A DNA stretch of 64,000 nt, taken from the NCBI RefSeq assembly GCF_014217875.1, contig NZ_CP059060.1, positions 248,001 through 312,000 of the forward strand, read 5' to 3'. A model generated the notes under the pieces. It was given only the letters and a program-made list of their open reading frames with translations. It had not been told where the DNA came from and ran no database searches. Shown one piece after another: positions 1-64,000 of the stretch; the stretch's first letter is position 1, and every line of letters starts with the position of its first letter. Both the position numbers and the translations under genes were made by a program. Origin of the DNA: Synechococcus sp. LTW-R (lineage in GTDB: Bacteria; Cyanobacteriota; Cyanobacteriia; PCC-6307; Cyanobiaceae).

Positions 1-178
1 AAGAAGACCAGAAATCGGCCCAGGGTCATATCGACAACAGCCTGCAGTGCGTTGAAGAGACCCTAACGCACTGTGCCCGTTGCTCTTTCAGCGAAAGCAT
101 CCGCCAAAAAACAAGTGGAACTGTCGAAGAGCAAGCCGGTTTGTTGTTCAGCTTGGGCAGAGATCTGCTGTCGCTTTG

Positions 179-1666
179 ATGTCCCAACCCGTCTTGGTGG
201 TGGGAGCGGGCCCCGTGGGCCTCACCCTGGCTCTGGCCCTGCGTCAGCAGGCCATCGCGGTCCGTCTCGTCGATCGGGCTCCCCAGCCCAGCGATCGCTC
301 CAAGGCCCTCGTGATCTGGCCGCGCACCCTGGAATTGCTGGACCTTCATGGCTGTGTGCAGCCGTTCTTGGAGGCCGGACTTCAGGGCCACGGTGCCCGG
401 ATCCAGGCGGGTCAGCGCTTGCTGGTCGCCCTGGCCTTTTCCCGGGTTCAGAGCCCATTCCCCTACGCCTTGATGATTCCCCAGAACCGCACCGAGGCGG
501 TGCTGACTCAGCTGTTGGCCGAGCGGGGCGTGCAGGTCGAGCGGGAGCTCGAGCTCAGCGACTTTGCTGAGACCGAGAGCGGTGTCCGTGCGGAACTGAC
601 CCGAGCAGATGGCAGTAAGGAGACGATGCAGTGCAGCTATCTGCTGGGCTGCGATGGTGCCCACAGCGCCGTGCGGCACCGGTTGGGTCTGGCCTACAGC
701 GGTGAGACCCTCGAATCGAATTGGGTCCTGGCGGACGTCAAGCTCGATGGTCCCGCTGCGGCCGATCAGGTCGCGGTGGTCTGGAATCCGGACGGGATCT
801 TGGCCCTCTTCCCGATCGTCGGGAATCGTTTCCGGATCATTGGTGATGTCTCGGGAGCGGAGGTGGCTGACCCCAGCCTGGAGCAGGTCCAGGCGCTCGT
901 CGATCAGCGCTTGGGATCGGGCTTCCGCGCCCACGATCCGATCTGGTTGAGCCATTTCCGCATCAACGAGCGCAAGGTCGACCGCTACAGCGTCGGCCGG
1001 GTCTTTTTGGCGGGGGACGCGGCCCACATCCACAGTCCAGCGGGGGGCCAGGGGATGAACACCGGCATGCAGGACGCCTTCAACCTCGCCTGGAAGTTGG
1101 CCCTGGTGCTTCAGGGCAAGGCGGGGTCGCAGCTCCTGGAGACCTATTCGCCCGAACGCAGTGGCATCGGTGATCAGGTGCTGCGCAATGCCGGGGTCCT
1201 GACCCGGGTGGCGCTGCTGCGCCAGCCCCTCCTGCGTCGCCTCCGGAATTTGGTCTTCTCGAATTTGGGCCGCAGCCGCCGGCTGCAGCGGCGCCTCGTG
1301 GAGCAGCTCTGTGAAACCGATCTGCATTACCGGGGCAGCGCCCTTTCTCCGGTTTTGGTGCGTTCCGGAGCGGGACTGGCGCCTGGGGATCGCACCCCTG
1401 ATCTGGCGTGCTGTGCTCCCAGCGGGAAGACCCGCTTGCACGCACTGCTCAGGAGCGGTCGCTTGGTGCTGTTGTCCGTGGGCGATCCTTGGCCGGCGCT
1501 TGATTGGTCCCTGGTGGGCGATGGGTTGGTGTCAGCCGTAGCGGCTCCCCAGCCCGGCTATCGGGCGGGCTGGACCTATCTGATTCGTCCGGATGCCTAC
1601 CTCTGCAGCTGCGCCCCCAGCGCGGAGCAGGAGCGCCTGCTGGCGGCCTGGGAGGCGTGGCGTTGA
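179..1666 (+). CDS. FAD-dependent aromatic-ring-type monooxygenase
   Basis: A 495-residue flavoprotein of the PheA/TfdB (FAD_binding_3) class, which hydroxylates aromatic or polyketide-like substrates with NAD(P)H and O2. The N-terminus has the dinucleotide fold (VVGAGPVGLTLALAL), the middle has the DG motif (LLGCDGAHSAVRHRLG), and near residue 280 is the GD motif (VFLAGDAAHIHSPAGGQGM) that closes the FAD site. A C-terminal thioredoxin-like region follows. An upstream in-frame start at 80 exists, but ATG 179 places the GxGxxG at the usual position. Substrate unknown. It is monocistronic as far as can be seen, 102 bp before mreB. Confidence 0.85.
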   Translation: MSQPVLVVGAGPVGLTLALALRQQAIAVRLVDRAPQPSDRSKALVIWPRTLELLDLHGCVQPFLEAGLQGHGARIQAGQRLLVALAFSRVQSPFPYALMIPQNRTEAVLTQLLAERGVQVERELELSDFAETESGVRAELTRADGSKETMQCSYLLGCDGAHSAVRHRLGLAYSGETLESNWVLADVKLDGPAAADQVAVVWNPDGILALFPIVGNRFRIIGDVSGAEVADPSLEQVQALVDQRLGSGFRAHDPIWLSHFRINERKVDRYSVGRVFLAGDAAHIHSPAGGQGMNTGMQDAFNLAWKLALVLQGKAGSQLLETYSPERSGIGDQVLRNAGVLTRVALLRQPLLRRLRNLVFSNLGRSRRLQRRLVEQLCETDLHYRGSALSPVLVRSGAGLAPGDRTPDLACCAPSGKTRLHALLRSGRLVLLSVGDPWPALDWSLVGDGLVSAVAAPQPGYRAGWTYLIRPDAYLCSCAPSAEQERLLAAWEAWR

Positions 1667-1768
1667 GGGGTTGTTCGATGACTTGCATCAAAGAGTGGAA
1701 GATTTGATTAAGTCCGAAGAACGAATATTCGCGTTTGATCAGTTTTGGGTTGATCAGCAAAAAACACC

Positions 1769-2791
1769 ATGTTCTGGCCTTTCCGGACTACCTCCTCTAT
1801 CGGTGTCGATCTGGGGACGGCGAACACCCTGATGTACGTGTCAGGCAAGGGAATCGTTCTCGATGAACCCTCCGTTGTCGCTCTTGATTTAGAGCGAGGC
1901 ATCCCACTGGAGGTGGGAGAAGGCGCAAAACGCATGATCGGCAAAACCCCGAAAGCGATTCAGGCGATTCGTCCCCTGCGCGATGGCGTCATTGCTGATT
2001 ACGCCGCCGCCGAGCTCATGATCCAAACCTTCATGCGCCGCGGTAATGCCGGCAAGTCCACCGCTCCTCGGATGGTGGTCGGCATCCCGAGCAGCATCAC
2101 CGATGTAGAGCGCCGGGCGGTCCGTGAAGCCGGCATCATCGGCTCCAAAGAGGTCTATCTGATCGATGAAACCGTGGCCGCCGCGATCGGTGCGGGCCTT
2201 CCCATCACCGAACCCGTCGGCAGCATGATTGTCGACATCGGCGGTGGCACCACCGACGTCGCCGTCTTGAGCCTCGGCTCTCCCGTGGAGAGCGAATCGA
2301 TCCGGATTGCCGGTGATGAAATCACCGAGAGCATCGCTGATTACCTCAAAAAGACCTATGGCCTGGTGATCGGTGAAGCCACCGCCGAGAAGGTCAAGAT
2401 CAGCATTGGTTCTGCCCATGCCAATGCCCGCAATGATGATCGCCACATGGAGGTGAGCGGTTTCAACAACCGCACCGGATTGCCCGAAAGCATCACCGTC
2501 ACCGCCGGTGAAATCCGTGAGGCGATTCAGCAGCCCCTTGGCGCCATCGTCGACACGATTAAGCGCGTCCTGGAGAGCACTCCCCCTGAGCTCGCCGCCG
2601 ACGTTCACGCCCGCGGCATCGTGCTGGCCGGTGGCGGTGCCTTGATCCCCGGGATCAGCGATCTGATCACGGAGTCCACCGGTATCTTCACCATCGTTGC
2701 CGATGATCCGCTCCACTGCGTCGTCAATGGCTGCGGTCAGGTGGTGGACGACTGGAAGAACCTCAAGCGCTGCACCAGCGCTGATTCCTGA
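1769..2791 (+). CDS. mreB: MreB-type bacterial actin
   Basis: A 340-residue actin-fold ATPase that polymerises on the inner membrane to guide lateral wall synthesis. The phosphate-1 loop (IGVDLGTANTLMYV), the connect and phosphate-2 region (MIVDIGGGTTDVAVLSLG) and the adenosine motif (GIVLAGGGALIPGI) are all present; length is normal. A strong terminator follows at once, so no mreC/mreD is co-transcribed here. That, and some divergence from the picocyanobacterial MreB I remember, leaves room for it being a second MreB paralogue. The upstream 80 bp is AT-rich with two copies of TTGATCAG, a likely promoter region. Confidence 0.88.
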   Translation: MFWPFRTTSSIGVDLGTANTLMYVSGKGIVLDEPSVVALDLERGIPLEVGEGAKRMIGKTPKAIQAIRPLRDGVIADYAAAELMIQTFMRRGNAGKSTAPRMVVGIPSSITDVERRAVREAGIIGSKEVYLIDETVAAAIGAGLPITEPVGSMIVDIGGGTTDVAVLSLGSPVESESIRIAGDEITESIADYLKKTYGLVIGEATAEKVKISIGSAHANARNDDRHMEVSGFNNRTGLPESITVTAGEIREAIQQPLGAIVDTIKRVLESTPPELAADVHARGIVLAGGGALIPGISDLITESTGIFTIVADDPLHCVVNGCGQVVDDWKNLKRCTSADS

Positions 2792-2815
2792 GGTTCTCTT
2801 AAGCCTCAAGCCATG

Positions 2816-2840
2816 GCCCCGGAAACCCCGGGGCTTTTTT
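2816..2840 (+). terminator. Rho-independent terminator after mreB
   Basis: A 7-bp GC stem (GCCCCGG/CCGGGGC) with a short loop followed by six T. It lies 24 bp past the mreB stop and separates it from a convergent small gene. Confidence 0.9.
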
Positions 2841-2845
2841 GTGTC

Positions 2846-3046
2846 TCAGCTGGCGTTAGCGATGGCGAGCAGCGCCAGCAATTTGTCTTCCAATTGGTTG
2901 ATGCGGCTCCATTGCGCAGTGCCCATCGTGCTGGGGGCCAGTTCAGCGCGCAGGTCGTCCAACAGGCTCAAGCTTTCCTGAGTGGTCATCTGGAGCGACG
3001 TCGTCTTGATCTTCATCAAGGATCCGCAGTCGAGCCCATCAAACAA
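2846..3046 (-). CDS. Small hypothetical protein
   Basis: 66 codons from the first ATG. The plausible core is the C-terminal helical part (QESLSLLDDLRAEL, then INQLEDKLLALLAIANAS), which looks coiled-coil forming. Internal ATGs at about 3016 and 2989 are equally good starts; no strong ribosome binding site decides. It converges on the mreB terminator. No family recognised. Confidence 0.5.
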   Translation of the reverse strand: MFDGLDCGSLMKIKTTSLQMTTQESLSLLDDLRAELAPSTMGTAQWSRINQLEDKLLALLAIANAS

Positions 3047-3061
3047 GTCCCGAAGGCGGCG

Positions 3062-3265
3062 TCAAGGGCGGCTGGGCCGGCAGCGCTCCACGCTGTTCTC
3101 CTCATGCCAATAGAGCAGGGCATTGGCGCGATGCAGGCCACTGACGGTTTGGCAGATCCCGGAGGCCCAGCAGACCCGGTAATCGCCCTCAGGGAGGGCC
3201 TCAATTGTGGAGCCCTTCGGGGTGATCACGAGGATCCGTTCTGGATTAATCGCACGACGCTCCAT
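3062..3265 (-). CDS. Small hypothetical protein of the 'G-x-YRVC' type
   Basis: A 67-residue protein with the pattern TPKGSTIEALPEGDYRVCWASG, then a Cys and a helical tail. The same layout (short basic start, a hydrophobic strand, 'GxYxVC', a second Cys, a helix) recurs at 15150-15329, 24097-24327 and 33315-33533, so this is one member of a small local family. The start at 3265 is chosen because it aligns with the other members; an in-frame start at 3358 would add an unlikely proline-rich leader. Function unknown. Confidence 0.6.
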   Translation of the reverse strand: MERRAINPERILVITPKGSTIEALPEGDYRVCWASGICQTVSGLHRANALLYWHEENSVERCRPSRP

Positions 3266-3457
3266 CGCCTCGTTCTCTCGTCGGTGCCCGTTGAGGCAAA
3301 AGCCCCCGGGTGGTCCGAGGGCCATCGCTGGCGGGGTTTCGGGTTCTGTCCCTGCCATCGCTCAGTCATGGCTCAGATCGCCTGGCTTTGGCAAGGCTGG
3401 GCTGGGCCTGCTTTTTTCCGCCTGCGCGAGGTATTTAGACAGTGTTAGGCCTGGTCC

Positions 3458-3781
3458 ATGGACCAGATCCAACGACCAGAATTCGAGACTGTGCTCTCGA
3501 CGCTGCACCAGAGTTTCTCTGGTGATCGCGGCGTGGGCCGGGCCTTTTGGGAGAAGGGCCTGATTGAGCGCGTCGAATCCCACGCGCTCACGCCCCATCG
3601 CCTCAAGGAGGCCTGCGGCTTGGTGCGCTCCTACGACTGGGCCGAGCGCTATGTCCTCGAGGCCTCTGATTTGCACGAGGCCTGGAGTCGCTCCCTGGAC
3701 GTGCTGACCGCCACCAACAATCTCCTGGCCTGGGCCTCGGAGTTGGGCTTGATCTACTCCCGCTCCGTCAGTGCGGACTGA
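3458..3781 (+). CDS. Hypothetical protein, 107 aa
   Basis: A soluble, mostly helical protein with tryptophans in the C-terminal half (YDWAERYVLEASDLHEAW). GC-rich third positions and a clean ATG support coding. No domain recognised. It converges with the small gene at 3803. Confidence 0.65.
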   Translation: MDQIQRPEFETVLSTLHQSFSGDRGVGRAFWEKGLIERVESHALTPHRLKEACGLVRSYDWAERYVLEASDLHEAWSRSLDVLTATNNLLAWASELGLIYSRSVSAD

Positions 3782-3802
3782 GGAGAACGCTGGACAAAAT
3801 CG

Positions 3803-4000
3803 CTAGAGCGTTGAACGCCACTCGTTGAGCAGCTGGTAGCGCCATTCCGGCCGAATCAGCTCGCTGCGGAAGACCGCAAAGTCGTGCCGGGGATAGTTCG
3901 CCTGGGCACGGGCCCTGGCCTGCTGCCGGTTCTCCGCGACGACGTGAAAGCGACCGAAGTCCGCCGGGCCGGCGTGAAAGACCTCATAGATGTGGTTCAT
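3803..4000 (-). CDS. Small hypothetical protein, 65 aa
   Basis: Starts MNHIYEVFHAGP and carries an alpha helix rich in Gln/Ala/Arg (ENRQQARARAQANYP). The same 'xxVxAENRxQAxAxAxxxxP' helix occurs in the protein at 5421, so the two are paralogues. Both begin with a short beta strand ending near an aspartate or alanine. Function unknown. Confidence 0.65.
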   Translation of the reverse strand: MNHIYEVFHAGPADFGRFHVVAENRQQARARAQANYPRHDFAVFRSELIRPEWRYQLLNEWRSTL

Positions 4001-4055
4001 GGCGCCCGAGCCTCTAACTCAGGCCTAGCAACGCGGACCGGTTGCTGTCAGCGCT

Positions 4056-4271
4056 TCAGCTGAGATACCAGCGCAACAGCGCCATGATTTGTCCGGCCGG
4101 GCCGTAGCCGGTGAGCCACTCGCCAATCAACGCGGCGGCAAAGCCCAACATGGCGACGCGGCCGTTGAGTTGCTCGACGCCAGCCAAGGCCGAGACGTCC
4201 CAAGGGCGTTTGGACGTCATGCTCTTGCCGAAGGACTCGACGGGTTCGTAGCGGAACTCCTGCTTGTTCAT
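4056..4271 (-). CDS. hli: High-light-inducible protein (one-helix CAB-like)
   Basis: A 71-residue thylakoid protein with a single membrane helix bearing the chlorophyll-binding signature (LNGRVAMLGFAAALIGEW). Hlips dissipate excitation energy and bind pigments released during photosystem II repair. The start is ATG 4271; the longer frame upstream overlaps the preceding hli gene. It is the last gene of a four-gene hli cluster on this strand, 19 bp after the previous one. Confidence 0.9.
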   Translation of the reverse strand: MNKQEFRYEPVESFGKSMTSKRPWDVSALAGVEQLNGRVAMLGFAAALIGEWLTGYGPAGQIMALLRWYLS

Positions 4272-4290
4272 CGCGAGGGGATTGGGCTGA

Positions 4291-4527
4291 TCAGAAGCAG
4301 AAGGGAAGGTACTGGGTGTGGCAGCTCGCGTAGCCGTCGACCAGGGGGCCCAGGCCGATCTGATGTGCGATGCCTTGGCCGGTGAGTCCCTCGGTGATGA
4401 TCCCGATGACGATGCCGAGCATCGCCATCCGGCCGTTGAAGCGCTCAACGTTCTGGAGCTGTTGCTGGTGGATTTGCTCTTCGGCGCGGTTCTGGCACCA
4501 CTGGTCGGTGACTTGGTTGTTGTTCAT
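4291..4527 (-). CDS. hli: High-light-inducible protein (one-helix CAB-like)
   Basis: A 78-residue Hlip with a polar, Gln/Asn-rich N-terminus (MNNNQVTDQWCQNR) and the motif ERFNGRMAMLGIVIGIITEG. Glu, Asn and Arg ligands for chlorophyll are intact. Its ATG overlaps the stop of the 25-residue gene upstream by 4 bp, which implies translational coupling and shared stress regulation. Confidence 0.9.
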   Translation of the reverse strand: MNNNQVTDQWCQNRAEEQIHQQQLQNVERFNGRMAMLGIVIGIITEGLTGQGIAHQIGLGPLVDGYASCHTQYLPFCF

Positions 4528-4601
4528 GACTGTTGGGGAGTGGGTTTGAGCAGGGAGGCGGCGATCCAGCCGGCGAAGAGCAGCAGTGCGGTCAGCGCCA
4601 T
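4524..4601 (-). CDS. 25-residue membrane microprotein in the hli operon
   Basis: Starts MALTALLLFAGWIAASLL and ends in a short polar tail: a single membrane helix. It begins 2 bp after the stop of the upstream 38-residue gene and overlaps the next hli gene by 4 bp, so it sits inside a tightly packed operon. The spacing and the near-perfect hydrophobic segment support coding despite its length. A role as a small subunit or partner of an Hlip complex is inference. Confidence 0.65.
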   Translation of the reverse strand: MALTALLLFAGWIAASLLKPTPQQS

Positions 4602-4603
4602 CG

Positions 4604-4720
4604 TTATTTGCGGGTGGGGCCCAGATCGCTGGGGCGGGACAGGACGAACACCACCCCGGCGGTGAGGAGGGCACCCACGACAACCATCGCTGTGATGGCC
4701 ATCCCGTAGTCGGCTTCCAT
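4604..4720 (-). CDS. 38-residue membrane microprotein, first gene of the hli operon
   Basis: Begins MEADYGMAITAMVVVGALL, continues with a second half of the helix (GVVFVL) and ends RPSDLGPTRK. One membrane helix with an acidic N-terminus and basic C-terminus. It is the promoter-proximal gene; about 80 bp upstream is AT-richer and contains two TTACA repeats on this strand that may belong to the light-responsive promoter (inference). Confidence 0.65.
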   Translation of the reverse strand: MEADYGMAITAMVVVGALLTAGVVFVLSRPSDLGPTRK

Positions 4721-4819
4721 GGCGGTGTTGCGAAACGTAAAGCAAATGTAACTGTCTGTAACTGGCCTTGGCAAGCCGTTGGGATTGCTCGACAGTCCCG
4801 TTAGCTGCTGCGGCGCGTC

Positions 4820-5221
4820 GTGTTCCGCTTCCTGTTCAACCTGCTCTGGTTTGTCCTGGGCGGATTGGTCATGGGCCTGGGTTGGTGGCTTGCTGGCCTG
4901 CTTTGTGCGATCAGCGTTGTCGGCTTGCCCTGGGCCCGCTCCTGCTTCGTGATTGGCAATTTCTCCTTCTGGCCCTTCGGTCAGGAGGAGATCTCACGTC
5001 AGGCCCTGACCGGTCGCCGCGATTGGGGCACCGGTTCCCTGGGGACGCTCGGGAATGCGATTTGGTTCCTCGTGGCCGGCTGGTGGCTTGCGATCGGTCA
5101 CCTGACCTCAGCCTTGGCCTGCTTCCTCACGGTTGTGGGGATTCCCTTTGGCCTGCAGCACATCAAGTTCGCCCAGATTGCACTGGCTCCGGTCGGGATG
5201 ACGGTCGTCCCCAAGCGTTGA
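4820..5221 (+). CDS. yccF: YccF-domain inner-membrane protein
   Basis: 133 residues with two copies of the YccF pattern (WFVLGGLVMGLGWWLAG / GLPWARSCFVIGNFSFWPFG, then IWFLVAGWWLAIGH / GIPFGLQHIKFAQIALAP). Four membrane segments. Starts at GTG 4820. The physiological role of YccF proteins is not established. It stands divergent from the hli operon. Confidence 0.8.
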   Translation: MFRFLFNLLWFVLGGLVMGLGWWLAGLLCAISVVGLPWARSCFVIGNFSFWPFGQEEISRQALTGRRDWGTGSLGTLGNAIWFLVAGWWLAIGHLTSALACFLTVVGIPFGLQHIKFAQIALAPVGMTVVPKR

Positions 5222-5420
5222 GCTGGGTTCATCCCAGAGGAACGCTTTGAGCAGTCCTGCGATTCCCCAGATCAATTCGATGGGATCGGTGAGCAGGAGC
5301 ACGGGGTCAGGATCTGGTCCCAATCCCTAGCGACGCGCGTGGGCCTCGCTTGCCGCTTGCAGGTGTTTTGTTCCGCTTTGCGGTGGCGTGGCTAGGACGA
5401 GGGTCCACCCCTCGCTCGCC

Positions 5421-5657
5421 ATGCTTCGGCGCTATCAGGTCTGGAGTTGCAACGCAGACGCCGCTGGCCCGCGCTCGGTGCAGGCGGAAAACCGTGAGCA
5501 GGCCCTAGCCCAGGCGCGTCGCTTCCAGCCGGGTGAGCCCTTGGTGGTGGTGGATGCGGAGCTGATGGAGTTAGCGCACCCGGTCGCTCGTGAAGGCGGC
5601 CACCATCCAGGCCAAGAGGCTCAACACGGCGGCTCCAAAGGCCAAAAAGGCCAATAA
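5421..5657 (+). CDS. Small hypothetical protein, paralogue of 3803-4000
   Basis: A 78-residue protein whose core (RYQVWSCNADAAG then SVQAENREQALAQARRF) matches the paralogue at 3803. The C-terminal 25 residues are low-complexity (Gly, His, Gln, Lys) and run antisense over the 32-residue gene at 5571, so only the first two thirds look constrained. Function unknown. Confidence 0.55.
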   Translation: MLRRYQVWSCNADAAGPRSVQAENREQALAQARRFQPGEPLVVVDAELMELAHPVAREGGHHPGQEAQHGGSKGQKGQ

Positions 5658-5669
5658 AACGTGTTCCAT
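5571..5669 (-). CDS. 32-residue membrane microprotein
   Basis: Starts MEHVLLAFLAFGAAVLSLLA and ends with a positively charged tail (TSDRVR). A clear single membrane helix following the positive-inside rule. It overlaps antisense with the tail of the gene at 5421 and lies just upstream of the divergent cupin gene. Reading by eye only; function unknown. Confidence 0.5.
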   Translation of the reverse strand: MEHVLLAFLAFGAAVLSLLAWMVAAFTSDRVR

Positions 5670-5693
5670 GGATCCCTTCTAGGACGCGCGCCC

Positions 5694-6161
5694 ATGAAGC
5701 GTTGCTCGTGGCTAACCCCTTTGGCCGTGGCCTGCCTTTGCGCGAGCTCCCCCCTGGCGCTCCGGGCCCACGACGGCCACGGGGCGGCGGCCCTGGGTGT
5801 TGAGGTGACGGAACTCGCCAGCTCCAGCAAGGAGTGGGATGGCCGAACCCTGCCCCGGTATCCAGACGGTCAACCCCAGGTGAAGGTCCTGCGCATCACG
5901 ATCCCGGCCGGGGTGCGTCTGCCGCTGCACTGGCATCCCGTGATCAACGCCGCCGTGATCCTCAAGGGGGCCTTGGCCCTTGAGTTGGTGGACGGTTCCA
6001 CCCGCACCTTTCGCGAGGGTGAGGCCTTGATCGAGGTGGTGAACACCATCCACACGGGCCGTGCCCTGGGGACGCAGCCGGTGGAGCTCGTGGTCTTTTA
6101 CGCCGGCGTTGAGGGCTCCCCTACGACGGTCTTGACGACAACGGCCCAGCCCCCGCGTTAG
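5694..6161 (+). CDS. Secreted cupin-domain protein
   Basis: 155 residues with a signal peptide (MKRCSWLTPLAVACLCASS, cleavage near ALRA). The cupin metal motif is partly visible: LHWHPVINAAVILKGALALE followed by EGEALIEVVNTIHTG, giving three His and one Glu as candidate ligands. A periplasmic small-molecule or metal-binding role is inference. An in-frame start at 5661 would spoil the signal peptide. Confidence 0.75.
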   Translation: MKRCSWLTPLAVACLCASSPLALRAHDGHGAAALGVEVTELASSSKEWDGRTLPRYPDGQPQVKVLRITIPAGVRLPLHWHPVINAAVILKGALALELVDGSTRTFREGEALIEVVNTIHTGRALGTQPVELVVFYAGVEGSPTTVLTTTAQPPR

Positions 6162-6358
6162 CGCCTGGGTTGCTGGCGGCTTGGTGCCACATCAGCAGGG
6201 TGGCGAACTCGCGGTTGGCGCGATCGCTGTCGCTGGCGCACTGCTGGCGAAGCCAGGCACAGCGGGCCAAGTGCGCCAAGTCGGAGGCTGGAAGGCTGAT
6301 GGGGATGTCCCTTGCAATCCCGTCAGCCTGTCAGATCTGAGCGGTTGTCGCCCCGTCG

Positions 6359-6550
6359 GTGGGCGTTTCGACCAGGCAGGATGCAGCGGTTGCGGCGAAG
6401 CCGGTGAAAGAGATCAGTCTTTGGGAATGGCTCCTGCGCGCCTCCGGCAAGATCGCGGCCGTCTCCGGCGTCATTGGCCTGCTGGTCTGGCTGACCTGGG
6501 TGATGCTCGACGTCAAGAACATGCAGTCGGGTTTCACCCTTCCCTACTGA
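6359..6550 (+). CDS. Small membrane protein, 63 aa
   Basis: An amphipathic start followed by EISLWEWLLRASGKIAAV and a membrane helix (SGVIGLLVWLTWVMLDV). Starts at GTG 6359. No homologue recognised. The 200 bp before it hold no start-bearing gene that I can support. Confidence 0.55.
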   Translation: MGVSTRQDAAVAAKPVKEISLWEWLLRASGKIAAVSGVIGLLVWLTWVMLDVKNMQSGFTLPY

Positions 6551-6754
6551 AGGGGTGCTGACGGTGCAGGGTGTCTTCCTCCGCGCGCGCCGTGGCGCTC
6601 CGCCAGCTCTGTGATCCTGGCCTCGGCCTGCGCTGGGGCAGCGTGTTTGTTGCTACACGCGGACCTTTAAAAAAGCTGACGCCTACGACCAGCGGCTGAC
6701 TCGCTGGTGATCGCTGGGCTGGTTTGATCATTTTTTCCCCGCTTCAGCTCGACC

Positions 6755-6916
6755 ATGTCTGATTGGACGCCGACTCCGGAGCAGCGCGACGGCGTGATCG
6801 CGCGCACGTTGGAGTTTTTTCGTGATGAGTGCGATGAGCTGCAGCAGGAGCTGGGTTGCCCTCGGCCCTTCATCGCCGAGTTGCTCACGGCCCTGGCCCA
6901 GACCTACGCCGACTGA
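6755..6916 (+). CDS. Small hypothetical protein, 53 aa
   Basis: A compact acidic helical protein: MSDWTPTPEQRDGVIARTLE, then a coiled region with DECDELQQELGCPRPFIAELL. Clean ATG; opposite-strand frames have no such periodicity. Function unknown. Confidence 0.6.
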   Translation: MSDWTPTPEQRDGVIARTLEFFRDECDELQQELGCPRPFIAELLTALAQTYAD

Positions 6917-6991
6917 ACTGCCCCCATCTGGGGGTAGGCCACCCGCTGAGCGCGGATCGAGAGTGACTCCATCAGAGGACGGGAGGGCGTG

Positions 6992-7174
6992 ATGAAAGCC
7001 CTGAACAAACCGGGAGTGAGCGAACCGGCGCGCGGCGATTGCTTGGGTTCCACCTGTATGAAATGGACCGCGAGCGGCGAGCTCTCTGAGCTCGATCTGC
7101 ATCGGGTGATGGAGCGCCTGGCTCGCGTTGACGAGAACCTGGATGCGATCGACAACACCCCGTCAACGCGCTAG
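6992..7174 (+). CDS. Small hypothetical protein, 60 aa
   Basis: Contains two Cys early (GDCLGSTC) and a C-terminal helix (ELDLHRVMERLARVDENLDAID). The start is one of two adjacent ATG/GTG codons; ATG 6992 is preferred. Function unknown. Confidence 0.6.
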   Translation: MKALNKPGVSEPARGDCLGSTCMKWTASGELSELDLHRVMERLARVDENLDAIDNTPSTR

Positions 7175-7203
7175 AACGCCTGTACTAATTTAAGGGCTAG
7201 TCG

Positions 7204-7431
7204 GTGCCTGCTTTTCTCTTGGTGCGCGTCGGTGATGTGGTGCTGGTGGAGCCTCCTGAGCAGGACTGGTGGGTCGGTCAGGTGATTCACCGCGAAGGTG
7301 GGGCCAGGGACAATGGCAACAGCTTTTTTCAGATCGCCTGCGTGGACACGGGGGTGATTCGAACGGTGAACCCCAACAGCGTCACCGGCGTTGTGAAGCC
7401 TTCCTCGTCTCGCGCATGCTCAGCAGCTTGA
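7204..7431 (+). CDS. DUF3104-like small protein
   Basis: 75 residues with the beta-rich pattern VRVGDVVLVEPPEQDWWVGQ, then GGARDNGNSFFQIACVDTG, which fits the picocyanobacterial DUF3104 family as I know it. Probably an SH3-like barrel; role unknown. Starts at GTG 7204. It overlaps the next gene by 16 bp. Confidence 0.65.
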   Translation: MPAFLLVRVGDVVLVEPPEQDWWVGQVIHREGGARDNGNSFFQIACVDTGVIRTVNPNSVTGVVKPSSSRACSAA

Positions 7432-7607
7432 TCCTGGTCCCGGCCCTCTTCGCCTTTTTGGGCCTGTCAGAGGACGACACCGAGCAGTTGTTTGGCAAGC
7501 CCAGTGGCGGGACGCCAGCAGCCCACGAACGCTGCTTGAAAGCCAGCGATTACAAGGGCTGCATGGAGTACCAGCGGCGCCAAGCCGATCAGGACAGCGG
7601 CTTCTGA
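7416..7607 (+). CDS. Small secreted or membrane-anchored protein, 63 aa
   Basis: Starts MLSSLILVPALFAFLGL (signal or anchor) and continues with a polar domain containing two Cys (ERCLKASDYKGCMEYQRRQA). Probably exported. ATG 7416 overlaps the end of the DUF3104-like gene, suggesting coupled translation. Confidence 0.6.
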   Translation: MLSSLILVPALFAFLGLSEDDTEQLFGKPSGGTPAAHERCLKASDYKGCMEYQRRQADQDSGF

Positions 7608-7742
7608 CTAGGTCACCAGGTGGGTGGCGAAGTCGATGGCCAGCCAGGCGGCGGTCAGGGCAACCACGAGGGGCAGCACACCTTTGATGGTCTCAAGGAC
7701 CTCATGCCGCAGGTGCTCGCGTTGCTCGGGTGAGCTGGTCAT
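7608..7742 (-). CDS. 44-residue membrane microprotein
   Basis: A charged N-terminal helix (MTSSPEQREHLRHEVLETIK) followed by one membrane helix (VLPLVVALTAAWLAID). Stop abuts the stop of the convergent gene at 7416. A perfect 9-bp GC hairpin lies just upstream of its ATG. Confidence 0.6.
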   Translation of the reverse strand: MTSSPEQREHLRHEVLETIKGVLPLVVALTAAWLAIDFATHLVT

Positions 7743-7745
7743 GGC

Positions 7746-7772
7746 GGCCTGGGGGGAGGAGTTCCCCAGGCC
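7746..7772. promoter_or_regulatory. Perfect 9-bp hairpin upstream of the microprotein gene
   Basis: GGCCTGGGG and CCCCAGGCC are separated by nine bases. On the minus strand the hairpin ends 4 nt before the ATG at 7742 and is preceded by a T-run, so it could affect initiation. On the plus strand it is followed by a short A-rich run and is not a canonical terminator. Confidence 0.4.
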
Positions 7773-7774
7773 TA

Positions 7775-8050
7775 AAAACGTCTACCGCGCCTTGGCATGA
7801 GTACGAACGCGGGTTGGCTCGGGTCAGCCCAGCCCGAGGAGCGGTCGACCGACGCCAGTCAGGAGCGAGGCGGTCACGCCGCCAACCAGTAGGCCGGCGA
7901 GTGATTCCCAAGAGAGGATCGGGACGAGGCTGCGTTGGTGTCGCGTTGCGGAGTGGTCACGGTTGAGTCCAGGAGCGGGCTAAGGATCCCCAGCCGCCTG
8001 CACTGGGAATGTCGCCGTTCATACCAAGTTCTGCGGCTAGGCACATTCAC
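7775..8050. other. No gene supported
   Basis: A minus-strand frame encodes a hydrophobic stretch (SLAGLLVGGVTASLLTGVG), but no ATG, GTG or TTG precedes it before a stop. I see no RNA gene or repeat here. Confidence 0.4.
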
Positions 8051-8254
8051 TTAGGCAGAGGCGTGCCAGTCGAGGCGTTGACTTTGGCCGTTGGCTTGGA
8101 CCTCCACCAGCTCGATGCCTTTGACGGTTCCGTCCTGTTGATACCAGGGGTCTTGGCAGATGCTGCTGAAGGCTTGGCGGGCGGCCTCAAGCGAGGGGAA
8201 GTCGCCAACGGGGGTGCTGCCCCAGGCGTCATGCGTCTTGATCCGGAAGGTCAT
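8051..8254 (-). CDS. Small hypothetical protein, 67 aa
   Basis: Starts MTFRIKTHDAWGSTPVGDFP, then SLEAARQAFSSICQDPWYQ, a beta-helix-beta layout with an Asp/Gln-rich tail. Strong coding appearance, no family recognised. The family-B repeat at 8301 lies upstream of its start. Confidence 0.65.
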   Translation of the reverse strand: MTFRIKTHDAWGSTPVGDFPSLEAARQAFSSICQDPWYQQDGTVKGIELVEVQANGQSQRLDWHASA

Positions 8255-8300
8255 GGACGGAGCTCACGACTGCACTCCAGTGTCCGGCATGCACCCATGC

Positions 8301-8417
8301 AACAAACCCCCCAGCGTTCGGCGGGAGCGCTGGAGGGTTGTTGTTGGGGGCCTCAAGGGGGGCGGCCCCCGTTTGGAGCGCGGGTTGGTACTCGACCGCC
8401 TCCAAAACCGTTATGGC
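8301..8417 (+). repeat. Family-B structured repeat, copy B1 (divergent)
   Basis: Layout: AAC, a first GC hairpin (CCAGCG...CGCTGG), TTGTTG, a second hairpin (GGGGGCC...GGCCCCC), a third imperfect stem and the terminal GTTATGGC. Sequence differs from the island copies but order and ends agree. It lies at the 3' end of the minus-strand gene at 8458. Confidence 0.55.
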
Positions 8418-8457
8418 TCTGCGCCTCAGCGAGGAGCCATAGGCACATTCACCGGTT

Positions 8458-8721
8458 TTAAAAGATGCCGAGCGTCTTCTTCTTGCAATAGCCCGCTCCA
8501 ATGTTCATCCAGCCGGAACGGCAGGGTTGGCCGTTGGTGGGCGCCACTTCGTAGTAGATGGGCGAGACGCAATGGCTCCCCAGATCGTTGACGTAGCCCA
8601 GCGGGCATTGGTTTTGACCGGCCGCCTTCGGAATGCGTTTTTGGGCCCAGCTCGGGCCAGCGGCGCTGAGGACAAGCAGCAGCAGCGCGCCGCTGATCAG
8701 GCTGAGGGAAGGGCGTGTCAC
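8458..8721 (-). CDS. Secreted Cys-rich small protein, 87 aa
   Basis: Signal peptide (LISGALLLLVLSAAGPSWAQ) and a mature part with Cys at CPLGYVNDLGSHC, PCRSGWMNIGAGYC and KKK tail: four Cys, two likely disulfides. Periplasmic. No family recognised, but similar short secreted proteins are common in marine and freshwater Synechococcus (general knowledge). Confidence 0.7.
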   Translation of the reverse strand: MTRPSLSLISGALLLLVLSAAGPSWAQKRIPKAAGQNQCPLGYVNDLGSHCVSPIYYEVAPTNGQPCRSGWMNIGAGYCKKKTLGIF

Positions 8722-8745
8722 GGGCCCGGATCGACTGGGATCAAG

Positions 8746-10464
8746 CTAGGAAGCCTTCTCGGATCTGGCCGCAAGCTGATGGCTGCGGGCGCACTGCAGC
8801 GCCTCGAGCCGGGTCAGGCAGATCTCCACGCCGATGAAGCGGGTGATGGCGAGCCGTCCGAGTCGTTCCCGGTAGCGCTCCTGGGGGACCGCGAGGATCA
8901 CCCGCCGTCCTTGGCGGGTGGCATCGCGGCAGACCGCGTCGATGGCCAGGGAGGCCGTGACCCCCAGATGGGAGACGGCCGTCAGATCGAGGATCAAGGT
9001 GGCGTAGGCAGCGCTTTCCTGGAGGAGCTGCGTCAGATAGCGGCTGGCCCCAAAGCTCAGCGGGCCCGCCAGGTTCAAGAGCGCCAGCTCACTGCCAGCT
9101 TCCCGCAGCAGCGCTTGCTCCTCGCCAGCGAGCTTCAGGGCATTGGGATCTCCATCGCCGCCGGCGATCCGTTGGCTGCTTTTTTGAAGGGCATCGGCCT
9201 GGTCCTTGATGGTGATCACGTTGGCCAGCGAGACCCCGATCACCACCGCGGTGACCAGGTCCCAGAAGACCGTGAGCAAGAGGACCAGCCACATCAGACC
9301 CGTGGCTTTCCAGGAGAGGCGTGGGGCGCGCTTGAGGAAGCTCCAGTCGACGATCTCCAGGCCCACATGCAGCAGGATTCCGCCCAGGACGGCCAGAGGG
9401 ATGCCGGCCGCGAAGGGGCCCGCCCCCAGGGTCACGATCAGCAGGGCCAGCGAGTGGACCATCCCCGAGAGGGGGGTCTTGCCTCCGGCCTGCACGTTGG
9501 TGACGGTGCGCATCGTCGCGCCCGCTCCAGGTAGGCCACCGACGAGGGCGGCGGCCATGTTGCCCAGGCCCTGGCCGATCAGTTCGCGATCGGAGCGGTG
9601 TTGGGTTCGGGTGATGTTGTCGGCCACCAGGGAGGTGAGCAGCGAGTCAATCGAGCCCAGGACGGCGAGGGTGATCGCATAACCGCCCAGCAGGCGGAGG
9701 TCATCGAAGCGCAGCTCGGGCCAGCGCAGGGTCGGCAGGCCCTGGGGAATGGCTCCGAGGCGGGGGAGGGAGCCCTCCGGCAGCAGGGTGCTGAGGGCCG
9801 AGATCACGACCAAGGCCACCAGCGGGGCGGGGATCCAGCGATTCCAGCGCCGGGGGTAGGCGCGGATCAGGGCAAAGGTCAGGCAGCCAATCAGCAGGGC
9901 CAGGCCGTTCAGGTTGGGGAGTTGTGCGGGGAGCGCCCCCAGGATCTGGGGGATGGTGCCCTTGAGGTTGAGCCCCAGCAGGATCGGCAGCTGCAGCACG
10001 ACCACGATCACGCCGATTCCCGACATGAAGCCGGAGATCACCGAATAGGGCATCTGCACGATGTATTGCCCGAGGCGGAAGACCCCGAAGAGCACCTGCA
10101 GTCCACCGGCGAGCAGCGCCACGGTGAAGGCCACCGCCAGGCCGGCCTCCGGGCCATAGCGACCCACCAGTGCCGTAATGACCGCGGCCATGATCACGGT
10201 CATCGGGCCGGTGGGGCCCGAGACCTGGGAGGGGGTGCCGCCGAGGGGGGCGGCGATGAAGCCCAGAACAATCGCGCCCCAGAGGCCTGCGATGGCACCG
10301 GCCCCCGAGGTCAAGCCAAAGGCCATGGCCAGGGGCAACGCCACGACGGCGGTCGTGATGCCGCCGGTGATGTCTCCACGCCAGTTCTTCAGCCAGGGCT
10401 GGCTCCAGGTCCGACTGAGTCGCCAGACCTTGGACTCGGGGGGCTCACGGAAAGGAGAGCGCAT
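8746..10464 (-). CDS. bicA: SulP anion transporter with STAS domain, BicA-like
   Basis: 572 residues. The N-terminal transporter domain opens with the SulP signature (GDITGGITTAVVALPLAMAF, then SGPTGPMTVI); about 12-14 membrane segments follow, and a cytoplasmic STAS domain occupies roughly residues 440-560 (LILDLTAVSHLGVTASLAID). BicA proteins of this family are sodium-dependent bicarbonate importers feeding the carboxysome; sulfate transport is the alternative. The start MRSPFREPPESK is 10 residues before the amphipathic segment typical of the family. A family-B repeat lies upstream. Confidence 0.85.
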   Translation of the reverse strand: MRSPFREPPESKVWRLSRTWSQPWLKNWRGDITGGITTAVVALPLAMAFGLTSGAGAIAGLWGAIVLGFIAAPLGGTPSQVSGPTGPMTVIMAAVITALVGRYGPEAGLAVAFTVALLAGGLQVLFGVFRLGQYIVQMPYSVISGFMSGIGVIVVVLQLPILLGLNLKGTIPQILGALPAQLPNLNGLALLIGCLTFALIRAYPRRWNRWIPAPLVALVVISALSTLLPEGSLPRLGAIPQGLPTLRWPELRFDDLRLLGGYAITLAVLGSIDSLLTSLVADNITRTQHRSDRELIGQGLGNMAAALVGGLPGAGATMRTVTNVQAGGKTPLSGMVHSLALLIVTLGAGPFAAGIPLAVLGGILLHVGLEIVDWSFLKRAPRLSWKATGLMWLVLLLTVFWDLVTAVVIGVSLANVITIKDQADALQKSSQRIAGGDGDPNALKLAGEEQALLREAGSELALLNLAGPLSFGASRYLTQLLQESAAYATLILDLTAVSHLGVTASLAIDAVCRDATRQGRRVILAVPQERYRERLGRLAITRFIGVEICLTRLEALQCARSHQLAARSEKAS

Positions 10465-10524
10465 GCTGCAGCCGCGGTCAGCTCCCTTCAGGATGCCGAG
10501 GGTGGCCTCGCTGTCAGCCGTTTC

Positions 10525-10619
10525 GCAAACCGTTGTTGGGTCGGGGCCAGGATCAGCAAAGAGAGGCCCCCGTGTTGGAGAGCGGGCGCAGGGCGATCGC
10601 TTCCAGCACTGTTATGACG
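10525..10619 (+). repeat. Family-B-like repeat, copy B2 (divergent)
   Basis: Contains the GGGGCC...GGCCCC central stem, a spacer of about 45 bp and a terminal GTTATGAC, then an inverted repeat ATGACG/CGTCAT. Weakly similar in sequence to other copies; order of elements is the same. It lies at the 3' end of the minus-strand gene at 10654. Confidence 0.4.
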
Positions 10620-10653
10620 CCGAGCCGCTGGCCCTCGTCATGAGTGGAAATAC

Positions 10654-10869
10654 CTAATGGCCGTCGCGGTTCACGCTGCCGCGCGGTGGTGTCGGCCGTT
10701 TGCGAATCGTCAGCGGGCGATTGCCGAACTGCCGCCGGGCCAGGGTGAAGGCGTGCCCCTCGCTGAAGGCAATCAGGTGCAGTTCTGAATCCCCGTCGGG
10801 GAAGTGAACGGTGAGATCAAAACAGGGCACAACAGAGGCCGATCGGTCACATTTCCACGTCGTAGCCAT
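10654..10869 (-). CDS. Small hypothetical protein, paralogue of 30372-30554
   Basis: 71 residues. The core (FDLTVHFPDGDSELHLIAFS, then ARRQFGNRPLTIRKRPTP) matches the island protein at 30372 (FDITAHTPSGEKRIHFVAIN / AKRSFGDHPLTIRKYYGP). A beta hairpin plus helix plus a basic tail; nucleic-acid or membrane contact would be guesswork. The first ~16 residues lack a counterpart, so the true start may be internal. Confidence 0.65.
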   Translation of the reverse strand: MATTWKCDRSASVVPCFDLTVHFPDGDSELHLIAFSEGHAFTLARRQFGNRPLTIRKRPTPPRGSVNRDGH

Positions 10870-10888
10870 GGGGGCTGGCTGGCGTCAG

Positions 10889-11131
10889 CTATTCCGGGAC
10901 TTCGCTCTCTTTCTGGTGGCGTGGCTGATAGCCCTGGGCTTCGGCCAAATAGCGCAACCAGACCTGGCTCTTGCGATCGGGCATCCCGGCTGCACCGATG
11001 AGGCCGAGGGGGCCAAAGATCAGCCCGGCCCAAAACCATCGGGCGCCCCGCCTGGCTTTGGCCCGGGCGATTGACGCCGAGATGAAGCCGCAGGGCAGGC
11101 AGACCATCAGGAAACCGATCACGTAGCCCAT
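10889..11131 (-). CDS. Small membrane protein, 80 aa
   Basis: Two membrane helices: MGYVIGFLMVCLPCGFISAS and GARWFWAGLIFGPLGLIGAA, with a basic loop (ARAKARRG) between and a polar C-terminus containing WLRYLAEAQGY. ATG 11131 chosen; the longer frame adds a proline-rich leader. Function unknown. Confidence 0.65.
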   Translation of the reverse strand: MGYVIGFLMVCLPCGFISASIARAKARRGARWFWAGLIFGPLGLIGAAGMPDRKSQVWLRYLAEAQGYQPRHQKESEVPE

Positions 11132-11190
11132 GGCTGAATCCGTTACTGCTCCTCTCTTAGCAATGGGTTCTGGAGGCGATCGGGGGACGC

Positions 11191-11403
11191 TTGGATGGAG
11201 CGAGCGCTGAGGGCCTGGTGCCAGCACTCCAGAACGGTTGGGCGGAACTCGCTGTCTTGGCGTTCGCCTTTGTGGCGTTGCAGATCTGGTGGCTCACGGC
11301 CATCAGCCGCCGGCGCCGTCTGGCCAAGCCTTTGACGGAGCAGGAGTTTCGCCAGGTGCTCGAGCGGATTTGGATGCAGCGATCGCCTATTGATCGCTCC
11401 TGA
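11191..11403 (+). CDS. Small membrane-anchored protein, about 70 aa
   Basis: One membrane helix (LAVLAFAFVALQIWWLT) followed by a basic region (ISRRRRLAKPL) and a short helix (QEFRQVLERIW). The start is TTG 11191 or GTG 11218; neither has a clear ribosome binding site. Its 3' end overlaps the convergent gene by 17 bp. Confidence 0.5.
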   Translation: MDGASAEGLVPALQNGWAELAVLAFAFVALQIWWLTAISRRRRLAKPLTEQEFRQVLERIWMQRSPIDRS

Positions 11404-11662
11404 TGGGGCAGGTCAGGGCGCAGGCGTGCTGGTCCTCGACCATGCGCCGGAGCTCGTGATCCCGCAGCAACAGCATCAGCCGGGTCCCGCCCATGCCGCC
11501 GATGGCCGTTCCTGTTTGTTCGCTGACCCATGCGCCCGCCGATTGCAGGTCGGGGAAGAAGTCGGGGCAGAGCCGCATCAGGCGACCGGCCAAGCCGGTG
11601 CTGATCCAGCGCTCATGGGCTGAGCGTTTGACCTGCTCCTGGATGTTTTGGGCCATCGACAT
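11387..11662 (-). CDS. Hypothetical protein, 91 aa
   Basis: Starts MSMAQNIQEQVKRSAHERW and continues with LCPDFFPDLQSAGAWVSEQ and a C-terminal RLMLLLRDHELRRMVEDQH. Soluble, helical. No family recognised. A second ATG two codons on is equally likely. Confidence 0.6.
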   Translation of the reverse strand: MSMAQNIQEQVKRSAHERWISTGLAGRLMRLCPDFFPDLQSAGAWVSEQTGTAIGGMGGTRLMLLLRDHELRRMVEDQHACALTCPIRSDQ

Positions 11663-11800
11663 CTGGAGCCGCTGGAGACAAGGATTGGAAACTCACCTCT
11701 TGCCTCCGGACTAATCGGCTCCAGCAGCTCAGGGCCAGGGAATTAATACCTATTTCTTCCGTTTTTCTTCCGAATTGTCCCCGTTTGGGGCGCTCCCCGT

Positions 11801-12055
11801 TCAGGTCTGCGGCTGGTTGGAGCCCGCGTGGTTGGGGAAGGGGTGAGTGCTGCTGTGGTCTCCGCCTTCGCCGTAGTGCTCCAAGTAGGAGAGCCCCACG
11901 GTTCGCAGCATCATTCCGCAGGCGTGCTGGTCGGCGCCGTGCTGCTGCTGCCAGCGCTCCACCAGCGCGATGACGTCTTGATAGCCGTTCTTGAGGAAGT
12001 CCTCGGTTGGTTCCCAGGGCACGGTCCTGTTGCGGTCGCGAGACGATCTGCCCAC
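11801..12055 (-). CDS. Hypothetical protein, 84 aa
   Basis: Core EPTEDFLKNGYQDVIALVER and HACGMMLRTVGLSYLEHYGE, probably helical, then a His/Ser/Pro-rich tail. Reads as a genuine short gene. Function unknown. The opposite-strand frame over the same DNA has no start that fits. Confidence 0.6.
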   Translation of the reverse strand: MGRSSRDRNRTVPWEPTEDFLKNGYQDVIALVERWQQQHGADQHACGMMLRTVGLSYLEHYGEGGDHSSTHPFPNHAGSNQPQT

Positions 12056-12103
12056 AGCTTCTCAGCAATTCCTGGGGGCGGCATCTCTTGTCATGAGCTG
12101 TGG

Positions 12104-12334
12104 TCAGGCCGCCTCTGGGCACCAGCCCACCTGGCGTTCGCGCCGGGTCAGCCAATGCCTGCACTTTTTCGTGAGGTGTTCCCCTTGGTCGAGCTGCTTG
12201 GACTGCAGCTTGCAGCCGAGCAGGGTTCTGCAATGGGCGTCGGTTCCGTAGGTGAAGTGTTGGCAGGTGATGCAGACCCGTCCCGATCGGGAGGCCCGCA
12301 GCAGCTTGGCCTCCATGAATTCCCATTCGTCCAT
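12104..12334 (-). CDS. Small Cys-rich protein, possible zinc binder, 76 aa
   Basis: Contains CITCQHFTYGTDAHC, then LGC and KKC: five Cys and several His in spacing that would suit a zinc site. Start MDEWEFMEAKLLRASRSG at 12334 is preferred over an upstream frame rich in Arg. No family recognised. Confidence 0.65.
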   Translation of the reverse strand: MDEWEFMEAKLLRASRSGRVCITCQHFTYGTDAHCRTLLGCKLQSKQLDQGEHLTKKCRHWLTRRERQVGWCPEAA

Positions 12335-12432
12335 GCGCTTGGTGCGTGGTATGCCTGTACTACTCCTGATTGGGGTCCGGCGCAAGCTCCTGGCCGGTGT
12401 GGGATCGCTGATCTCAGCAGTGACGGCAACAG

Positions 12433-12594
12433 TTGCTGATCGTCGTGGCCGTGACACTGGTCGCAGTCGACCGAGTCCCCATGCTTCGGATGTTGACGTT
12501 TGCCGCGAGTCTGTTGGTGCTGAAGACGGCGATGGAGCTCTGGCTGGCTGAATCGCTCCTCAGCTCGAGCCCGTCGTCCCGTTCCTTGGCTTAG
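12433..12594 (+). CDS. Small membrane protein, up to 53 aa
   Basis: From TTG 12433 it reads LLIVVAVTLVAVDRVPMLRM and then LTFAASLLVLKTAMELWLAE: two hydrophobic segments. From ATG 12481 only the second remains. Too short and start-poor to be sure. It ends 3 bp inside the convergent gene. Confidence 0.35.
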   Translation: MLIVVAVTLVAVDRVPMLRMLTFAASLLVLKTAMELWLAESLLSSSPSSRSLA

Positions 12595-12932
12595 GACGGG
12601 GCCAGCGCCGCGAAGAGCTCGCGGATGGAGTCGAGGTCCAAATCCGTGTTGATGAGGACCGAGGTTTCAAAGTCCTCCTGGAAATCGCTGAGGCTTTGCC
12701 GAATCTCTTCTTCGGTTCCTTCCCCGGGCATGGGCGCGGTCGATTGGCCTTGGTCATCCCGCGACAAGATCCGCCAGAAGGCCAGTACGCATTGCTGGCC
12801 TGGTGTCAGGGGCGTTTCGCCGAGGGACCAGGGGTGGTCTGAGGCAATTCCTTTGAGCTCCTGCCAGTTGGCGTGGCTGCTCAGTTGCACATCAACGCCG
12901 GTCAGCGCCTGCAGAAAGTCTTCTTCCGACAT
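12591..12932 (-). CDS. Hypothetical acidic protein, 113 aa
   Basis: Starts MSEEDFLQALTGVDVQLSSH and ends with a strongly acidic helix (DLDLDSIRELFAALAPS). Soluble. Contains QQCVLAFWRILSRDDQG in the middle. No family recognised. Divergent from the membrane gene at 12967. Confidence 0.65.
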   Translation of the reverse strand: MSEEDFLQALTGVDVQLSSHANWQELKGIASDHPWSLGETPLTPGQQCVLAFWRILSRDDQGQSTAPMPGEGTEEEIRQSLSDFQEDFETSVLINTDLDLDSIRELFAALAPS

Positions 12933-12966
12933 GGCCCCAAACGCTGATCGCTTTCATGCTGGCAGC

Positions 12967-13227
12967 ATGACCACTTCCGAGAAGATCCTGCGGACCGCTG
13001 TCGTCTCAGCGCTCTTTGCGGTGGCACTGGCGCTCCTCTCTCGCCTGCTGTTTGGCGTCGTAAATAACGCGCTCTGGACGCTGTCGTTCGGCGTCCCGAC
13101 CTGGCTGATCGGGATCTTCTGGCTCATTCCATTTCTGCTGGCCTATGGCCTCCCGTTGGCCCTCTTCGCCGGGTGGACGGCCCGGCTTTGGCTCCCTAGC
13201 GACAAACCTTCCAGCGACAAGTGGTGA
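12967..13227 (+). CDS. Small membrane protein, 86 aa
   Basis: Two to three membrane helices: ILRTAVVSALFAVALALLS, WLIGIFWLIPFLLAYGLPL and LALFAGWTARLWL, with a Lys/Ser tail. Start ATG 12967. No family recognised. Confidence 0.65.
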   Translation: MTTSEKILRTAVVSALFAVALALLSRLLFGVVNNALWTLSFGVPTWLIGIFWLIPFLLAYGLPLALFAGWTARLWLPSDKPSSDKW

Positions 13228-13376
13228 AGCGCGCACTGGAGGGTTGTTGATGGGGCACGTTGCACCGCACCCCTGATGAGGACGGTCCGTGACGTCGAGC
13301 CGTCTCCACTGCAGTCATGGCCCAAGCGCGGCAAGAGCGGCAAGGGGGGCTTTTCAACTGGGTCACAATCTGGTGA

Positions 13377-13793
13377 TTGCCGTCGATCGCGCCGTTGGTG
13401 CCCTATTCAGGAACCCGTGTTCAGGAAACGCCGCAGGGTCTGAGTTACCGCATCGTCTACCAACGGCGCGGTGGTTTGCCGATCGATTGGTTGGATACCG
13501 ATGGCGATCCCCTGGAGGGGGCCGATCGCCTGCGGGCCCAGGAGGATTCGGCCCGCTATTTGGCCCAGAGACGCAACACCTTCACCCGTTTTCTGCGGGC
13601 CTTTATCGCGGTGCTCCTGGTGGTCTTCAGCTTCAGTCCGGGTGCCTCACCCTGGATGTTGACCATCGGTCTGCTGATCTACCTGGAGATCGCGATCAAG
13701 TCCAAGGAGCGGGTTGGTCTCTACAAAGGAATCGCCCGTCAGATCGAGCAGAGGCTGTTCGCGATCGATCAAGCCAGCCAGTCGGATCCTTGA
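13377..13793 (+). CDS. Membrane protein, about 138 aa
   Basis: A soluble N-terminal part (LSYRIVYQRRGGLPIDWLDT) precedes two hydrophobic helices (FIAVLLVVFSFSP and WMLTIGLLIYLEIAIKSK), then a basic amphipathic tail. Starts at TTG 13377 by the longest reading; a later start would remove only the first residues. Role unknown. Confidence 0.6.
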   Translation: MPSIAPLVPYSGTRVQETPQGLSYRIVYQRRGGLPIDWLDTDGDPLEGADRLRAQEDSARYLAQRRNTFTRFLRAFIAVLLVVFSFSPGASPWMLTIGLLIYLEIAIKSKERVGLYKGIARQIEQRLFAIDQASQSDP

Positions 13794-13832
13794 CCCGCAG
13801 CCCCTAAGGTCGCGAGAGCTTGACCAGGATTC

Positions 13833-14057
13833 ATGGGTCTGCAATTGCACTCCGCCGATTTCCTGAATGACGATGGGGTGACCTATTGCATCAAGCGTGA
13901 ATCCCTAGACCAGGACTTCACGATCTACGAGAAGCGTGGTGAGGAATGGGTCGATAGCGGCTTGGATCAGGCGGTTCAAGACCTCAACTTCGGCGAGTTC
14001 AAGCGCTTGGGGTTGCTGATCAAGCGGATCATGGATCAGGACGACTGGATCGCCTGA
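13833..14057 (+). CDS. Small hypothetical protein, 74 aa
   Basis: Starts MGLQLHSADFLNDDGVTYCI, then YEKRGEEWVDSGLDQAVQD and a C-terminal helix. Alpha/beta, acidic. A clean ATG and good codon usage. Family-A repeat copy 1 begins 12 bp after its stop. Confidence 0.65.
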   Translation: MGLQLHSADFLNDDGVTYCIKRESLDQDFTIYEKRGEEWVDSGLDQAVQDLNFGEFKRLGLLIKRIMDQDDWIA

Positions 14058-14069
14058 TCGCTCCAAGAC

Positions 14070-14455
14070 GGAGGCCGCCCCTTCCGGATGGAAGAGACGG
14101 CCTAACGCGCTCGTTCATGCATGGGGAGCACCCGTTTCGTAAGGGAACGAAAGAGGGGGCGGAGCTGCTGAGGGAGGTCACCTGGGGCCAGGTGTCCAGG
14201 TGTGGAGCAGGGGTGACTCCTTGGGGCACCTGTGGCGGTGCAGATGGAGTGCCGACAGCTCAAACGCTCACGTTTGTTTGATCTGACGGCCCGCTCACGG
14301 TTTGAGAAGACTGTTGGAGCAGGCGCCTTCAGTCAGCTCGCTCCTGACATCTGGTTGGGTGGAGTGTCGGCCATCAGAGGCGTCTCCGATCTCGATGGCC
14401 ATAGCGTCGGGCGGACCGAGGGGGAAGGCAATCGGGCTTAATGCCCATTGCCCCG
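14070..14455 (+). repeat. Family-A structured repeat, copy A1
   Basis: About 385 bp, similar along its length to 16834-17139 and 46865-47233. It opens with a hairpin (AGGCCG...CGGCCT around TCC..GGA) and closes with a hairpin (GGCAAT...ATTGCC) whose loop region differs between copies. Shared inner blocks include CACCTGGGGCC, GATGGAGTG or GGTGGAGTGTCG, and CGCCTCC. No frame is conserved across copies, so it is non-coding. Orientation is the same in all three. Confidence 0.7.
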
Positions 14456-14486
14456 GAGACCAAATCATCCAAGAATGGTCGGTTGC

Positions 14487-14681
14487 ATGCCCAAACGCCC
14501 GCGTCAGCGACCACTCCCGCTCTGGCTGCGTTGGCTGGTTCTTTGGAGCCTGCGCCTGATCAAGATCGCCCTGGTTGGGCTGACCACCTGCGGCTTGGGC
14601 TGGGTCTGGCTGGCGATGTACCTCTACTACGAGCGGTTTAAGCAGAGGCGCCTGCCGGCTTCTGGACAGCAGCGGCGTTAG
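14487..14681 (+). CDS. Small basic membrane protein, 64 aa
   Basis: Starts MPKRPRQRPLPLWLRWLVLW, a basic head followed by a hydrophobic helix (IALVGLTTCGLGWVWLAMYL) and a basic tail (KQRRLPASGQQRR). Follows repeat A1 by about 30 bp; a short gene also follows A2. Function unknown. Confidence 0.6.
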   Translation: MPKRPRQRPLPLWLRWLVLWSLRLIKIALVGLTTCGLGWVWLAMYLYYERFKQRRLPASGQQRR

Positions 14682-14763
14682 TCGTTGTGCGTGTGACGTG
14701 TTGTTGTCCTCAGCACGGACTCCGGCTGACCCTCGTGATTAATTCGGGCAAAGGCTGCTTGTC

Positions 14764-15027
14764 ATGCTCGAAACCCACGTACTCACCTTCTCGATCAACA
14801 AGCCGTTTGAGGAGTGGGTCACCATCTATGACTCCTCTGCTTCGCTTCAAGAGGCCGCAGGGATCCAGAGCCTTTTTCGTGGGGTGAGCAAGGACGACCC
14901 AACCAAGGTCTGTGCCGTGATGCAGGCTGAAGCTGGGGTGATGGAGCAGTTCATTTCAGGCAATGCCGCGATGATTGCTTCCTCTGGTCACATCCTGGAG
15001 AGCACGGTGAGTCAGGTCTTCCTCTGA
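14764..15027 (+). CDS. DUF3764 family protein
   Basis: 87 residues that match the picocyanobacterial DUF3764 family closely as I remember it: THVLTFSINKPFEEWVTIYD, RGVSKDDPTKVCAVMQAEAG, IASSGHILEST. A small ferredoxin-like alpha/beta fold is likely. Role unknown. Start ATG 14764. Confidence 0.8.
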   Translation: MLETHVLTFSINKPFEEWVTIYDSSASLQEAAGIQSLFRGVSKDDPTKVCAVMQAEAGVMEQFISGNAAMIASSGHILESTVSQVFL

Positions 15028-15036
15028 GGAGGGCGA

Positions 15037-15180
15037 CTAGAGGCCGTGGACGCCTTCGATGCATTTCGCCCAGTCTTTCGGCTGCCATGGCTTGATCCGC
15101 CAGGTGATGGTCTTCCTGGGGACTGCAGCGTTTGCCGAATCCTGGCGGTCTAGTGGTGCCAGGCAACAGGGTTGCGGCAT
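15037..15180 (-). CDS. Small hypothetical protein, 47 aa
   Basis: Starts MPQPCCLAPLDRQDS and ends with TITWRIKPWQPKDWAKCIEG, rich in Trp and Lys. The start lies inside the 3' end of the gene at 15150 (31-bp overlap, different frame). Supported only by its amino-acid composition. Confidence 0.4.
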   Translation of the reverse strand: MPQPCCLAPLDRQDSANAAVPRKTITWRIKPWQPKDWAKCIEGVHGL

Positions 15181-15329
15181 TCCTGGTCCTTCACGGCTTC
15201 ATAGGCCTGCCAAAGCCCTTCGACTTCAGCGCATTTCAGGTTGCGGTCGCAGACGCGATAGCGACCGTTCCCGACCGCATCAATCGTGGAGCCGCGGGAG
15301 GTGCGGCAGATCTGCTTGGGCTCGGCCAT
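15150..15329 (-). CDS. Small hypothetical protein of the 'G-x-YRVC' type
   Basis: 59 residues: CRTSRGSTIDAVGNGRYRVC followed by NLKCAEVEGLWQAYEAVKD. Same layout as 3062-3265, 24097-24327 and 33315-33533. Start ATG 15329 aligns with the relatives; the frame is open to 15401 with a basic extension. Function unknown. Confidence 0.6.
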   Translation of the reverse strand: MAEPKQICRTSRGSTIDAVGNGRYRVCDRNLKCAEVEGLWQAYEAVKDQECRNPVAWHH

Positions 15330-15428
15330 TCGTTTACGGCATGAAGGATCGGTCCTAGGGACGATCTTTTCCGTGCGGTCAGCAGTATTTCGACGCTTCA
15401 CAGGCGCCGTTGCTTACCTGCGCTGAAT

Positions 15429-15557
15429 TCAGCTGGCGTGGATGGAATAAAGCGTGATTCCCATCGCCTTGAGGATGAAGTAGCCCGTGAAGCCGAGCAC
15501 ATTCAGGCCGATCACAAAGGCCCAGACGCCCCACGGTTGTTGCTGATCCAGCTTCAT
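15429..15557 (-). CDS. 42-residue membrane microprotein
   Basis: Starts MKLDQQQPWGVWAFVIGLNV and continues as one membrane helix (LGFTGYFILKAMGITLYSI). A Trp at the membrane interface and a short polar tail suit a real single-pass protein. Family-B copy B3 lies 39 bp upstream of its ATG on this strand. Confidence 0.55.
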   Translation of the reverse strand: MKLDQQQPWGVWAFVIGLNVLGFTGYFILKAMGITLYSIHAS

Positions 15558-15595
15558 TCCATTGGCCGCGGTTGGGGTCAGTGTGCCTCGCGGCC

Positions 15596-15707
15596 AACAG
15601 CTCCCTCACCGGGAACCGGTGGGGAGTGTTGGTTGGGGGGCCGGAATCGGACCCCCGTATCGGACAACGGGGGAATGCACTCGCCCGTCTCCTCAGTGGT
15701 TATGGCC
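15596..15707 (+). repeat. Family-B structured repeat, copy B3
   Basis: Begins AACAGCTCCC, first stem CTCCC...GGGGAG, then TGTTGGTT, second stem GGGGGG...CCCCC, third stem CCCGT..., and ends CAGTGGTTATGGCC. Clearly the same element as the island copies though outside the island. It lies between the minus-strand genes at 15429 and 15725. Confidence 0.7.
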
Positions 15708-15724
15708 TAGGGACTCCTTTGGTG

Positions 15725-15898
15725 TCAACGGAGGGTGCCGTTGGCTGCTAAAGGGTCCGGTTGCCCTTCGGTGATGGCCACGGAGCGTTTGTAGATCGCA
15801 CTGGTGCGATCACCCGCTGATTCCATGGCCCGGCGCATGGACCACCAGTACTGAAGGGTCTCTGCCTCGGTCCACACGGGGGGGTGAAGGTCGCCCAT
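15725..15898 (-). CDS. Small hypothetical protein, 57 aa
   Basis: Starts MGDLHPPVWTEAETLQYWWS; Trp-rich helix, then SAGDRTSAIYKRSVAITEG. Its ATG comes a few bases after the stop of the gene at 15903, so the two are probably one transcript. Function unknown. Confidence 0.6.
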   Translation of the reverse strand: MGDLHPPVWTEAETLQYWWSMRRAMESAGDRTSAIYKRSVAITEGQPDPLAANGTLR

Positions 15899-15902
15899 GG
15901 AC

Positions 15903-16049
15903 TCAACCGAGGCGGCAGCCGAGATTGATGCTCCCTTGATCAAGGAGGCGCCCCAGCCGCAGGGCGACGGCGGCCTCGTGGCGATTAAAGGAGCCCTGGT
16001 GGGCGGCAATCCAAGACACCTCGGCCTCGGTAAGCACCCCTGTGGCCAT
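15903..16049 (-). CDS. Small hypothetical protein, 48 aa
   Basis: Starts MATGVLTEAEVSWIAAHQGS and continues NRHEAAVALRLGRLLDQGS. A compact three-helix appearance. It precedes the gene at 15725 with almost no gap. Function unknown. Confidence 0.55.
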   Translation of the reverse strand: MATGVLTEAEVSWIAAHQGSFNRHEAAVALRLGRLLDQGSINLGCRLG

Positions 16050-16139
16050 CGAGCTCAAGAAGACTGCGCCGAGAGACATGAGAGACCTGTAACGAAGTCT
16101 TTACATTCTGTCGGGTGCGGCTCGGAGGTGCGAGCGGCC

Positions 16140-16289
16140 TCAATAGCTGTTCTGCTTCAGGGCCGAAAAGCGCGAGGTCGTCTCCCAGGGGGCGGGCATC
16201 GCTTTGTCGCGCGGTTTGCCGGCGTTCTGCAACTGCAGTGCGGCGGCACCAGCGGCGTAGCAGGCGGCGAAAACGGCGATGAACCCCAT
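16140..16289 (-). CDS. Small membrane or secreted protein, 49 aa
   Basis: Starts MGFIAVFAACYAAGAAALQL, a hydrophobic helix or signal sequence, then a basic polar tail. ATG 16289 preferred; an upstream ATG at 16325 adds 12 basic residues. Function unknown. Confidence 0.5.
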   Translation of the reverse strand: MGFIAVFAACYAAGAAALQLQNAGKPRDKAMPAPWETTSRFSALKQNSY

Positions 16290-16299
16290 GGCTCTTCTG

Positions 16300-16620
16300 T
16301 GGTTGCCAAAGGTTCTCTGAATCAACCCGGGTCGCCCGTTCAGCTCGAACCGTTCGGGTGCTTTGGGTATTTCTGCTCAGGGCGATACCTGCATTGCCCC
16401 CATTTAGGGCTATCGCAAGCTCCGCGTGCACGAGGAGGCTGACTGCACCGCCGAGAGTCGGGGGCTGAAGGTCATGTCTCCCTTGCAGCGTTTCTGTGGT
16501 GGGAGACTTTTTCTTGGAATGCCATCGCTTCAGGTTGCATTTGTCATCCCGAAGCTTTTTTGTCGATTGGCCCGAAAGGACGGAGCGCGGCCAATCTTGA
16601 GCATCCACTAAATGCAGGGG
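16300..16620. other. No gene supported
   Basis: Frames here lack convincing starts or composition. I see no strong hairpin or repeat match in this stretch. Confidence 0.35.
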
Positions 16621-16623
16621 TCT

Positions 16624-16830
16624 ATGTACACCATCGAGCTCCTCACACACCAGGGCTGGAGTCGCGCCGAGGCCCATGAGCAGCGCGAGCTCGCCGAGAT
16701 GCAGGCGATGCTGAAGAGCCAGGCGGATGGGCAGACCTATCGGGTTACCTCGCCCGAGCTGAGCACCCTTTGCGTCTTTACTCAGCAGGGTGCGCGTTGT
16801 TGGGAGTTGGATCAGCCGAGCGTGGCCTAA
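16624..16830 (+). CDS. Small protein of the 'x-TIELLT-x-QGW' family
   Basis: 68 residues: MYTIELLTHQGWSRAEAHEQ, a helical middle (AEMQAMLKSQADGQTYRV) and a C-terminal CVFTQQGARCWELD. The proteins at 25330 and 31334 are paralogues (VFSIERLTSKGW..., FADGSTYRV, CLFSGGATECWAMD). Conserved Trp, Tyr and two Cys. Backbone member of a family whose other two copies are in the island. Function unknown. Confidence 0.7.
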   Translation: MYTIELLTHQGWSRAEAHEQRELAEMQAMLKSQADGQTYRVTSPELSTLCVFTQQGARCWELDQPSVA

Positions 16831-16833
16831 TGG

Positions 16834-17139
16834 GAAGGCCGCTCCTCCCGGATGGAAGAGACGGCCTACCTCGCTCGCTCGCGCATGGAGCAACGGCGAA
16901 GGACAAGAGTCGAATGGGCTTGGAGCTGCTGAGCGCGACACCTGGGGCCGGGCTTCCAAGTGACGGGCGATTCGTTCTGCCCGCGGGTGGATGAGAAAAA
17001 CGCCGTAGAGCAGGGGTCTGCCGTCAGCGCGCTCCGTTGGTCTTCTGAGGTGGCGTGTCGTCCAAGACGCCTCCATCATCGATGCATCCACCATCGTTCG
17101 GATCGATGGAGCAGGCAATCGGACTTCATGCCTATTGCC
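16834..17139 (+). repeat. Family-A structured repeat, copy A2
   Basis: About 306 bp. Begins with the same hairpin as A1 (AAGGCCGCTCC...GGAAGAGACGGCCT) and ends GGCAATCGGACTTCATGCC followed by TATTGCC. Lacks some of A1's inner segment, which accounts for its shorter length. Shares GAGCAGGGGTCTGC and GAGGTGGCGTGTCGTCCAA blocks with A3. Confidence 0.7.
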
Positions 17140-17207
17140 TTGGCGGCGGAGGCATCTGAAAGTGGGCTGTTGGTCCTTCCTTGTGTCGTCGCTCCAATCG
17201 AGGCGGT

Positions 17208-17375
17208 ATGGCTGTCCCGTGTAAGAACAAGTTCCTTGCGTTCTGGAATCGCTTTAAAAGCAATCTCAAGACGAACCGCTATCCGGTCGTGCTGGGTGAG
17301 GCCGGATCGGCACGCCGAGCGGCCGAGGTCGAACGGATGACGCGGAAGCAGACGCCCCCCATCGACATTCGTTAA
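17208..17375 (+). CDS. Small basic hypothetical protein, 55 aa
   Basis: Starts MAVPCKNKFLAFWNRFKSNL and continues GEAGSARRAAEVERMTRKQ. Very basic. It follows repeat A2 by about 70 bp. Function unknown. Confidence 0.5.
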   Translation: MAVPCKNKFLAFWNRFKSNLKTNRYPVVLGEAGSARRAAEVERMTRKQTPPIDIR

Positions 17376-17614
17376 TTCCAGCCGTTTTCCCAGGCTGAAC
17401 AGCGAGGATCAGGCTTTTCATTCTTCGAAAGATAGAGACCGATTGAGATCGGTAGTTTTGGATACATTTGGTGAATACTTTGTAGACAATCTGTCAGTTA
17501 CTGATCACAGATTGGCTGCAAAGCTGAAGATAAAAAGTGTCTCTTTGATGGCGCCCAGCCGGCGTCTCCATATCGGGAAGGGTTTGTTTGCAGAGCCTGT
17601 TCTCTCGTTCTCCA
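17376..17614. other. AT-rich intergenic region, probable promoter of the downstream secreted protein
   Basis: Composition is visibly richer in A/T than the flanks (for example TTTGGTGAATACTTTGTAGAC). No gene or repeat is seen. A promoter for 17615 is inference. Confidence 0.35.
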
Positions 17615-18292
17615 ATGATGAAATTCCTTCTTCCGCTGGCGGGTGCCAGTTGTTTGTTCCTGGGGCTGCCTGCCCAGGCCAATCCGAACACGCCGATTCC
17701 GCTGAACTCCGATGAGTCCGGTGTGGCCTATGGACCGGCAGTGTTTGTTCCTCCCCATGGCGGTCCGCGTTTGACCGCTCGCGCGGTCGGCTACGGCTTT
17801 GTTCGCTCCAACACCCTGCTGCCTTTGGGTGGTGCAGAAGTCATCGACAATCCTGTTCCCCAGAATCTCTCTGACCTGTCGGGCTGGTCGACGGAGCAGC
17901 TCCAGGCTGGTCTCCAGCAGGAGTACAGCGTGGATGTGGCCGCCGTGGCTCGCTTCCTGTATTCCCCCAAGGGTGAGCAGTTCCTGAAAGAGAGCATTCA
18001 GGAGAGCAACTACACCCCCTACTACAGCCAGCAGAACAGCCTGCAGGCCGTGCGCAGCGCCATCATTCTTGACTCCCTCGACGGCAAGCTCTCGAGCTAC
18101 GGAATGATGAAGATGCTTCCCACCGACCAGCGCCTCCAGGGCTCGATGAAGGTCTGTGATGTGAACAGCATCGAGAACAGCCAGCAGGCCACCTCGCTGC
18201 TCAGCTGGTACATGAACACTCCGGCTTGCATCGCGGCCTACACCGCCGAAGCTCCCGAGCCGGTCCAGCAGCCCGTTCGCGGCCTCTGGTGA
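17615..18292 (+). CDS. Secreted DUF1400-like protein
   Basis: 225 residues with a signal peptide (MMKFLLPLAGASCLFLGLPAQA). The mature part resembles the N-terminal segment of cyanobacterial DUF1400 proteins, which are annotated as possible alpha/beta hydrolases: DLSGWSTEQLQAGLQQEYSV, then FLYSPKGEQFLKESIQ and ALRSAIILDSLDGKLSSYGM-type pattern. No catalytic serine motif (GxSxG) is visible, so enzymatic activity is doubtful. A strong terminator follows. Confidence 0.65.
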   Translation: MMKFLLPLAGASCLFLGLPAQANPNTPIPLNSDESGVAYGPAVFVPPHGGPRLTARAVGYGFVRSNTLLPLGGAEVIDNPVPQNLSDLSGWSTEQLQAGLQQEYSVDVAAVARFLYSPKGEQFLKESIQESNYTPYYSQQNSLQAVRSAIILDSLDGKLSSYGMMKMLPTDQRLQGSMKVCDVNSIENSQQATSLLSWYMNTPACIAAYTAEAPEPVQQPVRGLW

Positions 18293-18318
18293 ATCCAGCT
18301 CAGCTTTGAGTCAATCAA

Positions 18319-18342
18319 GCGCCCTCGCGGGGGCGCTTTTTT
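18319..18342 (+). terminator. Rho-independent terminator
   Basis: GCGCCC and GGGCGC with a five-base loop followed by six T, 27 bp past the stop at 18292. Confidence 0.85.
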
Positions 18343-18397
18343 GGCAAGAAGCGGCTTCCGGCGGCAAGCCCACTGCCAGTGCCGCTACAACGAGTTC

Positions 18398-18676
18398 ATG
18401 AAACGACTTTTCGGATTGCTGGTTTCTGCGATGGCGTTCGCTCCAGCGCAGGCTTTGGCGAATCAATCGGCCAATCAGGACCTTGGTGATGGGCGCGTAA
18501 TGACCCATAAAGGTGCGGTGGTTTTAGTGGTCACCAAGCAAGGGGCCTATCAATACTGCTACGTCAATCCGATTGCTCCAGTCCTGGCGGAGGGCAGGCT
18601 GAACATCGATTGCACCGACGACAAGCCGCTCGGTCTCGGAGGCTTTGAGCACAGGCTTCTTCCTCCATCCCCCTAG
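18398..18676 (+). CDS. Small secreted protein, 92 aa
   Basis: Signal peptide (MKRLFGLLVSAMAFAPAQAL, cleavage near ALA). Mature part has VVLVVTKQGAYQYCYVNPIA and NIDCTDD, two Cys. Periplasmic. No family recognised. The family-D RNA-like unit begins just after its stop. Confidence 0.65.
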   Translation: MKRLFGLLVSAMAFAPAQALANQSANQDLGDGRVMTHKGAVVLVVTKQGAYQYCYVNPIAPVLAEGRLNIDCTDDKPLGLGGFEHRLLPPSP

Positions 18677-18689
18677 CCAGAGGCATTAG

Positions 18690-18798
18690 GTAGACGTACC
18701 GATTGCAACGTCGACGGGCCCCAGCACCATATGTTCATCGGGATACTCCGATGGGTAGGGAGAGCAAACCCCTGGACTGAGCGCCAGGGGTTTTTTGT
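18690..18798 (+). ncRNA. Family-D putative small RNA, copy D1
   Basis: Intergenic unit: GTAGACGTACCGATTGCAACG, then CAGCACCAT, a TTC-GGG hairpin, GATGGGTAGGG, and a terminator (CCCCTGG/CCAGGGG plus six T at 18767-18796). The same order of blocks occurs at 27664, 28664, 44613 and 44940. The terminator stem differs in sequence but not in form. Best explained as a small RNA; the known cyanobacterial Yfr2/Cyano-1 family is one candidate that I cannot verify by eye. Confidence 0.6.
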
Positions 18799-18843
18799 GG
18801 CCTTCACTCCAAGCCAAAGGAGTCTTTGATCGAATCAGACATG

Positions 18844-18868
18844 AGAAACCCCCTGATTGCTCAGGGGG
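18844..18868 (-). terminator. Hairpin terminator of the DUF4278 gene
   Basis: CCCCTGA/TCAGGGG stem with a four-base loop followed on this strand by GTTTCTC, 21 bp past the stop of the gene at 18890. Confidence 0.6.
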
Positions 18869-18889
18869 CGTGTGCGCGAGAGACGCGTC

Positions 18890-19054
18890 TTACCTCTCGT
18901 AGGTGTTGCCTCGGTAGGTCAGGTGAATGGTGCTTGCGGTCGCGTCTGCCAGACGTGCGTTGTAGACGTTGCGGCGATAGGTCAGCTCAACAGGCGCTTT
19001 GTCTTGGACAGAGTTTTTCTGGGTATAGGAATTACCCATGTAGGTGAGTTGCAT
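18890..19054 (-). CDS. DUF4278 protein
   Basis: 54 residues with three copies of the diagnostic pattern: MQLTYMGNSYTQ, VELTYRRNVYNAR and IHLTYRGNTYER. The family is cyanobacterial and of unknown role. ATG 19054 is preferred because the pattern starts the protein. This three-repeat version is unusual in that repeats 1-3 are equally spaced. Confidence 0.75.
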   Translation of the reverse strand: MQLTYMGNSYTQKNSVQDKAPVELTYRRNVYNARLADATASTIHLTYRGNTYER

Positions 19055-19295
19055 GATGAGTTCACGAGTTAGCCCGAGTCCCCGTTCCATGACTCAGGTG
19101 AACTGCACCTTGAGGTGATCAAGGCGAACGTTTGCGGCTAGTGCCAGCCCATGTATATCGATCGAACAGGCCAATGGAGAGTTCGCGCTGTTACTCAGGG
19201 TTGTATTCGAGGAAACCTTTAGATTCTCTTTATCTGGAGATGTCGTGCGGCTTGGTCGTACCTACCCGGGTGTGGGCTTCTCCAATGAATCCTGA

Positions 19296-19538
19296 TTAGC
19301 GCGTTTTCTCTCGTTTGAACGTGTAGCAGCCCCCGTGGTAGCCGGTGAAAGGTTGCGAGTAGGTCACCAGCTCCCAGCCGTCGTCTCCCAGTTCGTTCAT
19401 GACGCCAGCAAGCGTGATGTCAGGCCGGGGCCGCGACCTGAAGATGATTTGCCGTTGATCCAGCCACAGTTCCTCGATTTCTCCGGTCCAGCTTTTGCCG
19501 CGTGGGATAAAGCGCAGTTGCGTGTACTCCCACTTCAT
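19296..19538 (-). CDS. DUF4177-like protein
   Basis: 80 residues: MKWEYTQLRFIPRGKSWTGE and MNELGDDGWELVTYSQPFTG, the 'WEY ... LNxxGxxGWELV' pattern of DUF4177. Small alpha/beta. Role unknown. Confidence 0.7.
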   Translation of the reverse strand: MKWEYTQLRFIPRGKSWTGEIEELWLDQRQIIFRSRPRPDITLAGVMNELGDDGWELVTYSQPFTGYHGGCYTFKREKTR

Positions 19539-19588
19539 GGCCGATCTACGGGAACAGGAGATGGCATCTTCTCACTCTCTGCTGATCC

Positions 19589-19693
19589 CTAGTCCTGGTC
19601 TCCCCCGGAACGGTCATCCATGCCCCGTCGAACCAGGGTCTGCGTGACCCAGAGCAGGCCAAGGAACAGTGAGGCAACCAGAAGCAGGGCCAT
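19589..19693 (-). CDS. 34-residue membrane microprotein
   Basis: Starts MALLLVASLFLGLLWVTQTL followed by VRRGMDDRSGGDQD: one membrane helix and a polar cytoplasmic tail. ATG 19693 preferred; the upstream frame is Arg/Pro-rich. Function unknown. Confidence 0.5.
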   Translation of the reverse strand: MALLLVASLFLGLLWVTQTLVRRGMDDRSGGDQD

Positions 19694-19813
19694 GGACGAG
19701 GCGGGGGCTCCTGTCCATGTTGGCCGTCGGTATCGGCGCTCTACTGGGATAGGCCGGCAAACGGGATGACACCGGGTCCGAGGCGAGGCCATTGGTCTCC
19801 CAGGTTCGGTTGT

Positions 19814-20215
19814 TTATGGCGCCACGTTCTGGATGTTTAGCAGCGTTTTCCCATCGGCACTGACCGCCACTTCTGTCAGGAGGGTTGCTGGTGATCCTTC
19901 AACCTGCCAGCCGGGGGCGCCGCCGCTGAACTTGAAGACAAAGCCCAGCGCATCCGCTTGGAGTAAGCAGCGTTGCCGGACCAGCGTGGTCGAAAACATG
20001 CAGGCTTCAGGGGTGTACTTGTTCAGACCGCCGTTCAAGCTGATGGCCTTCGTTCGAGCCAGGTTCATGGCTCGTTGAAGGGATGGACCTTGCTTCTGCA
20101 TCTGCTCGATCTTGTCGAAGGTCTGCTGGACGCTTTGGGCAAAGACAGGGCTGATGGCGCTCACACCGACCGTGAACGCAGCTAATGCACCAAATGCACG
20201 ACGTGCAGTTCGCAT
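19814..20215 (-). CDS. Secreted protein, 133 aa
   Basis: Signal peptide (FGALAAFTVGVSAISPVFAQ). Mature part begins SVQQTFDKIEQMQKQGPSLQ and holds two Cys (EACMFSTTL, RCLLQAD). Periplasmic; alpha/beta. ATG 20215 gives a basic n-region typical of a signal peptide. No family recognised. Confidence 0.7.
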   Translation of the reverse strand: MRTARRAFGALAAFTVGVSAISPVFAQSVQQTFDKIEQMQKQGPSLQRAMNLARTKAISLNGGLNKYTPEACMFSTTLVRQRCLLQADALGFVFKFSGGAPGWQVEGSPATLLTEVAVSADGKTLLNIQNVAP

Positions 20216-20330
20216 CTCATGACTCCTACAAGATGTCATGGGGGAACTCTGGGGTGGTCACGGGTTTATCGCAAGTGGAGTTGCTCACCACTTCAGGGCG
20301 TGCCATGTCCCCTGGGTTCATCATTGAGCG

Positions 20331-20522
20331 ATGACCCTTGGCATCAACACACGACCCACGGACGAAGAGCTGGCGAGCTGGATGCCCAATACGCCCCATT
20401 CGAGCTGGGCACAAGAAGGACATCGAGGTGCCGGCAGCAAGGAAAACGACCCCATCTGCCGCTGTGACTTTTGCGCGAAGCTTCGGCGCGAGTTCTGGGA
20501 GCAGCAGTCCTGGATCCCGTAG
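20331..20522 (+). CDS. Micro-protein of the 'PxDExLA..P.T' CRC family, backbone member
   Basis: 63 residues. NTRPTDEELASWMPNTPHSS and CRCDFCAKLRREFWEQ match the island family (25740, 27188, 29319, 31673, 33826), which has 'PSDEDLALLWPxTPY', a Trp and a CxCxxC motif. The three Cys suggest a zinc or redox site. This copy is the most divergent and lies outside the repeat-rich island. Confidence 0.7.
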   Translation: MTLGINTRPTDEELASWMPNTPHSSWAQEGHRGAGSKENDPICRCDFCAKLRREFWEQQSWIP

Positions 20523-20524
20523 GA

Positions 20525-20797
20525 CTAAGCCGCGAGATCGCTGTGTGTTTGACGACGGCGACGCGCTGGGCGTGGACGGCCCGTGGCTTCTTGTTTGAGG
20601 TAAACCTTCCGGCCGTTGGCATTGATCCGATAGAGGCCACCGCGCGGTCCCTTTTGGATGGGTCCTTGATTGCCGGCCTGGATGGCTCGCTTTGTTCTCT
20701 CTGCCAGTCGGCCAGACGGATCCGTCAACGCGGGCTGTTGCTCATTGAGCCAGCCCATGGCCTTCAGAAGCTTGGTGAGTAACGAGCGACCAGGCAC
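20525..20797 (-). CDS. Hypothetical basic protein, 90 aa
   Basis: C-terminal half (IQKGPRGGLYRINANGRKVY) followed by a strongly basic tail (RPRPARRRRQTHSDLAA). The first half is helical (MPGRSLLTKLLKAMGWLNEQ). A nucleic-acid-binding role is possible but unproved. Its stop is 3 bp from that of the convergent gene. Confidence 0.6.
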   Translation of the reverse strand: MPGRSLLTKLLKAMGWLNEQQPALTDPSGRLAERTKRAIQAGNQGPIQKGPRGGLYRINANGRKVYLKQEATGRPRPARRRRQTHSDLAA

Positions 20798-20848
20798 TGC
20801 TCAACAGCTGATCAGTTCAGTGTCCAGTGGCGTCAACCACTGATTGGC

Positions 20849-21088
20849 TCACTTGTGGCACTTGGCCCGAAAGCGGGTGGAGCTGCTGGTGGCTTGGTGT
20901 TTGGTTTTGCGTCCACTGACGCGCTTGCGCCACATCCTGAACGACGAGGCTTTCATCGACTGACGCATCAGTTCGATCACCTCCTGTTCAGAGAGTCCAA
21001 ATTGGTGATGGATGGCCTCAAAAGTGGTGCGGTCCTCCCATGCCATCTCGATGATGCGGTCGAGTTCCTCCGGTTCAAAAGTCCGCAT
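20849..21088 (-). CDS. TIGR03643 / DUF2805 family protein
   Basis: 79 residues matching the family closely: LDRIIEMAWEDRTTFEAIHH, FGLSEQEVIELMRQ, SFRMWRKRVSGRKTKH. A helix-turn-helix-like fold is predicted for the family. Encoded 4 bp downstream of the P450 on the same strand, so probably co-transcribed. Confidence 0.85.
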   Translation of the reverse strand: MRTFEPEELDRIIEMAWEDRTTFEAIHHQFGLSEQEVIELMRQSMKASSFRMWRKRVSGRKTKHQATSSSTRFRAKCHK

Positions 21089-21091
21089 CGC

Positions 21092-22351
21092 TTAGCGCCC
21101 AGTTGCGGTGACCAGAAGGCCACTGCGTGGAGTGGGGCTGGGCACCAGCTGGAGCGACAGATCTTGACCAGGCACCAGCTGCAGCTGGACTTGCCGCAGC
21201 AGGCCAACGGCCATCAGTCTGATTTCCAGTTCGGCGAGGGCTTTGCCCAGGCAGACCCTCTCCCCGCCACCAAAGGGGAGGAGGGTTTGATCAAAGGAGC
21301 CATCGAGATGGCGCTGCGGTCTGAACTCCGAGAGATCGGTTCCGCTCTTGGTCCCTGATGGCGTGAGGGCCACCTGGATCACGCTTTTTTCGGGAACGGC
21401 GACTCCGGCTAGCTCAATGGGGTGCAGGCTGCGGCGGAAGAAGCCCCCCACCGGTGGTGTTTGGCGCATCACCTCCAGCACGGTGGCGTCGAGCTTTTGC
21501 GATTGCGGTGCTGTGGTCGCTGGCCATGGGCCGCAGATCAGATCGCTCTGCAGCCAATGCAGCACCTCGGGATGCAGGAGCAGCGCGCGGAAGAGACAGC
21601 TCAGCGAGGAGGCCGTGGTTTCGTAGCCAGCGAAGAGCAACAGCAGCAGCTGCTCGGCCAGATCGTCGTCATCCAAGGGAATGCCGGCTTCATCGAGCCC
21701 GCCACTGATCAGATCCAGGCCGCCTTGGTTGCTGCCGGCTTTCAAGACCGCCTTGATGCGGTTCAAGAGTCGCGCGCGAGCAGCCATCGCTTTGGCAAAG
21801 GGTGTGCCGGGGATCGCCAAGGGAATGGAGAAGAGGGCCTTCGTCCAGATCTCAAAGTCAGCAAAGAGCGCGTCGCGGCTGCCTCGATCCAGCCCCAGCA
21901 CCGTGGTGGCGATCACCGTGAAGGCGAAGCGGCGCATCTGCCCGGCCAAGGGGATGGGGCCGTCGGATGCCTTGAGTTCCTCGGCGAGCTCATCCACCAG
22001 CGCTGTGATCGATGGGCTGTAGCGCGCGAGGGCTGCGCTGGAGAACAGTTGACCGACGACGCGCCGACGCGCTTTGTGGCCGGCGCCGTTGCGGTTGGCG
22101 AGTGATCGGCTGCCCAGCAGCTGTTTCACGCTCTCCGGCCACCAGCCCTCCAGCGCCTCGCTCTGGCTGAAGAGATCGCTTATCGCGCGCTCACCGCGGA
22201 TAAACACGATCGGCTGGGCCAGCAGCTTGGTGGCGAAGACATCGCCATAGGTCTCAAAGCGCCGTTGGGCGAAGCTCGGATCGCTGAAGAAATCCAGGGT
22301 TTCCTTTAGGCCGCTCACCGCACCCGTATTGGGCAGAGGCTTGGCAGGCAT
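21092..22351 (-). CDS. Cytochrome P450, CYP120-like
   Basis: 419 residues, a soluble P450 using heme and an electron-transfer partner to hydroxylate small lipophilic substrates. Visible: I-helix oxygen motif (LLLLLFAGYETTASSL), the ExxR region (VLEVMRQTPP), and the heme Cys loop (LPFGGGERVCLGKALAE). Closest in layout to the cyanobacterial CYP120 (retinoid hydroxylase) class; the substrate cannot be read from sequence. Start ATG 22351; no membrane anchor. It precedes the TIGR03643 gene. Confidence 0.88.
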   Translation of the reverse strand: MPAKPLPNTGAVSGLKETLDFFSDPSFAQRRFETYGDVFATKLLAQPIVFIRGERAISDLFSQSEALEGWWPESVKQLLGSRSLANRNGAGHKARRRVVGQLFSSAALARYSPSITALVDELAEELKASDGPIPLAGQMRRFAFTVIATTVLGLDRGSRDALFADFEIWTKALFSIPLAIPGTPFAKAMAARARLLNRIKAVLKAGSNQGGLDLISGGLDEAGIPLDDDDLAEQLLLLLFAGYETTASSLSCLFRALLLHPEVLHWLQSDLICGPWPATTAPQSQKLDATVLEVMRQTPPVGGFFRRSLHPIELAGVAVPEKSVIQVALTPSGTKSGTDLSEFRPQRHLDGSFDQTLLPFGGGERVCLGKALAELEIRLMAVGLLRQVQLQLVPGQDLSLQLVPSPTPRSGLLVTATGR

Positions 22352-22494
22352 GGACCCAGGCGCGCGGAAGCGGTCAACTTATCGAGTTCAGCTGGGCTCT
22401 GAGCTGGCGCCAGACGATCAGCAGGTGTTTTGGTTCTCTCTTCGGTCGAAATGCTGCACACGCCTTGTCGGCGGGGCTTCATGCCGTTCGCCCA

Positions 22495-22715
22495 TCAGGG
22501 CCTGTTGTGGATTGGGTGGGGCGAACTTGCGATTCGCCCCGGTGAGCCGGTGCCTTGACAAAGAGATATCGGCTCCTTGCCTTTATGGCGCAAAGCACAT
22601 AACAGTGCGAGAGGAGTGTCGTAATCGACACGTTTAGAGCGCAGAAAAGCCCCTGAGAGCGACTGCAGGGGCGCTGAGCGATCTCTTCGTCAAGAGCGCC
22701 CGTTGATCTTACGTC
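22495..22715 (+). repeat. Family-C structured repeat, copy C3 (shorter)
   Basis: Begins with the hairpin GGGGCGAACTTGCGATTCGCCCC, then TTGACAAAGAGATA ... GATCTCTTCGTCAAGAG. It lacks the 3' extension of C1 and C2. Compared with those copies (GTGAA/TTCAC) the first stem reads GCGAA/TTCGC, a paired substitution. It sits at the left edge of the island. Confidence 0.65.
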
Positions 22716-22892
22716 TAAGAGTGATTCTCAGAATCATTGCTTTGCTAATTGTGAATTGGGGTTGCTTGCGGATCCCGCTTGGTCACCTGGCGTCGATGCG
22801 TTGATAGGGACTGTTCCTGGTTGTGCTTACGGTTATGGGTGATTTCATCTGCTGTTGAGGTCGCGTATATAAGAGCGAAGACGCTTGCCTCG

Positions 22893-23132
22893 CTACTTGC
22901 TCTTTCTGTGGAGGTTGGTCGGCTTGTGGCTTTGAAGCCGACAGCAGTTTCCATAGTCTTCTATAGGGAATTCATGTAATACATCTCTGCTGTGTCCAGA
23001 GACGATTCTGTAGCTTCGTCCGGAAACCCAGCACCTGGCTTTTGTTGTGGTGTACGCGCTCCACCAGGCGTGTCGCACGACCTCGTCAATCCATATCTGA
23101 TTGGCCGCATCAAAGCGCTGAACGATGATCAT
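22893..23132 (-). CDS. Small hypothetical protein, paralogue of 24476-24691
   Basis: 79 residues. MIIVQRFDAANQIWIDEVVR, then GRSYRIVSGHSRDVLHEFP parallels the gene at 24476 (MAVLIQSRSSSDESWQDE, GRAYRLLTSDGDVLEQI). Short strand, Trp, helix, 'GRxYR' strand. Island gene, AT-richer than the backbone. Function unknown. Confidence 0.55.
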   Translation of the reverse strand: MIIVQRFDAANQIWIDEVVRHAWWSAYTTTKARCWVSGRSYRIVSGHSRDVLHEFPIEDYGNCCRLQSHKPTNLHRKSK

Positions 23133-23521
23133 TGTCGCAGCTCTCGATGGACAGTTTCAGAGTCCCCTATTGATCCAGGTGTATCAAGTCTTTTAAAGGC
23201 TGGCTTCGGGATCGCTATACGTTTTGCAGGGTTGGAGAGACTCTCTTTGTAATTTTGACTCCCCTCTTCTCGTCCGGGTGTCGCTCTCGCTGCCTTGATG
23301 CCGCCGGATGCATCCACGAACTGATCATTAATCCAAGCTGATTGTCGCGTAGGTCACACTCTTAACCATTGTCTTTGTCTTGTTGGGGCTTGAGGTTTTT
23401 GACGGGCTGTCGCAATTCTTGCTGAATCTTCGATGCGGCGACGCGGTTATTGGCTTCTCATCTGCAGATGCTGTTCTCGTCTTCAGCTTGAAAGTAGAAG
23501 AAAATAAGCGACTGAGGAGCA
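23133..23521. other. No gene firmly supported
   Basis: A minus-strand frame 23129-23317 (62 codons) overlaps the next start by ATGA, which would suit translational coupling, but its composition is unremarkable. Frames at 23328-23522 and 23380-23586 are no better. No repeat family recognised. Confidence 0.3.
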
Positions 23522-23788
23522 ATGGCTACCAAATGCAGTGTGATCCCTCGGACATGGTCGGTTTGCACGACTGTTTCAGGGGCTGATCTGCGAGAGGGTT
23601 TGAATGACCGTCGTCGCCTCGCCGTGACCAAGTTCCACAAAGATCAAGCCGAGCTGACTGGATACACGCTCGACCGTTGGGATTTGCACGGCGTTCCGTG
23701 CGGCTGTGCCGATTGCATGGCTGAGTACGAGATCTTGCGCATGATGCAGCTTGCTCAAGACCAGAAGTTTTTGAGGAATCCATCCTGA
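23522..23788 (+). CDS. Small protein with conserved 'TKFHKDQAELTGYTLDRW' block
   Basis: 88 residues. The central block (TKFHKDQAELTGYTLDRWDL) and HGVPC.C..C.AEYE are identical or nearly so in the reverse-strand gene at 29988. A CxC..C motif and conserved His/Asp suggest a metal site. N-terminus MATKCSVIPRTWSVCTT. The near-identity of the core against divergent ends points to selection. Function unknown. Confidence 0.7.
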   Translation: MATKCSVIPRTWSVCTTVSGADLREGLNDRRRLAVTKFHKDQAELTGYTLDRWDLHGVPCGCADCMAEYEILRMMQLAQDQKFLRNPS

Positions 23789-23979
23789 GCATGGACCCTG
23801 AAGAGGTTATGAGCTCCTCGCCTCTGGGTGGCCTCTTGATCGATCTGAACTAGAGCAGAGTCTGAAGGACAGTGGGCAACGCAGAAGCTTTCTTCGCTTC
23901 CTTCGCCCTCATCCATGGACCGACAACAGTGAGGATGACCACCCTGGTGTCGTCTTCGACGTTTTTCGCTTCAACCGAT

Positions 23980-24086
23980 GCCCCGATTCATTGCTCAGCT
24001 GCGGGGAGTGTTGAGTTAGGGGAGCTTGGCGCTCCCCCGTCTCGGATCACGGGGAATCACTCGGCCGTGTCCTCAGCGGTTATGGC
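23980..24086 (+). repeat. Family-B structured repeat, copy B4
   Basis: GCCCCG...CGGGGA first stem with TTGCTCAG loop, TGTTGAG, second stem GGGGAG...CTCCCC, third stem CACGG..CCGTG type (here altered), and the end CAGCGGTTATGGC. The 5' AACAG end is missing. It lies 3' of the minus-strand gene at 24097. Confidence 0.75.
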
Positions 24087-24096
24087 TCTTGGTGGC

Positions 24097-24327
24097 TTAG
24101 GACTGCAAGGGGAACCCGTCGCGACTTCCCCAATAGGGAGGAAGTTGTTCGCCTCTATTGCCTTTGGTATCGGCCTCCGGGACGTTTCGGCTCAAGTACA
24201 GGGCGTTGGCATAGCCCTTTACGACAGTGCATCCAGCAGGACCGCATACGCGGTATTCGTTGCGCCCGAGAGGCTGAAGTGTTCCTTTTCCTGGAGCTGG
24301 TTCAGACGGGACGAATCGGAGATCCAT
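24097..24327 (-). CDS. Small protein of the 'G-x-YRVC' type
   Basis: 76 residues. GKGTLQPLGRNEYRVCGPAG then CTVVKGYANALYLSRN is the family layout seen at 3062, 15150 and 33315. The C-terminal 25 residues (TKGNRGEQLPPYWG) are not shared. Its stop abuts the GTTATGGC end of repeat B4. Function unknown. Confidence 0.6.
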   Translation of the reverse strand: MDLRFVPSEPAPGKGTLQPLGRNEYRVCGPAGCTVVKGYANALYLSRNVPEADTKGNRGEQLPPYWGSRDGFPLQS

Positions 24328-24475
24328 CAAGACTTTTGCAACCGAAGCCAGCTCTAACGCCTCGGCACGAGACCGACCTGAGATAAGTGATACAGATTTG
24401 CAATTGTTTGCGTCCTGCGCCTTGCTCCTCTGGAGCGGCGGCGCTTGCCGCTGGCAGCTCTATGGCTTTAACGGA

Positions 24476-24691
24476 CTAGTGCACCTGAGCTTTGCGATCA
24501 GGTTTGTCGTCGCAGGTAGATTCGCCGATCTGCTCCAGAACGTCTCCGTCGCTGGTGAGCAATCGATAGGCGCGGCCTGTGACGCGTGATTTCGCCAGTG
24601 CGGTCAGGTAGGCCTTGAAATGATTTCTTTTGCTGCCCTCGTCTTGCCAAGACTCATCGCTGCTGGAGCGGCTTTGAATCAAGACAGCCAT
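24476..24691 (-). CDS. Small hypothetical protein of the 'GRxYR' type
   Basis: 71 residues: MAVLIQSRSSSDESWQDEGS, AYLTALAKSRVTGRAYRLL, then an acidic tail. Paralogue of 22893-23132. The frame is open 370 bp upstream, but composition deteriorates before this ATG. Function unknown. Confidence 0.55.
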   Translation of the reverse strand: MAVLIQSRSSSDESWQDEGSKRNHFKAYLTALAKSRVTGRAYRLLTSDGDVLEQIGESTCDDKPDRKAQVH

Positions 24692-24913
24692 GGTGCGGAC
24701 GGACTTGTTTCCATGACATAACGATGCCTCGTCGTCATATTGAGAGAGGAGAAATACCGATCTGCTTTGGGATTCATGGTTCAATCGGATTCTCAAAGTG
24801 GGTGTGGGAGGAACAGTTGTGCTCCTGTCGTTTCTTGATTGGCTAATGGAGACATTGCTTGCAGGGAAATCGAGACTTGAGACGATCGGCACAGCACAAC
24901 GACCTATCGCTGC

Positions 24914-25084
24914 ATGCCATCGCCAGGCTCTGAATTGAGCGTCGCGGATATCGAGCGGCGCCAACTCGCTTTGCGTGACTGTCCAGACCTTCTGGCTCTC
25001 CCTCGCTGCTGCAGCGACCTGGTCACTGACTACCAAAGTTCGGCGCAAGCAGGTATGGATCAACGGATTAAGGGCGGCTCATAG
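24914..25084 (+). CDS. Small hypothetical protein, 56 aa
   Basis: Starts MPSPGSELSVADIERRQLAL and holds CPDLLALPRCCSDLVTDYQS with four Cys. Reads well as a genuine short gene, with a clean ATG and no competing frame. Function unknown. Confidence 0.5.
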   Translation: MPSPGSELSVADIERRQLALRDCPDLLALPRCCSDLVTDYQSSAQAGMDQRIKGGS

Positions 25085-25329
25085 GAAGACGAGCCTGCCC
25101 CTTAGTTCCTACCGAACACCTTGTGTTTTGTCGGTGGTCGCATGCTGCTGATAGTGCTTGCCCGGGCTCTTTTCCTTGGGAGCCAATCAGTATCCACTGC
25201 ATGTAGCGTTTCGTGTAAAGCGACACCTCCTGGGACGCTGTGCATGGCGTGATCCCAAGGAGATTCCGTTGTTTTTACCCAAGTCAGTGGCGCCGATCGA
25301 CCTTGTGCATCCCCTCCACTGAGAAGCTC

Positions 25330-25536
25330 GTGTTCTCCATCGAAAGACTGACCAGCAAAGGCTGGAGGCAAACCGAAGAACATCCCGACCACGATCTTGC
25401 CCACTTGCACGCACGGCTGAAGAACTTCGCGGATGGTTCCACCTACAGAGTCATCGACCCTGACCAAGCCATGGTTTGCCTGTTCTCAGGCGGCGCTACG
25501 GAGTGCTGGGCAATGGACTCCGTAAAGGTGGGGTGA
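25330..25536 (+). CDS. Small protein of the 'TIELLT/SIERLT' family, island copy 1
   Basis: 68 residues from GTG 25330, which aligns with the ATG of the backbone paralogue at 16624. VFSIERLTSKGWRQTEEHPD, HARLKNFADGSTYRVIDP, CLFSGGATECWAMD. Almost identical to the copy at 31334, and the DNA match extends about 90 bp upstream to 25240, including the segment before the start. It is followed, as in the other copy, by a CRC micro-protein gene and then a B repeat. Confidence 0.7.
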   Translation: MFSIERLTSKGWRQTEEHPDHDLAHLHARLKNFADGSTYRVIDPDQAMVCLFSGGATECWAMDSVKVG

Positions 25537-25739
25537 GTCCAGGTTTGCTTGGGCGAAGCGGCTCCCCCGACTTCAATGACGACTCGACAGAAGGCTGTGG
25601 TTGTGGCCGGGAGATGCTGGCCAGCGTTCGGTTCGAAGCAGTTCAAAGCATGTCCACTGGATGACGTGCAATTAGGCAACGGCTACTTAGCTCATAGCGG
25701 TCGACGGCGCGATCACCGATCTATGTGCACGCTGTAGGA

Positions 25740-25895
25740 ATGGAAGCAAGTTTCAGCACCCGTCCGAGCGACGAGGACTTAGCTCTTTTGTGGCCAAAAA
25801 CGCCCTACACCTGCTGGATAGGCGACGATTTTGTCTGCAGATGTGATCGCTGCACGACTCATCGGCGTTGGCGCTGGGAAGAGGAAGAGGAGTAA
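25740..25895 (+). CDS. CRC-family micro-protein, 51 aa
   Basis: MEASFSTRPSDEDLALLWPK, TPYTCWIGDDFVCRCDRCTT, ends in WEEEEE. Contains the family's CxCxxC and a Cys-Trp pair. The shadow of this gene at 31673 is frameshifted. Directly followed (6 bp) by repeat B5a. Confidence 0.75.
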   Translation: MEASFSTRPSDEDLALLWPKTPYTCWIGDDFVCRCDRCTTHRRWRWEEEEE

Positions 25896-25900
25896 CGCGC

Positions 25901-26015
25901 AACAGCCCCTCCGGCTTCAAAAGAGAAGCGCCGGAAGGGTGTTGTTGGCGACGGGGGCACCCAGCCGCTTCCACACGGATCGAGGAGTTCAAGTCTCGTC
26001 CTCTGGCGTTATGGC
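25901..26015 (+). repeat. Family-B structured repeat, copy B5a (variant)
   Basis: AACAGCCCC, first stem TCCGGC...GCCGGA with an A-rich loop, AGGGTGTTGTTG, a second GGGGG region, and the end GGCGTTATGGC. Ends can pair as AAC-a-GCC with GGC-GTT, whereas B5b pairs GCT with AGC: a matched change between copies. Confidence 0.7.
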
Positions 26016-26034
26016 AACGCCTGCAAAATCAGGC

Positions 26035-26148
26035 AACAGCTCCCCGACCCACTGCTCAGTAGCGGGGAGTGTTGAGTTGGGGGAGCTTGGCACTCCCCCG
26101 TCTCGGATCACGGGGTTCTCTCGGTCCGTGTCCTCAGCGGTTATGGCC
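26035..26148 (+). repeat. Family-B structured repeat, copy B5b
   Basis: A near-consensus copy: AACAGCTCCCCG, CGGGGAGTGTTGAG, GGGGGAGCTTGGCACTCCCC, CACGG...CCGTG, AGCGGTTATGGCC. It is only 20 bp after B5a, so two units are in tandem with no gene between. Confidence 0.85.
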
Positions 26149-26194
26149 TTGGTGTTGCCGTCAGCGCAAGGGTTGCCACATCCACAATGGAGAG

Positions 26195-26419
26195 ATGAGC
26201 AAAGTCGCTGCTGCTGTGCTGCTTGCTTCGTCTCTCATCGCCACAAGCGTTCGAGCCGAAGATCCTGACGGTAACTACACCTTTGCCACGAAGGAAGAAG
26301 CCTTGCAACGGGCAACGGAGATGGGTTGCGAAGGCGCCTACCAATGGTTTGGTGTCTGGTCTCCCTGTGAAGAAGACGGTGGCGAAGACGATCACAGCGG
26401 TCATGACCACAGCCACTAA
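26195..26419 (+). CDS. Secreted DUF3721-type protein, 74 aa
   Basis: Signal peptide (VAAAVLLASSLIATSVRA) and the pattern TKEEALQRATEMGCEGAYQW...WSPC of DUF3721, then an acidic His-rich tail (EDDHSGHDHSH) suited to metal binding. Start ATG 26195. Periplasmic. It sits between two B repeats, overlapping the 5' end of B6 at its stop. Confidence 0.7.
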   Translation: MSKVAAAVLLASSLIATSVRAEDPDGNYTFATKEEALQRATEMGCEGAYQWFGVWSPCEEDGGEDDHSGHDHSH

Positions 26420-26525
26420 CCCACTGGTCAGTAGCGGGAGAGTTGAGGCGAGGGAGGCAGAACTCACCCCCGTCCTGACTCAGGTAACGGCACTTGCACC
26501 TGCCGTGCCCTCAGCAGTCATGGCT
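26417..26525 (+). repeat. Family-B repeat, copy B6 (degenerate)
   Basis: Shares CCACTGGTCAGTAGCGGGAG, GTTGAGG, GAGG...CCCC and the end TCAGCAGTCATGGC, where GTTATGG has become GTCATGG. It starts within the stop of the gene at 26195. Confidence 0.55.
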
Positions 26526-26552
26526 CCGGTCGCCCCGGGAGTGCAAGCCCAC

Positions 26553-26578
26553 AAAAAAGCGCCCCCTCTGGAGCGCTC
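26553..26578 (-). terminator. Rho-independent terminator
   Basis: On the minus strand AGCGCTCC pairs with GGGGCGCT (one G-T pair) and six T follow. It is about 70 bp past the stop of the gene at 26646. Confidence 0.6.
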
Positions 26579-26645
26579 GTGTGGTGTGAGGAGGAACTAA
26601 AAAGTTCCGGCGCAGTTATGGCCTAGGCGGGGCTGGGGTTGCATT

Positions 26646-26945
26646 TCAATAGTCGTCGCCGTATTTCACCGAAGAGGAAGCATCCATCAGCTCGACAGTG
26701 GTCTGGTAGCCGCTTTGCACGGTGAAGTCATGCTGGACGGCAACGTCCTGAAGTGCCTCGACGTCGAGTTCAGGCGCTGTAATCCAGCTGAAGCCCTTGC
26801 CAAAGGTGTTGTCTGGGTTGACCACGTACCAGTGACAGGCCGTGTCGGGCACAGCCACGGAACACTTGGTCCAGTCGTTGTCCCACTGGGGGACTTGAAC
26901 AAAGGACAGTGCGGCAAAAACAACGCTTAAGAAACCGGACAGCAT
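26646..26945 (-). CDS. Secreted small protein, 99 aa
   Basis: Signal peptide (MLSGFLSVVFAALSFVQ) and a mature domain with two Cys (WTKCSVAVPDTACHWY) and several aromatic residues. Periplasmic. No family recognised. Opposite to its neighbours; a terminator follows. Confidence 0.65.
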   Translation of the reverse strand: MLSGFLSVVFAALSFVQVPQWDNDWTKCSVAVPDTACHWYVVNPDNTFGKGFSWITAPELDVEALQDVAVQHDFTVQSGYQTTVELMDASSSVKYGDDY

Positions 26946-27027
26946 TCACATATCTCCCAGGGACGAGACCCTAGCGGCTTTTTGGGGATGCAATGACTCT
27001 CAGATCACCCTCCAGTCAAGTGAAGGT

Positions 27028-27106
27028 GAGACGTGGGGCGAAATGCACTTCGCCCCACGTCTCAACAATGGCGCTTGCGGGAACCGTCTCCAGGGCACTT
27101 ATGGCC
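27028..27106 (+). repeat. Family-B-like repeat, copy B8
   Basis: A perfect 15-bp stem (GAGACGTGGGGCGAA / TTCGCCCCACGTCTC, 27028-27063), then the 3' B half GGGAACCGTCTCCAGGGCACTTATGGCC. The terminal GTTATGG reads CTTATGG. The long stem is not found in other copies, a hybrid of a different hairpin with a B-like end. Confidence 0.5.
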
Positions 27107-27187
27107 TTCGGTCACCACAGGAGTGCAAGTCGAACCAACGGGAGACGCATCACGGCGTGTTCCTCGTTCTTTGTGCACGATTGGTTT

Positions 27188-27352
27188 ATGGCAGTAACCC
27201 CGAACAGCCTCCACAACACACCAAGCGACGACGACCTCGCACTCCTCTGGCCTAAGACCCCTTATGCATGCTGGTTAGGCGAGAAGTCAGCTTGCCGCTG
27301 CGCTCTATGCACTGCTCACCGTCGGGTCCGCTGGGACAGCCAAGAGCATTAA
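27188..27352 (+). CDS. CRC-family micro-protein, 54 aa
   Basis: NTPSDDDLALLWPKTPYACW, LGEKSACRCALCTAHRRVRW. Same layout as 25740. ATG 27188 preferred. Promoter-like upstream segment with TTGTGCACG resembles that before the copies at 29319 and 33826. Confidence 0.75.
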   Translation: MAVTPNSLHNTPSDDDLALLWPKTPYACWLGEKSACRCALCTAHRRVRWDSQEH

Positions 27353-27436
27353 CTCCAAGCCGCGTTTTCGCCCAGGGCGGCAAACCTCCCTATTTGGGGG
27401 CTATCCCAAAGGGACGCGGCCGCTGTTGAGTGAGGT

Positions 27437-27682
27437 ATGGATCAATTCAGCTCGCATCAACTGAGATCTCTTCGGTTGGATGCGCTTGCCCGTGATCATC
27501 AGGTTGTTTCAGACCTGAATGAGGGCATCACCAACGGGCCCGACACTTTGGTGAAAGAGCTGATGGAGGTTCATGGCTGGCCTGCTCATGAAGCTCTCGA
27601 TGCTGTTCATCGACTTCAAGAAAAAGCGCTTCAGGGCCCAGCAGGACTTTCCCTACCTGGGGTGAGTAGACCTACCGATTGA
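27437..27682 (+). CDS. Small hypothetical protein, 81 aa
   Basis: MDQFSSHQLRSLRLDALARD, then DLNEGITNGPDTLVKELME and ALDAVHRLQEKALQ. Helical, acidic-basic mixed. The last 15 codons run into the conserved upstream block of the family-D unit D2 and may not be constrained as protein. Confidence 0.6.
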   Translation: MDQFSSHQLRSLRLDALARDHQVVSDLNEGITNGPDTLVKELMEVHGWPAHEALDAVHRLQEKALQGPAGLSLPGVSRPTD

Positions 27683-27774
27683 AACGGCTACCAGCGCCGG
27701 CACCATGACCCCATTCGGGAGGAAGACGCCCGGGTAGGACCTCAAACCGCGGAGAAGCCACCGCGGTTTTTTCA
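27664..27774 (+). ncRNA. Family-D putative small RNA, copy D2
   Basis: GTAGACCTACCGATTGAAACG, GGCACCATGACCCCATTCGG, GAGGAAGACGCCCGGGTAGG and a terminator (AACCGCGG/CCGCGGTT plus six T at 27744-27772). The upstream CAGCAGGACTTTCCCTACC matches the block before D4, which makes a shared promoter plausible. Confidence 0.65.
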
Positions 27775-28041
27775 TGACCAGGTCGCGCTGAGCCAGGACT
27801 AGTCCCACCCCAACCAGGGCCAAGCCCCCCTCCCTCGGAGCAGGTGCTTTGGGGCCCGCCCCTTTGCCCTAACCCCTGTCTGCCTGTCTGCTTGGACCAG
27901 ATCAGCTGCGGTGCAGGCGAAGGGAGCAGACAGCGCCCGTGACCGCTCCTGTCTCGTTAGGTGTACTGATCGCGACAGCATCAGCGCGACTTCACGTTTC
28001 TTAACGGGATCCGCCAAGATCTCCCAAGTTGTTTGAGGGCC

Positions 28042-28668
28042 ATGCCTCTCTCAAATCCTGTTGAGTTGGTCACGGCTTTTTTGGCTGCCACCATCGCCCT
28101 GTGGTTTGTGGGCCGCAGTGTTCCATGGGCGGAACTTGAAATCGAGGGAGCGAAGTTACCCCTCTCAGCCGCCGTTCTGAGGTACTTAACTCGGCCAGGG
28201 CTTATTGCATCAACAGGGTTACTGCTGCTCCGACTAAGCATCGGTCTGTTGATGATTCACCACGGTCAAGAAAAACTCGCCGATCCACAGCAGTTCGCCA
28301 ACACCTACGTTGCGTCGCTGCACCTGCCCTTTCCTCTGTTCTTTGCCTATGCAGCTGGTTTTTCTGAGTTGCTCGGGAGTTGGCTTGTAATCCTGGGTTT
28401 GTTTACTCCCCTGGGGGCTCTCGCGCTCACCTCAACTATGGCCGTGGCGGCCTATCAACACATCCTCACAGGTGGATTCAATATTTATGTGTTGGAGCTT
28501 GTCTTGCTGTACCTAGGAGGCAGCCTTGCGATCTTGCTGACTGGCCCCGGTCGTTTCTCGTTTGATGCAGGGATGGCTCCGTTTTTGCTCAACAATTCTG
28601 TTGGCGCCACCCCTAGTGGTGGAAGTGGACTGCAACTCTCAGCTATTCCTATTGAAAAACCTGAGTAG
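28042..28668 (+). CDS. DoxX-family membrane protein
   Basis: 208 residues with four to five membrane helices. The DoxX pattern is clear: LLLLRLSIGLLMIHHGQEKL, FFAYAAGFSELLGSWLVILG, LTSTMAVAAYQHIL. Often linked to redox or quinone chemistry; specific role unknown. Starts MPLSNPVELVTAFLAATIAL. Its end overlaps the 5' part of D3. Confidence 0.8.
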   Translation: MPLSNPVELVTAFLAATIALWFVGRSVPWAELEIEGAKLPLSAAVLRYLTRPGLIASTGLLLLRLSIGLLMIHHGQEKLADPQQFANTYVASLHLPFPLFFAYAAGFSELLGSWLVILGLFTPLGALALTSTMAVAAYQHILTGGFNIYVLELVLLYLGGSLAILLTGPGRFSFDAGMAPFLLNNSVGATPSGGSGLQLSAIPIEKPE

Positions 28669-28771
28669 GCGTACCGCTTGCAACAGCTACTGGAGCCGGC
28701 ACTATGACCCCATTCGGGAGGAAAATGCCCGGGTAGGACCCCAAACCGCGGAGAAGCCACCGCGGTTTTTT
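28664..28771 (+). ncRNA. Family-D putative small RNA, copy D3
   Basis: GTAGGCGTACCGCTTGCAAC, GCCGGCACTATGACCCCATT, GAGGAAAATGCCCGGGTAGG and the same AACCGCGG/CCGCGGTT terminator as D2. The terminator lies at the boundary of the 547-bp duplication E1. Confidence 0.65.
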
Positions 28772-29284
28772 CATGAACGACCTACCTGCAGAAGCAGATT
28801 GTTCGATCTCCCGAAGCTGGCTAGAAAAAGATCAAGCCTCCCAAGAAGCCATGAGCAACGCACGTGATCTCATCAACGCCCATCTTTACCCTGTGCTAGC
28901 GACAGCTGGCACCATTTTTCTTGCAATCGGAATGGTGAATGCCATTCAGGTCAATCAAAAGATGTCCGCTATTGAGGAAGAGGCTAAGTACTTCAACCAC
29001 TGTATAAAAGCTCATATCGAGGAAAACCCCAAATACCTGCTAGATGAGATTGTTGTCCACTGCAACGGCAGCTACAGAGAACCAAAGACCTCTTTGGCTC
29101 AATAGTAGTTATCAACGAGAAGTGCGGCAGCAGTTGAGCACGAGGAAACAGCGGAGTTGAGTCACGGCGGTCTTTTCTTGACCGTCTGCTTACTGTGAAG
29201 GTGGTCAAACCTCGGAAATCCGAGGGCTTGCAAAGGCTGACTTGATTCTTGTGCTGACGCGATGCTCACTTTTGTGCGCACAAC
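28738..29284 (+). repeat. Duplication E, copy 1 (547 bp)
   Basis: Aligns without gaps to 44994-45540; by eye I find a single difference (C at 29227, A at 45483). It spans the D terminator, a coding region and about 170 bp downstream. This copy is in the island; the other is in element 1. Confidence 0.9.
28851..29105 (+). CDS. Small membrane-anchored protein, 84 aa, duplicate of 45107-45361
   Basis: A membrane helix (LYPVLATAGTIFLAIGMVNA) and a soluble tail with two Cys (YFNHCIKAHIEEN, VVHCNGSYRE). From ATG 28851 (MSNARDLINAHLYP). A start at 28773 would extend it by 26 residues, but that ATG sits directly behind the T-run of the D3 terminator. Protein identical to the element 1 copy. Function unknown. 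Confidence 0.65.
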   Translation: MSNARDLINAHLYPVLATAGTIFLAIGMVNAIQVNQKMSAIEEEAKYFNHCIKAHIEENPKYLLDEIVVHCNGSYREPKTSLAQ

Positions 29285-29318
29285 ACGGCTTTTCCGGCTT
29301 TATGTGCATGATGCAGAA

Positions 29319-29507
29319 ATGGCAGTGAATCTGAATACCGCTCCAAGCGACGAAGACCTGGCGATGCTGTGGCCGAACACCCTCCACACCCGATGGGGGC
29401 AAGAGGGGTTCATGAGCGGCATCGGCGCCAAGGACGACGACTTTGTTTGTCGCTGTTCAATGTGCGCCAAGATCCGGAGCGACCGTTGGGAGAAGGAGCC
29501 TGGCTGA
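29319..29507 (+). CDS. CRC-family micro-protein, 62 aa
   Basis: NTAPSDEDLAMLWPNTLHTR, WGQEGFMSGIGAKDDDFVCR and CSMCAKIRSDRWEKEPG. The same family as 25740 with an 11-residue insertion before CxCxxC, shared with 33826 and 20331. Upstream block with GAAGGTGGTC is repeated before 33826. Confidence 0.75.
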   Translation: MAVNLNTAPSDEDLAMLWPNTLHTRWGQEGFMSGIGAKDDDFVCRCSMCAKIRSDRWEKEPG

Positions 29508-29510
29508 CCA

Positions 29511-29681
29511 GTGAAGACTTCAAAGCCAAGAGCCCTCACCTACACGGAAATGATGAACGGGGGGAAGCAGCAGCTCGACCCAGAAGCTCATCAGCGGGAG
29601 CTTGACCTCTCCAGGCGGACCGAAGCCTTGGAAGAGGCGGGGGCATATCTCGCGCAGTCCCTCGATGAACAGCATCGATAA
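29511..29681 (+). CDS. Small hypothetical protein, 56 aa
   Basis: Starts at GTG 29511, 3 bp after the CRC micro-protein stop. MKTSKPRALTYTEMMNGGKQ then ELDLSRRTEALEEAGAYLA: an alpha-helical coil. Tight spacing suggests translation with the preceding gene. Function unknown. Confidence 0.5.
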   Translation: MKTSKPRALTYTEMMNGGKQQLDPEAHQRELDLSRRTEALEEAGAYLAQSLDEQHR

Positions 29682-29987
29682 CAGCACCATGACCGAATTT
29701 TCAGTCGCGAGGAGTTTGGTGGAAGCGCTTTTGTGCGATTAGGCAAGCCTAGATTCGTCCCACCTTTTCGTAATCCATAGGTTCGACCAATAACAAAAAG
29801 CTGTTCGACGACTTGCTGCCTTCTCGTCAGGTGGATTGACGCTGGAGGTCCTGATCCATTGGAGGTCTGCAGCCATCGACCGTCTTGAGATACCGCCGCC
29901 GTTGTGGACTGTCCTGGGGATTTAGCTCCGATGGGTCGACATGCCATCCAGAAGCAAGTCGCTCATCGACCTCTTCAATATCCATTG
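29682..29987. other. No gene supported
   Basis: Frames over this stretch are composition-poor. No family A-F match noticed. Confidence 0.35.
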
Positions 29988-30236
29988 TCAGCTTGCTTTC
30001 CTCAGAAATTGCTTGTCCCTCTCGGTCTGCATCAGTTGCAGGTTCTCGTATTCAGCAGTGCACTCAGAGCAGGTACAGGGAACACCGTGCAGATCCCAGC
30101 GGTCCAGCGTGTAACCAGTTAGTTCGGCTTGATCTTTGTGGAACTTGGTCACGGCGAGGTGACGAAGGTCAGGTGAATACTCTCGGGTATTAGATCGAGA
30201 AGCAGTAGTGCAAACCGCCCATGTTCTGGAGAGCAC
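29988..30236 (-). CDS. Small protein with 'TKFHKDQAELTGYTLDRW' block, second copy
   Basis: 82 residues, reverse orientation relative to its paralogue at 23522. The central 20-residue block and HGVPCTCSECTAEYE are conserved. Aligning the DNA, the ancestral ATG is now ACG; the best available start is GTG 30236, four codons further on than expected after a two-codon shift. Either GTG is used or the gene is being lost. Confidence 0.6.
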   Translation of the reverse strand: MLSRTWAVCTTASRSNTREYSPDLRHLAVTKFHKDQAELTGYTLDRWDLHGVPCTCSECTAEYENLQLMQTERDKQFLRKAS

Positions 30237-30371
30237 ATTATTTTTGGTAGCCGTTGCTTCTGGTTCGCTGCATTTCTTCCACTTTCAAGCTGAAGTGAAG
30301 GTTTTTGTAAACCTGTTGCCTTGATGCAAGAAAGTGCTTAACAAGAGAACTGATTTTACGTCCCAGAGGCC

Positions 30372-30554
30372 ATGCATGGGTTTGACATAACCGCCCATAC
30401 CCCTAGCGGGGAGAAGCGTATTCATTTTGTGGCTATCAACGAGGCGGTTGCCTTGGGTCTTGCAAAGCGATCCTTCGGCGATCATCCCCTCACGATTCGT
30501 AAGTACTACGGACCCACCCGGAGAGAGCGAGAAGCCCTCCTTCATCCGGACTAG
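30372..30554 (+). CDS. Small protein, island paralogue of 10654-10869
   Basis: 60 residues: MHGFDITAHTPSGEKRIHFV, AVALGLAKRSFGDHPLTIRK, YYGPTRREREALLHPD. The conserved 'F-D-x-T', 'xHxxA', 'LAxRxFGxxPLTIRK' places it with the backbone gene. Function unknown. Confidence 0.65.
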   Translation: MHGFDITAHTPSGEKRIHFVAINEAVALGLAKRSFGDHPLTIRKYYGPTRREREALLHPD

Positions 30555-30871
30555 AGCAACGACCACCAGATGGAGAAGTAACTGCGGTAATCCTGCTCCT
30601 GTACAAAAAAGGTGCTCTGGCCAGGCGGTACCCCCACGGAGAGATACGCATCAATCTCGTTAGGCCACTTGAATTTGGCGAGTTTTCGTATTGATGCAAG
30701 CTGAATACTTCCTATATCGCAGCCTCCTGTCGGGGATTACCTCTCTTTGTCAAAAGTGAAGGTTGTTCATAGGAAACGGGTCTGTCCAGACCCCAAAGGC
30801 ACACATCTTTAGTTCTTGACCACTTGGCACTTGGGCCAGCGGGGGCACCAACCTCCGAAAGCGCAGGATGC
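30555..30871. other. No gene supported
   Basis: Both strands hold open frames with poor composition. No repeat recognised. Confidence 0.3.
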
Positions 30872-30949
30872 TCATAACGCCGGCAGCGTAGTTCCGATAA
30901 CTGTGCCTACAGCAATCGTCCCCATCACAAGCAACAGCAGCCAGTTCAC
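30872..30949 (-). CDS. 25-residue membrane microprotein
   Basis: From GTG 30949: MNWLLLLVMGTIAVGTVIGT then TLPAL. A nearly pure membrane helix. It starts 3 bp after the stop of the 54-residue gene, an operon-like arrangement. Function unknown. Confidence 0.5.
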   Translation of the reverse strand: MNWLLLLVMGTIAVGTVIGTTLPAL

Positions 30950-30952
30950 AGC

Positions 30953-31117
30953 TCAAGCCGCCTTGCCATTTGCTTGTTGCTGCTCTTTTTTGAGCTTTTG
31001 CCACATTGCTTTCTCAAGCACTGTGAGCTTTGGGGACTTGTCATTGAGTACTGCCCTGGCACGCTCTTTCGCAGCCTGAACGACCCGAAGCGTTGGATCT
31101 GTTCGATCGAATGCCAT
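30953..31117 (-). CDS. Small helical protein, 54 aa
   Basis: Starts MAFDRTDPTLRVVQAAKERA and ends LEKAMWQKLKKEQQQANGKA. Strongly helical and basic. Supported by sequence composition and by its coupling to the microprotein downstream. Function unknown. Confidence 0.6.
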   Translation of the reverse strand: MAFDRTDPTLRVVQAAKERARAVLNDKSPKLTVLEKAMWQKLKKEQQQANGKAA

Positions 31118-31333
31118 GTCCTCGTGATTGACGAGAAACGCAAGGTAATGACGTCATGACTTCCTGCAACTAATGACAGGGACTCCTCACCAGGTTCGCC
31201 CCATAGATAGCGCTTTGATGCAACCGACACCGTTATGGCCACCATTGGTTGTGTGATCCCAAGGAGATTCCGTGTTTTTTACCCAAGTCAGCGCCGCCGA
31301 TTGACCTTATGCATCCCTCCCACTGAGAAGCTC

Positions 31334-31540
31334 GTGTTCTCTATCGAAAGACTGACCAGCAAAGGCTGGCGACAAACCGAAGAACATCCCGACCACGATC
31401 TTGCCCACTTGCACGCACGGCTAAAGAACTTCGCGGACGGCTCCACCTACAGAGTCATCGACCCTGACCAGACCATGGTTTGCCTGTTCTCTGGCGGCGC
31501 CACGGAGTGCTGGGCAATGGATCACGTGAAGGTCGGTTGA
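31334..31540 (+). CDS. Small protein of the 'SIERLT' family, island copy 2
   Basis: 68 residues from GTG 31334, almost identical to 25330-25536 (QTMVCLFSGG vs QAMVCLFSGG; DHVKVG vs DSVKVG). About 90 bp of upstream DNA is also duplicated. The following CRC micro-gene is frameshifted in this copy. Confidence 0.7.
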   Translation: MFSIERLTSKGWRQTEEHPDHDLAHLHARLKNFADGSTYRVIDPDQTMVCLFSGGATECWAMDHVKVG

Positions 31541-31672
31541 GTCCAGGTTTGCTTTGTCGAAACGGCTCCCCCCCCGCTTCTATTTCGGCCGCAACGCCAA
31601 TGCAATCATGCACCGGCTCCCTGCTCATAGAGGTCGACGGCGCGATCGCCGATCTAGGTGCAAGCTTCGGGA

Positions 31673-31833
31673 ATGGAAACGAGTTTCAGTGCCCGTCCGA
31701 GCGACGAGGATTTGGCCCTTTTGTGGCCGAAAACCCCCACAACTGCTGGATAGGTGGCGACTTTCTGTTGCCTTGCAGGTGTGAGCTGTGCGCTGCTCAC
31801 AGACGCTCACGCTGGGAAGAAGAAGAGGAGTAG
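31673..31833 (+). pseudogene. CRC-family micro-protein gene, frameshifted copy
   Basis: Starts METSFSARPSDEDLALLWPK and then loses one base relative to 25740 in the run of C after AAAA, so the frame ends early; the remainder (HNCWIGGDFLLPCRCELC, WEEEEE) continues in another frame. Either real decay or a sequencing or assembly error in a homopolymer. Confidence 0.65.
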
Positions 31834-31837
31834 CGCT

Positions 31838-31950
31838 AACAGCTCCCCAACCCATTGCTCAGTAGCGGGGAGTGTTGGATTGGGGGAGCTTGGCACTCCC
31901 CTGTCTCGGATCACGGGGTTCTCTCGGACCGTGTCCTTAGCGGTTATGGC
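31838..31950 (+). repeat. Family-B structured repeat, copy B9
   Basis: TAACAGCTCCCCAACCC, GGGGAGTGTTGGATT, GGGGGAGCTTGGCACTCCCC, CACGGGGTTCTCTCGGACCG and the end AGCGGTTATGGC. Ends pair as TAAC-a-GCT with AGC-g-GTTA. Immediately followed by repeat C1, as at B11/C2. Confidence 0.85.
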
Positions 31951-31974
31951 CTTGGTGTTGCCGTCAATGCAAGA

Positions 31975-32285
31975 GGGCAGGGACTAACGGCGATTCACCC
32001 CCCTTGAGCCGCCATGCCTTGACGAAGAGATTCTGGCTCTTGGCCTGTATGGCGCGCCGATCACCGCTAGCGCGAGAGGAATCACACGTTCAGGACATTC
32101 GAAATTCAGAAATGCCCCTGAGAGCGACAGCAGGGGCGCTGAGCGATCTCTTCGTCAAGAGGCGCTGTCCACCCCTACCTGAAGATTCGTAGTCAGTACA
32201 AGGAGCATTTCCTACGTACTATCTCGACATGGCTGGTCACCACGCGGATTAAGAGCTTTGGCGGCTTAATCAAACGCAAGCTTGC
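31975..32285 (+). repeat. Family-C structured repeat, copy C1
   Basis: About 310 bp. A short stem, then CTTGACGAAGAGAT and its exact inverse ATCTCTTCGTCAAG separated by about 125 bp, with an internal CCCCTGA...CAGGGGC stem, then a 3' extension (ATTCGTAGTCAGTACAAGGAG...AAACGCAAGCTTGCC) that is also in C2. No conserved frame. Confidence 0.75.
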
Positions 32286-32611
32286 CGGAATTCAATTTCA
32301 GCAGATCATTCCCAGGCTATTGCTCTGCACCGATTGCAGGGATTCGTTCAGTCACATATTTGCGTGACGAGCTCCAGCCGACCTTGCGTCCATCGGCTGG
32401 GTTACTCGCCACCGCCTTCCTCTGCGTGTCAGGCGACATTTCCTTTCTACCAAGGGCTGATACTTGGAGCTATGTCTCCAAAGTGACAAGTGAAAACTTC
32501 TAAAGATTTAGTTCAGCTTCCTTCCTTGAGTTGACGTTCTAAATGTATCGGTCATTGCATCCAGTCAGGCTTGCCCATTCGAGTCAAAAGAGAGCTTTGC
32601 TGTTGGCTGGC
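32286..32611. other. No gene supported
   Basis: Open frames lack composition or starts. Adjacent to repeat C1; no further repeat recognised. Confidence 0.3.
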
Positions 32612-32758
32612 TCAGCAGTCACTCATCGGGTGCTCGTCGCCTTCTCTAAGGAAGACGTGGCAGGAAGGGTCTGGCTCCTTTGCCGCCTTCTCGAGGACGA
32701 CCGCTGCTACTGCCCAGAGGAATAACAGGATGAGGACGCCATCGGTGAGGGGGGGCAT
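32612..32758 (-). CDS. 48-residue membrane microprotein
   Basis: MPPLTDGVLILLFLWAVAAV then VLEKAAKEPDPSCHVFLREG. A single membrane helix with a Cys-containing soluble tail. No relative in the window. Start preceded by a G-rich stretch, no clear ribosome binding site. Confidence 0.5.
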   Translation of the reverse strand: MPPLTDGVLILLFLWAVAAVVLEKAAKEPDPSCHVFLREGDEHPMSDC

Positions 32759-33039
32759 AGCCTTTCCGTGTCTGCTTTTGGTCTAGCCCCATTTGTGAGG
32801 CGCATGCCAATGCAAGTTCTTCCCTTCATCAAGGCTCGGTTTCCGCAAAGCCTCAGAGCTACCCGGTCCAAGAGCACTGGTCGGCGTACTTCCAGTAGAT
32901 CACTGTCTAACCACTCCTGACCATCTGCTGCTGGACGTTGGTTCCACCCACGAAGAGCTCTCCCACGGTGCGCCTATACCGGTCTATCGTTATCCGGCGG
33001 AGGAGACGGTCCTGCCCAGTGCCAGAAATCCATCGGTAT

Positions 33040-33123
33040 TTAGTCGAGCCTCTTTCTTGGCGTCATCTTGAGACCCATAAACGAAGTGGCTGTGATTAGC
33101 GCCAGCAGGAAAAGGAGTTCCAT
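33040..33123 (-). CDS. 27-residue membrane microprotein
   Basis: MELLFLLALITATSFMGLKM then TPRKRLD: one membrane helix and a basic tail, a topology that obeys the positive-inside rule. Length makes this tentative. Confidence 0.4.
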   Translation of the reverse strand: MELLFLLALITATSFMGLKMTPRKRLD

Positions 33124-33314
33124 CGTTCTAACCAGCAATACTGTCGTATCGATAATTCATGCCCCCAATTGAAGTGCGTAGCTACCCATACCGATTTGCT
33201 GTCTTAGGGATTCTTGCCTACAGACATCAATCAAGACTCAAATAGTGTCCATTGATACGACACGTCTTTGCCGACCAAGGTCATGACAGCTTTGTCTTTT
33301 GCAGCCCCTTTCTC

Positions 33315-33533
33315 ATGGCCATATCAAAAAGCACGAGAATTACCACTACTCCGCATGGGGCGTCGATTGACCGAATCGCAGAAGGAAAGTTCCTGGTATG
33401 TGATCAGGAGAAGAGCTGCCATTTCGTCGACAGTCTGTACCGTGCGGAGGAGTTCCTGAGCTTTATGGAAGCTGGTTACCAGTTTCCTTACGCGACAAAT
33501 TTCCGCTCAGCCTCTTACAAAGACTTTGTCTGA
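33315..33533 (+). CDS. Small protein of the 'G-x-YRVC' type, island member
   Basis: 72 residues: ITTTPHGASIDRIAEGKFLV followed by CDQEKSCHFVDSLYRAEEFL. Two Cys in the same spacing as 3062 and 15150, with Phe-Leu for Tyr-Arg. C-terminal 20 residues are unique. Start ATG 33315. Confidence 0.6.
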   Translation: MAISKSTRITTTPHGASIDRIAEGKFLVCDQEKSCHFVDSLYRAEEFLSFMEAGYQFPYATNFRSASYKDFV

Positions 33534-33825
33534 GATTGAATCGATCCATCGAGATGCTTGACGAGTAGAAATACTTATTGCAGTAGTTGCTGTCACTGCT
33601 TCTAATCGCTCAGCAACGGCGTGGGTTTGCCGGCGTCATGGGAGACCCGAGCCTCTGGAAGTCGAACGCCAGGGGCTTTCCTTGACCGCCTGCTCAATGT
33701 GATGAAGGTGGTCCATTGCCTGATAACCCCTTCTGGGAAGTGTCTCAACTTTCCCGCTTGATATTTCCGGGCGCGGAACGGGGCACAGAACACCGCTTTT
33801 CCTGCTCTATGTGCATGATGCAGAA

Positions 33826-34062
33826 ATGGCAGTGAATCCGAATACCGCTCCAAGCGACGAAGACCTGGCGATGCTGTGGCCGAACACCCTTCACACCCGA
33901 TGGGGGCAAGAGGGGTTCATGGGCGGCATTGGAGCCAAGGGCGACGACTTTGCTTGTCTCTGTTCAATGTGCGCCAAGTTCCGGCGCAACCGTTGGGAGC
34001 GGGACGCTCAGCACCCATTGGCACAGCTCCCCGACCCACTGCTCAGTATCAGGGAGTTTTGA
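33826..34062 (+). CDS. CRC-family micro-protein, 78 aa, extended into a B remnant
   Basis: NTAPSDEDLAMLWPNTLHTR, IGAKGDDFACLCSMCAKFRR. Close to 29319. Where 29319 stops, this copy reads through into a broken B repeat (residues 63-78, QHPLAQLPDPLLSIREF), so its C-terminus is probably not functional protein. Confidence 0.65.
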   Translation: MAVNPNTAPSDEDLAMLWPNTLHTRWGQEGFMGGIGAKGDDFACLCSMCAKFRRNRWERDAQHPLAQLPDPLLSIREF

Positions 34063-34070
34063 ATTGGGGC
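34020..34070 (+). repeat. Family-B repeat fragment, copy B10
   Basis: Only the 5' third: ACAGCTCCCCGACCCACTGC, TCAGTATCAGGGAGTTTTGA. The central and 3' parts, including GTTATGGC, are replaced by the end of the minus-strand gene at 34101. Confidence 0.6.
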
Positions 34071-34100
34071 GACCGCGTCAGGCGGAGCCCCTGCAAGGAA

Positions 34101-34373
34101 CTACGCGTAGACCTTGGCGATCAGCGGACCAGCTTCTTCGTCAGACAGAACGGGAGTCACCTCCCAATCCAGGCACTCAGCCCACTCAGCCGCATGCTCG
34201 TAGCAGGCAGATGCATCGTCCGCCTCCACAAGAATCCAACCTTCTACCGAGCCAGGCGCGTGGAAGCGTTTCCAGGACTTGCACGCGGGGAAAGGCGCAC
34301 CTGTCGCCATGAACTTTTTGGCGGCAATTTCGTGATAGCCGGTCTTGAAAGACCAGTGCATCAAAAAGGTCAT
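34101..34373 (-). CDS. DUF3303 family protein
   Basis: 90 residues: MTFLMHWSFKTGYHEIAAKK, KSWKRFHAPGSVEGWILVEA, LSDEEAGPLIAKVYA. Matches the DUF3303 pattern as known from picocyanobacteria. Small ferredoxin-like fold; role unknown. ATG 34373 is preferred; the frame is open to 34430. Confidence 0.8.
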   Translation of the reverse strand: MTFLMHWSFKTGYHEIAAKKFMATGAPFPACKSWKRFHAPGSVEGWILVEADDASACYEHAAEWAECLDWEVTPVLSDEEAGPLIAKVYA

Positions 34374-34462
34374 GGAGAAGTGTCTAACCAACCCACAGTG
34401 ACCGCAAGGGAGCGAATCAATGCGTAACAACCGCCACTAGAGAAAGTATCTGCCTCTGGACC

Positions 34463-34575
34463 AACAGCTCCCCGACCCACTGCTCAGTCGCAGGGAGTGT
34501 TGAGGTGGGGGAGCTTGGCACTCCCCCGTCTCGGACCACGGGGTTCTCTCGGACCGTGTCCTCAGCTGTTATGGC
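34463..34575 (+). repeat. Family-B structured repeat, copy B11
   Basis: Near-consensus. Here the ends pair perfectly over seven bases: AACAGCT with AGCTGTT. Followed after about 25 bp by C2. Confidence 0.85.
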
Positions 34576-34599
34576 CTTGGTGGCGCTCATCACGCAAGA

Positions 34600-34925
34600 G
34601 GGGAGGGGTGAACCGGCGATTCACCCCCTTGAGCCGCCATGCCTTGACGAAGAGATTGCGGCTCTTGGACTTTATGGCGCGCCAATCACGGTTAGCGCGA
34701 GAGGAATGTGACCTTCAGGACATTCGAAATTCAGAAAAGCCCCTGAGAGCGACAGCAGGGGCGCTGAGCGATCTCTTCGTCAAGAGGCGCTCTCCATCCC
34801 TACTTGAAGATTCGTAGTCAGTACAAGGAGCAGTTGCTACACCCATTCACGACATGGCTGGTCACCACAAGGATTACGAGCTTTGGTGGCTTAATCAAAC
34901 GCAAGCTTGCCGTAAGCCAAGTTCA
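34600..34925 (+). repeat. Family-C structured repeat, copy C2
   Basis: About 325 bp, same order as C1: GGGGTGAACCGGCGATTCAC, CTTGACGAAGAGAT ... ATCTCTTCGTCAAG, CCCCTGAGAGCGACAGCAGG, and the 3' extension to AAACGCAAGCTTGCC. Differences are mostly in loops. Confidence 0.75.
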
Positions 34926-35215
34926 GCAACCGATCCCCTGGCTCTTGCTCTGGAGAAACAGCTCGACAAGCGCTGACGATGCCGATGTGGAAAAGGGGCG
35001 GACCGGTACCCGAGGGTTTCAGTCGATGAAAGCTTTACTGCGATGCAGAAATTTAGCCCGCCTACTAATACCATCACTTAGGAGGTTTCCTCAAAACTGA
35101 AAGAGTATCGACACTCCTATGTGGTCAAATTTCACTTTCCTGGCTTGTGTAAGTTCCTACGGACGCATTGTTGTTTTGAGTTCTATTCACGTCGTTTAGC
35201 TCAGATACACCGGTT
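34926..35215. other. Remnant DNA
   Basis: A short match to the gene at 38655 (GACGATGCCGA..., CAGTCGATGA...) indicates a decayed copy. No intact gene. Confidence 0.4.
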
Positions 35216-36013
35216 ATGACGGATCAGTGGGAACTCAACCGAATCAACTTTGAGGGGGTGTGGCAAGGGAACAGTCATTGGTATGTCCGTCGAGACGATG
35301 GCGAGCTTGATTTCCGGCAACCCACCAGCGTCGTGAGCAACACCCGGTACGCAATCAGCTTCGAGGATGCCGATAATGGTCTTTGGGAAGGCACTGGGCT
35401 GTTCTTTGCTCCTGGTGGTGCAGCGCAGTATGCCTTGAGTCGATCCACTTACAACGCTTCAGGAGCCTGCTGGCAATTTGCAGGTGCTGGGGGCCAGTCG
35501 AGTCTGGAGGTTTCCGATGATCTGGGCCGGTTTGGCCACGAAATCAATTTTTTTCACGGCCGATCGCGCTCGATGCTGGTGCTGCTTTGGAAGCAGGATG
35601 GCTGTGATTGGCGTCTCAATGCCATTGGTGCGGTTGCATTCCGTTGTCAGCTCAGTAAGGAGCTTGAACCGTCAAGGCGCCAGGCCAACTCGATGAGTGC
35701 GTTATTGAAGCCTTTGGATGGATGCTCTGGAGTTGTCGAACGCTTCAATCCGTTTTCTGGGGTTGCTGGCTTGTCATCAGCGCCTGAGTTTGTCCGGTGG
35801 GATCCCGAACCCTTTCTTCAAGCAGAGCTACAAGGAGTGTTTAATGATGGATTGGCATGCGGTGTTCCTGAGCGCTTGCCAAATGGTGGCTTTCGCTTGG
35901 AGGTCGGATGTTTGCAGCCTTCACATTTTCAACAGCTGCGCATCGACTTTGATGAGCATCACAGGTTGCGTTGGTGGGAACGGCTCTTATTCGCTCTACC
36001 TTGTGCATCCTGA
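35216..36013 (+). CDS. DUF3598 family protein
   Basis: 265 residues with the cyanobacterial DUF3598 pattern: WELNRINFEGVWQGNSHWYV, EDADNGLWEGTGLFFAPGGA, GAGGQSSLEVSDDLGRFGHE, FFHGRSRSMLVLLW. A calycin-like beta barrel is expected. Similar proteins in Synechococcus are linked to phycobilisome or pigment biology by genomic context only. Full length. GC content here is lower than the backbone. Confidence 0.8.
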   Translation: MTDQWELNRINFEGVWQGNSHWYVRRDDGELDFRQPTSVVSNTRYAISFEDADNGLWEGTGLFFAPGGAAQYALSRSTYNASGACWQFAGAGGQSSLEVSDDLGRFGHEINFFHGRSRSMLVLLWKQDGCDWRLNAIGAVAFRCQLSKELEPSRRQANSMSALLKPLDGCSGVVERFNPFSGVAGLSSAPEFVRWDPEPFLQAELQGVFNDGLACGVPERLPNGGFRLEVGCLQPSHFQQLRIDFDEHHRLRWWERLLFALPCAS

Positions 36014-36218
36014 ATAGCAGCACTGCAATCTGCTTTTGTCGACGAGGCAGAGGCTAATGACTTAGTAGAGGTTCTGCTCGTAGCAGGTGTAGCCTTAAAC
36101 ATAGCTTATAGTTCCCAGGGTGACTAAATAGTTTGTATATGCTATCTTGAGTACTGCAATATTGCTAGCGGGAGACGTGAAGCGACATACTTGCAAGACT
36201 TAATACGTGTGGCGAGGG

Positions 36219-37079
36219 CTAAAAATGCGTAGCAGCTACTTCAACAAACATTTTTGGCGAAGAGAACTCAAAGCCGGCGTCTTTTATCTTTTGATTAGAC
36301 ACGAGGGCATTTGATACTCTCATACCTGGAAGATTTGTATTTGCCCACAAAACTGGAGGGAGTCCTTCTGCCTCGCAAACCTTGTTCGAAAGTTGACGAC
36401 GAGTAAGCTGGGTATCATCAACAATATTGTATATACCCCGCAATTTGTTTTCGAGGGCGAACTTAATCGCCCTCGTTATATCGACTATGCTTGTCCATGA
36501 CTGCATGTCATCTCCGTTCTTGGGTATCTGACTGCCAGCCGCCTGCTTTATCAATGAGACCATATCACGTCCTGGACCGTATATTCCGCCCAGCCTCAAT
36601 ATGCAGGAAACAACGTCCTGTCTGCCCAGATTTAGAAGCATCTTCTCAGAGTCGATTAGCAATTTATTTACCTGATGGCTGCAGTCCACCTCAGTAGACT
36701 CGTCTACCATCTCACCTCCACAGTCACCGTATATTCCAGCAGAACTTATATATATAAGCTGCAGTGGGGTGCTACTCCTACGATTACGCAACGCATTGGC
36801 AAGGTTGCTTATCCCTTTTCCGAATAGCGACTCATATCCTTCGCCATTACGAGTTGGAGCTGCTGAGACAAGGAGTGCGTCCTGATGCTCAAGAAAAGAA
36901 GAAGGAAAGTACTCATCTGAAATGTCCAGCAAAAATGCCTCATCGACGATGTCACGAATTCCTATAAGTCCCTGCCTTGATCGGGATGTACCAGTAACCC
37001 TGTATCCAGAGTATCTAAGAGCGGTTGCAGCGTCTCCACCAACATATCCACACCCAATAATGGCAATACTTTTAGTCAT
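36219..37079 (-). CDS. NAD-dependent epimerase/dehydratase-like protein
   Basis: 286 residues of the extended SDR class. N-terminal Rossmann GCGYVGGDAATALRYSG; the active-site YxxxK is not obvious (VDCSHQVNKLLIDSEK region), so it is closer to the YeeZ-type atypical SDR. Other motifs: IYISSAGIYGDCGGEMVDES and CILRLGGIYGPGRDM. AT-rich with codon use unlike the surrounding genes: likely a recent arrival. Flanked by AT-rich non-coding DNA. Confidence 0.8.
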   Translation of the reverse strand: MTKSIAIIGCGYVGGDAATALRYSGYRVTGTSRSRQGLIGIRDIVDEAFLLDISDEYFPSSFLEHQDALLVSAAPTRNGEGYESLFGKGISNLANALRNRRSSTPLQLIYISSAGIYGDCGGEMVDESTEVDCSHQVNKLLIDSEKMLLNLGRQDVVSCILRLGGIYGPGRDMVSLIKQAAGSQIPKNGDDMQSWTSIVDITRAIKFALENKLRGIYNIVDDTQLTRRQLSNKVCEAEGLPPVLWANTNLPGMRVSNALVSNQKIKDAGFEFSSPKMFVEVAATHF

Positions 37080-37129
37080 CTCAAAGAACTACTAATGGGA
37101 AAAAATAATTCGGTTGAAAACTTGGGTGT

Positions 37130-37318
37130 TTATTTGCTCCCTAGGTTTTGGGTTGACTCTGAGATAGCCCAGTTGGTTACAGCTTTTTGCTGGATCCAGG
37201 CCCTCAATAAAGTCTTTGCGAGTTTTTGCAAGCTGTCGATGTCTTCAGTTTGGTCAATTTCGCGACTAAAGCGCTCTATCTCAAAGTGCTGACTGGTTGA
37301 GAGCGATAACTGTTTCAT
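37130..37318 (-). CDS. Small helical protein, 62 aa
   Basis: MKQLSLSTSQHFEIERFSRE, then IDSLQKLAKTLLRAWIQQKA. Two amphipathic helices. It reads like a small regulatory or adaptor protein of cyanobacteria, but I cannot place it. ATG 37318 preferred over 37450, whose leader is unlike it. Confidence 0.55.
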   Translation of the reverse strand: MKQLSLSTSQHFEIERFSREIDQTEDIDSLQKLAKTLLRAWIQQKAVTNWAISESTQNLGSK

Positions 37319-37514
37319 GGAGTACACCAGGCACACCTGAAACATAACGTGATCAGAAGTTGCTTGTCGTGCAAATGGTATTAAATGCTGCGCTCTTGGT
37401 TGCTGCATCAACATCCGCAGACACAAACTGTGTTTAGCAGCCTTACGCATTGCGCGCTTATGGACTCGAAAACAGATTCTTATGGCCTACTTTGTCAGTA
37501 GCTGTAGGGCCTTT

Positions 37515-37667
37515 ATGCATTTCGAATGGGGTCAGCACCTAGAGCTTTCGAAAGAAGTAGCGGATGCCTCAGACAGGCAGATGGGAATCTCTCTCGCTTT
37601 AATGGGTGTAGCGCTAACTCTCCTCATGCAGGATCTTTTGGTGCATGAGCTTCAAAATCGTTCTTAA
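37515..37667 (+). CDS. Small membrane protein, 50 aa
   Basis: MHFEWGQHLELSKEVADASD and a helix QMGISLALMGVALTLLMQDL. One membrane segment or amphipathic helix. Coding support is moderate; an upstream ATG at 37482 adds 11 residues. Confidence 0.45.
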   Translation: MHFEWGQHLELSKEVADASDRQMGISLALMGVALTLLMQDLLVHELQNRS

Positions 37668-38100
37668 ACGGCTTCGACAGTTTATGACCTAGTGTCGATG
37701 TGATTTCGTTGATTCTTTCGGTATTTATGACTACTCTTTCTTTTTGAGTGGATGCTCTCTTTTCCACATCTATTAGAGATGCATTTCTCGATAACCCCCG
37801 TTTCTGTCAACTGCGCTTGCAGTAACCGTCTCTAGAGAGTTGCGTCTTTGGCGGTGCTCGTAACCCAAGGGATGGTGCACCCGCGAGGAAGATTCTGGAG
37901 CTAAGTCCCAGAAAGATTCGTGCGATGCACGATCTTTACCGTCTGAACAGCTCCTCAAATGCGAAGCAGGTCCTGCGGCTTCGGGAAGAAGCGACGTGAG
38001 GGGATTTCTCGTCGAATGGGCGCTGCTAGCCATGGCTGGATGGATTGAGCAGCCCACGTCTCATCCTGTGGAGTTACGGCATCGCCTGCGAAATCAGGCC
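37668..38100. other. Remnant DNA; no intact gene
   Basis: A plus-strand frame reads RKILELSPRKIRAMHDLYRL ending LREEAT, which looks like a protein end, but no start codon lies upstream before a stop. The last 40 bp share GTTAYGGCATCGCCTGC with the B5a-B5b junction, so this is a broken cassette. Confidence 0.4.
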
Positions 38101-38209
38101 ATAGCTCCCCGACCCACTGCTCAGTAGCGGGGGGTGTTTTGGGGGAGCTTGGCACTCCCCCGTCTCGGATCACAGTGCCTGCGGGGACCGTGTCCTCAGT
38201 GGTTATGGC
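38101..38209 (+). repeat. Family-B structured repeat, copy B12
   Basis: AGCTCCCCGACCCACTGCTC, GGGGGGTGTTTTGGG, GAGCTTGGCACTCCCC and the end CAGTGGTTATGGC. Third stem changed (CAGTGCCTGCGGGGACCG). It abuts the 3' end of the minus-strand gene at 38247. Confidence 0.8.
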
Positions 38210-38246
38210 TCTGATCGACCTAGGAGTGCAATGGCTCAGCCATTAA

Positions 38247-38636
38247 TCAGACCCTGCTGTAACCCAGCATCGTTTTGAAGATTTTTAGTGGGAGCCCGAA
38301 CGACTCCATCAGAGCCTTGCACTCATCGCCGACAGTTCCGTAGACCTCAACGCTGAAGCCGTCGCCAAGCTCTGCATGCTTCTGCAAATACTCCTGAACG
38401 GGGGGGTTTGAGACATGAGCGGCAAAGGCTGCATCGTTCGCATAGACCTCTGACCAGACGAATGCCATTGGATCATCTGGATCTTGATCGAAAGTGTGGT
38501 GCAGCATTCCGGGTTCGCTCGCTTGAACTGCAGCATCGGTAACACGTGCCAACTCCAAGTACTCATCAACACGTCCCTCCTTGACGTGGATACGAGCCAA
38601 GAGCATGAAGGGGGTGCTGTGGTCGAAAGCCGCCAT
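38247..38636 (-). CDS. Antibiotic-biosynthesis-monooxygenase-like protein
   Basis: 129 residues with a dimeric alpha/beta (ABM) pattern: MLLARIHVKEGRVDEYLELA, ASEPGMLHHTFDQDPDDP, FVWSEVYANDAAFAAHVSNP. Such proteins act on quinone-like substrates or bind heme; the role here is unknown. A C-terminal 35-residue extension follows the domain. Two candidate starts. Confidence 0.75.
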   Translation of the reverse strand: MAAFDHSTPFMLLARIHVKEGRVDEYLELARVTDAAVQASEPGMLHHTFDQDPDDPMAFVWSEVYANDAAFAAHVSNPPVQEYLQKHAELGDGFSVEVYGTVGDECKALMESFGLPLKIFKTMLGYSRV

Positions 38637-38654
38637 GGAATCAAGAAAAAGCCT

Positions 38655-38852
38655 TTGCTCTCCAACCTTGACAGGGTTGAGCTGTTGTCAGGGGCGCTGC
38701 TGGGGCTGAGCTTGCAGTCCGACCAACGCGTCCAGCTCACGGACGATGCCGACTTCGCCAAGGGCACGACTGGCATCCGAGCGCTGCAGTCGATCGATAT
38801 CGCCGTCAGACACCCTGAAAGCTTCGCTGCGATGAAGGACGCGATTACCTGA
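38655..38852 (+). CDS. Small hypothetical protein, 65 aa
   Basis: From TTG 38655: LLSNLDRVELLSGALLGLSL, DDADFAKGTTGIRALQSI, RHPESFAAMKDAIT. The last 14 codons are present as a relic at 47315-47362 and a fragment at about 34980. No ATG is available, which weakens the call. Confidence 0.5.
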   Translation: MLSNLDRVELLSGALLGLSLQSDQRVQLTDDADFAKGTTGIRALQSIDIAVRHPESFAAMKDAIT

Positions 38853-38912
38853 CGTTCAGGACTGGGGCTGGTTTTTTAAGTGCATGAGGTGGCCTTCGGG
38901 TCGCCTTTTCTC

Positions 38913-39164
38913 TTGCCCTTTGGCATCGACAATGGGCATTCTGGCTGCAGCCGCTTAAAGGCCTTGCTTCGTCTGATCATCGGGATCGGAGTCATCCTGC
39001 TGCCTCTGCAGTTGTGGTCGCACCCAAAGGGCATGTATCCATCACGCGCGGAGGCTGCCACAAGAGCTCACGAGCTTGGGTGTGAAGGCACACATATGAA
39101 TGAAGGGAAATGGATGCCATGCCTTGACGAGGCCTCGCTCCACCAAGTATTGCGAAAACAGTGA
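38913..39164 (+). CDS. DUF3721 protein with membrane anchor or signal
   Basis: 83 residues from TTG 38913, the only start shared with the copy at 47420. Hydrophobic segment LIIGIGVILLPLQLWSH, then the family pattern RAEAATRAHELGCEGTHMNE, KWMPC. Exported. Overlaps the next gene by 4 bp. The same pair of genes occurs at 47420 and in the copper block (51773/51507). Confidence 0.7.
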   Translation: MPFGIDNGHSGCSRLKALLRLIIGIGVILLPLQLWSHPKGMYPSRAEAATRAHELGCEGTHMNEGKWMPCLDEASLHQVLRKQ

Positions 39165-39427
39165 ATCTTCGACGCATTCATCGAGTGATCGTGCCTGTTG
39201 CAGCGGTACCACTCCTCATTACTTCCCTTTCAGGCTCTGTCTACAGCGGCCTGCTTGACCAAGGAATCGATGCCTTCTGGCTGCTAAAGCTGCATACCGG
39301 TCGATTCGGACCAATTAACTTGCAGCCCTACTACTCAGTGATTCTTGGCTTATTAAAAATTGCCTTGATTGTCTCTAGTGTATCACTGTTTCTGCCTAAA
39401 CGAAGAAGTCTAAAAACTTCTGAGTAG
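39161..39427 (+). CDS. PepSY-TM-like membrane protein, 88 aa
   Basis: Two membrane helices: VIVPVAAVPLLITSLSGSVY, LLDQGIDAFWLLKLHTGRFG, then a second helix. Resembles the N-terminal part of PepSY-associated membrane proteins (R-x-HR...P-x-x-x-T-x-x-x-x-G-x-x-Y...WLL-x-x-H-x-G). Starts at GTG 39161. Always paired with DUF3721 here. Confidence 0.7.
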   Translation: MNLRRIHRVIVPVAAVPLLITSLSGSVYSGLLDQGIDAFWLLKLHTGRFGPINLQPYYSVILGLLKIALIVSSVSLFLPKRRSLKTSE

Positions 39428-39551
39428 GCGAAGGTGGCTTGAGCTGGGTCCTTCTAACCTTGATGCATGAGGGTGATCCGAAGGCGCACGATTCATCTAC
39501 CGTCAGTGCAAAATTCCTTAGGCTGGTTTAGGCGCTGAGATTTAGCGAATA

Positions 39552-39923
39552 GTGGCCATTAAGAGCATTGCAGCAGCTGCAAGAGAGCTTGGATATCGGA
39601 GTCGCTCAAGCCTTCAGAATTTGATGGATGACGGCTACCTGGATGACTTCATTTCACTGAATGAGAGGGGGCATCGGCAGCTGGAGATGAATGGGCTACG
39701 GGAGCGCGTTGCTCAGGTGGTGAATTGGAGTGACCGGAACGTGGTGGCCAAGGAACGGCTTAGCCGCGTTGATCTGGAAACGATCCTCAGGATTGGGGAC
39801 TACTGCAACGCCTTATGTGAGCGGTACGGGTGGAAGACGCGTCACACAGCAGCGGAGTGGATGATGCTGGAGGAAGCAATGCACAAAGCAAGGCTGGAAA
39901 AGCTTTCACCGCCTGTTCTCTGA
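39552..39923 (+). CDS. Hypothetical helix-turn-helix-like protein, 123 aa
   Basis: Begins with an AAARELGYRSRSSLQNLMDD segment that looks like a DNA-binding helix-turn-helix, then LDDFISLNERGHRQLEMN and a helical C-terminus. GTG start. Near-identical to 48058. May regulate the neighbouring genes (inference). Confidence 0.65.
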   Translation: MAIKSIAAAARELGYRSRSSLQNLMDDGYLDDFISLNERGHRQLEMNGLRERVAQVVNWSDRNVVAKERLSRVDLETILRIGDYCNALCERYGWKTRHTAAEWMMLEEAMHKARLEKLSPPVL

Positions 39924-40535
39924 TCAGTATTCGGTGTAGGTCTCGTCGTAGATGTCTTTCAGATTCTTCCCGTTAAAAGTCCAATAGGGACTGGGTTGAA
40001 CGGCCCACTGAATGTCCATCAGCTTCTGTGTCAGAGCTGACAGGGAATAGACGTCGGCGTTTTAGCGAACATGTCGCGGGTCCTCAACGAAACAAGTTTG
40101 CCCATCGCGGAAAACAAGCGGGCTCCCGTCAGGGATACCCATGTCGGAGAAATTCATCCGCGGCTTTTTCTGCCGCTTGAGTTTTTCGGATGAGGCTTTT
40201 GCTTCGGTATCAACCTTCTCCGCTTCCCTCTGCATGGCTGGAGTGATGTCCTCCAGCTTCATCAGATCTAGCAGCCCGATTGCTTGCTCAGGCTCGATGC
40301 TGAAGAACTCCCGCCTTGGGTTCACTCTGTAGGGCCCGAACGCGTTGTGGAAGGCTTTCTCAACCTTGTCCATATCCGCGACCCTTGCCGCGTAGGCGCA
40401 CTCAAACGGCAAGGGCACGCCAGTTGTGTAGAGGTCGTTTAGGCGGGCCTCAACCTCACGCCCTGTCTTCCCGATCTTCACCATGCCAGGCATGGCGGGA
40501 TTGGTCAGGACGTAGACGATGCCTTCGCTCATCAA
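39924..40535 (-). pseudogene. T5orf172 (GIY-YIG-like) protein gene interrupted by an in-frame stop
   Basis: N-terminal part (157 codons, 40062-40535): GIVYVLTNPAMPGMVKIGKT, then AFGPYRVNPRREFFSIEPEQ and RMNFSDMGIPDGS, typical of T5orf172 proteins. After TAA at 40062-40064 the same frame continues: LSALTQKLMDIQWAVQPSPY, WTFNGKNLKDIYDETY, which is the expected C-terminus of that family. One nonsense codon therefore splits an otherwise intact gene of 203 codons. Confidence 0.75.
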
Positions 40536-40615
40536 TAAACGGCTTTCACAACCAGTTTGCCCCTGAGGTGCTGCCTGCGGTGCAAGCCAAGAGCTAACCG
40601 GACCATCATGCGGGC

Positions 40616-41077
40616 ATGATCCAGAAGAAGAATCTCGGCAACGCGGGCGAGTTCTACGTCCTTGCGCAGCTTGCTCAGCGTGGGTTTGTTGCAGGTAAGA
40701 CCGACGACGGTCAGACCCTGATCGATGTCATCGCCACGGAACCGGAGACTCTCCAGACGGTCAACATCCAAGTCAAAACAACTAGTTCAACCGCCAAGGT
40801 CTCGAGGTGGATCATGAGTTCTAAGAACGAGCTGGTCTTTGATTCGCTTTGGTACGTCCTGGTCAGGCTTACGGACCCCGACCATCTACCGAGCTTTTAC
40901 GTTTTTCACAGCAACGAGATTGGCCCCTGGCTTCAAGCCGATCACGTCGGCTGGCTGGCCGGTGACCCAAGTCGCAAGGACAGCAAGGTTCGAAACTTCA
41001 GGCCTACAGGAGAAGAATTGGCGGAGCGAGAAAACGCCTGGGACCGGATGTTTGGGCAAGCCGGTTCAGGCTCTTAA
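40616..41077 (+). CDS. PD-(D/E)XK-like nuclease-fold protein (DUF4365-like)
   Basis: 153 residues: KKNLGNAGEFYVLAQLAQRG, DDGQTLIDVIATEPE, then VNIQVKTTSSTAKVSRWIM. The E...D...QxK arrangement is that of restriction-endonuclease-like folds. Possible defence or housekeeping role in the island. Divergent from the T5orf172 gene, with which it may form a unit. Confidence 0.7.
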   Translation: MIQKKNLGNAGEFYVLAQLAQRGFVAGKTDDGQTLIDVIATEPETLQTVNIQVKTTSSTAKVSRWIMSSKNELVFDSLWYVLVRLTDPDHLPSFYVFHSNEIGPWLQADHVGWLAGDPSRKDSKVRNFRPTGEELAERENAWDRMFGQAGSGS

Positions 41078-41267
41078 AAGGGGTGGCGCATCCACTAGGA
41101 CGAGCCTGGCGGTAAGGACCGACCAGATTCGTGGGACGCACAAGCTTTAGTGTGTCCGCGGCCGTTCAAGCGCGCAACGGCGCATGACCTGTTGCTGCCG
41201 ATCCAGAGGATGGGCTTTGCGTGCCTTTTGCATGCCCAGCTTGATGACTTTCGCTGAGAAATCAATC

Positions 41268-41312
41268 GGGGCGACAGGATTCGAACCTGCGACCTAGTGC
41301 TTCCAAAGCACT
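41268..41312 (+). other. Attachment-site copy 1 (tRNA-Pro 3' half)
   Basis: 45 bp matching the tRNA at 60513 with one difference (CTTCC for CTCCC). The tRNA is on the minus strand, so this is its acceptor stem, T-arm, variable and anticodon-loop segment. Confidence 0.85.
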
Positions 41313-41400
41313 AGAAGCATGTGGCCTCTGACTGGCGGCTCTTGTCATAGCAGGCTCTTTGGCCCGCTTTGTCTTGCCATGTCCTGTCCACTTAAGTAGG

Positions 41401-41422
41401 TTTTGCCCACGTTTTGCCCACG
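41401..41422 (+). other. Tandem arm-type repeats, element 1 left
   Basis: TTTTGCCCACG twice without a gap. A third, ten-base copy is at 49191-49200 beside the right att site. Placement at both ends next to att suggests integrase arm binding. Confidence 0.6.
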
Positions 41423-41425
41423 CGT

Positions 41426-42652
41426 GTGCCCGAGGTTGTTCACTCTGACGCTTGGGCTATTTCCCTGCGCCAGCAGGTGAGAGGGCTTGCTCGTGGCTGG
41501 ACAGTGGAGGAAGCCCGTGGTCGAGTGCGTCTCAAGGTCCGCTGCGACAGCACTCCAAGTCAGTCAGTAACCCTGCCGTTTGCCTGGTCAGCAAACGACG
41601 CGGGAGATGTCTACGTGCGCGTTCGCCACATCTACAAACTCGTCGCCTCGGAGGGTTACTCCCTCAAGCAGGCCGCAGAGGTTGCTGCAGGCAAGGCCCC
41701 AAAGCTGATTGAACAGCTCGACTGGAGTGGGGCTGTAGAGCGCTTCAAGGATCAGAAGCTCCACCATGGAACGGTCATCAAGCCAGCCACCTGGGACAGC
41801 AAGTACGTCCCGGTTCTGGGCGATGCAGTGGCGCTCCTTACGGGGAAGGATCAGCCCACAAGCCCTGCGGAGCTGATTGATCGCTGCATTCGCTCCTGGG
41901 CCTCCGGTAGCCGCACCAGGCAGGAGCGGGCGCGAAACCTCTGCCAGTTCCTTCGCTACTGCGTCGCAAGACAGCAGTTCCCCGAGATCTGGCAGCCCCC
42001 TATCGACCTCAAAGACCACATCGGGCGTAAGCCGCCTGATGCCACGAGCCATAAGAGCGACCCGCTCTCTGATCAGCAGATCCTCGATTTGCTGACTTCG
42101 TTCCCTGATGACGGACCGGGGCGTCGCTGGTCTGATGCCATTCGTCTGCTCGCTGAGCTGGGACTCCGCCCGATTGAGTTGCTCCACCTCAGCGTGAAAA
42201 CCGACCGCAAGACCGGTGAGGCGTTTTGGTGGTGCAGTTACGAGAAGCGAGCTGGAGGCGGTGTCACGAGACCTCGCCGTTTAGAGCCGCTCCCGCTGAA
42301 AGGCGATGACGGCGAAGTGCAGCAATGGGATCTGATGCAGCGGTGGAAAGCCGGTGAAATCAATCTGCCGCCACTGTCATCAACCAACGGAGTAGCCGAA
42401 GCAATCAAGACCTACCTGGGGCGCCGGGCCGGGTGGATTCAGCTGCGCGGGGCCGTCGAAGCCAATGGTGAGCGAGTAAGCGTTTACAGCTTTCGGCACA
42501 GCTTCAGTGTGCGGGGGCATCAGCTCGGGATCGATTCCGGCGCAATGGCTTTAGCGATGGGGCACAGCCTCGAAACGCACTGCCGCAGCTACCCCTGGGC
42601 GACTGAAAGTGGGGCTGCTAGCGCATTCAAAAAAGCCCGAAGTCGTGCCTAG
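41426..42652 (+). CDS. int: Tyrosine recombinase (integrase) of element 1
   Basis: About 408 residues from GTG 41426; TTG 41414 lies inside the arm repeats and is less likely. N-terminal arm-binding region (ARGWTVEEARGRVRLKVRCD), SAM-like core, then catalytic Arg in AELGLRPIELLHL, the box SFRHSFSVRGHQLG, LAMGHSLETHCRSYPW with the nucleophile Tyr. The first His of the canonical HxxR is Tyr (YSFR). Integrase of a tRNA-Pro element. Related to the integrase at 49481. Confidence 0.9.
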   Translation: MPEVVHSDAWAISLRQQVRGLARGWTVEEARGRVRLKVRCDSTPSQSVTLPFAWSANDAGDVYVRVRHIYKLVASEGYSLKQAAEVAAGKAPKLIEQLDWSGAVERFKDQKLHHGTVIKPATWDSKYVPVLGDAVALLTGKDQPTSPAELIDRCIRSWASGSRTRQERARNLCQFLRYCVARQQFPEIWQPPIDLKDHIGRKPPDATSHKSDPLSDQQILDLLTSFPDDGPGRRWSDAIRLLAELGLRPIELLHLSVKTDRKTGEAFWWCSYEKRAGGGVTRPRRLEPLPLKGDDGEVQQWDLMQRWKAGEINLPPLSSTNGVAEAIKTYLGRRAGWIQLRGAVEANGERVSVYSFRHSFSVRGHQLGIDSGAMALAMGHSLETHCRSYPWATESGAASAFKKARSRA

Positions 42653-42815
42653 ACCTTGCAGGTCAGGATTTGGTCAATAGATTGCCGGGCACTGATACGG
42701 CAGGTGCCCGCAAGGCCACGCTGTCGATGACGTAAGTCACTGGGCCGCAGGTTCACCAACTGCGAGAACGAGGGTCAGGGCTCCTTGAGCGGTGGTGTTC
42801 ACGTTCATCCTTTTG

Positions 42816-43019
42816 ATGGCCAGGCCCCCACGCAATCACCGCTCCCTCGGAAAGAAATTTCGCAGTCCTGAGGCTGCGAAAAACATTTCTGTTGCCAGGA
42901 ATCTCTACAACAGCATCAATCGCGATAGTGAAGGCGACTACACGCTTCTCCTCGAGAGCGTGAAAGGCTTCTTCGGTAATGAAGTGGTGGCGGCCCTCAA
43001 GGGGATGGGCATTCGTTAA
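42816..43019 (+). CDS. Small basic protein, 67 aa
   Basis: MARPPRNHRSLGKKFRSPEA, then ARNLYNSINRDSEGDY and LLESVKGFFGNEVVAALKG. Basic N-terminus, helical C-terminus. Likely a small regulatory or structural protein of the element (inference from position between integrase and HTH gene). Confidence 0.6.
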   Translation: MARPPRNHRSLGKKFRSPEAAKNISVARNLYNSINRDSEGDYTLLLESVKGFFGNEVVAALKGMGIR

Positions 43020-43028
43020 CCCCCAGTA

Positions 43029-43271
43029 ATGCCAAACCCGTTACCCGCATGGGTCTCGCAGCGCGCTGCCGCTGATCACCTTGGCCTGAGCGAACGCACA
43101 CTTCTTCGTTGGCGTACGGCCGGCCTCCTGAAGCCTGGCGTCCACTTCCGCCGCAAGTTCCCAAACCCCAAGTCAGCTGTCCAGTACCACCTAGAGCGGT
43201 GCGATCAGGTCATCACCGAGCTCACTGCTCGTGATCACCGCACCCTTGAGCTTGCGGAGCAATCAGCATGA
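43029..43271 (+). CDS. Helix-turn-helix protein, excisionase/AlpA-like
   Basis: 80 residues: WVSQRAAADH LGLSERTLLRWRTAG arranged as helix-turn-helix, then LKPGVHFRRKFPNPKS, the 'PGxHxxR' wing of excisionase-like proteins. Probably controls excision or replication of element 1. The gene at 59814 has the same build in element 2. Confidence 0.75.
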   Translation: MPNPLPAWVSQRAAADHLGLSERTLLRWRTAGLLKPGVHFRRKFPNPKSAVQYHLERCDQVITELTARDHRTLELAEQSA

Positions 43272-43294
43272 AAAAAGCCGCCTTCGAGGGCGGC
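43271..43294 (-). terminator. Hairpin with T-run on the minus strand
   Basis: GCCGCC/GGCGGC stem with a six-base loop followed on the minus strand by six T. No minus-strand gene ends here, so it may stop antisense transcripts into the HTH gene. Confidence 0.5.
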
Positions 43295-43472
43295 TGGGGT
43301 CCAACTCATAACCCCAGACTAAGCCCGCCTAATTCGTGCTGCATTGCTCTCCTCGTACAAGCAACCGTGAGGGTTGGAGTGCAGATAGCTACTTGCGAGT
43401 AGCTGAGGCCTTTCATTTATCGAATCCACTGGCGTCCCTCAGGTGGGTTCAATTCGCCAGGGGGGTTTCCTG

Positions 43473-44573
43473 ATGCAGTTCGAGAATGAACAGGAGCAAC
43501 CTGTCTACGAACAACACATACAACGCCAGCGACGCACATCCTCGAATCCCCTCACCCAACCCGACTTCGCCCCTAGTGGCACCGGAGTAGGGAAAGTCCA
43601 TTCCTTCAGTGAACTCAAAGCCAGTAGGCGACCTACTGAATGGATTGTCGAGGAGATCGGCGCACGTGGTGCCTGCGTTCTGCTGGCCGCGGACAAGGGC
43701 TCTGGCAAGACATCACTGCTCTATGCCATGGCTACGGCCATCGCCAGGGGAGACCATTTCATGGGCCAGCTCCCTACGACCAAAAGCAAGGTTCTGGTTG
43801 TTCAAGGTGATGAGAGCAGAACTAATGCCCTCGACAAGCTTGATGCCATGGGCATCGACGCTGAATTCGACTTCTTGTTCCCAGACGAAGTCTTGTGGAA
43901 TGGCCTGGAATTAACCAAGCTTCGCCGCTTGGTTTCAGACGCGGGCTACAAAGCCGTCCTTGCAGACAGCGTTACGACCCTTGTGGGCAACGGTGCTCAT
44001 GGCGTGCGGATGAACGCTCCGGAGTTTGCGGCCCCTCTCTATGGGCTGAACCAATTGGCTGGGGAGATGAACTTCATGGCTGTCATCGCGTCTCACCTTC
44101 GCAAAACAGATGGTCAAACCACAAAGCCAATCTCCACCGATGACGTATTGGGAGCAGGAACCCTCACTGCTGCCGTAAGCGACGTCTGGGCTCTGGCCAG
44201 GTCGCCTAAACCTGATTTTCCAGATCACTTTGTTCTGTATTGCCTTGGCAAACGCAATTGCCAGCTCGGCACGGATTGGAACCTTCAGGGTTCTCAAGAG
44301 GATTTCAGCTGGGTTCTACGGAGCGTGGCTGACCCCAACGATCTGCTTCCTCAAAAGAGGCGAGAGCTCAAGGACAAGATCCTTCAGCTTCTTTCCACAG
44401 CAGATACCTGGCTCAGTGCTTGTGAGATATCGGCAGAACTGGGTTGCAATGCCGAGGTTGCCCGGCGTTGCTGCCGAGAACTGAGCTCTCAACAGCTCAT
44501 GAGCAAGGTCAAAGCTGCCTCTACGGGAGGTCGACCGGCCTGGCTCTATGGGATTGGGACTTTCCCTACCTAA
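43473..44573 (+). CDS. RepA-like AAA (RecA-fold) ATPase
   Basis: 366 residues from ATG 43473. Walker A ADKGSGKTSLLYAMATAIA, Walker B VLADSVTTLV, AVIASHLRKTDG sensor, and a C-terminal winged-helix-like domain (SACEISAELGCNAEVARRCC). The fold of plasmid and satellite RepA helicases; likely element replication. 120 bp and an in-frame GTG 43443 precede it. It ends just before the conserved D4 upstream block. Confidence 0.8.
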   Translation: MQFENEQEQPVYEQHIQRQRRTSSNPLTQPDFAPSGTGVGKVHSFSELKASRRPTEWIVEEIGARGACVLLAADKGSGKTSLLYAMATAIARGDHFMGQLPTTKSKVLVVQGDESRTNALDKLDAMGIDAEFDFLFPDEVLWNGLELTKLRRLVSDAGYKAVLADSVTTLVGNGAHGVRMNAPEFAAPLYGLNQLAGEMNFMAVIASHLRKTDGQTTKPISTDDVLGAGTLTAAVSDVWALARSPKPDFPDHFVLYCLGKRNCQLGTDWNLQGSQEDFSWVLRSVADPNDLLPQKRRELKDKILQLLSTADTWLSACEISAELGCNAEVARRCCRELSSQQLMSKVKAASTGGRPAWLYGIGTFPT

Positions 44574-44612
44574 CCCCCACTAGGGCACAGCAGGACTTTC
44601 CCTACCCAGGGT

Positions 44613-44715
44613 GAGTAGAGGTACCGATGGCAACGGCTACCGGTGCAGCTTCACTTGGTGCGTTCGAGACATGACTTGGGGACTTCAGGCTGGGGGTGGC
44701 ACCCCAGCTTTTTTA
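44613..44715 (+). ncRNA. Family-D putative small RNA, copy D4 (divergent 3' half)
   Basis: GTAGAGGTACCGATGGCAAC, GCTACCGGTGCAGC, then a different middle and its own terminator (GCTGGGG/CCCCAGC plus T-run). The upstream GGCACAGCAGGACTTTCCC is the same as before D2. Confidence 0.5.
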
Positions 44716-44939
44716 TGTGATCCCAGTGGGATCGTTTTTGTCAACAGAACCAAGCGTGGTAATGCCCATAGCCGCCCACGCTGGATAGAGCGATAACGAC
44801 ATCGAGCGCGACATCTGTGTCCGTCGCACTCACTCAGGGAGGTCGTGTTCACTCCCGCAACGGTGTCCCGGCCCCCTCCCCCATCTATGCCGGGATGCTT
44901 GTTGTGCCTTGAAATATGAGCAGTAGTACTGATTGCTTT
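44716..44939. other. Intergenic region with terminator-like hairpin
   Basis: GATCCC/GGGATC at 44719-44733 followed by GTTTTTG. No gene supported. Confidence 0.35.
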
Positions 44940-45027
44940 GTCTGCCAGCCTCGGCACCATGCCCCTATTCGGGAGGAAGACGCCCGGGTAGGAACCCCAA
45001 ACCGCGGAGAAGCCACCGCGGTTTTTT
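44940..45027 (+). ncRNA. Family-D putative small RNA, copy D5 (5' truncated)
   Basis: Begins at GCCTCGGCACCATG, keeps GGGAGGAAGACGCCCGGGTA and the AACCGCGG/CCGCGGTT terminator. The 5' GTACCGATTG block is missing. Confidence 0.55.
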
Positions 45028-45540
45028 CATGAACGACCTACCTGCAGAAGCAGATTGTTCGATCTCCCGAAGCTGGCTAGAAAAAGATCAAGCCTCCCAA
45101 GAAGCCATGAGCAACGCACGTGATCTCATCAACGCCCATCTTTACCCTGTGCTAGCGACAGCTGGCACCATTTTTCTTGCAATCGGAATGGTGAATGCCA
45201 TTCAGGTCAATCAAAAGATGTCCGCTATTGAGGAAGAGGCTAAGTACTTCAACCACTGTATAAAAGCTCATATCGAGGAAAACCCCAAATACCTGCTAGA
45301 TGAGATTGTTGTCCACTGCAACGGCAGCTACAGAGAACCAAAGACCTCTTTGGCTCAATAGTAGTTATCAACGAGAAGTGCGGCAGCAGTTGAGCACGAG
45401 GAAACAGCGGAGTTGAGTCACGGCGGTCTTTTCTTGACCGTCTGCTTACTGTGAAGGTGGTCAAACCTCGGAAATCCGAGGGATTGCAAAGGCTGACTTG
45501 ATTCTTGTGCTGACGCGATGCTCACTTTTGTGCGCACAAC
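44994..45540 (+). repeat. Duplication E, copy 2 (547 bp)
   Basis: Gapless match to 28738-29284 with one difference seen. It is inside element 1, next to the D5 terminator. Confidence 0.9.
45107..45361 (+). CDS. Small membrane-anchored protein, 84 aa, duplicate of 28851-29105
   Basis: Identical protein to the island copy; start MSNARDLINAHLYP chosen for the same reason. An upstream ATG at 45029 lies right behind the D5 terminator. Function unknown. Confidence 0.65.
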   Translation: MSNARDLINAHLYPVLATAGTIFLAIGMVNAIQVNQKMSAIEEEAKYFNHCIKAHIEENPKYLLDEIVVHCNGSYREPKTSLAQ

Positions 45541-45594
45541 CCGTTGCCGGGTCACTCAGGTTGCGGCAATTAATTTCACCCACGGAGTCTGTGC

Positions 45595-46473
45595 ATGGAG
45601 TCATTCTTGCGGATCAAAGCCTTGCAAAGATCCGATATACCAATAATAATCGGATGGGCCCGCAACGAAGGATTTGCTCCTGGCAGGGGTGATTTTGAGA
45701 TCTACAGGAATACAGACAGACAGGGAATGTGGATGGGATGGATTGGGAGTAGCCCTGTAGGCTGTATCTCAGCAATTAGGTACAACGAAGAGTACGGCTT
45801 TGTTGGTCTCTACCTTGTTGCAGAGAAGTGGCGGGGGCAGGGTTATGGGAGGGCACTATGGAATAAAGCAATTGATCATTTGTCTGGTCTTCCGTGTATT
45901 GGCCTGGAGGCAGCTGAAAGCATGAGAGCTGTCTACCAGAGGCACGGATTTCAGCCGTCCTCCACTACGACTAGATGGCAGCTGATTAGCGATGGTTCAA
46001 CCAGGAAACCAAGAACGAGCCTTAAGGGCTTCAATCTGGTTCCGGGCAGTGGGATCTCGGAAGCTGAGGTGCAAATGTATGACGTTCATCGCGAGCCTAG
46101 TCCTAGGCCGCATTTTCTCCATCTTTGGCTAACACATAAAGCCGGATCTGTCTTCGCGCTGGCCGATCAGGCTGGCAAATGCCATGGTTTCGGCCGAATA
46201 AGGCCAAGTCTTCTACGCAAAGGAGAGGGCTGGAGAATTGGACCACTCATGGCAGATACTCCTGAGGGCGCATCACATCTCTTGTCCGGCTTAATAGCGA
46301 AGCATGAGGGTGTGATATGGATTGACTCGCCTGGACTAAATCAACAAGCAGACCAGATACTCGAAGAGTCAGGATTTTCGCCTATTGGAAAGACTATTCG
46401 GATGTATAAAGGCTTTCCACCTTCAGGCAGCATTGATGAGGTCTACGGATTGGCCTGCTTGGAACTTGGTTGA
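45595..46473 (+). CDS. GNAT-type acetyltransferase, two-domain
   Basis: 292 residues. First half has acetyl-CoA-site features (VGLYLVAEKWRGQGYGRALW, then GLEAAESMRAVYQRHGFQPS), i.e. a GNAT domain. The second half resembles the C-terminal domain of YitH/Acetyltransf_18-type proteins (HGFGRIRPSLLRKGEGWRIG, PLMADTPEGASHLL). Substrate unknown. AT-richer than backbone genes. Possible cargo of element 1. Confidence 0.8.
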   Translation: MESFLRIKALQRSDIPIIIGWARNEGFAPGRGDFEIYRNTDRQGMWMGWIGSSPVGCISAIRYNEEYGFVGLYLVAEKWRGQGYGRALWNKAIDHLSGLPCIGLEAAESMRAVYQRHGFQPSSTTTRWQLISDGSTRKPRTSLKGFNLVPGSGISEAEVQMYDVHREPSPRPHFLHLWLTHKAGSVFALADQAGKCHGFGRIRPSLLRKGEGWRIGPLMADTPEGASHLLSGLIAKHEGVIWIDSPGLNQQADQILEESGFSPIGKTIRMYKGFPPSGSIDEVYGLACLELG

Positions 46474-46610
46474 GACTTGAAATCCAAAAAACAGCAATTC
46501 GATGGTTCGTCGGGAGCATTAACTGCTGCCGCAGCACGAGCTATTCTCGGGTTCTAATTGACGGAAAGTGAGAGCGTATCCTGTAGGAATGTCTGCTGAC
46601 TTTGCATTGA

Positions 46611-46835
46611 TCAGTTTGTTTTATTCTGGTCCGTTTCTTCTTCAGCAGCCCGTTGCTCTTCCTCCCACGCATCTATGGCCCTTGTGGAGATAGTCGCAAG
46701 CAGTGATCCGTCTGCACTTCTGAGAAAGACTGATCCAACACCAAGGGAACTCTGCTCAGTACTTACAGACTCTCTGCTTTCAACTCTTCCAATTTCTAAT
46801 GCGAACAAGGTCGCCTTCTCTACTAGTGAATTCAT
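46611..46835 (-). CDS. Small hypothetical protein, 74 aa
   Basis: MNSLVEKATLFALEIGRVES, VFLRSADGSLLATISTRA, then an acidic helix (WEEEQRAAEEETDQ). Reads as a real short gene; family not recognised. Confidence 0.5.
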   Translation of the reverse strand: MNSLVEKATLFALEIGRVESRESVSTEQSSLGVGSVFLRSADGSLLATISTRAIDAWEEEQRAAEEETDQNKTN

Positions 46836-46864
46836 GCTCTGTTGATGATGTGGTCCATGGAAGA

Positions 46865-47233
46865 CGAAGGCCGCCCCTCCCCGGTGGAAGAGACGGCCTA
46901 CCTAGGTCGTTCATGCATGGGATGCACCCACTGCTTGATGGACGAAAGAGATGGATGGAGCTTCTGATCTCGACGCCTGGGGCCGAGCTTCCAGTTGGCG
47001 GGCCTTCTTACTCCTTAGGGCACCTCACTGGGTGCGGATGGAGTGTCCCCCGGCAGAACCGAGATTTAGGACGTGCCCGTGGTGGATGAGAAAGAACTGT
47101 GGAGCAGGGGTCTGCAGTCAGCTAGCTCACTGATGCTTCTGAGGTGGAGTGTCGTCCAAAACGCCTCCGAGATCGATGAACCCACCATCGACCTGATTCG
47201 AACAGACGGCAATCAGGCTTTATGCGCATTGCC
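46865..47233 (+). repeat. Family-A structured repeat, copy A3
   Basis: About 369 bp inside element 1. Opening AAGGCCGCCC...GACGGCCTAC hairpin; closing GGCAATCAGGCTTTATGCGC followed by ATTGCC. Compared with A1 and A2 the loop of the closing hairpin varies but the 6-bp outer stem is kept. Confidence 0.7.
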
Positions 47234-47419
47234 TTTTATGGCCAGACCTCCGATAGTCAGGACAGCGTGCCTGGAGTGGGAGGCCGCTCAGAGGCTCAGA
47301 TGAGCGTTCCCCCTTCAGGCACGCTGAAAGCTTCGCTGCAATGCAGGACGCGATCGCCTGACTTACTTGTCTGGGACTGGGTTTTCAGTGGATGAGGTGG
47401 CCTTCACGTCGCCTTTTTC

Positions 47420-47671
47420 TTGCTCTTTTGCATCGACCATGGGCATTCTGGCTGCAGCCGCTTAAAGGCCTTGCTTCGCCTACTCATCGGGATCGGAGTC
47501 AGCTTGCTGCCTTTACAGTTGTGGTCGCACCCAAAGGGCATGTATCCATCACAAGCGGAGGCTGCCAAAAGAGCTCAAGAGCTTGGATGCGAAGGCACCC
47601 ATATGAACGAATGGAAATGGATGCCATGCCTTGATGAGGCCTCGCTCCACCAAGCATTGCGAAAACAGTGA
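47420..47671 (+). CDS. DUF3721 protein, element 1 copy
   Basis: 83 residues from TTG 47420, matching 38913. LLIGIGVSLLPLQLWSH, QAEAAKRAQELGCEGTHMNE, KWMPC. It follows a hairpin with a T-run. Overlaps the next gene by 4 bp. Confidence 0.7.
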   Translation: MLFCIDHGHSGCSRLKALLRLLIGIGVSLLPLQLWSHPKGMYPSQAEAAKRAQELGCEGTHMNEWKWMPCLDEASLHQALRKQ

Positions 47672-47919
47672 ATCTTCGACGTGTCCATCGAGTGATCGTG
47701 CCTGTGGCAGCGGTACCACTCCTTGTTACTTCTCTTTCAGGCTCTGTCTACAGCGGCCTGCTTGACCAAGGAATCGATGCCTTCTGGCTGCTAAAGCTGC
47801 ATACCGGTCGATTCGGACCAATTAACTTGCAGCCCTACTACTCAGTGATTCTTGGCTTATTAACAATTGCCTTGATTGTCTCTGGTGTGTCACTAATCTT
47901 GCCTAAACGAAGAACTTAA
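47668..47919 (+). CDS. PepSY-TM-like membrane protein, element 1 copy, 83 aa
   Basis: Nearly identical to 39161 with five fewer residues at the C-terminus. VIVPVAAVPLLVTSLSGSVY and DQGIDAFWLLKLHTGRFG. GTG start. Confidence 0.7.
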   Translation: MNLRRVHRVIVPVAAVPLLVTSLSGSVYSGLLDQGIDAFWLLKLHTGRFGPINLQPYYSVILGLLTIALIVSGVSLILPKRRT

Positions 47920-48057
47920 AAAGTTCTGAGTAGGCGAAGACGGTTTGAGATGGGTCCTTCTAACCTTGATGCATGAGGGTGATCCGAAGGCGCACGGTTC
48001 ATCTAGCGTCAGCGCAAAATTCCTTAGGCTGGTTTAGGCGCTGAGATTTAGCGAATA

Positions 48058-48411
48058 GTGGCCATTGAGAGCATTGCAGCGGCAGCACGAGAACTCGGAT
48101 ATCGGAGTCGCTCAAGCCTTCAGAATTTGATGGATGACGGCTACCTGGATGACTTCATTTCACTGAATGAGAGGGGGCATCGGCAGCTAGAGATGAACGG
48201 ACTACGGGAGCGTGTCGCTCAGGTGGTGAATTGGAGTGACCGGAACGTGGTCGCTAAGGAAAGGCTTAGCCGCATTGACCTAGAGACGATCCTCAGGATT
48301 GGGGACTACTGCAACGCGCTATGCGAGGAATACGGTTGGAAGACGCGTCATACGGCAGCGGAGTGGCTGCTGTTGGAGGAGGCAATGCAGAAGGCAAGGC
48401 GTGCTGTGTAG
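48058..48411 (+). CDS. Hypothetical helix-turn-helix-like protein, element 1 copy
   Basis: 117 residues, near-identical to 39552 except the last residues. GTG start. A family-B repeat follows by 8 bp, unlike copy 1. Confidence 0.65.
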   Translation: MAIESIAAAARELGYRSRSSLQNLMDDGYLDDFISLNERGHRQLEMNGLRERVAQVVNWSDRNVVAKERLSRIDLETILRIGDYCNALCEEYGWKTRHTAAEWLLLEEAMQKARRAV

Positions 48412-48418
48412 CCATGTC

Positions 48419-48528
48419 AATTCCCCGACCCACTGCTCAGTAGCGGGGAGTGTTGAGGTGGGGGAGCTTGGCACTCCCCCGTCTCGGATCACGGGGTTCT
48501 CTCGGACCGTGTCCTCAGCGGTTATGGC
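48419..48528 (+). repeat. Family-B structured repeat, copy B13
   Basis: TTCCCCGACCCACTGCTCAG, then the consensus second and third stems, and the end AGCGGTTATGGC. The 5' AACAG end is replaced. It lies between F2 and the minus-strand gene at 48592, inside element 1. Confidence 0.85.
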
Positions 48529-48591
48529 CTTGGTGTTGCCGTCAATGCAAGGGGCAGCCAAAAAGGGCCGTCAGGCCCGCAAAGTTCATGG

Positions 48592-48933
48592 TTAGAACTT
48601 TCTGGGGTATGGGGTCTGACCGGCCATCTCCACGTCAATCTCGCGGCAGATGTTCATCCAAGCGTTCAACCCAAAGTTCACGCCATTTGGTCCATCAATA
48701 AACTCTTGAAATTCTTCAGCAGAAATGCCGTCCCTTACTTCCCAGATACAAAAGGCAGGCCCCTCGGGGCCAACTGGACAGAAGGAGTGGTTATAGAAGC
48801 CGGCCTCCAAGTTCATTGCTACGGCAGCGTCCCAGCCACCGCCGGGAGCCATAGCCGCTTGTGCTTTCTCCCACCATGAATGAGCTTTTCCTGCTCGGAA
48901 TTCATGGTGTACGTGGAAAAACTTAGAGGCCAT
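48592..48933 (-). CDS. Hypothetical protein, 113 aa
   Basis: MASKFFHVHHEFRAGKAHSW, NLEAGFYNHSFCPVGPEGPA, FCIWEVRDGISAEEFQEFID. A ferredoxin-like alpha/beta pattern is possible. No family recognised with confidence. Confidence 0.65.
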   Translation of the reverse strand: MASKFFHVHHEFRAGKAHSWWEKAQAAMAPGGGWDAAVAMNLEAGFYNHSFCPVGPEGPAFCIWEVRDGISAEEFQEFIDGPNGVNFGLNAWMNICREIDVEMAGQTPYPRKF

Positions 48934-49190
48934 CGAGCGGTTGCAACTGTGTGATTATCGCCCTTGGACGGTAGGAATCAGGCTTAGGCATCCGCCGGAA
49001 CCGTGTCCTTGGTGGTTGTGGCCTTGGTGCCGCCGTCAGTGCAACGGGGTGGCGCATCCACTAGGACGAGCCTGGCGGTAAGGACCGACCAGATTCGTGG
49101 GACGCACTAGTTCAGTGTGTCCACGGCCCTTGAAGTGTTCAACGGCGCATGAGGTGTTGTTGCCGATCCAACTGCTTGCTTTTTAGGGCG

Positions 49191-49200
49191 TTTGCCCACG
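49191..49200 (+). other. Arm-type repeat, element 1 right
   Basis: TTTGCCCACG, as in 41401-41422. It lies in the loop of an inverted repeat (CTTTTTAG/CTAAAAAG) 30 bp from the att site. Confidence 0.55.
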
Positions 49201-49230
49201 CTAAAAAGGCGTAATAGCTGAGAAATCAAT

Positions 49231-49273
49231 CGGGGCGACAGGATTCGAACCTGCGACCTAGTGCTCCCAAAGC
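49231..49273 (+). other. Attachment-site copy 2 (tRNA-Pro 3' half)
   Basis: 43 bp identical to the tRNA 60513-60555 (CGGGGCGACAGGATTCGAAC onward). It is shared as the right end of element 1 and left end of element 2. Confidence 0.9.
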
Positions 49274-49381
49274 GACAGCGTGAAGGTCTGAGACTCCAGT
49301 AAAACCCTGTCCCAGACTGCAGTGATGGCAAGGGATAAGAGAGAAGAGACTCCAGCAGATTCCAAGGCGTTCCGGGCAGTC

Positions 49382-49438
49382 TTCGCAAATTTTTCGCAAA
49401 ATCCGGTACGCTTCCGACCCAGTGGCCCTTTTTGCGAA
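49382..49438 (+). other. Arm-type repeats, element 2 left
   Basis: TTCGCAAA at 49382 and 49393 and the inverse TTTGCGAA at 49431. The same octamer clusters at the right end. Confidence 0.6.
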
Positions 49439-49480
49439 AAACCGCGAATGGGGAGCGCGGAGGCTGAGTCACGCCCATTC

Positions 49481-50743
49481 ATGTCTGAATCTGATTTCGA
49501 GGCCGCGTTCCGTAGGGCAATCAAACGGACGTGCGGAGCTGGCTGGTATGTCCGCGAGTCATCCGGTCGCATCCGCCTGGACGTTCGAGGAGAGAAGGGC
49601 TTGACCCTGGACCTCAAGTGGAACCAAGAGGGCGCCGATCGAGCTCTCCCCCGTATTCAAGAGATCTTTAAGCGCTTCGCCGCTGGAGCCGCTTCCTTGG
49701 CTGAGGCAGCAAACCTCACCAACACGGCTAGCAGCGAGCAAGACATTGACCTGCAAGAGCTGGTCGAGACATGGCGAAGGACAAAGCCGAACACCTCTGA
49801 CGCGACATTCGACAAGGACCACCGCCCGTCAATCAACAACGCGCTTCGTCTGCTCGCGAGCAAGAACCCGCCCCCTGATGGCGAGAGGTTGTGTGAGGCG
49901 GCTCTCGCTCAGTGGAGTGGAACCTCTCAGGCGCTCAAGCGTCAGCAGCGCTCGCTTCGTTACTTCCTGGAATGGGCGGTCAAGAGAGGAGCGCTCAAGC
50001 CGCGCTATCTCCCCGGCACTCCCCTCACGATCAAGGCTCCCGACAAGAAGACCGGCTATCCCCTCTCTGACGCTCAGATTCTCAGGTTGCTCGATTCAAT
50101 CCAGACCGAGGTCACCGGGAACAGTGGTCACAGCTTGCGCGATGTGGAGGCAGCAAAGCGCTGGAAGTTCGCCATTCAGTTGGCTGCCGTCTACGGGCTG
50201 CGGCCAGAGGACCTGAATTGGTTGACGGTCAAGCAGGGACCAGAGGGACCTGAGCTGTGGTCGATGTACCGCAAATCCAAAGGGGGCATCCACGGCAAAA
50301 GGACGAAGGAAAGGCGACTCGCTCCTCTCTTCGTTCGTGATTTGGACGGGACCCCACTGGACTGGAACCTCTTGGGTCGCTTCCAGCTCGGCGAGAAACT
50401 CCCGTCCCTTGGCCCGACTGGACTTGGCAAACCCATGACTGACAAGAAAGGAGAGCCTGTCGAGTCGGTCGCTGCTGATCGGCTGAAGACGTATCTGAGT
50501 CGGCGGCCTGTGTGGAAACAGCTAGTGGCAGAAGGCGCGCTCTTAGGCGAGACCTGTACGGCCTACTCCTTCCGCCATCGCTTCGTGAAGGAGAGCTATG
50601 CCGCTGGCTTTGATCGCATCCAGATCAGTGAGATGTGCGGTCATACCGTTGACGTTCACGATCGGAACTACGCCCGGTTCCAGCCAAGTGGGACTGCCAA
50701 GGCCTATGCCAAAGCGAACGAAGGCGCGGTCATGGCCGTCTGA
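49481..50743 (+). CDS. int: Tyrosine recombinase (integrase) of element 2
   Basis: 420 residues from ATG 49481, which aligns with the start of the element 1 integrase; ATG 49322 or 49451 would run through the arm repeats. Catalytic Arg in AVYGLRPEDLNWLTV, then SFRHRFVKESYAAGFDRIQI, EMCGHTVDVHDRNYARF with the Tyr nucleophile. Tyr replaces the first His of HxxR as in element 1. N-terminal arm-binding region resembles that of element 1 (GWYVRESSGRIRLDVR). Confidence 0.9.
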   Translation: MSESDFEAAFRRAIKRTCGAGWYVRESSGRIRLDVRGEKGLTLDLKWNQEGADRALPRIQEIFKRFAAGAASLAEAANLTNTASSEQDIDLQELVETWRRTKPNTSDATFDKDHRPSINNALRLLASKNPPPDGERLCEAALAQWSGTSQALKRQQRSLRYFLEWAVKRGALKPRYLPGTPLTIKAPDKKTGYPLSDAQILRLLDSIQTEVTGNSGHSLRDVEAAKRWKFAIQLAAVYGLRPEDLNWLTVKQGPEGPELWSMYRKSKGGIHGKRTKERRLAPLFVRDLDGTPLDWNLLGRFQLGEKLPSLGPTGLGKPMTDKKGEPVESVAADRLKTYLSRRPVWKQLVAEGALLGETCTAYSFRHRFVKESYAAGFDRIQISEMCGHTVDVHDRNYARFQPSGTAKAYAKANEGAVMAV

Positions 50744-50937
50744 TTTTTTTCGGCTGCTGTGTTTTCAAGCGCTAACTGGATAAGCACCAAATAAGGGGAC
50801 TGATGGGCTCAAGGGCTGTCTCCAGCACGATTCGTGATGTCTGCGCATCGATGCCAGCAAGAGCCTGGAACTGGTCTGGACAAAGCTCAACTCGCGATAA
50901 TGCGGAGCTTGATCTCATTTGTCTCCTAAAGAAATCC

Positions 50938-51471
50938 ATGAAGGCTTCGCGTTTTGGGCACCTGTGTTCAGCTGCCTTGCGACAGAGCTTGGTTGGAGCC
51001 TTCGTGGTCGTCTCGCTGCTTTCGGCGATTCAGCCGGTTCAAGCGCACGGTGATGTGGGAGATGATGCCGCGATGCCCGTCACCAGTGGTGCGACCTGGC
51101 CACAGATAACGGTGTATCGATCGGCGAGTTGCGGTTGCTGTACGTCATGGGTATCCCACATCGCTTCAGCGGGATATCGCATTGAGGACCATGTCACCGA
51201 GGACATGGATGCCGTGAAGAAGGCGCGTGGTGTCAGTCCGCAACAGGCTTCTTGTCACACCGCTGTGGTGGAGGGATACGTGATCGAAGGGCATGTGCCT
51301 GCTTCTGCGATCCACCGTGTTTTGTCGGAACGGCCCAATATCCGTGGCCTGGCAGTTCCAGGGATGCCAATGGGTTCCCCTGGGATGGAAGTGGCAGGCG
51401 TTGAGGCTGAACGTTTCGAGGTGCTCGCTATTGCCCATGACGGAACAACCTCCGTCTTTGCGCGCTACTGA
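50938..51471 (+). CDS. DUF411 periplasmic metal-binding protein
   Basis: 177 residues with a signal peptide (LVGAFVVVSLLSAIQPVQA). The family motif is present: YRSASCGCCTSWVSHIASAG, ACHTA-type SCHTAVVEGYVIEGHVPASA, VPGMPMGSPGME. DUF411 proteins accompany copper-resistance systems; the Cys-x-Cys-Cys and Met-rich loop are candidate Cu sites. ATG 50938 preferred over 50803. The second DUF411 is at 55383. Confidence 0.85.
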   Translation: MKASRFGHLCSAALRQSLVGAFVVVSLLSAIQPVQAHGDVGDDAAMPVTSGATWPQITVYRSASCGCCTSWVSHIASAGYRIEDHVTEDMDAVKKARGVSPQQASCHTAVVEGYVIEGHVPASAIHRVLSERPNIRGLAVPGMPMGSPGMEVAGVEAERFEVLAIAHDGTTSVFARY

Positions 51472-51506
51472 GCGGTTTCAGGGAGACCGCTACAGAGAAC
51501 GAGGTG

Positions 51507-51776
51507 TCATCGCGATGGCTTCAAGAGCATTGCCGCACCTGAGATGGTCACGATGACGGTGAGCCCACCCAAGAGCATTGGATAGACGGGCTGAAGGTTC
51601 AGAACACCGAAATTTCCGGTGTGGATCTTGAGCAGCCAAAAGGCATCAATGCCTTGCTCTAAGAGCAAGCTGTAGAGAGATCCCGTGCCGGCGGTGATCA
51701 GCAAAGGCAGAGCGGCTATTGGAACCAGCCAACGATGAACCTTGCGTGCTCGCCTTGAAAGTTGTCGTTGGCTCAT
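51507..51776 (-). CDS. PepSY-TM-like membrane protein, copper-block copy
   Basis: 89 residues, third member of the family at 39161 and 47668. KVHRWLVPIAALPLLITAGT, EQGIDAFWLLKIHTGNFGVL. About two-thirds identical by eye. Last gene of a DUF305-DUF3721-PepSY operon. Confidence 0.75.
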   Translation of the reverse strand: MSQRQLSRRARKVHRWLVPIAALPLLITAGTGSLYSLLLEQGIDAFWLLKIHTGNFGVLNLQPVYPMLLGGLTVIVTISGAAMLLKPSR

Positions 51777-52024
51777 TGCTTGCGCAGTTGGCGGTGGAGT
51801 TCACGCTCATCCACGCAGGGCATCCACTTCCCGTTGTTCTGATGCACCGACTTGCAACCAAGCTCAACGGCACGTTGCTCTGCTTCAGCTTTGGATTGGT
51901 AGATGCCTTTGCCGTGACCATGGCTTGCCACCGGGTACACAGCAAAGGCAGCAATGACGGCATACGGGATTGAGCCCCAACCGATCATCCTTTTGATGGA
52001 GGCATTGAAGACGTTGGCTCTCAT
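51773..52024 (-). CDS. DUF3721 protein, copper-block copy
   Basis: 83 residues: hydrophobic IGWGSIPYAVIAAFAVYP, GHGKGIYQSKAEAEQRAVEL, GCKSVHQNNGKWMPC. Exported. ATGA overlaps link it to both neighbours. Co-transcription with DUF305 ties the DUF3721/PepSY pair to metal handling. Confidence 0.75.
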   Translation of the reverse strand: MRANVFNASIKRMIGWGSIPYAVIAAFAVYPVASHGHGKGIYQSKAEAEQRAVELGCKSVHQNNGKWMPCVDERELHRQLRKQ

Positions 52025-52743
52025 AGGGCAAAGAGGTCGTCAAATTTGTAGTAAGCAGGTTTATTCAGTCCTCCGCTTTGCAGCATCTTGCGGAGTTCGA
52101 TGATCTCTTTGCGCTGGGCGACGATGATCTCGCGCGCCAGGCGAAGGACGGTGGGGTTGGTGGAGTTTTGCCGAGCCTCATGGGCCATCTGAAGGGCGCC
52201 TCCATGGTGCTCAATCATTCCCTCTAAGAACCACTGCACCCTGTTGTCGCGCGTTGGCTTCGTTCCCGACATGCGCATCGCGGCAATCACATCAGGACTC
52301 ATGCGCACCAGATCTGCCATGGAATTGGGGTCCCCGTTAGGGCGCAATGCCACGGGATAAACCGGTGCATCCGGATACCAGGCTTTGCGCCATTGGCGCA
52401 TCGCCTTGATCTCACGGGCCTGCTCGTTCCAGATGCTGTTTGCCAACGCCCCCACTCCAGGGGCGCCGATGTTGAAGACGTATTCACTCATCCGCAATGC
52501 ACCCGTGTGGTGCTCCACCATTCCGTCGATGAAGCGCAGGTCGTAAGTGCTGCCTGCGGGGCCCATGCCATGGGCATGGTGCTGATGGTTGCCGGAATGG
52601 TCGGGTGCAGCCTCTTTCGTTTTTGCAGGTGCTGGGTGATGCATTCCATGGCCGTGATGGCCATGGTGATGATCCATTTGGGCCAATGCGACTTGAGGGG
52701 GCAGTGCCGAGATGGCGGCCAGAGCAAAAGCGATCCGACGCAT
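52021..52743 (-). CDS. DUF305 metal-resistance protein
   Basis: 240 residues with signal peptide (FALAAISALPPQVALAQ), a His-rich linker (MDHHHGHHGHGMHH), and two DUF305 repeats (FIDGMVEHHTGALRMSEYV and FLEGMIEHHGGALQMAHEA). Ferritin-like helical bundle; the HH motifs are candidate metal ligands. ATG 52743 chosen because it lies past the probable transcription start. First gene of the operon, divergent from the MerR gene. Confidence 0.85.
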   Translation of the reverse strand: MRRIAFALAAISALPPQVALAQMDHHHGHHGHGMHHPAPAKTKEAAPDHSGNHQHHAHGMGPAGSTYDLRFIDGMVEHHTGALRMSEYVFNIGAPGVGALANSIWNEQAREIKAMRQWRKAWYPDAPVYPVALRPNGDPNSMADLVRMSPDVIAAMRMSGTKPTRDNRVQWFLEGMIEHHGGALQMAHEARQNSTNPTVLRLAREIIVAQRKEIIELRKMLQSGGLNKPAYYKFDDLFAL

Positions 52744-52764
52744 GGAAAGATCAATCACGTCGCT

Positions 52765-52795
52765 ATTGTTGAGTCTCCAGTAGGGGGAGAGTCAA
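52765..52795 (-). promoter_or_regulatory. MerR-family operator/promoter of the DUF305 operon
   Basis: On the minus strand: TTGACT, a 19-bp spacer holding CTCC...GGAG dyad, then AACAAT. The 19-bp spacer and the dyad (CTCTCCCCCTACTGGAGAC) are those of CueR/MerR-type promoters. The regulator gene starts 6 bp away on the other strand. Confidence 0.75.
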
Positions 52796-52801
52796 CCCTT
52801 C

Positions 52802-53182
52802 ATGCTCAAAGCGCCTGGCGATCTACTCAAGATTGGAGCCGTCTCTGCAAGAAGCAACATTTCGGTGAAAACGATTCGTTTTTATTGTGATGAAGGTTTA
52901 TTGGTACCAGTATCACGAACCGATTCCAGATATAGATTGTTTGACGAGTCTGTCTTTGCCGATCTTGGTCTAATCCTTCGTTTGCGGGCCATGGACTTGC
53001 CTCTTGATTTGGTGAAACAAGTAATTCAGGCACAGCGATCTGGAATCTGTACCTGCAGTGATCTCAAGGCCACGATGCGCGAAAAACTAAGCGAGATTCA
53101 TGAGCGCGTGGATGAATTGAAGGCGCTGGAGGCTGAGATCAAAATGATGTTGAAAAGCTGGGAGCCCTGTGGCGGGGCTTGA
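52802..53182 (+). CDS. MerR-family metal regulator, CueR-like
   Basis: 126 residues: winged helix (KIGAVSARSNISVKTIRFYC, YRLFDESVFADLGLILRLRA), dimerisation helix, and metal-loop Cys (SGICTCSDLK) plus a second Cys near the C-terminus (WEPCGG). The spacing suits a Cu(I)/Ag(I)-sensing CueR-type protein or a divalent relative. Divergently transcribed from DUF305; likely controls both operators at 52765 and 55884. Confidence 0.85.
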   Translation: MLKAPGDLLKIGAVSARSNISVKTIRFYCDEGLLVPVSRTDSRYRLFDESVFADLGLILRLRAMDLPLDLVKQVIQAQRSGICTCSDLKATMREKLSEIHERVDELKALEAEIKMMLKSWEPCGGA

Positions 53183-53206
53183 TCAGTTGTACGAGTATCA
53201 AAGTGT

Positions 53207-54631
53207 TCAGGCTTCAATCAAAATATTTCCCATCATGCCGAGATCTTCGTGATCAAAAACGTGGCAGTGATAAACACTTTTTCCTGCAAAGTCGTTGAAG
53301 CGGGTGCGCACTCGTACAGTTTCTCCAGATCGAACGAGCACTACATCGCGCCAGGCCCTGTATGGCTCAGGCCTGCCATTACGACTGATCACCTGCATCG
53401 GATTCACATGCAGATGGAAGGGGTGATCCATCACGCCTGTGTTCACCAGCTCCCAGTCTTCTGTTTCTCCCAATCGAACGCGAGTGTCGATACGAGCATG
53501 GCTGTATCTCTCTCCGTTGATCAGAAAGGCCATGCCCATGCTTGGCACCATTCCGTGATTCATCACAAATCTGCGGGTACGTACCGGGCTCGAGAGCTCC
53601 TCCACTCGTAAGAGACGCTGGGGTAAGGGCTGCGGCGTTACAGCACCGTTGGTGCTGACAGTTGCGACGACGTCAGCTTGGTGCTGGTCAGTCACCGGCC
53701 TGTGCATCCCCATCCCTGGTCGGCCTAGACGCCTGTAGGGGAGGTTGTGCAAGCGAAACCGACCGCCCTCGGGAGCCACCTGTACCAACACATCGGTACG
53801 TTCACCAGGCACTAGCAATAACTCCTGCAGCGGCACCGGTTGTTCGAGGGCACCACCATCGGTGGCGATCAGATGCATGGTGTGACCTTCTAGCGCTAAT
53901 CGCCAGAAGCGGGCATTGGAGGCGTTAAGGAGGCGCAGCCGCAGCAGACCTCCGGCAGCAACCTGCAGCTCGGGGTTCACCTGGCCGTTCACGCTCAGAA
54001 TCGAGCCTTCTCGGCCAAGCATCACACCGGAACCGGAACCCTCGTTGGCGGCAAGAAGATCCTTAAGCACCAGCACTTCTTCCTGCGCCGCCTGCACTTC
54101 AGGGATGCGATCAAGCTCACCTCTCACCAGCAACGCGCCACCTAAACCGCCAAAAACCTGATCAGCGACAGTCCCATGGTGATGGGGGTGGTAATAGAAA
54201 AGACCTGCTGGGTGATTGTCCGGCAATGTGAAGCTGTAGCTCTGCTTCTGGCCAGGAGTCACCCTTAAAAACACATTGTCAGCGGTTCCGTTGGGAGGAA
54301 TGTGCAGGCCGTGGAAGTGCAGATTCGTCGGATTCTTCAGGCGGTTATGCAGCTCGAGCTGAACTAGATCACCAGGTTCCAGCTCAAGCTGGGGACCTGG
54401 GAGTAATCCGTTGTAGGTAAGTGCCCGCCTTGATGTGCCCGGGATGCTGATGGGCATTTCCTGAGCCACTAGGTCCAGCTTCAGCAGGCCTGCTTTGGAG
54501 CGCACCACCGACGTTGCTGCCGGGTTGATACCCCGCTGTGGACGTGCAGACCACGCATGGCGTAGTCCCCCGGCTGACGCCGCCGCAGCGCCACCGGCTG
54601 CCAGAGCGAGAAAGGAGCGCCGGCTGATCAC
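53207..54631 (-). CDS. Periplasmic multicopper oxidase, CueO-like
   Basis: 474 residues. Tat signal (ISRRSFLALAAGGAAAASAGG), cupredoxin domains with all copper motifs: LHFHGLHIPPNG, YYHPHHHG, HPFHLHVNPMQ and YHCHVFDHEDLGMM. Oxidises Cu(I) or organic substrates in the periplasm. A Met-rich insertion is only weak (PGMGMHRP). GTG start overlapping the upstream gene's stop. Confidence 0.9.
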   Translation of the reverse strand: MISRRSFLALAAGGAAAASAGGLRHAWSARPQRGINPAATSVVRSKAGLLKLDLVAQEMPISIPGTSRRALTYNGLLPGPQLELEPGDLVQLELHNRLKNPTNLHFHGLHIPPNGTADNVFLRVTPGQKQSYSFTLPDNHPAGLFYYHPHHHGTVADQVFGGLGGALLVRGELDRIPEVQAAQEEVLVLKDLLAANEGSGSGVMLGREGSILSVNGQVNPELQVAAGGLLRLRLLNASNARFWRLALEGHTMHLIATDGGALEQPVPLQELLLVPGERTDVLVQVAPEGGRFRLHNLPYRRLGRPGMGMHRPVTDQHQADVVATVSTNGAVTPQPLPQRLLRVEELSSPVRTRRFVMNHGMVPSMGMAFLINGERYSHARIDTRVRLGETEDWELVNTGVMDHPFHLHVNPMQVISRNGRPEPYRAWRDVVLVRSGETVRVRTRFNDFAGKSVYHCHVFDHEDLGMMGNILIEA

Positions 54632-55386
54632 AACGCGCCTCCAGAAGCCTGAGCCATCCCTGACGGGATCAACATGGCCAGCCCCATCAGCCCCATGATC
54701 AGATTTTCAGCGAAGCTCACTACGCCCAGCGGTGTGCGTGAGTTGCCGCCTACACAGGCACAGTTCAGAGCCAGGTGATCCACGAACACGGCTTTTCCGA
54801 CGGACACCATGCCCATCACGCCGAGAACCAGTGCTGTCACTCCAACCAAGGCGTTCAGCCCCATAGCCTCCGCGTGTCGCAGCATCCCAAGACCCACCAA
54901 GAGTTCTACGCCGGGATACAGCTTTCCCCAGACGCGCCAACGCTTTGTGAGCAGGTCGTATTTGCGGAAGCTTGCAGCAAATGCCGCAATATCCATCAGT
55001 TTGAGCATCGCCAACAGGCAGATCGCCAGGCCCATGAAGCTGCGAATTCCGCCTCCCAGTGCAAGGTTGATCAACACAGCACTGAGGAACACAGCGATCA
55101 CCGGTGCGTAGGACACCTCTGCTGTCTCGGCGGCAACACCAAGCCGTTTCGCCAACTCGCTGTAACCGCCAATCCGCTCCACACCGGCGAACACCTGCGG
55201 CGTAGTAGTCACACCGTGAGCATGCTTAAAAGCCTCTACCTCCGCCTGGCTGCGCAGAGGACGGTCCTCAAACGGAATCCCCTCGGCGCGCAGGAGCGCA
55301 AGTGCGCGACGTCCCCATGGACAGGCGTGCTCAGGCGTCTCCATCCGGTAGAGGCGTACAGAGCTGAGTGCCGGCTCAGCCATCAC
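54628..55386 (-). CDS. Glutaredoxin-MauE/DoxX-type fusion membrane protein
   Basis: 252 residues. N-terminal glutaredoxin-like domain (YRMETPEHACPWGRRALALL, TTPQVFAGVERIGGYSEL) with CPWG in place of CPYC, joined to a four-helix MauE-like membrane domain (VIAVFLSAVLINLALGGG, GKLYPGVELLVGLGML, DHLALNCACVGG). MauE relatives help disulfide formation or metal insertion. Sits between DUF411 and the multicopper oxidase with overlaps on both sides: one operon. Confidence 0.85.
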   Translation of the reverse strand: MMAEPALSSVRLYRMETPEHACPWGRRALALLRAEGIPFEDRPLRSQAEVEAFKHAHGVTTTPQVFAGVERIGGYSELAKRLGVAAETAEVSYAPVIAVFLSAVLINLALGGGIRSFMGLAICLLAMLKLMDIAAFAASFRKYDLLTKRWRVWGKLYPGVELLVGLGMLRHAEAMGLNALVGVTALVLGVMGMVSVGKAVFVDHLALNCACVGGNSRTPLGVVSFAENLIMGLMGLAMLIPSGMAQASGGAL

Positions 55387-55862
55387 CCTTCACCCTTCAC
55401 CGCCTGGAAGGGTTGGGTTCGTCCGGATGCAGTGAACGTGAACACCGTGTAGCTCTCCTTTTTTAAAGGTGACTCCATACCGGGCGAACCAAGCGGCATG
55501 CCGGGAACAGCGATTCCGGCGACCTTCGGACGTTCTTTCAGTAGCCGCTGAATTGCTGACACGGGAATGTGCCCCTCAACGGTGTACCCACCAATCCGGG
55601 CGGTATGACAGGACTGCATCTGATCTGGCACTCCGTAGCGCTGTTTGACGCTCCCGATGTTGTCCGTCACGTAGTCCTTCACCGTGAAGCCGGCTTTTCT
55701 GAGGTGGTCAAGCCAGCCTTTGCAGCATCCACAAGCAGAGGATCGATAGCTAGTGACCACGATCGGTGTGCTTAGTCCTGATGTTGGGGCGGATCGCGCG
55801 GGGAGGGAGCCAATGATGCCGCTAGTAACGGCGACCAAAGCAAAAACACTCGAAGCAAGCAA
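55383..55862 (-). CDS. DUF411 periplasmic metal-binding protein, first gene of the copper-oxidase operon
   Basis: 159 residues from TTG 55862 with a signal peptide (VFALVAVTSGIIGSLPARS), YRSSACGCCKGWLDHLRKAG, SCHTARIGGYTVEGHIPVSA, VPGMPLGSPGME. Just upstream, an ATG in a different frame follows seven A, so a slippage site or an assembly indel is possible. Under a MerR-type promoter. Confidence 0.85.
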   Translation of the reverse strand: MLASSVFALVAVTSGIIGSLPARSAPTSGLSTPIVVTSYRSSACGCCKGWLDHLRKAGFTVKDYVTDNIGSVKQRYGVPDQMQSCHTARIGGYTVEGHIPVSAIQRLLKERPKVAGIAVPGMPLGSPGMESPLKKESYTVFTFTASGRTQPFQAVKGEG

Positions 55863-55883
55863 AACAGAAGTGCATTTTTTTCA

Positions 55884-55914
55884 AAAATAAACTCTCCAGT
55901 TACTGGAGAGTCAA
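55884..55914 (-). promoter_or_regulatory. MerR-family operator/promoter of the DUF411-Grx/MauE-oxidase operon
   Basis: TTGACT, 19-bp spacer with perfect dyad (ACTCTCCAG...CTGGAGAGT), TATTTT. Same geometry as 52765-52795, so one regulator probably serves both. Confidence 0.75.
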
Positions 55915-56485
55915 TCCCGAGAGGGCGACTCCCTTGTCGCCTTAACCGATGAGGCTTTAGTTAGAGCTTTGCAGCGTTGATTGATTGCAGCTGTTTCTGA
56001 CCCTTGGCCAGTGTCGCGCTGAGTTTGCCGCTGACTATTGCTGTTGCTGCATCTCCTGCTGACGCTTGGCCAGCGATGCGGTGAACTTGGCGTTGGCGGC
56101 ACCAAAGGCAGCATCTAGGCCAGCCTCATCAATCCATCGCTCGGAAGACCTTAGAGCTGAACGCCGGAGGTTTTCTGGAGCCAGATGGCGTTGACGGGGA
56201 CCAGCTTCAAGAAGCTCTCATGCTGTCTTTACTCCATCTTCCCGTCAAAAGTCTTCGTTAGTTCGAAAAATCTTCAAGCAGCCCTGCGACCCCAAGAGCC
56301 GTCGCCTCGATGTTCATGGCACCCTCCAAGGCTTTGCAGGCCGCGGCCAGCAGGAGTCCACGCACGGTCAGTGGTCGACTTCCGCCATTTTGCACCCGGC
56401 AGCCTATTGGGGCGCGTAGTTTTCTCGGGTCGTAATCGTTATTGCATTGAATGCGAATCGTTATCTCCGTTTGATTAGCTGGTGG
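55915..56485. other. Decayed DNA; no intact gene
   Basis: A minus-strand frame reads ERWIDEAGLDAAFGAANAKF, TASLAKRQQEMQQQQ and extends upstream as RHLAPENLRRSALRSS, but no start codon is present. It may be the end of a lost gene. No repeat family recognised. Confidence 0.4.
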
Positions 56486-56803
56486 TTACCCCAGAATTTG
56501 CACCAGTTCAGCCTGCAAGCGGATACTCCCGATCACGCTGCCCATCTGGTTGCTGCGGAGTGCCTTGGCCTGTACCTCATCCAGCAAAGCCAGCTTGCTA
56601 GCAATGAAGTCCTGGCGGTTGATCGACATATCGGCCTTCAACTGCTCTCTGGCCTTGGCGACATAGGCCTCAGCCTGACGCTTCTGGACCCCGTAGTTTT
56701 CCGCGCAGAATCGCAGGAGCTCAGACGTTCTGGCACCGCCGATCAAGAGCTTCGCGAGCTCGTCGACTCGGCGATCACTCTCCTCAGCTGTGACTCGTGC
56801 CAT
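56486..56803 (-). CDS. Terminase-small-subunit-like protein
   Basis: 105 residues. N-terminal helix-turn-helix (AKLLIGGARTSELLRFCAEN, YGVQKRQAEAYVAKAREQL) and a C-terminal helical region, the build of phage TerS proteins of the small 'HTH' type. In satellites TerS redirects packaging of helper-phage capsids to the element. Assignment from layout and context, not from a match; another HTH regulator is possible. Confidence 0.5.
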   Translation of the reverse strand: MARVTAEESDRRVDELAKLLIGGARTSELLRFCAENYGVQKRQAEAYVAKAREQLKADMSINRQDFIASKLALLDEVQAKALRSNQMGSVIGSIRLQAELVQILG

Positions 56804-56972
56804 CGCTATCAGTCTGCCAACTCAAATGAGTGGCCACTGTTTTCACTATTGCAGGGGTGGGGCACTGGGGCGCTGGGGCGGAGGTGTTCCTATGTTTCCC
56901 CCCGGATGTTGCCCCTATATCCCCTCTTTCTAGAGATCCTCTCTATCTACTGCCCCTACTGCCCCTAAGGGG

Positions 56973-58319
56973 TTAGAAGTCAGATACAGCCTGCTGGGCA
57001 GAGGGCTGGGGCGCTGCTGGGGCAGAAGAGGGGCGGTGCCAGACAGTTGCCTTGTCATGGCGGTCTCCGTTGGGCAGATACCCGCGCCGGCGTTCTTGTG
57101 ATTTGGTCCAGCCGAGCTGACCGAGACGCAGTGCCACCTGACGAGAGAACTCAGGGTCGCGCAACCTGTCCGGCTGCAGTTGGTAGATGAGTACCGGCAT
57201 TGCCAGCGAATCGACTTCAGGGTTGTCCTCCATCCACGTCTCGATCTGATCGCGCAGCGGGTCATCGGCGGCGTAGCTGAGCGCTGCCTTGCTGATCTGC
57301 TCGTTCTCCTCTGCCTGGTAGTGCCATGGGGTGCCTGCTCTGTAAGCAGCAAGGGCTGACCCCCAGATCTCATCGCGGTGATCTTTGGCCCATTGCGTGT
57401 TCACCTGATCCACGCTGATCACAGGGAAACGGCGGTTGCCGGTTGGGTCCTTGATGAAGTCCGAGCGGTTGGTGGTGCCGACAATCCCGCATGAGCGCAG
57501 CAGGGTCTCAACGCCGCGGCCGTAGGGCTTGCGGACGTCATCGCGGGTTGTGGAGAGGAACTTCTTGAGGGTCTCCGACTCGCGCTTGCCAACGACTGCG
57601 TCGATCTCACCCCACTCATGAATCCAAGCGGAGTGGAGTTGGAGGACGTCGTCCTTGAGGTTGCGCAGGTCACCGAGTGAATCGCTGAACCACTGGCCGC
57701 CAAGGATTGCCCAGAGGGTCGACTTGCCGATGCCCTGCTGTGGGCTGTGGATGACCAGCGCGGTGTCGAGCTTGCAGCCGGGTTGCATGGCTCTTGCCAC
57801 CAGTCCGATCAGTTGGCGCTGCAGGTGCAGGTGTGCCATCGGATCAGAGAGCCCGAAGAGCTCGTAGGCGAGCGCGTCCCATTGCTGGGGCTCGAGCTGA
57901 GTGGTGAGAGATCCGAGGTAGTCACGGACGGGATGGAAGGAGTGCTGGCGAGCGACCAAGGTGGCGGCGTCTATAGCCCTCTCCTTGGCGACTTCGATTT
58001 GGAACTGCTCAGCTAGTTGGAGGTAGAGGGTTCCAAGGAAGTCCCCGTCGATCGGCTTCCCGTCGTTTTCAATCCGCTGAGTCAGCAGGTTGTACTTCAG
58101 CGGGAGGGTGAGCTCAGCCACCTTCCGGACTTGATCCACGCGGGGGCGCCGGAGCTTGCCGTCCTTGACCGGGCCCAGCAGGTCATCAACCGATTCAGCT
58201 GACTGCAGCTCGGCAGGGGTCAGGTTGGGGAGTGCGCGCAGCGGTCGCGGGGCATGCCGGTCTTGACGGATCAGCTGCCACTGCTTGATGTCTTCAAACT
58301 CGTGCTCGAGGTTGTCCAT
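56973..58319 (-). CDS. VapE/D5-type helicase (satellite replication protein)
   Basis: 448 residues. The VapE pattern is clear: HSFHPVRDYLGSL, Walker A in HSPQQGIGKSTLWAILGGQW, IHEWGEIDAVVGKRESETLK, FLSTTRDDVRKPYGR, GTTNRSDFIKDPTGNRRFPV. Superfamily III-like helicase found in phage satellites and islands, acting with a primase at the element's origin. Start overlaps the primase-like gene's end by one base. Confidence 0.85.
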   Translation of the reverse strand: MDNLEHEFEDIKQWQLIRQDRHAPRPLRALPNLTPAELQSAESVDDLLGPVKDGKLRRPRVDQVRKVAELTLPLKYNLLTQRIENDGKPIDGDFLGTLYLQLAEQFQIEVAKERAIDAATLVARQHSFHPVRDYLGSLTTQLEPQQWDALAYELFGLSDPMAHLHLQRQLIGLVARAMQPGCKLDTALVIHSPQQGIGKSTLWAILGGQWFSDSLGDLRNLKDDVLQLHSAWIHEWGEIDAVVGKRESETLKKFLSTTRDDVRKPYGRGVETLLRSCGIVGTTNRSDFIKDPTGNRRFPVISVDQVNTQWAKDHRDEIWGSALAAYRAGTPWHYQAEENEQISKAALSYAADDPLRDQIETWMEDNPEVDSLAMPVLIYQLQPDRLRDPEFSRQVALRLGQLGWTKSQERRRGYLPNGDRHDKATVWHRPSSAPAAPQPSAQQAVSDF

Positions 58320-58894
58320 TAGATGACCTCCCCGAGGTAGTAGGAGCGGAAGTGCTGCAGGTCATTGAGCTGCGCCTGGATTGAGCGGCGGTACCCCTCA
58401 AAGCGATCACGGTGACGCTCTGCCATCTCGGGCGCTTCACGCCAGAGCTGCTGGACCATGCCGCCAAGCAGGACTCCCCGCTCATGGGCGGCAGTGATCA
58501 GGGTGGTGGCCTCCCTCAGTTGATCTGGGGTGAGTGAGTGGAAGTCGGGTACGTCCCAAGCGCGCTGGAAGGCGTCGTAGAAACCGGACAGGGCTACGCG
58601 TGCAGCAGCGACATCGGCTTGCTTGCGGACAGCTTCCCTGGGGTGCGTGGAGGCTTGGAACCGTGGCCTGGGCCTGTGAGGTCGGAAGACTGCAGCAGCA
58701 CCATCGAACCCGCCCTTGCGGCTGGTGAGTGCCCACTCAGTGCCGTCGGCTTTGATTACATCGCCGATCTTGAGATTGCCGACTCCGTTCGTTGAGCCTT
58801 GGTGGCAGAAGATGATGTCATGCGCCCATGCGCAGTCGGTGTCCTTCGTCCTGCCGCATGCCGGGCAGGGGGACTTGGGACCAGAGCGGTGCAT
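58319..58894 (-). CDS. Primase-like zinc-finger protein
   Basis: 191 residues. N-terminal CPACGRTKDTDCAWAHDIIF followed by CHQG, a CHC2-like zinc ribbon. The rest is helical (VALSGFYDAFQRAWDVPDFH). Lacks a visible TOPRIM, so it may only present DNA to the VapE helicase. Directly upstream of it, overlapping one base. Confidence 0.65.
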   Translation of the reverse strand: MHRSGPKSPCPACGRTKDTDCAWAHDIIFCHQGSTNGVGNLKIGDVIKADGTEWALTSRKGGFDGAAAVFRPHRPRPRFQASTHPREAVRKQADVAAARVALSGFYDAFQRAWDVPDFHSLTPDQLREATTLITAAHERGVLLGGMVQQLWREAPEMAERHRDRFEGYRRSIQAQLNDLQHFRSYYLGEVI

Positions 58895-59178
58895 CAGGCA
58901 GCCTCCCTGTGCATGCGGTCGTTGAGATATGCCGCGATTGATTGATCGCGCTGGTCCGCTGACTCGCGGATTGCGTAGATCAGAGCAGCGGTTCTGTAAG
59001 TCTCTTTCTCTTCTTCGTCGAGGAAGTCCCAGTCAGGTGGAGTAGGGATAGGGACATCCCAGATTGTTTTCGGGACCGGCGAGAGGTGCTGGTGTGCCTT
59101 GTTTAGTCCGAGTCTTGCCTTGGCATGTGCAAGGTGACGCGAGGTGCCCTGGGCGGCCGGGCGCGAGTTTGATTGCAT
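58894..59178 (-). CDS. Hypothetical protein, 94 aa, in the replication operon
   Basis: KARLGLNKAHQHLSPVPKTI, WDVPIPTPPDWDFLDEEEKE, SADQRDQSIAAYLNDRMH. Acidic-helical C-terminus. First of three overlapping genes (with 58319 and 56973). Its start codon overlaps a TGTAAT promoter-like box, so a later start or a leaderless transcript is possible. Function unknown. Confidence 0.6.
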   Translation of the reverse strand: MQSNSRPAAQGTSRHLAHAKARLGLNKAHQHLSPVPKTIWDVPIPTPPDWDFLDEEEKETYRTAALIYAIRESADQRDQSIAAYLNDRMHREAA

Positions 59179-59410
59179 TACAATGAGTTCAGGTTTGTTA
59201 GCCCAAGTCGTCTGCGGAGGGAAGGCCGTAGGCGACTTTTTTGTGCCTTGTTGTTGGCGAGGGATCTCTTAAGTCTGGCGGGTTTAGAGAGTGGAACAGG
59301 CGCACTAATCCACCAATCGGGGTCAACCCCAAGGGGGTGAAAGTGCGACTCGGGAGGGTTCTTAGTCTTTGAAGGTGGCGGTGAGTCACCCCGTCCACAA
59401 CCTCCTCCAA

Positions 59411-59638
59411 ATGTCCACTCAGTTCGAGTCAGCCCTAAGAGAGCAAGCCCAGTTCGCCGCGATGAACTTGGCGGCACTGGATCTCTGTCTCTCCCTGGAT
59501 CAGAGCCACCCCGAAGAGGGCAAGCTGACCCCAGAGGCCATTGGGCTGGCATACGCCTCCGTAGCGCGTCTGATGCCGTACCTGCTGGTCGAGGCGCTTG
59601 ATCTGGAGACTGCCGCGGCCCACCGCTTAGAGGTCTGA
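59411..59638 (+). CDS. Small helical protein, 75 aa
   Basis: MSTQFESALREQAQFAAMNL, CLSLDQSHPEEGKLTPEAIG, LMPYLLVEALDLETAAAHRL. Divergent from the replication operon. Possibly an element regulator (inference). About 230 bp of intergenic DNA before it likely holds the divergent promoters. Confidence 0.6.
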   Translation: MSTQFESALREQAQFAAMNLAALDLCLSLDQSHPEEGKLTPEAIGLAYASVARLMPYLLVEALDLETAAAHRLEV

Positions 59639-59641
59639 CGC

Positions 59642-59809
59642 TCACTCCACCTCCGGCCCTTCAAAGAGGCGGCGCTCGAGTGCTTCAGCCCTGTGGTGGC
59701 AGTCGTTGGCATAGCGGACGTAGCCCTGCTGGGCCCACCAATGGGCGCGGGTGCGTTCCCAGTTGAGGGCGGCGGGCAGGTGCTCGTACTTAAGGAGTGT
59801 TCTTCCCAT
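59642..59809 (-). CDS. Small hypothetical protein, 55 aa
   Basis: MGRTLLKYEHLPAALNWERT, AHWWAQQGYVRYANDCHHRA, EALERRLFEGPEVE. Trp/Tyr-rich helical. Stop 3 bp from that of the convergent gene; starts 4 bp after the excisionase-like gene ends. Function unknown. Confidence 0.55.
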   Translation of the reverse strand: MGRTLLKYEHLPAALNWERTRAHWWAQQGYVRYANDCHHRAEALERRLFEGPEVE

Positions 59810-59813
59810 TTCC

Positions 59814-60128
59814 CTATGCCTCCGTAGGGGTATGGGTCCTTGGCATGACTGATTGGTCGAAGATCTCGATTCGATCAGCCTTCCCTGCGGTCGCCTTGGT
59901 CCGCTGAAGGTCTTGGCTCGCCACGATCCGGCGAGTGCTTTCGATCTGCCATGCCCGAATGGCAGGCGCGTTCCACAGGACAGGGCTCTGCGGTTTCCCT
60001 GTTTGGTAGATCCAGTGGACTCCTGGTTCGAGTTCTCTGGCGCTTTGCAGTGCGCGGAGAGTGCTCAGGCCGATGCCTGTGGACTTCGCCGCAAGGTCAG
60101 CGGGGACCCATTCCTCTTGGTTGTTCAT
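59814..60128 (-). CDS. Excisionase/AlpA-like DNA-binding protein of element 2
   Basis: 104 residues: WVPADLAAKSTGIGLSTLRA, then LEPGVHWIYQTGKPQSPVLW, NAPAIRAWQIESTRR. Helix-turn-helix with 'PGxHW' wing, the same build as 43029. Adjacent to the right arm repeats, as expected for a directionality factor. ATG 60128 preferred. Confidence 0.7.
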   Translation of the reverse strand: MNNQEEWVPADLAAKSTGIGLSTLRALQSARELEPGVHWIYQTGKPQSPVLWNAPAIRAWQIESTRRIVASQDLQRTKATAGKADRIEIFDQSVMPRTHTPTEA

Positions 60129-60512
60129 TGAAGTGAAAGCAAGCCCCACCGCCGCCATTGCGGCCAGTGGATGAGTGGGGACTCACTGCCTCCGGATCAC
60201 ACGGCGTTAGCTCGAGGTGGCTCCTGTCGGAGCAATTCCGGGAGGGTTAGCTCGGGGGCCTGGCTCCCTTTGGGCTTGACCGCTGATCCGCCTTCGCGGC
60301 GGGGGACGGACAGGCACAGGAGACGGGCTCGATCCCTTGTCGCTCCGGAAGGCTATGCACCGTTCTGAGTGGCCGCAAACATTCGCGAACAGACGGGACC
60401 AGCGCGCATTTTTCGCAAAACGCCAGAGGGTTTGCGAAATAGGTCGCTCAACCCGGTGGCTTTTTCGCAGATTCTTCGCAAACTGGGGATGCCCGATTCG
60501 CGAGATCTCAGT
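60129..60512. other. Right end of element 2, no gene, arm-type repeats
   Basis: TTCGCAAA at 60412, TTTGCGAA at 60431, TTCGCAGA at 60464 and TTCGCAAA at 60475, mirroring 49382-49438. Likely integrase/excisionase binding region. Confidence 0.6.
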
Positions 60513-60585
60513 CGGGGCGACAGGATTCGAACCTGCGACCTAGTGCTCCCAAAGCACCCGCGCTACCAAGCTGCGCCACGCCCCG
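60513..60585 (-). tRNA. tRNA-Pro(UGG)
   Basis: 73 nt with acceptor stem CGGGGCG/CGCCCCG, D-arm GCGCAGCTTGGTAGCGC, anticodon loop TTTGGGA (anticodon TGG), and T-arm with TTCGAAT. CCA not encoded. Its 3' half is the attachment site for both elements; the gene itself is intact. Confidence 0.95.
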
Positions 60586-60669
60586 TATGTCTGGAGCTTA
60601 CCGGTCGATCCGGAGGGCTGGCAGGCGCCGTCGGCGTCGGTACAACGGGCCCGCAGTCTTTTGCCCTCC

Positions 60670-61329
60670 ATGGGATCCGGCCTGGTTCGCGCTCTTGCTC
60701 TTGCCGCCGCTCTAGCCGGCTACGTTGTGCCCCTGCGTGCCGCTGGCCTGCCCGAGAAGCCCCTGCAGATTCCGGCCGACACCCCCGTCGCGGACCTGAC
60801 CCCAGAGCTGGGCATCACCGCCGCGATGCCCGATTCCCTGGCCTGGCCCCTGCGCCCCGGTCAGCCGATCAGCGTGGTCTATCCCCTCGCGGTCAAGGCC
60901 AGCGAAGTGGATCCCTACGGCTGGCGTTACTCCAGTTCCCGCCGCGCTTGGCGCATGCACGCCGGCCAGGATCTTGTCGCCCCCGCCGGAACGCCCGTAC
61001 TGGCCATGCTCCCGGGCCGCGTCGTGCTGGCGGAACCGATCGATGGCTATGGCCTGACCGTGGTGCTCGACCATGGCCGCGGTTGGCAGAGCCTCTATGC
61101 CCACCTGCAACAGACCAACGTTCGCCCCGGTGACTTTCTGACGGCGGCCTCAACCCTGGGCTTGGTCGGCCAAAGCGGCCGGGCCAGTGGCCCGCACCTC
61201 CACGTCGAGCTGCGCCAACGTCAGGGTGAGCAGATGCTGGCCCTCGACACCACCCCGGTGCTCGATCAGGCCACCCGCCTTCTGCCCATTGCACCGCCCC
61301 CCTTGGCCGAAGCCCGCCTCCAGCCTTGA
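60670..61329 (+). CDS. M23 (LytM) family peptidase
   Basis: 219 residues with a signal peptide (LVRALALAAALAGYVVPLRA). LytM zinc ligands: HAGQD (first His and Asp), HVE with the preceding SGPHLH, and VVLDHGRGWQSLYAHLQQ. Cleaves peptidoglycan cross-bridges; may be an amidase activator if a ligand is missing, but the motifs look complete. ATG 60670. The stop overlaps the AlkB gene start. Confidence 0.9.
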   Translation: MGSGLVRALALAAALAGYVVPLRAAGLPEKPLQIPADTPVADLTPELGITAAMPDSLAWPLRPGQPISVVYPLAVKASEVDPYGWRYSSSRRAWRMHAGQDLVAPAGTPVLAMLPGRVVLAEPIDGYGLTVVLDHGRGWQSLYAHLQQTNVRPGDFLTAASTLGLVGQSGRASGPHLHVELRQRQGEQMLALDTTPVLDQATRLLPIAPPPLAEARLQP

Positions 61330-62015
61330 TCACGATTGAGCGCCCGGGCCTCAGGCTCCGCCATGGCCCGGCCTGGCTCCAATCCCATTGGGTTAGCACC
61401 GAAGGGTTGCGTCAGCGCCTGCTGCAGGAGGTGCCGTGGGAGCAGCCCCTGGTCCGCGTCTACGGCAAGCAGCACCCCACGCCGCGTCTGACTTGCTGGA
61501 TGGCCGACCCCGGCTGCAGTTATCGATACAGCGGTCAGGTGCAGCCGATCACCCCCTGGACTCCTTCGGTGCAGGTCCTGCGGGAGCTCTTGGAGGAGCA
61601 GCTGGGGATGCGCTTCAACAGCCTGCTGCTCAATCGCTACCGCACCGGAGCCGATCGCATGGGCTGGCATGCCGATGACGAACCGGAACTCGACAACGAG
61701 GCCCCCATCGTCTCCCTGAGCATCGGCGTCCCCCGGGACCTGCGTTTTCGGCCCCGCGCTGGAGGCGAGGCGCCCTTTGCGGTCTGCCTCGATGACGGTG
61801 ATCTCTTGGTGATGGATCCGCCCACCCAGACCCACTGGCAGCACGCCCTGCCGGCGCGTGCACGGGTCAAGACCGAGCGGATCAACCTCACCTTTCGCCG
61901 GATTCAGCCCAGCACCGCGATGCAGTCGATCTCCACCCGAGCGGCCTTCGGCAGTGCGGCCACCTCGACGCAGGCTCGAGCCGGAGACACCCCCTCGCCG
62001 AAGACCTCGGCATAG
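61326..62015 (+). CDS. AlkB-like 2-oxoglutarate/Fe(II) dioxygenase
   Basis: 229 residues from TTG 61326. NSLLLNRYRTGADRMGWHAD gives the H-x-D and NxYxxG motifs, HWQHALP the distal His, and RINLTFRRI the 2OG-binding Arg. ALKBH2-type DNA repair of alkylated bases. The domain ends at about residue 195; the last 35 residues run antisense across the 3' end of ridA and are probably incidental. Confidence 0.85.
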   Translation: MITIERPGLRLRHGPAWLQSHWVSTEGLRQRLLQEVPWEQPLVRVYGKQHPTPRLTCWMADPGCSYRYSGQVQPITPWTPSVQVLRELLEEQLGMRFNSLLLNRYRTGADRMGWHADDEPELDNEAPIVSLSIGVPRDLRFRPRAGGEAPFAVCLDDGDLLVMDPPTQTHWQHALPARARVKTERINLTFRRIQPSTAMQSISTRAAFGSAATSTQARAGDTPSPKTSA

Positions 62016-62302
62016 AGCGCGTTCACCTTGGCGAAGTCCCCCAGATCGGCCAGGAAGACCGTGGTGCGCACCACCTGTTGCGGGGTGCAGCCGGCTTCCT
62101 GGAGCACGGCCTTGAGGTTGCTGAGCACCTGCCGGGTCTCCGCTTCCACATCGCCGCCGCCGATCATGGCACCGGTCGCGGGATCCAGGGCGATCTGGCC
62201 CGAGCAATAGAGCACCCCGCCCGCCTTGACGGCCTGGTTGTAGGGGCCCACCGGTGCTGGAGCCGCCGCGGTTGTTACCGCCTCAATCGCTGGAAGGGTC
62301 AT
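61904..62302 (-). CDS. ridA: RidA family enamine/imine deaminase
   Basis: 132 residues: VGPYNQAVKAGGVLYCSGQI, then KAVLQEAGCTPQQVVRTTVF, VEIDCIAVLG. Hydrolyses reactive enamines from PLP enzymes. Arg and Glu of the active site present (ARVEIDCIAV). ATG 62302; the longer frame overlaps the ABC gene. Convergent overlap of 112 bp with the AlkB gene. Confidence 0.9.
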   Translation of the reverse strand: MTLPAIEAVTTAAAPAPVGPYNQAVKAGGVLYCSGQIALDPATGAMIGGGDVEAETRQVLSNLKAVLQEAGCTPQQVVRTTVFLADLGDFAKVNALYAEVFGEGVSPARACVEVAALPKAARVEIDCIAVLG

Positions 62303-62357
62303 TGCACGAGAGGATGTGGCGCCGAGCCTATGGCGAACCTGCTGAATGCCCGCTGAG

Positions 62358-63446
62358 ATGCCCACCCCTGATCTCCCCCAGGAGCCGCAGGTGGAGCTCA
62401 GTGGCCTCTGGCATCGCTACACCGGTCCCGCCTCCAGCGGGGACTGGACGCTGCGGGATATCGATTTCCAGCTCCAGCCCGGCGAGTTGGTGGGGCTGCT
62501 TGGCCCCTCGGGCTGTGGCAAGACCACCCTGCTGCGCTTGATCGCTGGCTTCGAGAAGCCCGAGCGCGGTTCCGTTTCGATTGGCGGCCGGCCCGTGGCG
62601 GGCCAAGGGCGCTGGCTGCCGCCCGAGCGCCGCGGGGTGGGCATGGTCTTTCAGGACTACGCCCTCTTCCCCCACCTCGATGCCTGGCGCAACGCCTGCT
62701 TTGGCCTCAAGCGCGGCCAGGACACCAGCCGTGCGGCCTGGCTGCTGGAGCTGCTCGGCCTGAAGGGCCTCGAGCGCCGTTATCCCCACGAACTCTCCGG
62801 CGGTCAACGCCAACGGCTGGCCCTGGCCCGCGCCCTGGCCCCGGGCTGCTCCCTGGTGCTGCTGGATGAGCCCTTCTCCAACCTGGACGTCGAGGTGCGC
62901 CTGCGCCTGCGCGCTGAGCTCCCCGGCGTCCTCGCCCGTTGCGGCGCCAGCGGGGTGATCGTCACACATGACCCCGAGGAAGCGATGGCGATCTGCGATC
63001 GGGTGGCCGTGCTCGAGTCCGGTCACCTGCACCAATGCGCCAGCCCCCGGGAGCTCGTCAACGCTCCGGCGACCTCCTTCGTTGGGCGCTTTGTCCTCCA
63101 GGGCAATCTGCTCCCGGCTCAGGTGCAGGCCGGCTGCTGCGAGACGCCCCTGGGTGGTCTTGATCCCGTGGATCCCGCGGCGGCGGGGTCTCTCAGCGGC
63201 TCCGAGGTGCTGGTCAGCCAGCAGGCCATCGAACTGGTCCCGGATGACGACGCGGAGGCCTGGGTGGTGGGCCGGGAATACCTCGGTCGCGAGTGGCTCT
63301 ACCAGGTGCAGCTGGGCGAGCTGCGTCTTCGCCTGCGCCTGCCCCTGGATCTCGATTACTCCCGCGGCCAGCGCTGTCAGCTGCGTCTGCGCTCGGGCGA
63401 GTCGGCTCGGCTCTACCCCAGTGGTGCGGCCCTGATCGCCCGCTAG
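62358..63446 (+). CDS. ABC transporter ATPase, ferric-iron/thiamine-type (FbpC/FutC-like)
   Basis: 362 residues. Walker [16 protein letters not shown], signature [16 protein letters not shown], Walker [14 protein letters not shown]-loop VTHDPEEAM, then a C-terminal regulatory OB-like domain. Length and layout fit iron or molybdate-type importers; Fe(III) is the most likely substrate in cyanobacteria. Permease and binding protein are not in the window. Confidence 0.85.
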
Positions 63447-64000
63447 CCCCGCCAGAGATCTTTGTGCCCCCGCAGCTGCCGCAGGGCAGCGGCGTCTTGA
63501 GCCCGCACAAACAGATTGGTGGCCAGCTCCACACCAATGCTGCTGGGGATAGTCGGTTGGCCTTCTCGCCGCTGCTGCTGGACCGCCGCGAGACGCTCAG
63601 CGATGGCGCTGTTGCCCGGTTCGCGCTCGGCGGCCCAGCGCAGATTCCCCTCGGTGTACTCATGGGCGCACCACACCCGGGTGCTCGTCCCCAGGGCGCT
63701 CAGGCTCTGCAGCGAGCTCAACATCTGCTCGGGCGTGCCCTCAAAGAGACGTCCGCAGCCGCCGGCAAAGAGGGTGTCGCCGCAGAACAGCTCGGCGGCC
63801 TCCTCGGCCTGGGGTTCCAGCACATAGGCAATGTGGTGGCGCGTGTGCCCGGGCACCTCGACCACCCGCAGGTGCCGCCCCAGCAGGGTCAAGCGATCGC
63901 CCCCCTGGACGCCCTGGGTTTGCAGTGGGATCCGCTCGCGATCCGCGGCGCTGGCGATCACCGCCGCCTGGGGCCAGCGCTGCAGCAACCCCGGGGTTCC
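63443..64000 (-). CDS. gloB: Hydroxyacylglutathione hydrolase (glyoxalase II), partial
   Basis: C-terminal 185 codons; the start lies beyond the window edge. [53 protein letters not shown] are the metal-binding and substrate motifs of GloB. Its stop overlaps the ABC gene's stop within CTAG. The THxHxDH motif is outside the window. Confidence 0.9.

Follow-up and report, generated by a model that had tools for sequence, protein, structure and literature searches.

We identified in Synechococcus sp. LTW-R an 11.3-kb mobile element, Element 2, which judging from its sequence is probably an integrative, helper-dependent picocyanobacterial phage satellite with a captured copper cassette. Its helpers would most likely be P-HS2-like siphoviruses, and it stands near PICIs and tycheposons. 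The element lies in a window of 64,000 nucleotides (the whole stretch of DNA analyzed). Alongside eight copper-type genes it has genes for a tyrosine recombinase, an excisionase-like protein, a TerS-like protein and a Zn/VapE pair.

Element 2 Is Bounded by Attachment Repeats at a tRNA-Pro Gene

We located 44-nt perfect direct repeats at both ends of Element 2, which together with their target bear out its earlier description as a bounded unit.

49230..49273, no strand: attachment repeat at the left end, 44 nt identical to the 3' part of tRNA-Pro
49390..49441, no strand: putative integrase arm sites at the left end, two exact TTTTTCGCAAA in opposite orientation
60409..60482, no strand: putative arm sites at the right end, four TTTTTCGCAAA-like sites, one of them exact
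60511..60585, minus: tRNA-Pro(TGG), the integration target (ARAGORN; Rfam RF00005)
60512..60555, no strand: attachment repeat at the right end, lying within tRNA-Pro(TGG)

With at most one mismatch, TTTTTCGCAAA occurs six times in the 64 kb, always within the two ends of Element 2; 0.77 occurrences are expected per 64 kb, and none of 100 shuffles gave six. A third copy of the 36-nt tRNA core (41266-41301) bounds a second, tandem element. We found no clean empty site: in genome G092 the tRNA-Pro carries a single att copy, and no integrase lies within 19 kb of it. Other island genes are present in that neighborhood. No phage structural or lytic gene was matched in Element 2 (18 proteins searched against Pfam, 9 against PHROGs), and PADLOC returned no defense system among ten of its proteins.

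Integration and Replication Genes Recur in Related Elements

49322..50743, plus: tyrosine recombinase (phrog_1, E 4.2e-15)
56973..58319, minus: VapE-type replicative helicase (PF05272, E 4.1e-63; phrog_1313, E 2.1e-62)
58319..58894, minus: Zn-finger protein, probably the split-off primase part of the VapE enzyme (Zn motif joined to VapE in locus L056)
58894..59809, both strands: small genes between the Zn protein and the excisionase-like gene (orf94, orf155 and orf55 minus; orf89 plus)
59814..60158, minus: excisionase-like protein, weak match (phrog_539, E 7.8e-4)

Three related elements of 10.0, 11.9 and 12.8 kb (L056, L070 and L072) sit at the same tRNA-Pro, have both att copies and repeat the gene order of Element 2; none of them was found to contain a P-HS2-type TerL. 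The order Xis-replication-TerS-cargo-Int is common to elements at this tRNA in other genera, and the cargo differs. The recombinase matches Pfam Phage_integrase at E 0.039, below that model's cut-off, and aligns at 46-47% identity with the integrases of the three elements, all of which conserve GLRPE, YSFRHR, GHT and a tyrosine, which we take to be tyrosine recombinase motifs. Its start is probably at about 49440-49450, because two of the three aligned relatives begin near residue 40. A scan of viral contigs with two short patterns confirmed no copy of this integrase.

The Pfam match upholds the VapE-type helicase of the sequence-only reading. Its primase-like zinc protein has no Pfam or PHROG match, but a 669-aa protein in L056 joins its N-terminal Zn motif (50% over 32 aa) to VapE (63% over 405 aa), and this fusion supports the Zn protein as a VapE partner. 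The excisionase-like protein retains its phrog_539 match at a weak E-value; its relatives adjoin the replication gene in L056, L057, L060, L070 and L072.

We compared Element 2 with L053, a locus of G092, in which terS and its neighbors are 80-95% identical in DNA (95% across 58890-59794) and VapE, Int and Xis differ. As far as sequence can show, replication, integration and cargo parts have been exchanged between elements.

The 105-Residue Protein Is a Terminase Small Subunit Homologue

56486..56803, minus: terminase small subunit (TerS) homologue; homologue before TerL in cyanosiphoviruses and viral contigs
56804..56864, minus: 61-nt terS leader, candidate regulatory or packaging site (identical in L053)

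The TerS-like protein had been considered the weakest link of the satellite proposal, and is now well supported by the synteny of its family before TerL. It matches nothing in Pfam better than E 0.13, and matches phrog_34910, a family of 'unknown function', at E 6.6e-16. The P-HS2 protein before TerL matches the same family over its full length (E 3.7e-72), and in P-HS2 and two near-identical records members of the family directly precede TerL, portal and MuF. Among 88 viral contigs found with phage TerS, we kept 80, which are related to one another; in all 80, TerL lies at most 400 nt downstream of TerS, and one contig (L178) shows the order VapE-TerS-TerL. This synteny gives phrog_34910 a probable identity as terminase small subunit. 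The proposed profile search thus placed the protein in a family, though in none annotated as TerS: neither Pfam nor any annotated PHROG gives it that label. A match to a non-terminase family, which had been named as part of what would refute the proposal, was not found.

The Element 2 protein is 36% identical over 101 aa to a cyanosiphovirus TerS-position protein (pair E 2e-20), and identities to phage TerS range from 30 to 40%. In tblastn searches of phage records, the Element 2 protein and its L066 and L073 relatives had no match; only the L083 relative reached phages, so that the link to phages runs through the family. This link was then confirmed pairwise and by PHROG. Scanning the viral contigs with the Element 2 protein alone gave 37 stretches, none of which was confirmed. 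Faster divergence of the DNA-binding half was considered and rejected, the two halves being 34% and 33% identical to phages.

The predicted fold is helical and HTH-like, with four helices (pLDDT 89.4), and it has no match in the PDB better than E 2.5; a profile search of PDB sequences returned nothing below E 0.1. Such a fold, together with the want of a named family, would suit an unrelated HTH regulator in an ordinary tRNA genomic island. We consider this scarcely credible, since the protein is homologous to the TerS-position protein in all 80 viral contigs kept, as well as in isolate phages, and its best viral-fold matches are viral (in BFVD an unnamed viral protein, E 2e-4; those annotated as terminase small subunit are weak, E 0.8-1.6).

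TerS Is Widespread among Genomes and Stands Apart from TerL

We searched 300 family genomes, an even draw from the larger family, and found TerS relatives in 97 (E<=1e-3), the P-HS2-type TerL in 6 (E<=1e-10) and recombinase relatives in 130 (E<=1e-40). LTW-R itself has three TerS relatives and no detected P-HS2-type TerL; a DUF4055 search of this genome was run without a positive control and carries no weight. We fetched 40 TerS loci (the top 20 by E-value, two from LTW-R itself, next-rank loci and hand-picked weak ones), and compared the 34 closer ones, L053-L086, with 15 control loci centered on the copper oxidase. An integrase or a fragment of one (fragments in L064, L065, L073 and L080) is present in 22 of the 34, and VapE or RepA in 21, counted with integrase, VapE, RepA, Xis and Zn profiles iterated on these very loci. 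TerL is present in one, not counting a 74-aa ORF in L085 that matches at E 1.9e-4. The control loci contain no integrase, no VapE or RepA and no TerL.

The six weak matches left out of this count (L087-L092) include prophage-like loci with a portal-type match, four at E<=1e-4 and all six at E<=1. Their presence, and the phage relatives of every satellite-type gene with any match, would be expected if Element 2 were a decayed prophage that had kept integrase, replication genes and TerS and gained copper genes. This origin is quite improbable, given that no structural gene is matched, that three elements of 10-13 kb, in which we found no P-HS2-type TerL, show the compact order again at the same tRNA, and that most chromosomal TerS proteins fall outside the P-HS2-type phage group in a tree of few columns (L064 and rows L097-L099 left out), with the long-branched L077 inside.

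Compared with L053, terS has a dN/dS of about 0.10-0.14; the gene is intact and under purifying selection. Its leader is identical in L053, although terS itself shows 84% identity and is followed there by a different gene. A general packaging site was rejected for the leader, as near-full matches are confined to two of the 300 genomes, the others of the 182 matched (E<=1) being short among the matches listed.

The Copper Cassette Moves Independently of TerS

50803..51471, plus: DUF411 protein (PF04214, E 1.5e-27)
51507..51776, minus: small PepSY-type membrane protein, weak (PF03929, E 0.14; conserved with the cassette)
51773..52024, minus: DUF3721 protein (PF12518, E 2.5e-17)
52021..52758, minus: DUF305/CopM-type copper protein (PF03713, E 1.6e-29; NCBIfam CopM)
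52802..53182, plus: MerR-family metal-type regulator (CadR, ZntR and CueR models match, all below cut-off)
53207..54631, minus: multicopper oxidase with Tat-like signal (CueO the closest NCBIfam model, below cut-off)
54628..55386, minus: glutaredoxin-MauE membrane redox fusion (domain match)
55383..55862, minus: second DUF411 protein (PF04214, E 4.3e-27)

Domain searches confirmed all eight copper/metal genes of the sequence-only reading, the PepSY one weakly. The CopM-type protein has a DUF305 domain and scores 91.5 bits against the NCBIfam CopM cut-off of 90; DUF411 is presumably a metal-binding type. The cassette is mobile as a block of its own: it occurs together with TerS in this one element, and the other copies examined are without TerS.

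In genome G150 the cassette sits at the same tRNA with an integrase and RepA, and no TerS was found there. This fits a tycheposon-type tRNA element moving mainly by vesicles, generalized transduction or natural uptake, with the phage-captured TerS an interference factor or without a role in transfer. Recombinase relatives are likewise found in more genomes than TerS, at thresholds that differ, and host DNA is mispackaged by cyanophages according to part of PMC7852597. We regard this explanation as unlikely: terS is intact, under purifying selection, and in many elements accompanies Int, Xis and replication genes.

Proposed Mechanism and Closest Known Systems

The satellite reading fits Element 2 because it has an integrase, replication genes and att sites, with no structural genes and no detectable genomic TerL. 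The original proposal is partly supported, with TerS homology added, and its link between copper and TerS comes from one element. We propose that the recombinase and excisionase-like protein would exchange Element 2 at the 3' part of tRNA-Pro(TGG), as the att repeats and arm-like sites suggest. When a P-HS2-like siphovirus infects the cell, copying of the excised DNA would fall to the Zn/VapE enzyme. Staphylococcal islands encode their own TerS, which docks on helper TerL and redirects packaging. By analogy, and from homology and synteny, the satellite TerS may dock on helper TerL and steer packaging toward satellite DNA; in a new host the recombinase would insert Element 2 at tRNA-Pro. There the cassette (CopM-like protein, two DUF411 proteins, multicopper oxidase, glutaredoxin-MauE and MerR control) may buffer periplasmic copper, to judge by its protein families. 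Since the satellite TerS shares no more than 30-40% identity with phage TerS, the helper may be another phage. P-HS2 packaging, termed 'likely T7-like' in the relevant part of PMC7852597, sits uneasily with a simple pac model.

PICIs, including SaPIs, resemble Element 2 in having Int at one end, with Xis and primase/replication genes starting from the opposite end; some have TerS, and they carry accessory cargo and no structural genes (PMC6092414, in part). In contrast to PICIs, Element 2 has a cyanobacterial host and copper cargo and is slightly short (11.3 kb versus typically ~12-15 kb). We recognized in it no PICI-type master regulator (stl, rpr, alpA), the search for one turning up just the excisionase-like protein with its weak phrog_539 match, and identified no capsid-size gene or interference gene. 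Tycheposons have as hallmarks a deep-branching recombinase clade and hallmark genes. Element 2 has the tRNA border, tyrosine recombinase, cargo and size (4-200 kb) by which tycheposons are recognized in the sections consulted of PMC10872708. Prochlorococcus tycheposons and VEIMEs are likewise tRNA-bordered tyrosine-recombinase elements with cargo, some of them proposed as satellites (PMC10803314, PMC11389934, PMC10872708, PMC10187409, each in part); this likeness is one of described features rather than of recombinase clades, and Element 2 differs in uniting a TerS satellite module with a fitness cassette. The PICMIs of Vibrionaceae are also small marine satellites, of virulent phages, but their authors report being unable to find a terS homologue in them (PMC10803314, in part). 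P-HS2-like cyanosiphoviruses share a homologous TerS with Element 2, but are phages having TerL, portal and MuF; the 12 kb fetched from them, where most genes are 'hypothetical' and few were profile-searched, lack an annotated integrase. The CopM-type copper resistance of Synechocystis shares a DUF305/CopM protein (PMC4335983, in part), whereas the eight genes here include MerR and a multicopper oxidase instead of CopRS/copBAC-type genes.

Significance

It is possible, if somewhat short of probable, that picocyanobacteria harbor a family of satellites, both large and old, that encode TerS and depend on P-HS2-like siphoviruses. The region from terS to int would serve these satellites as an exchangeable cargo bay, filled here by a whole copper-resistance cassette; virulent cyanophages would then be involuntary couriers of metal tolerance. 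The papers found on phage satellites with copper resistance or with Synechococcus, covered largely by title and the start of the abstract, listed no such element. P-HS2 grows on Prochlorococcus MED4. With P-HS2-like siphoviruses named as the probable helper group, and with a single gene named, it becomes possible to test directly whether phage satellites transfer adaptive genes in picocyanobacteria. A packaging gene beside a copper cassette points to a phage parasite that may ferry metal tolerance between cells.

Organization of element 2

We placed the stretch in a complete 2.4-Mb chromosome (G000:C1:248001-312000), where the 3' part of tRNA-Pro(TGG) recurs as an exact 44-nt copy at 49230-49273 and as a further exact 36-nt copy at 41266-41301. 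These copies place two elements in tandem at a single tRNA-Pro, element 1 (41266-49229) and element 2 (49230-60511). The features of element 2 and its tRNA are:

from 49322, plus strand, integrase (Int)
50803-55862, eight copper-type genes
56486-56803, minus strand, terminase-small-subunit-like protein (TerS)
56973-58319, minus strand, VapE
58319-58894, minus strand, Zn protein
between the Zn protein and the excisionase-like gene, small genes
59814-60158, minus strand, excisionase-like (Xis)
60511-60585, minus strand, tRNA-Pro(TGG)

Sites resembling TTTTTCGCAAA lie directly inside both ends of element 2 (6 in the window, 0.77 expected, 6 or more in 0 of 100 shuffles) and look like putative recombinase arm sites. 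The Zn/VapE pair is probably a split primase-helicase, because a related element, L056, carries the Zn N-terminus and VapE in a single 669-aa protein.

Alongside other cargo, element 1 encodes an integrase (41414-42652), an excisionase-like protein (43029-43271) and a RepA-type ATPase (43443-44573). G092 has a counterpart of this integrase with 89% identity (locus L221, 2.18-2.19 Mb). That locus holds three copies of the tRNA-Pro 3' part and element-1-type integrases, ~200 kb away from the intact tRNA-Pro, which suggests island rearrangement. Segments 38803-39710 and 47312-48216 are duplicates (81-94% identical in three blocks), and both contain, by eye, a DUF3721-like and a small PepSY-like membrane gene resembling a pair in the copper cassette. 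A repeat family of ~100-150 nt is spread across the island (23966-24112, 26027-26173, 31830-31976, 34455-34601, 38139-38234, 48408-48554).

TerS homologues in phages and in picocyanobacteria

The sequence-only reading had regarded TerS as its weakest link. No curated family names the protein, and Pfam returned nothing sensible; 30 of the 31 members of its alignment match phrog_34910, annotated as 'unknown function'. A search with a relative (L083) reached the cyanosiphoviruses MED4-184, P-HS2 and MED4-117, whose near-identical records count as one lineage. Their homologue matches phrog_34910 over its full length (E 3.7e-72), and the P-HS2 protein shares 36% identity over 101 aa with TerS of element 2 (E 2e-20 for the pair). 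In these phages the homologue shares 4 nt with the gene that follows it, a match to Terminase_6N, Terminase_6C and the PHROG terminase large subunit (TerL; E 1.2e-39). Next come a DUF4055 protein with a match to the PHROG portal (E 1.6e-116) and then a Phage_Mu_F protein. When viral contigs were scanned with the phage homologue, 88 were found and 80 kept, all 80 with TerL at most 400 nt downstream; one contig (L178) has VapE directly upstream of the homologue. In the three contigs nearest to element 2's own TerS branch (L100-L102), TerL lies 0.9, 3.4 and 3.8 kb downstream. An AlphaFold model of TerS has four helices (pLDDT 89.4). Structure is neutral on its identity, since the PDB gave nothing significant (best E 2.5), and in BFVD the best match was an unnamed viral protein (E 2e-4), with annotated terminase small subunits only at E 0.8-1.6. 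The assignment thus stands on homology and synteny.

TerS relatives occur in 97 of 300 family genomes (E<=1e-3) versus six for P-HS2-type TerL (E<=1e-10), counts obtained at unequal thresholds and with weak TerS hits that include prophage-like loci. Among the 34 closer TerS neighbourhoods (L053-L086), 22 contain an integrase or integrase fragment of element 2 type, 19 an excisionase-like gene and 21 VapE or RepA (VapE in 11, RepA in 12, both in two); TerL is found in one (L078) and portal in none. None of the 15 controls, loci chosen around the copper oxidase, had integrase, VapE, RepA or TerS, and one had an excisionase-like match; control L262 is just 4.8 kb long, and an integrase lies ~7 kb beyond the edge of control L260.

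The LTW-R genome itself has three TerS relatives, and TerL was not found there with the phage protein or with PF17289 and PF03237, two profiles whose controls were detected. Any helper would presumably have to be an infecting phage from outside. The two other relatives in this genome, L073 at ~126 kb and L074 at ~1.27 Mb, are perhaps older decayed satellites; one has integrase pieces nearby and the other VapE pieces.

A TerS tree (107 columns, 55 rows) is poorly resolved, with good support for 23 of its 52 inner branches; in it, element 2 groups with L053, chromosomal and phage labels require at least three changes, and a long-branched chromosomal row (L077) falls inside the P-HS2-type group.

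Exchangeable cargo and the copper cassette

Three elements from other genera (L056, L070, L072; 10.0, 11.9 and 12.8 kb) share the gene order of element 2, the identical tRNA and both att copies, in the order tRNA, Xis, VapE or RepA, TerS, cargo, Int, att. We listed the ORFs of five relatives and searched ten cargo ORFs, finding a dehydrogenase-like protein (L056), a sodium/glutamate symporter (L057), an EamA transporter, an IS200-type transposase and a sulfotransferase (L070), and a weak beta-barrel match (L060); the other four had no match at 1e-3 or a weak one. By gene content, the TerS elements appear to be a family with an exchangeable bay. L053, from the same genus (G092), resembles element 2 in terS (85%; dN 0.084, dS 0.584), Zn (80%) and the small genes (95% DNA), with a RepA-type ATPase in place of VapE and a different Int and Xis. 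The 61 nt before terS (56804-56864), which contain a short palindrome, are identical in both despite different upstream genes.

The eight cassette genes recur in identical order in other genera (L254, L256, L257; 65-96% protein identity), with no integrase in the surrounding 20 kb. The copper oxidase is present in 33 of 300 genomes (E<=1e-60). Four other-genus copies are 86-87% identical to that of element 2, exceeding most same-genus copies (71, 71 and 57%; G009, at 86%, is the exception), which suggests transfer. In the same-genus genome G150 (L215, L269), a seven-gene cassette lies between att copies at the same tRNA-Pro as element 2, together with an element-1-type integrase and RepA, and no TerS was found with it. 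In G064 (L260), also of this genus, a seven-gene cassette is located ~16 kb from an integrase-associated att copy and ~70 kb from tRNA-Pro, and the sole TerS relative is >1 Mb away. The cassette is thus a mobile block of its own, repeatedly near tRNA-Pro, whose union with TerS is seen once.

Discussion

Element 2 is like the PICIs, as defined in PMC6092414, in its gene order and absence of structural genes. We stop short of classing it among them because a master regulator, interference and packaging are hypothetical here. The nearest cyanobacterial kind are the tycheposons, compared through papers that cite them. We read element 2 as a probable TerS-bearing relative of tycheposons that would operate in the manner of a PICI. 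PMC7852597 gives Prochlorococcus MED4 as the host of P-HS2, reports 490-bp terminal repeats and mispackaged host DNA, and describes packaging as likely T7-like. In the mechanism we propose, element 2 would be excised from tRNA-Pro, its DNA replicated by Zn/VapE, packaged by a siphovirus under the direction of TerS, injected into a new cell and integrated at the tRNA, and the cassette would then buffer copper.
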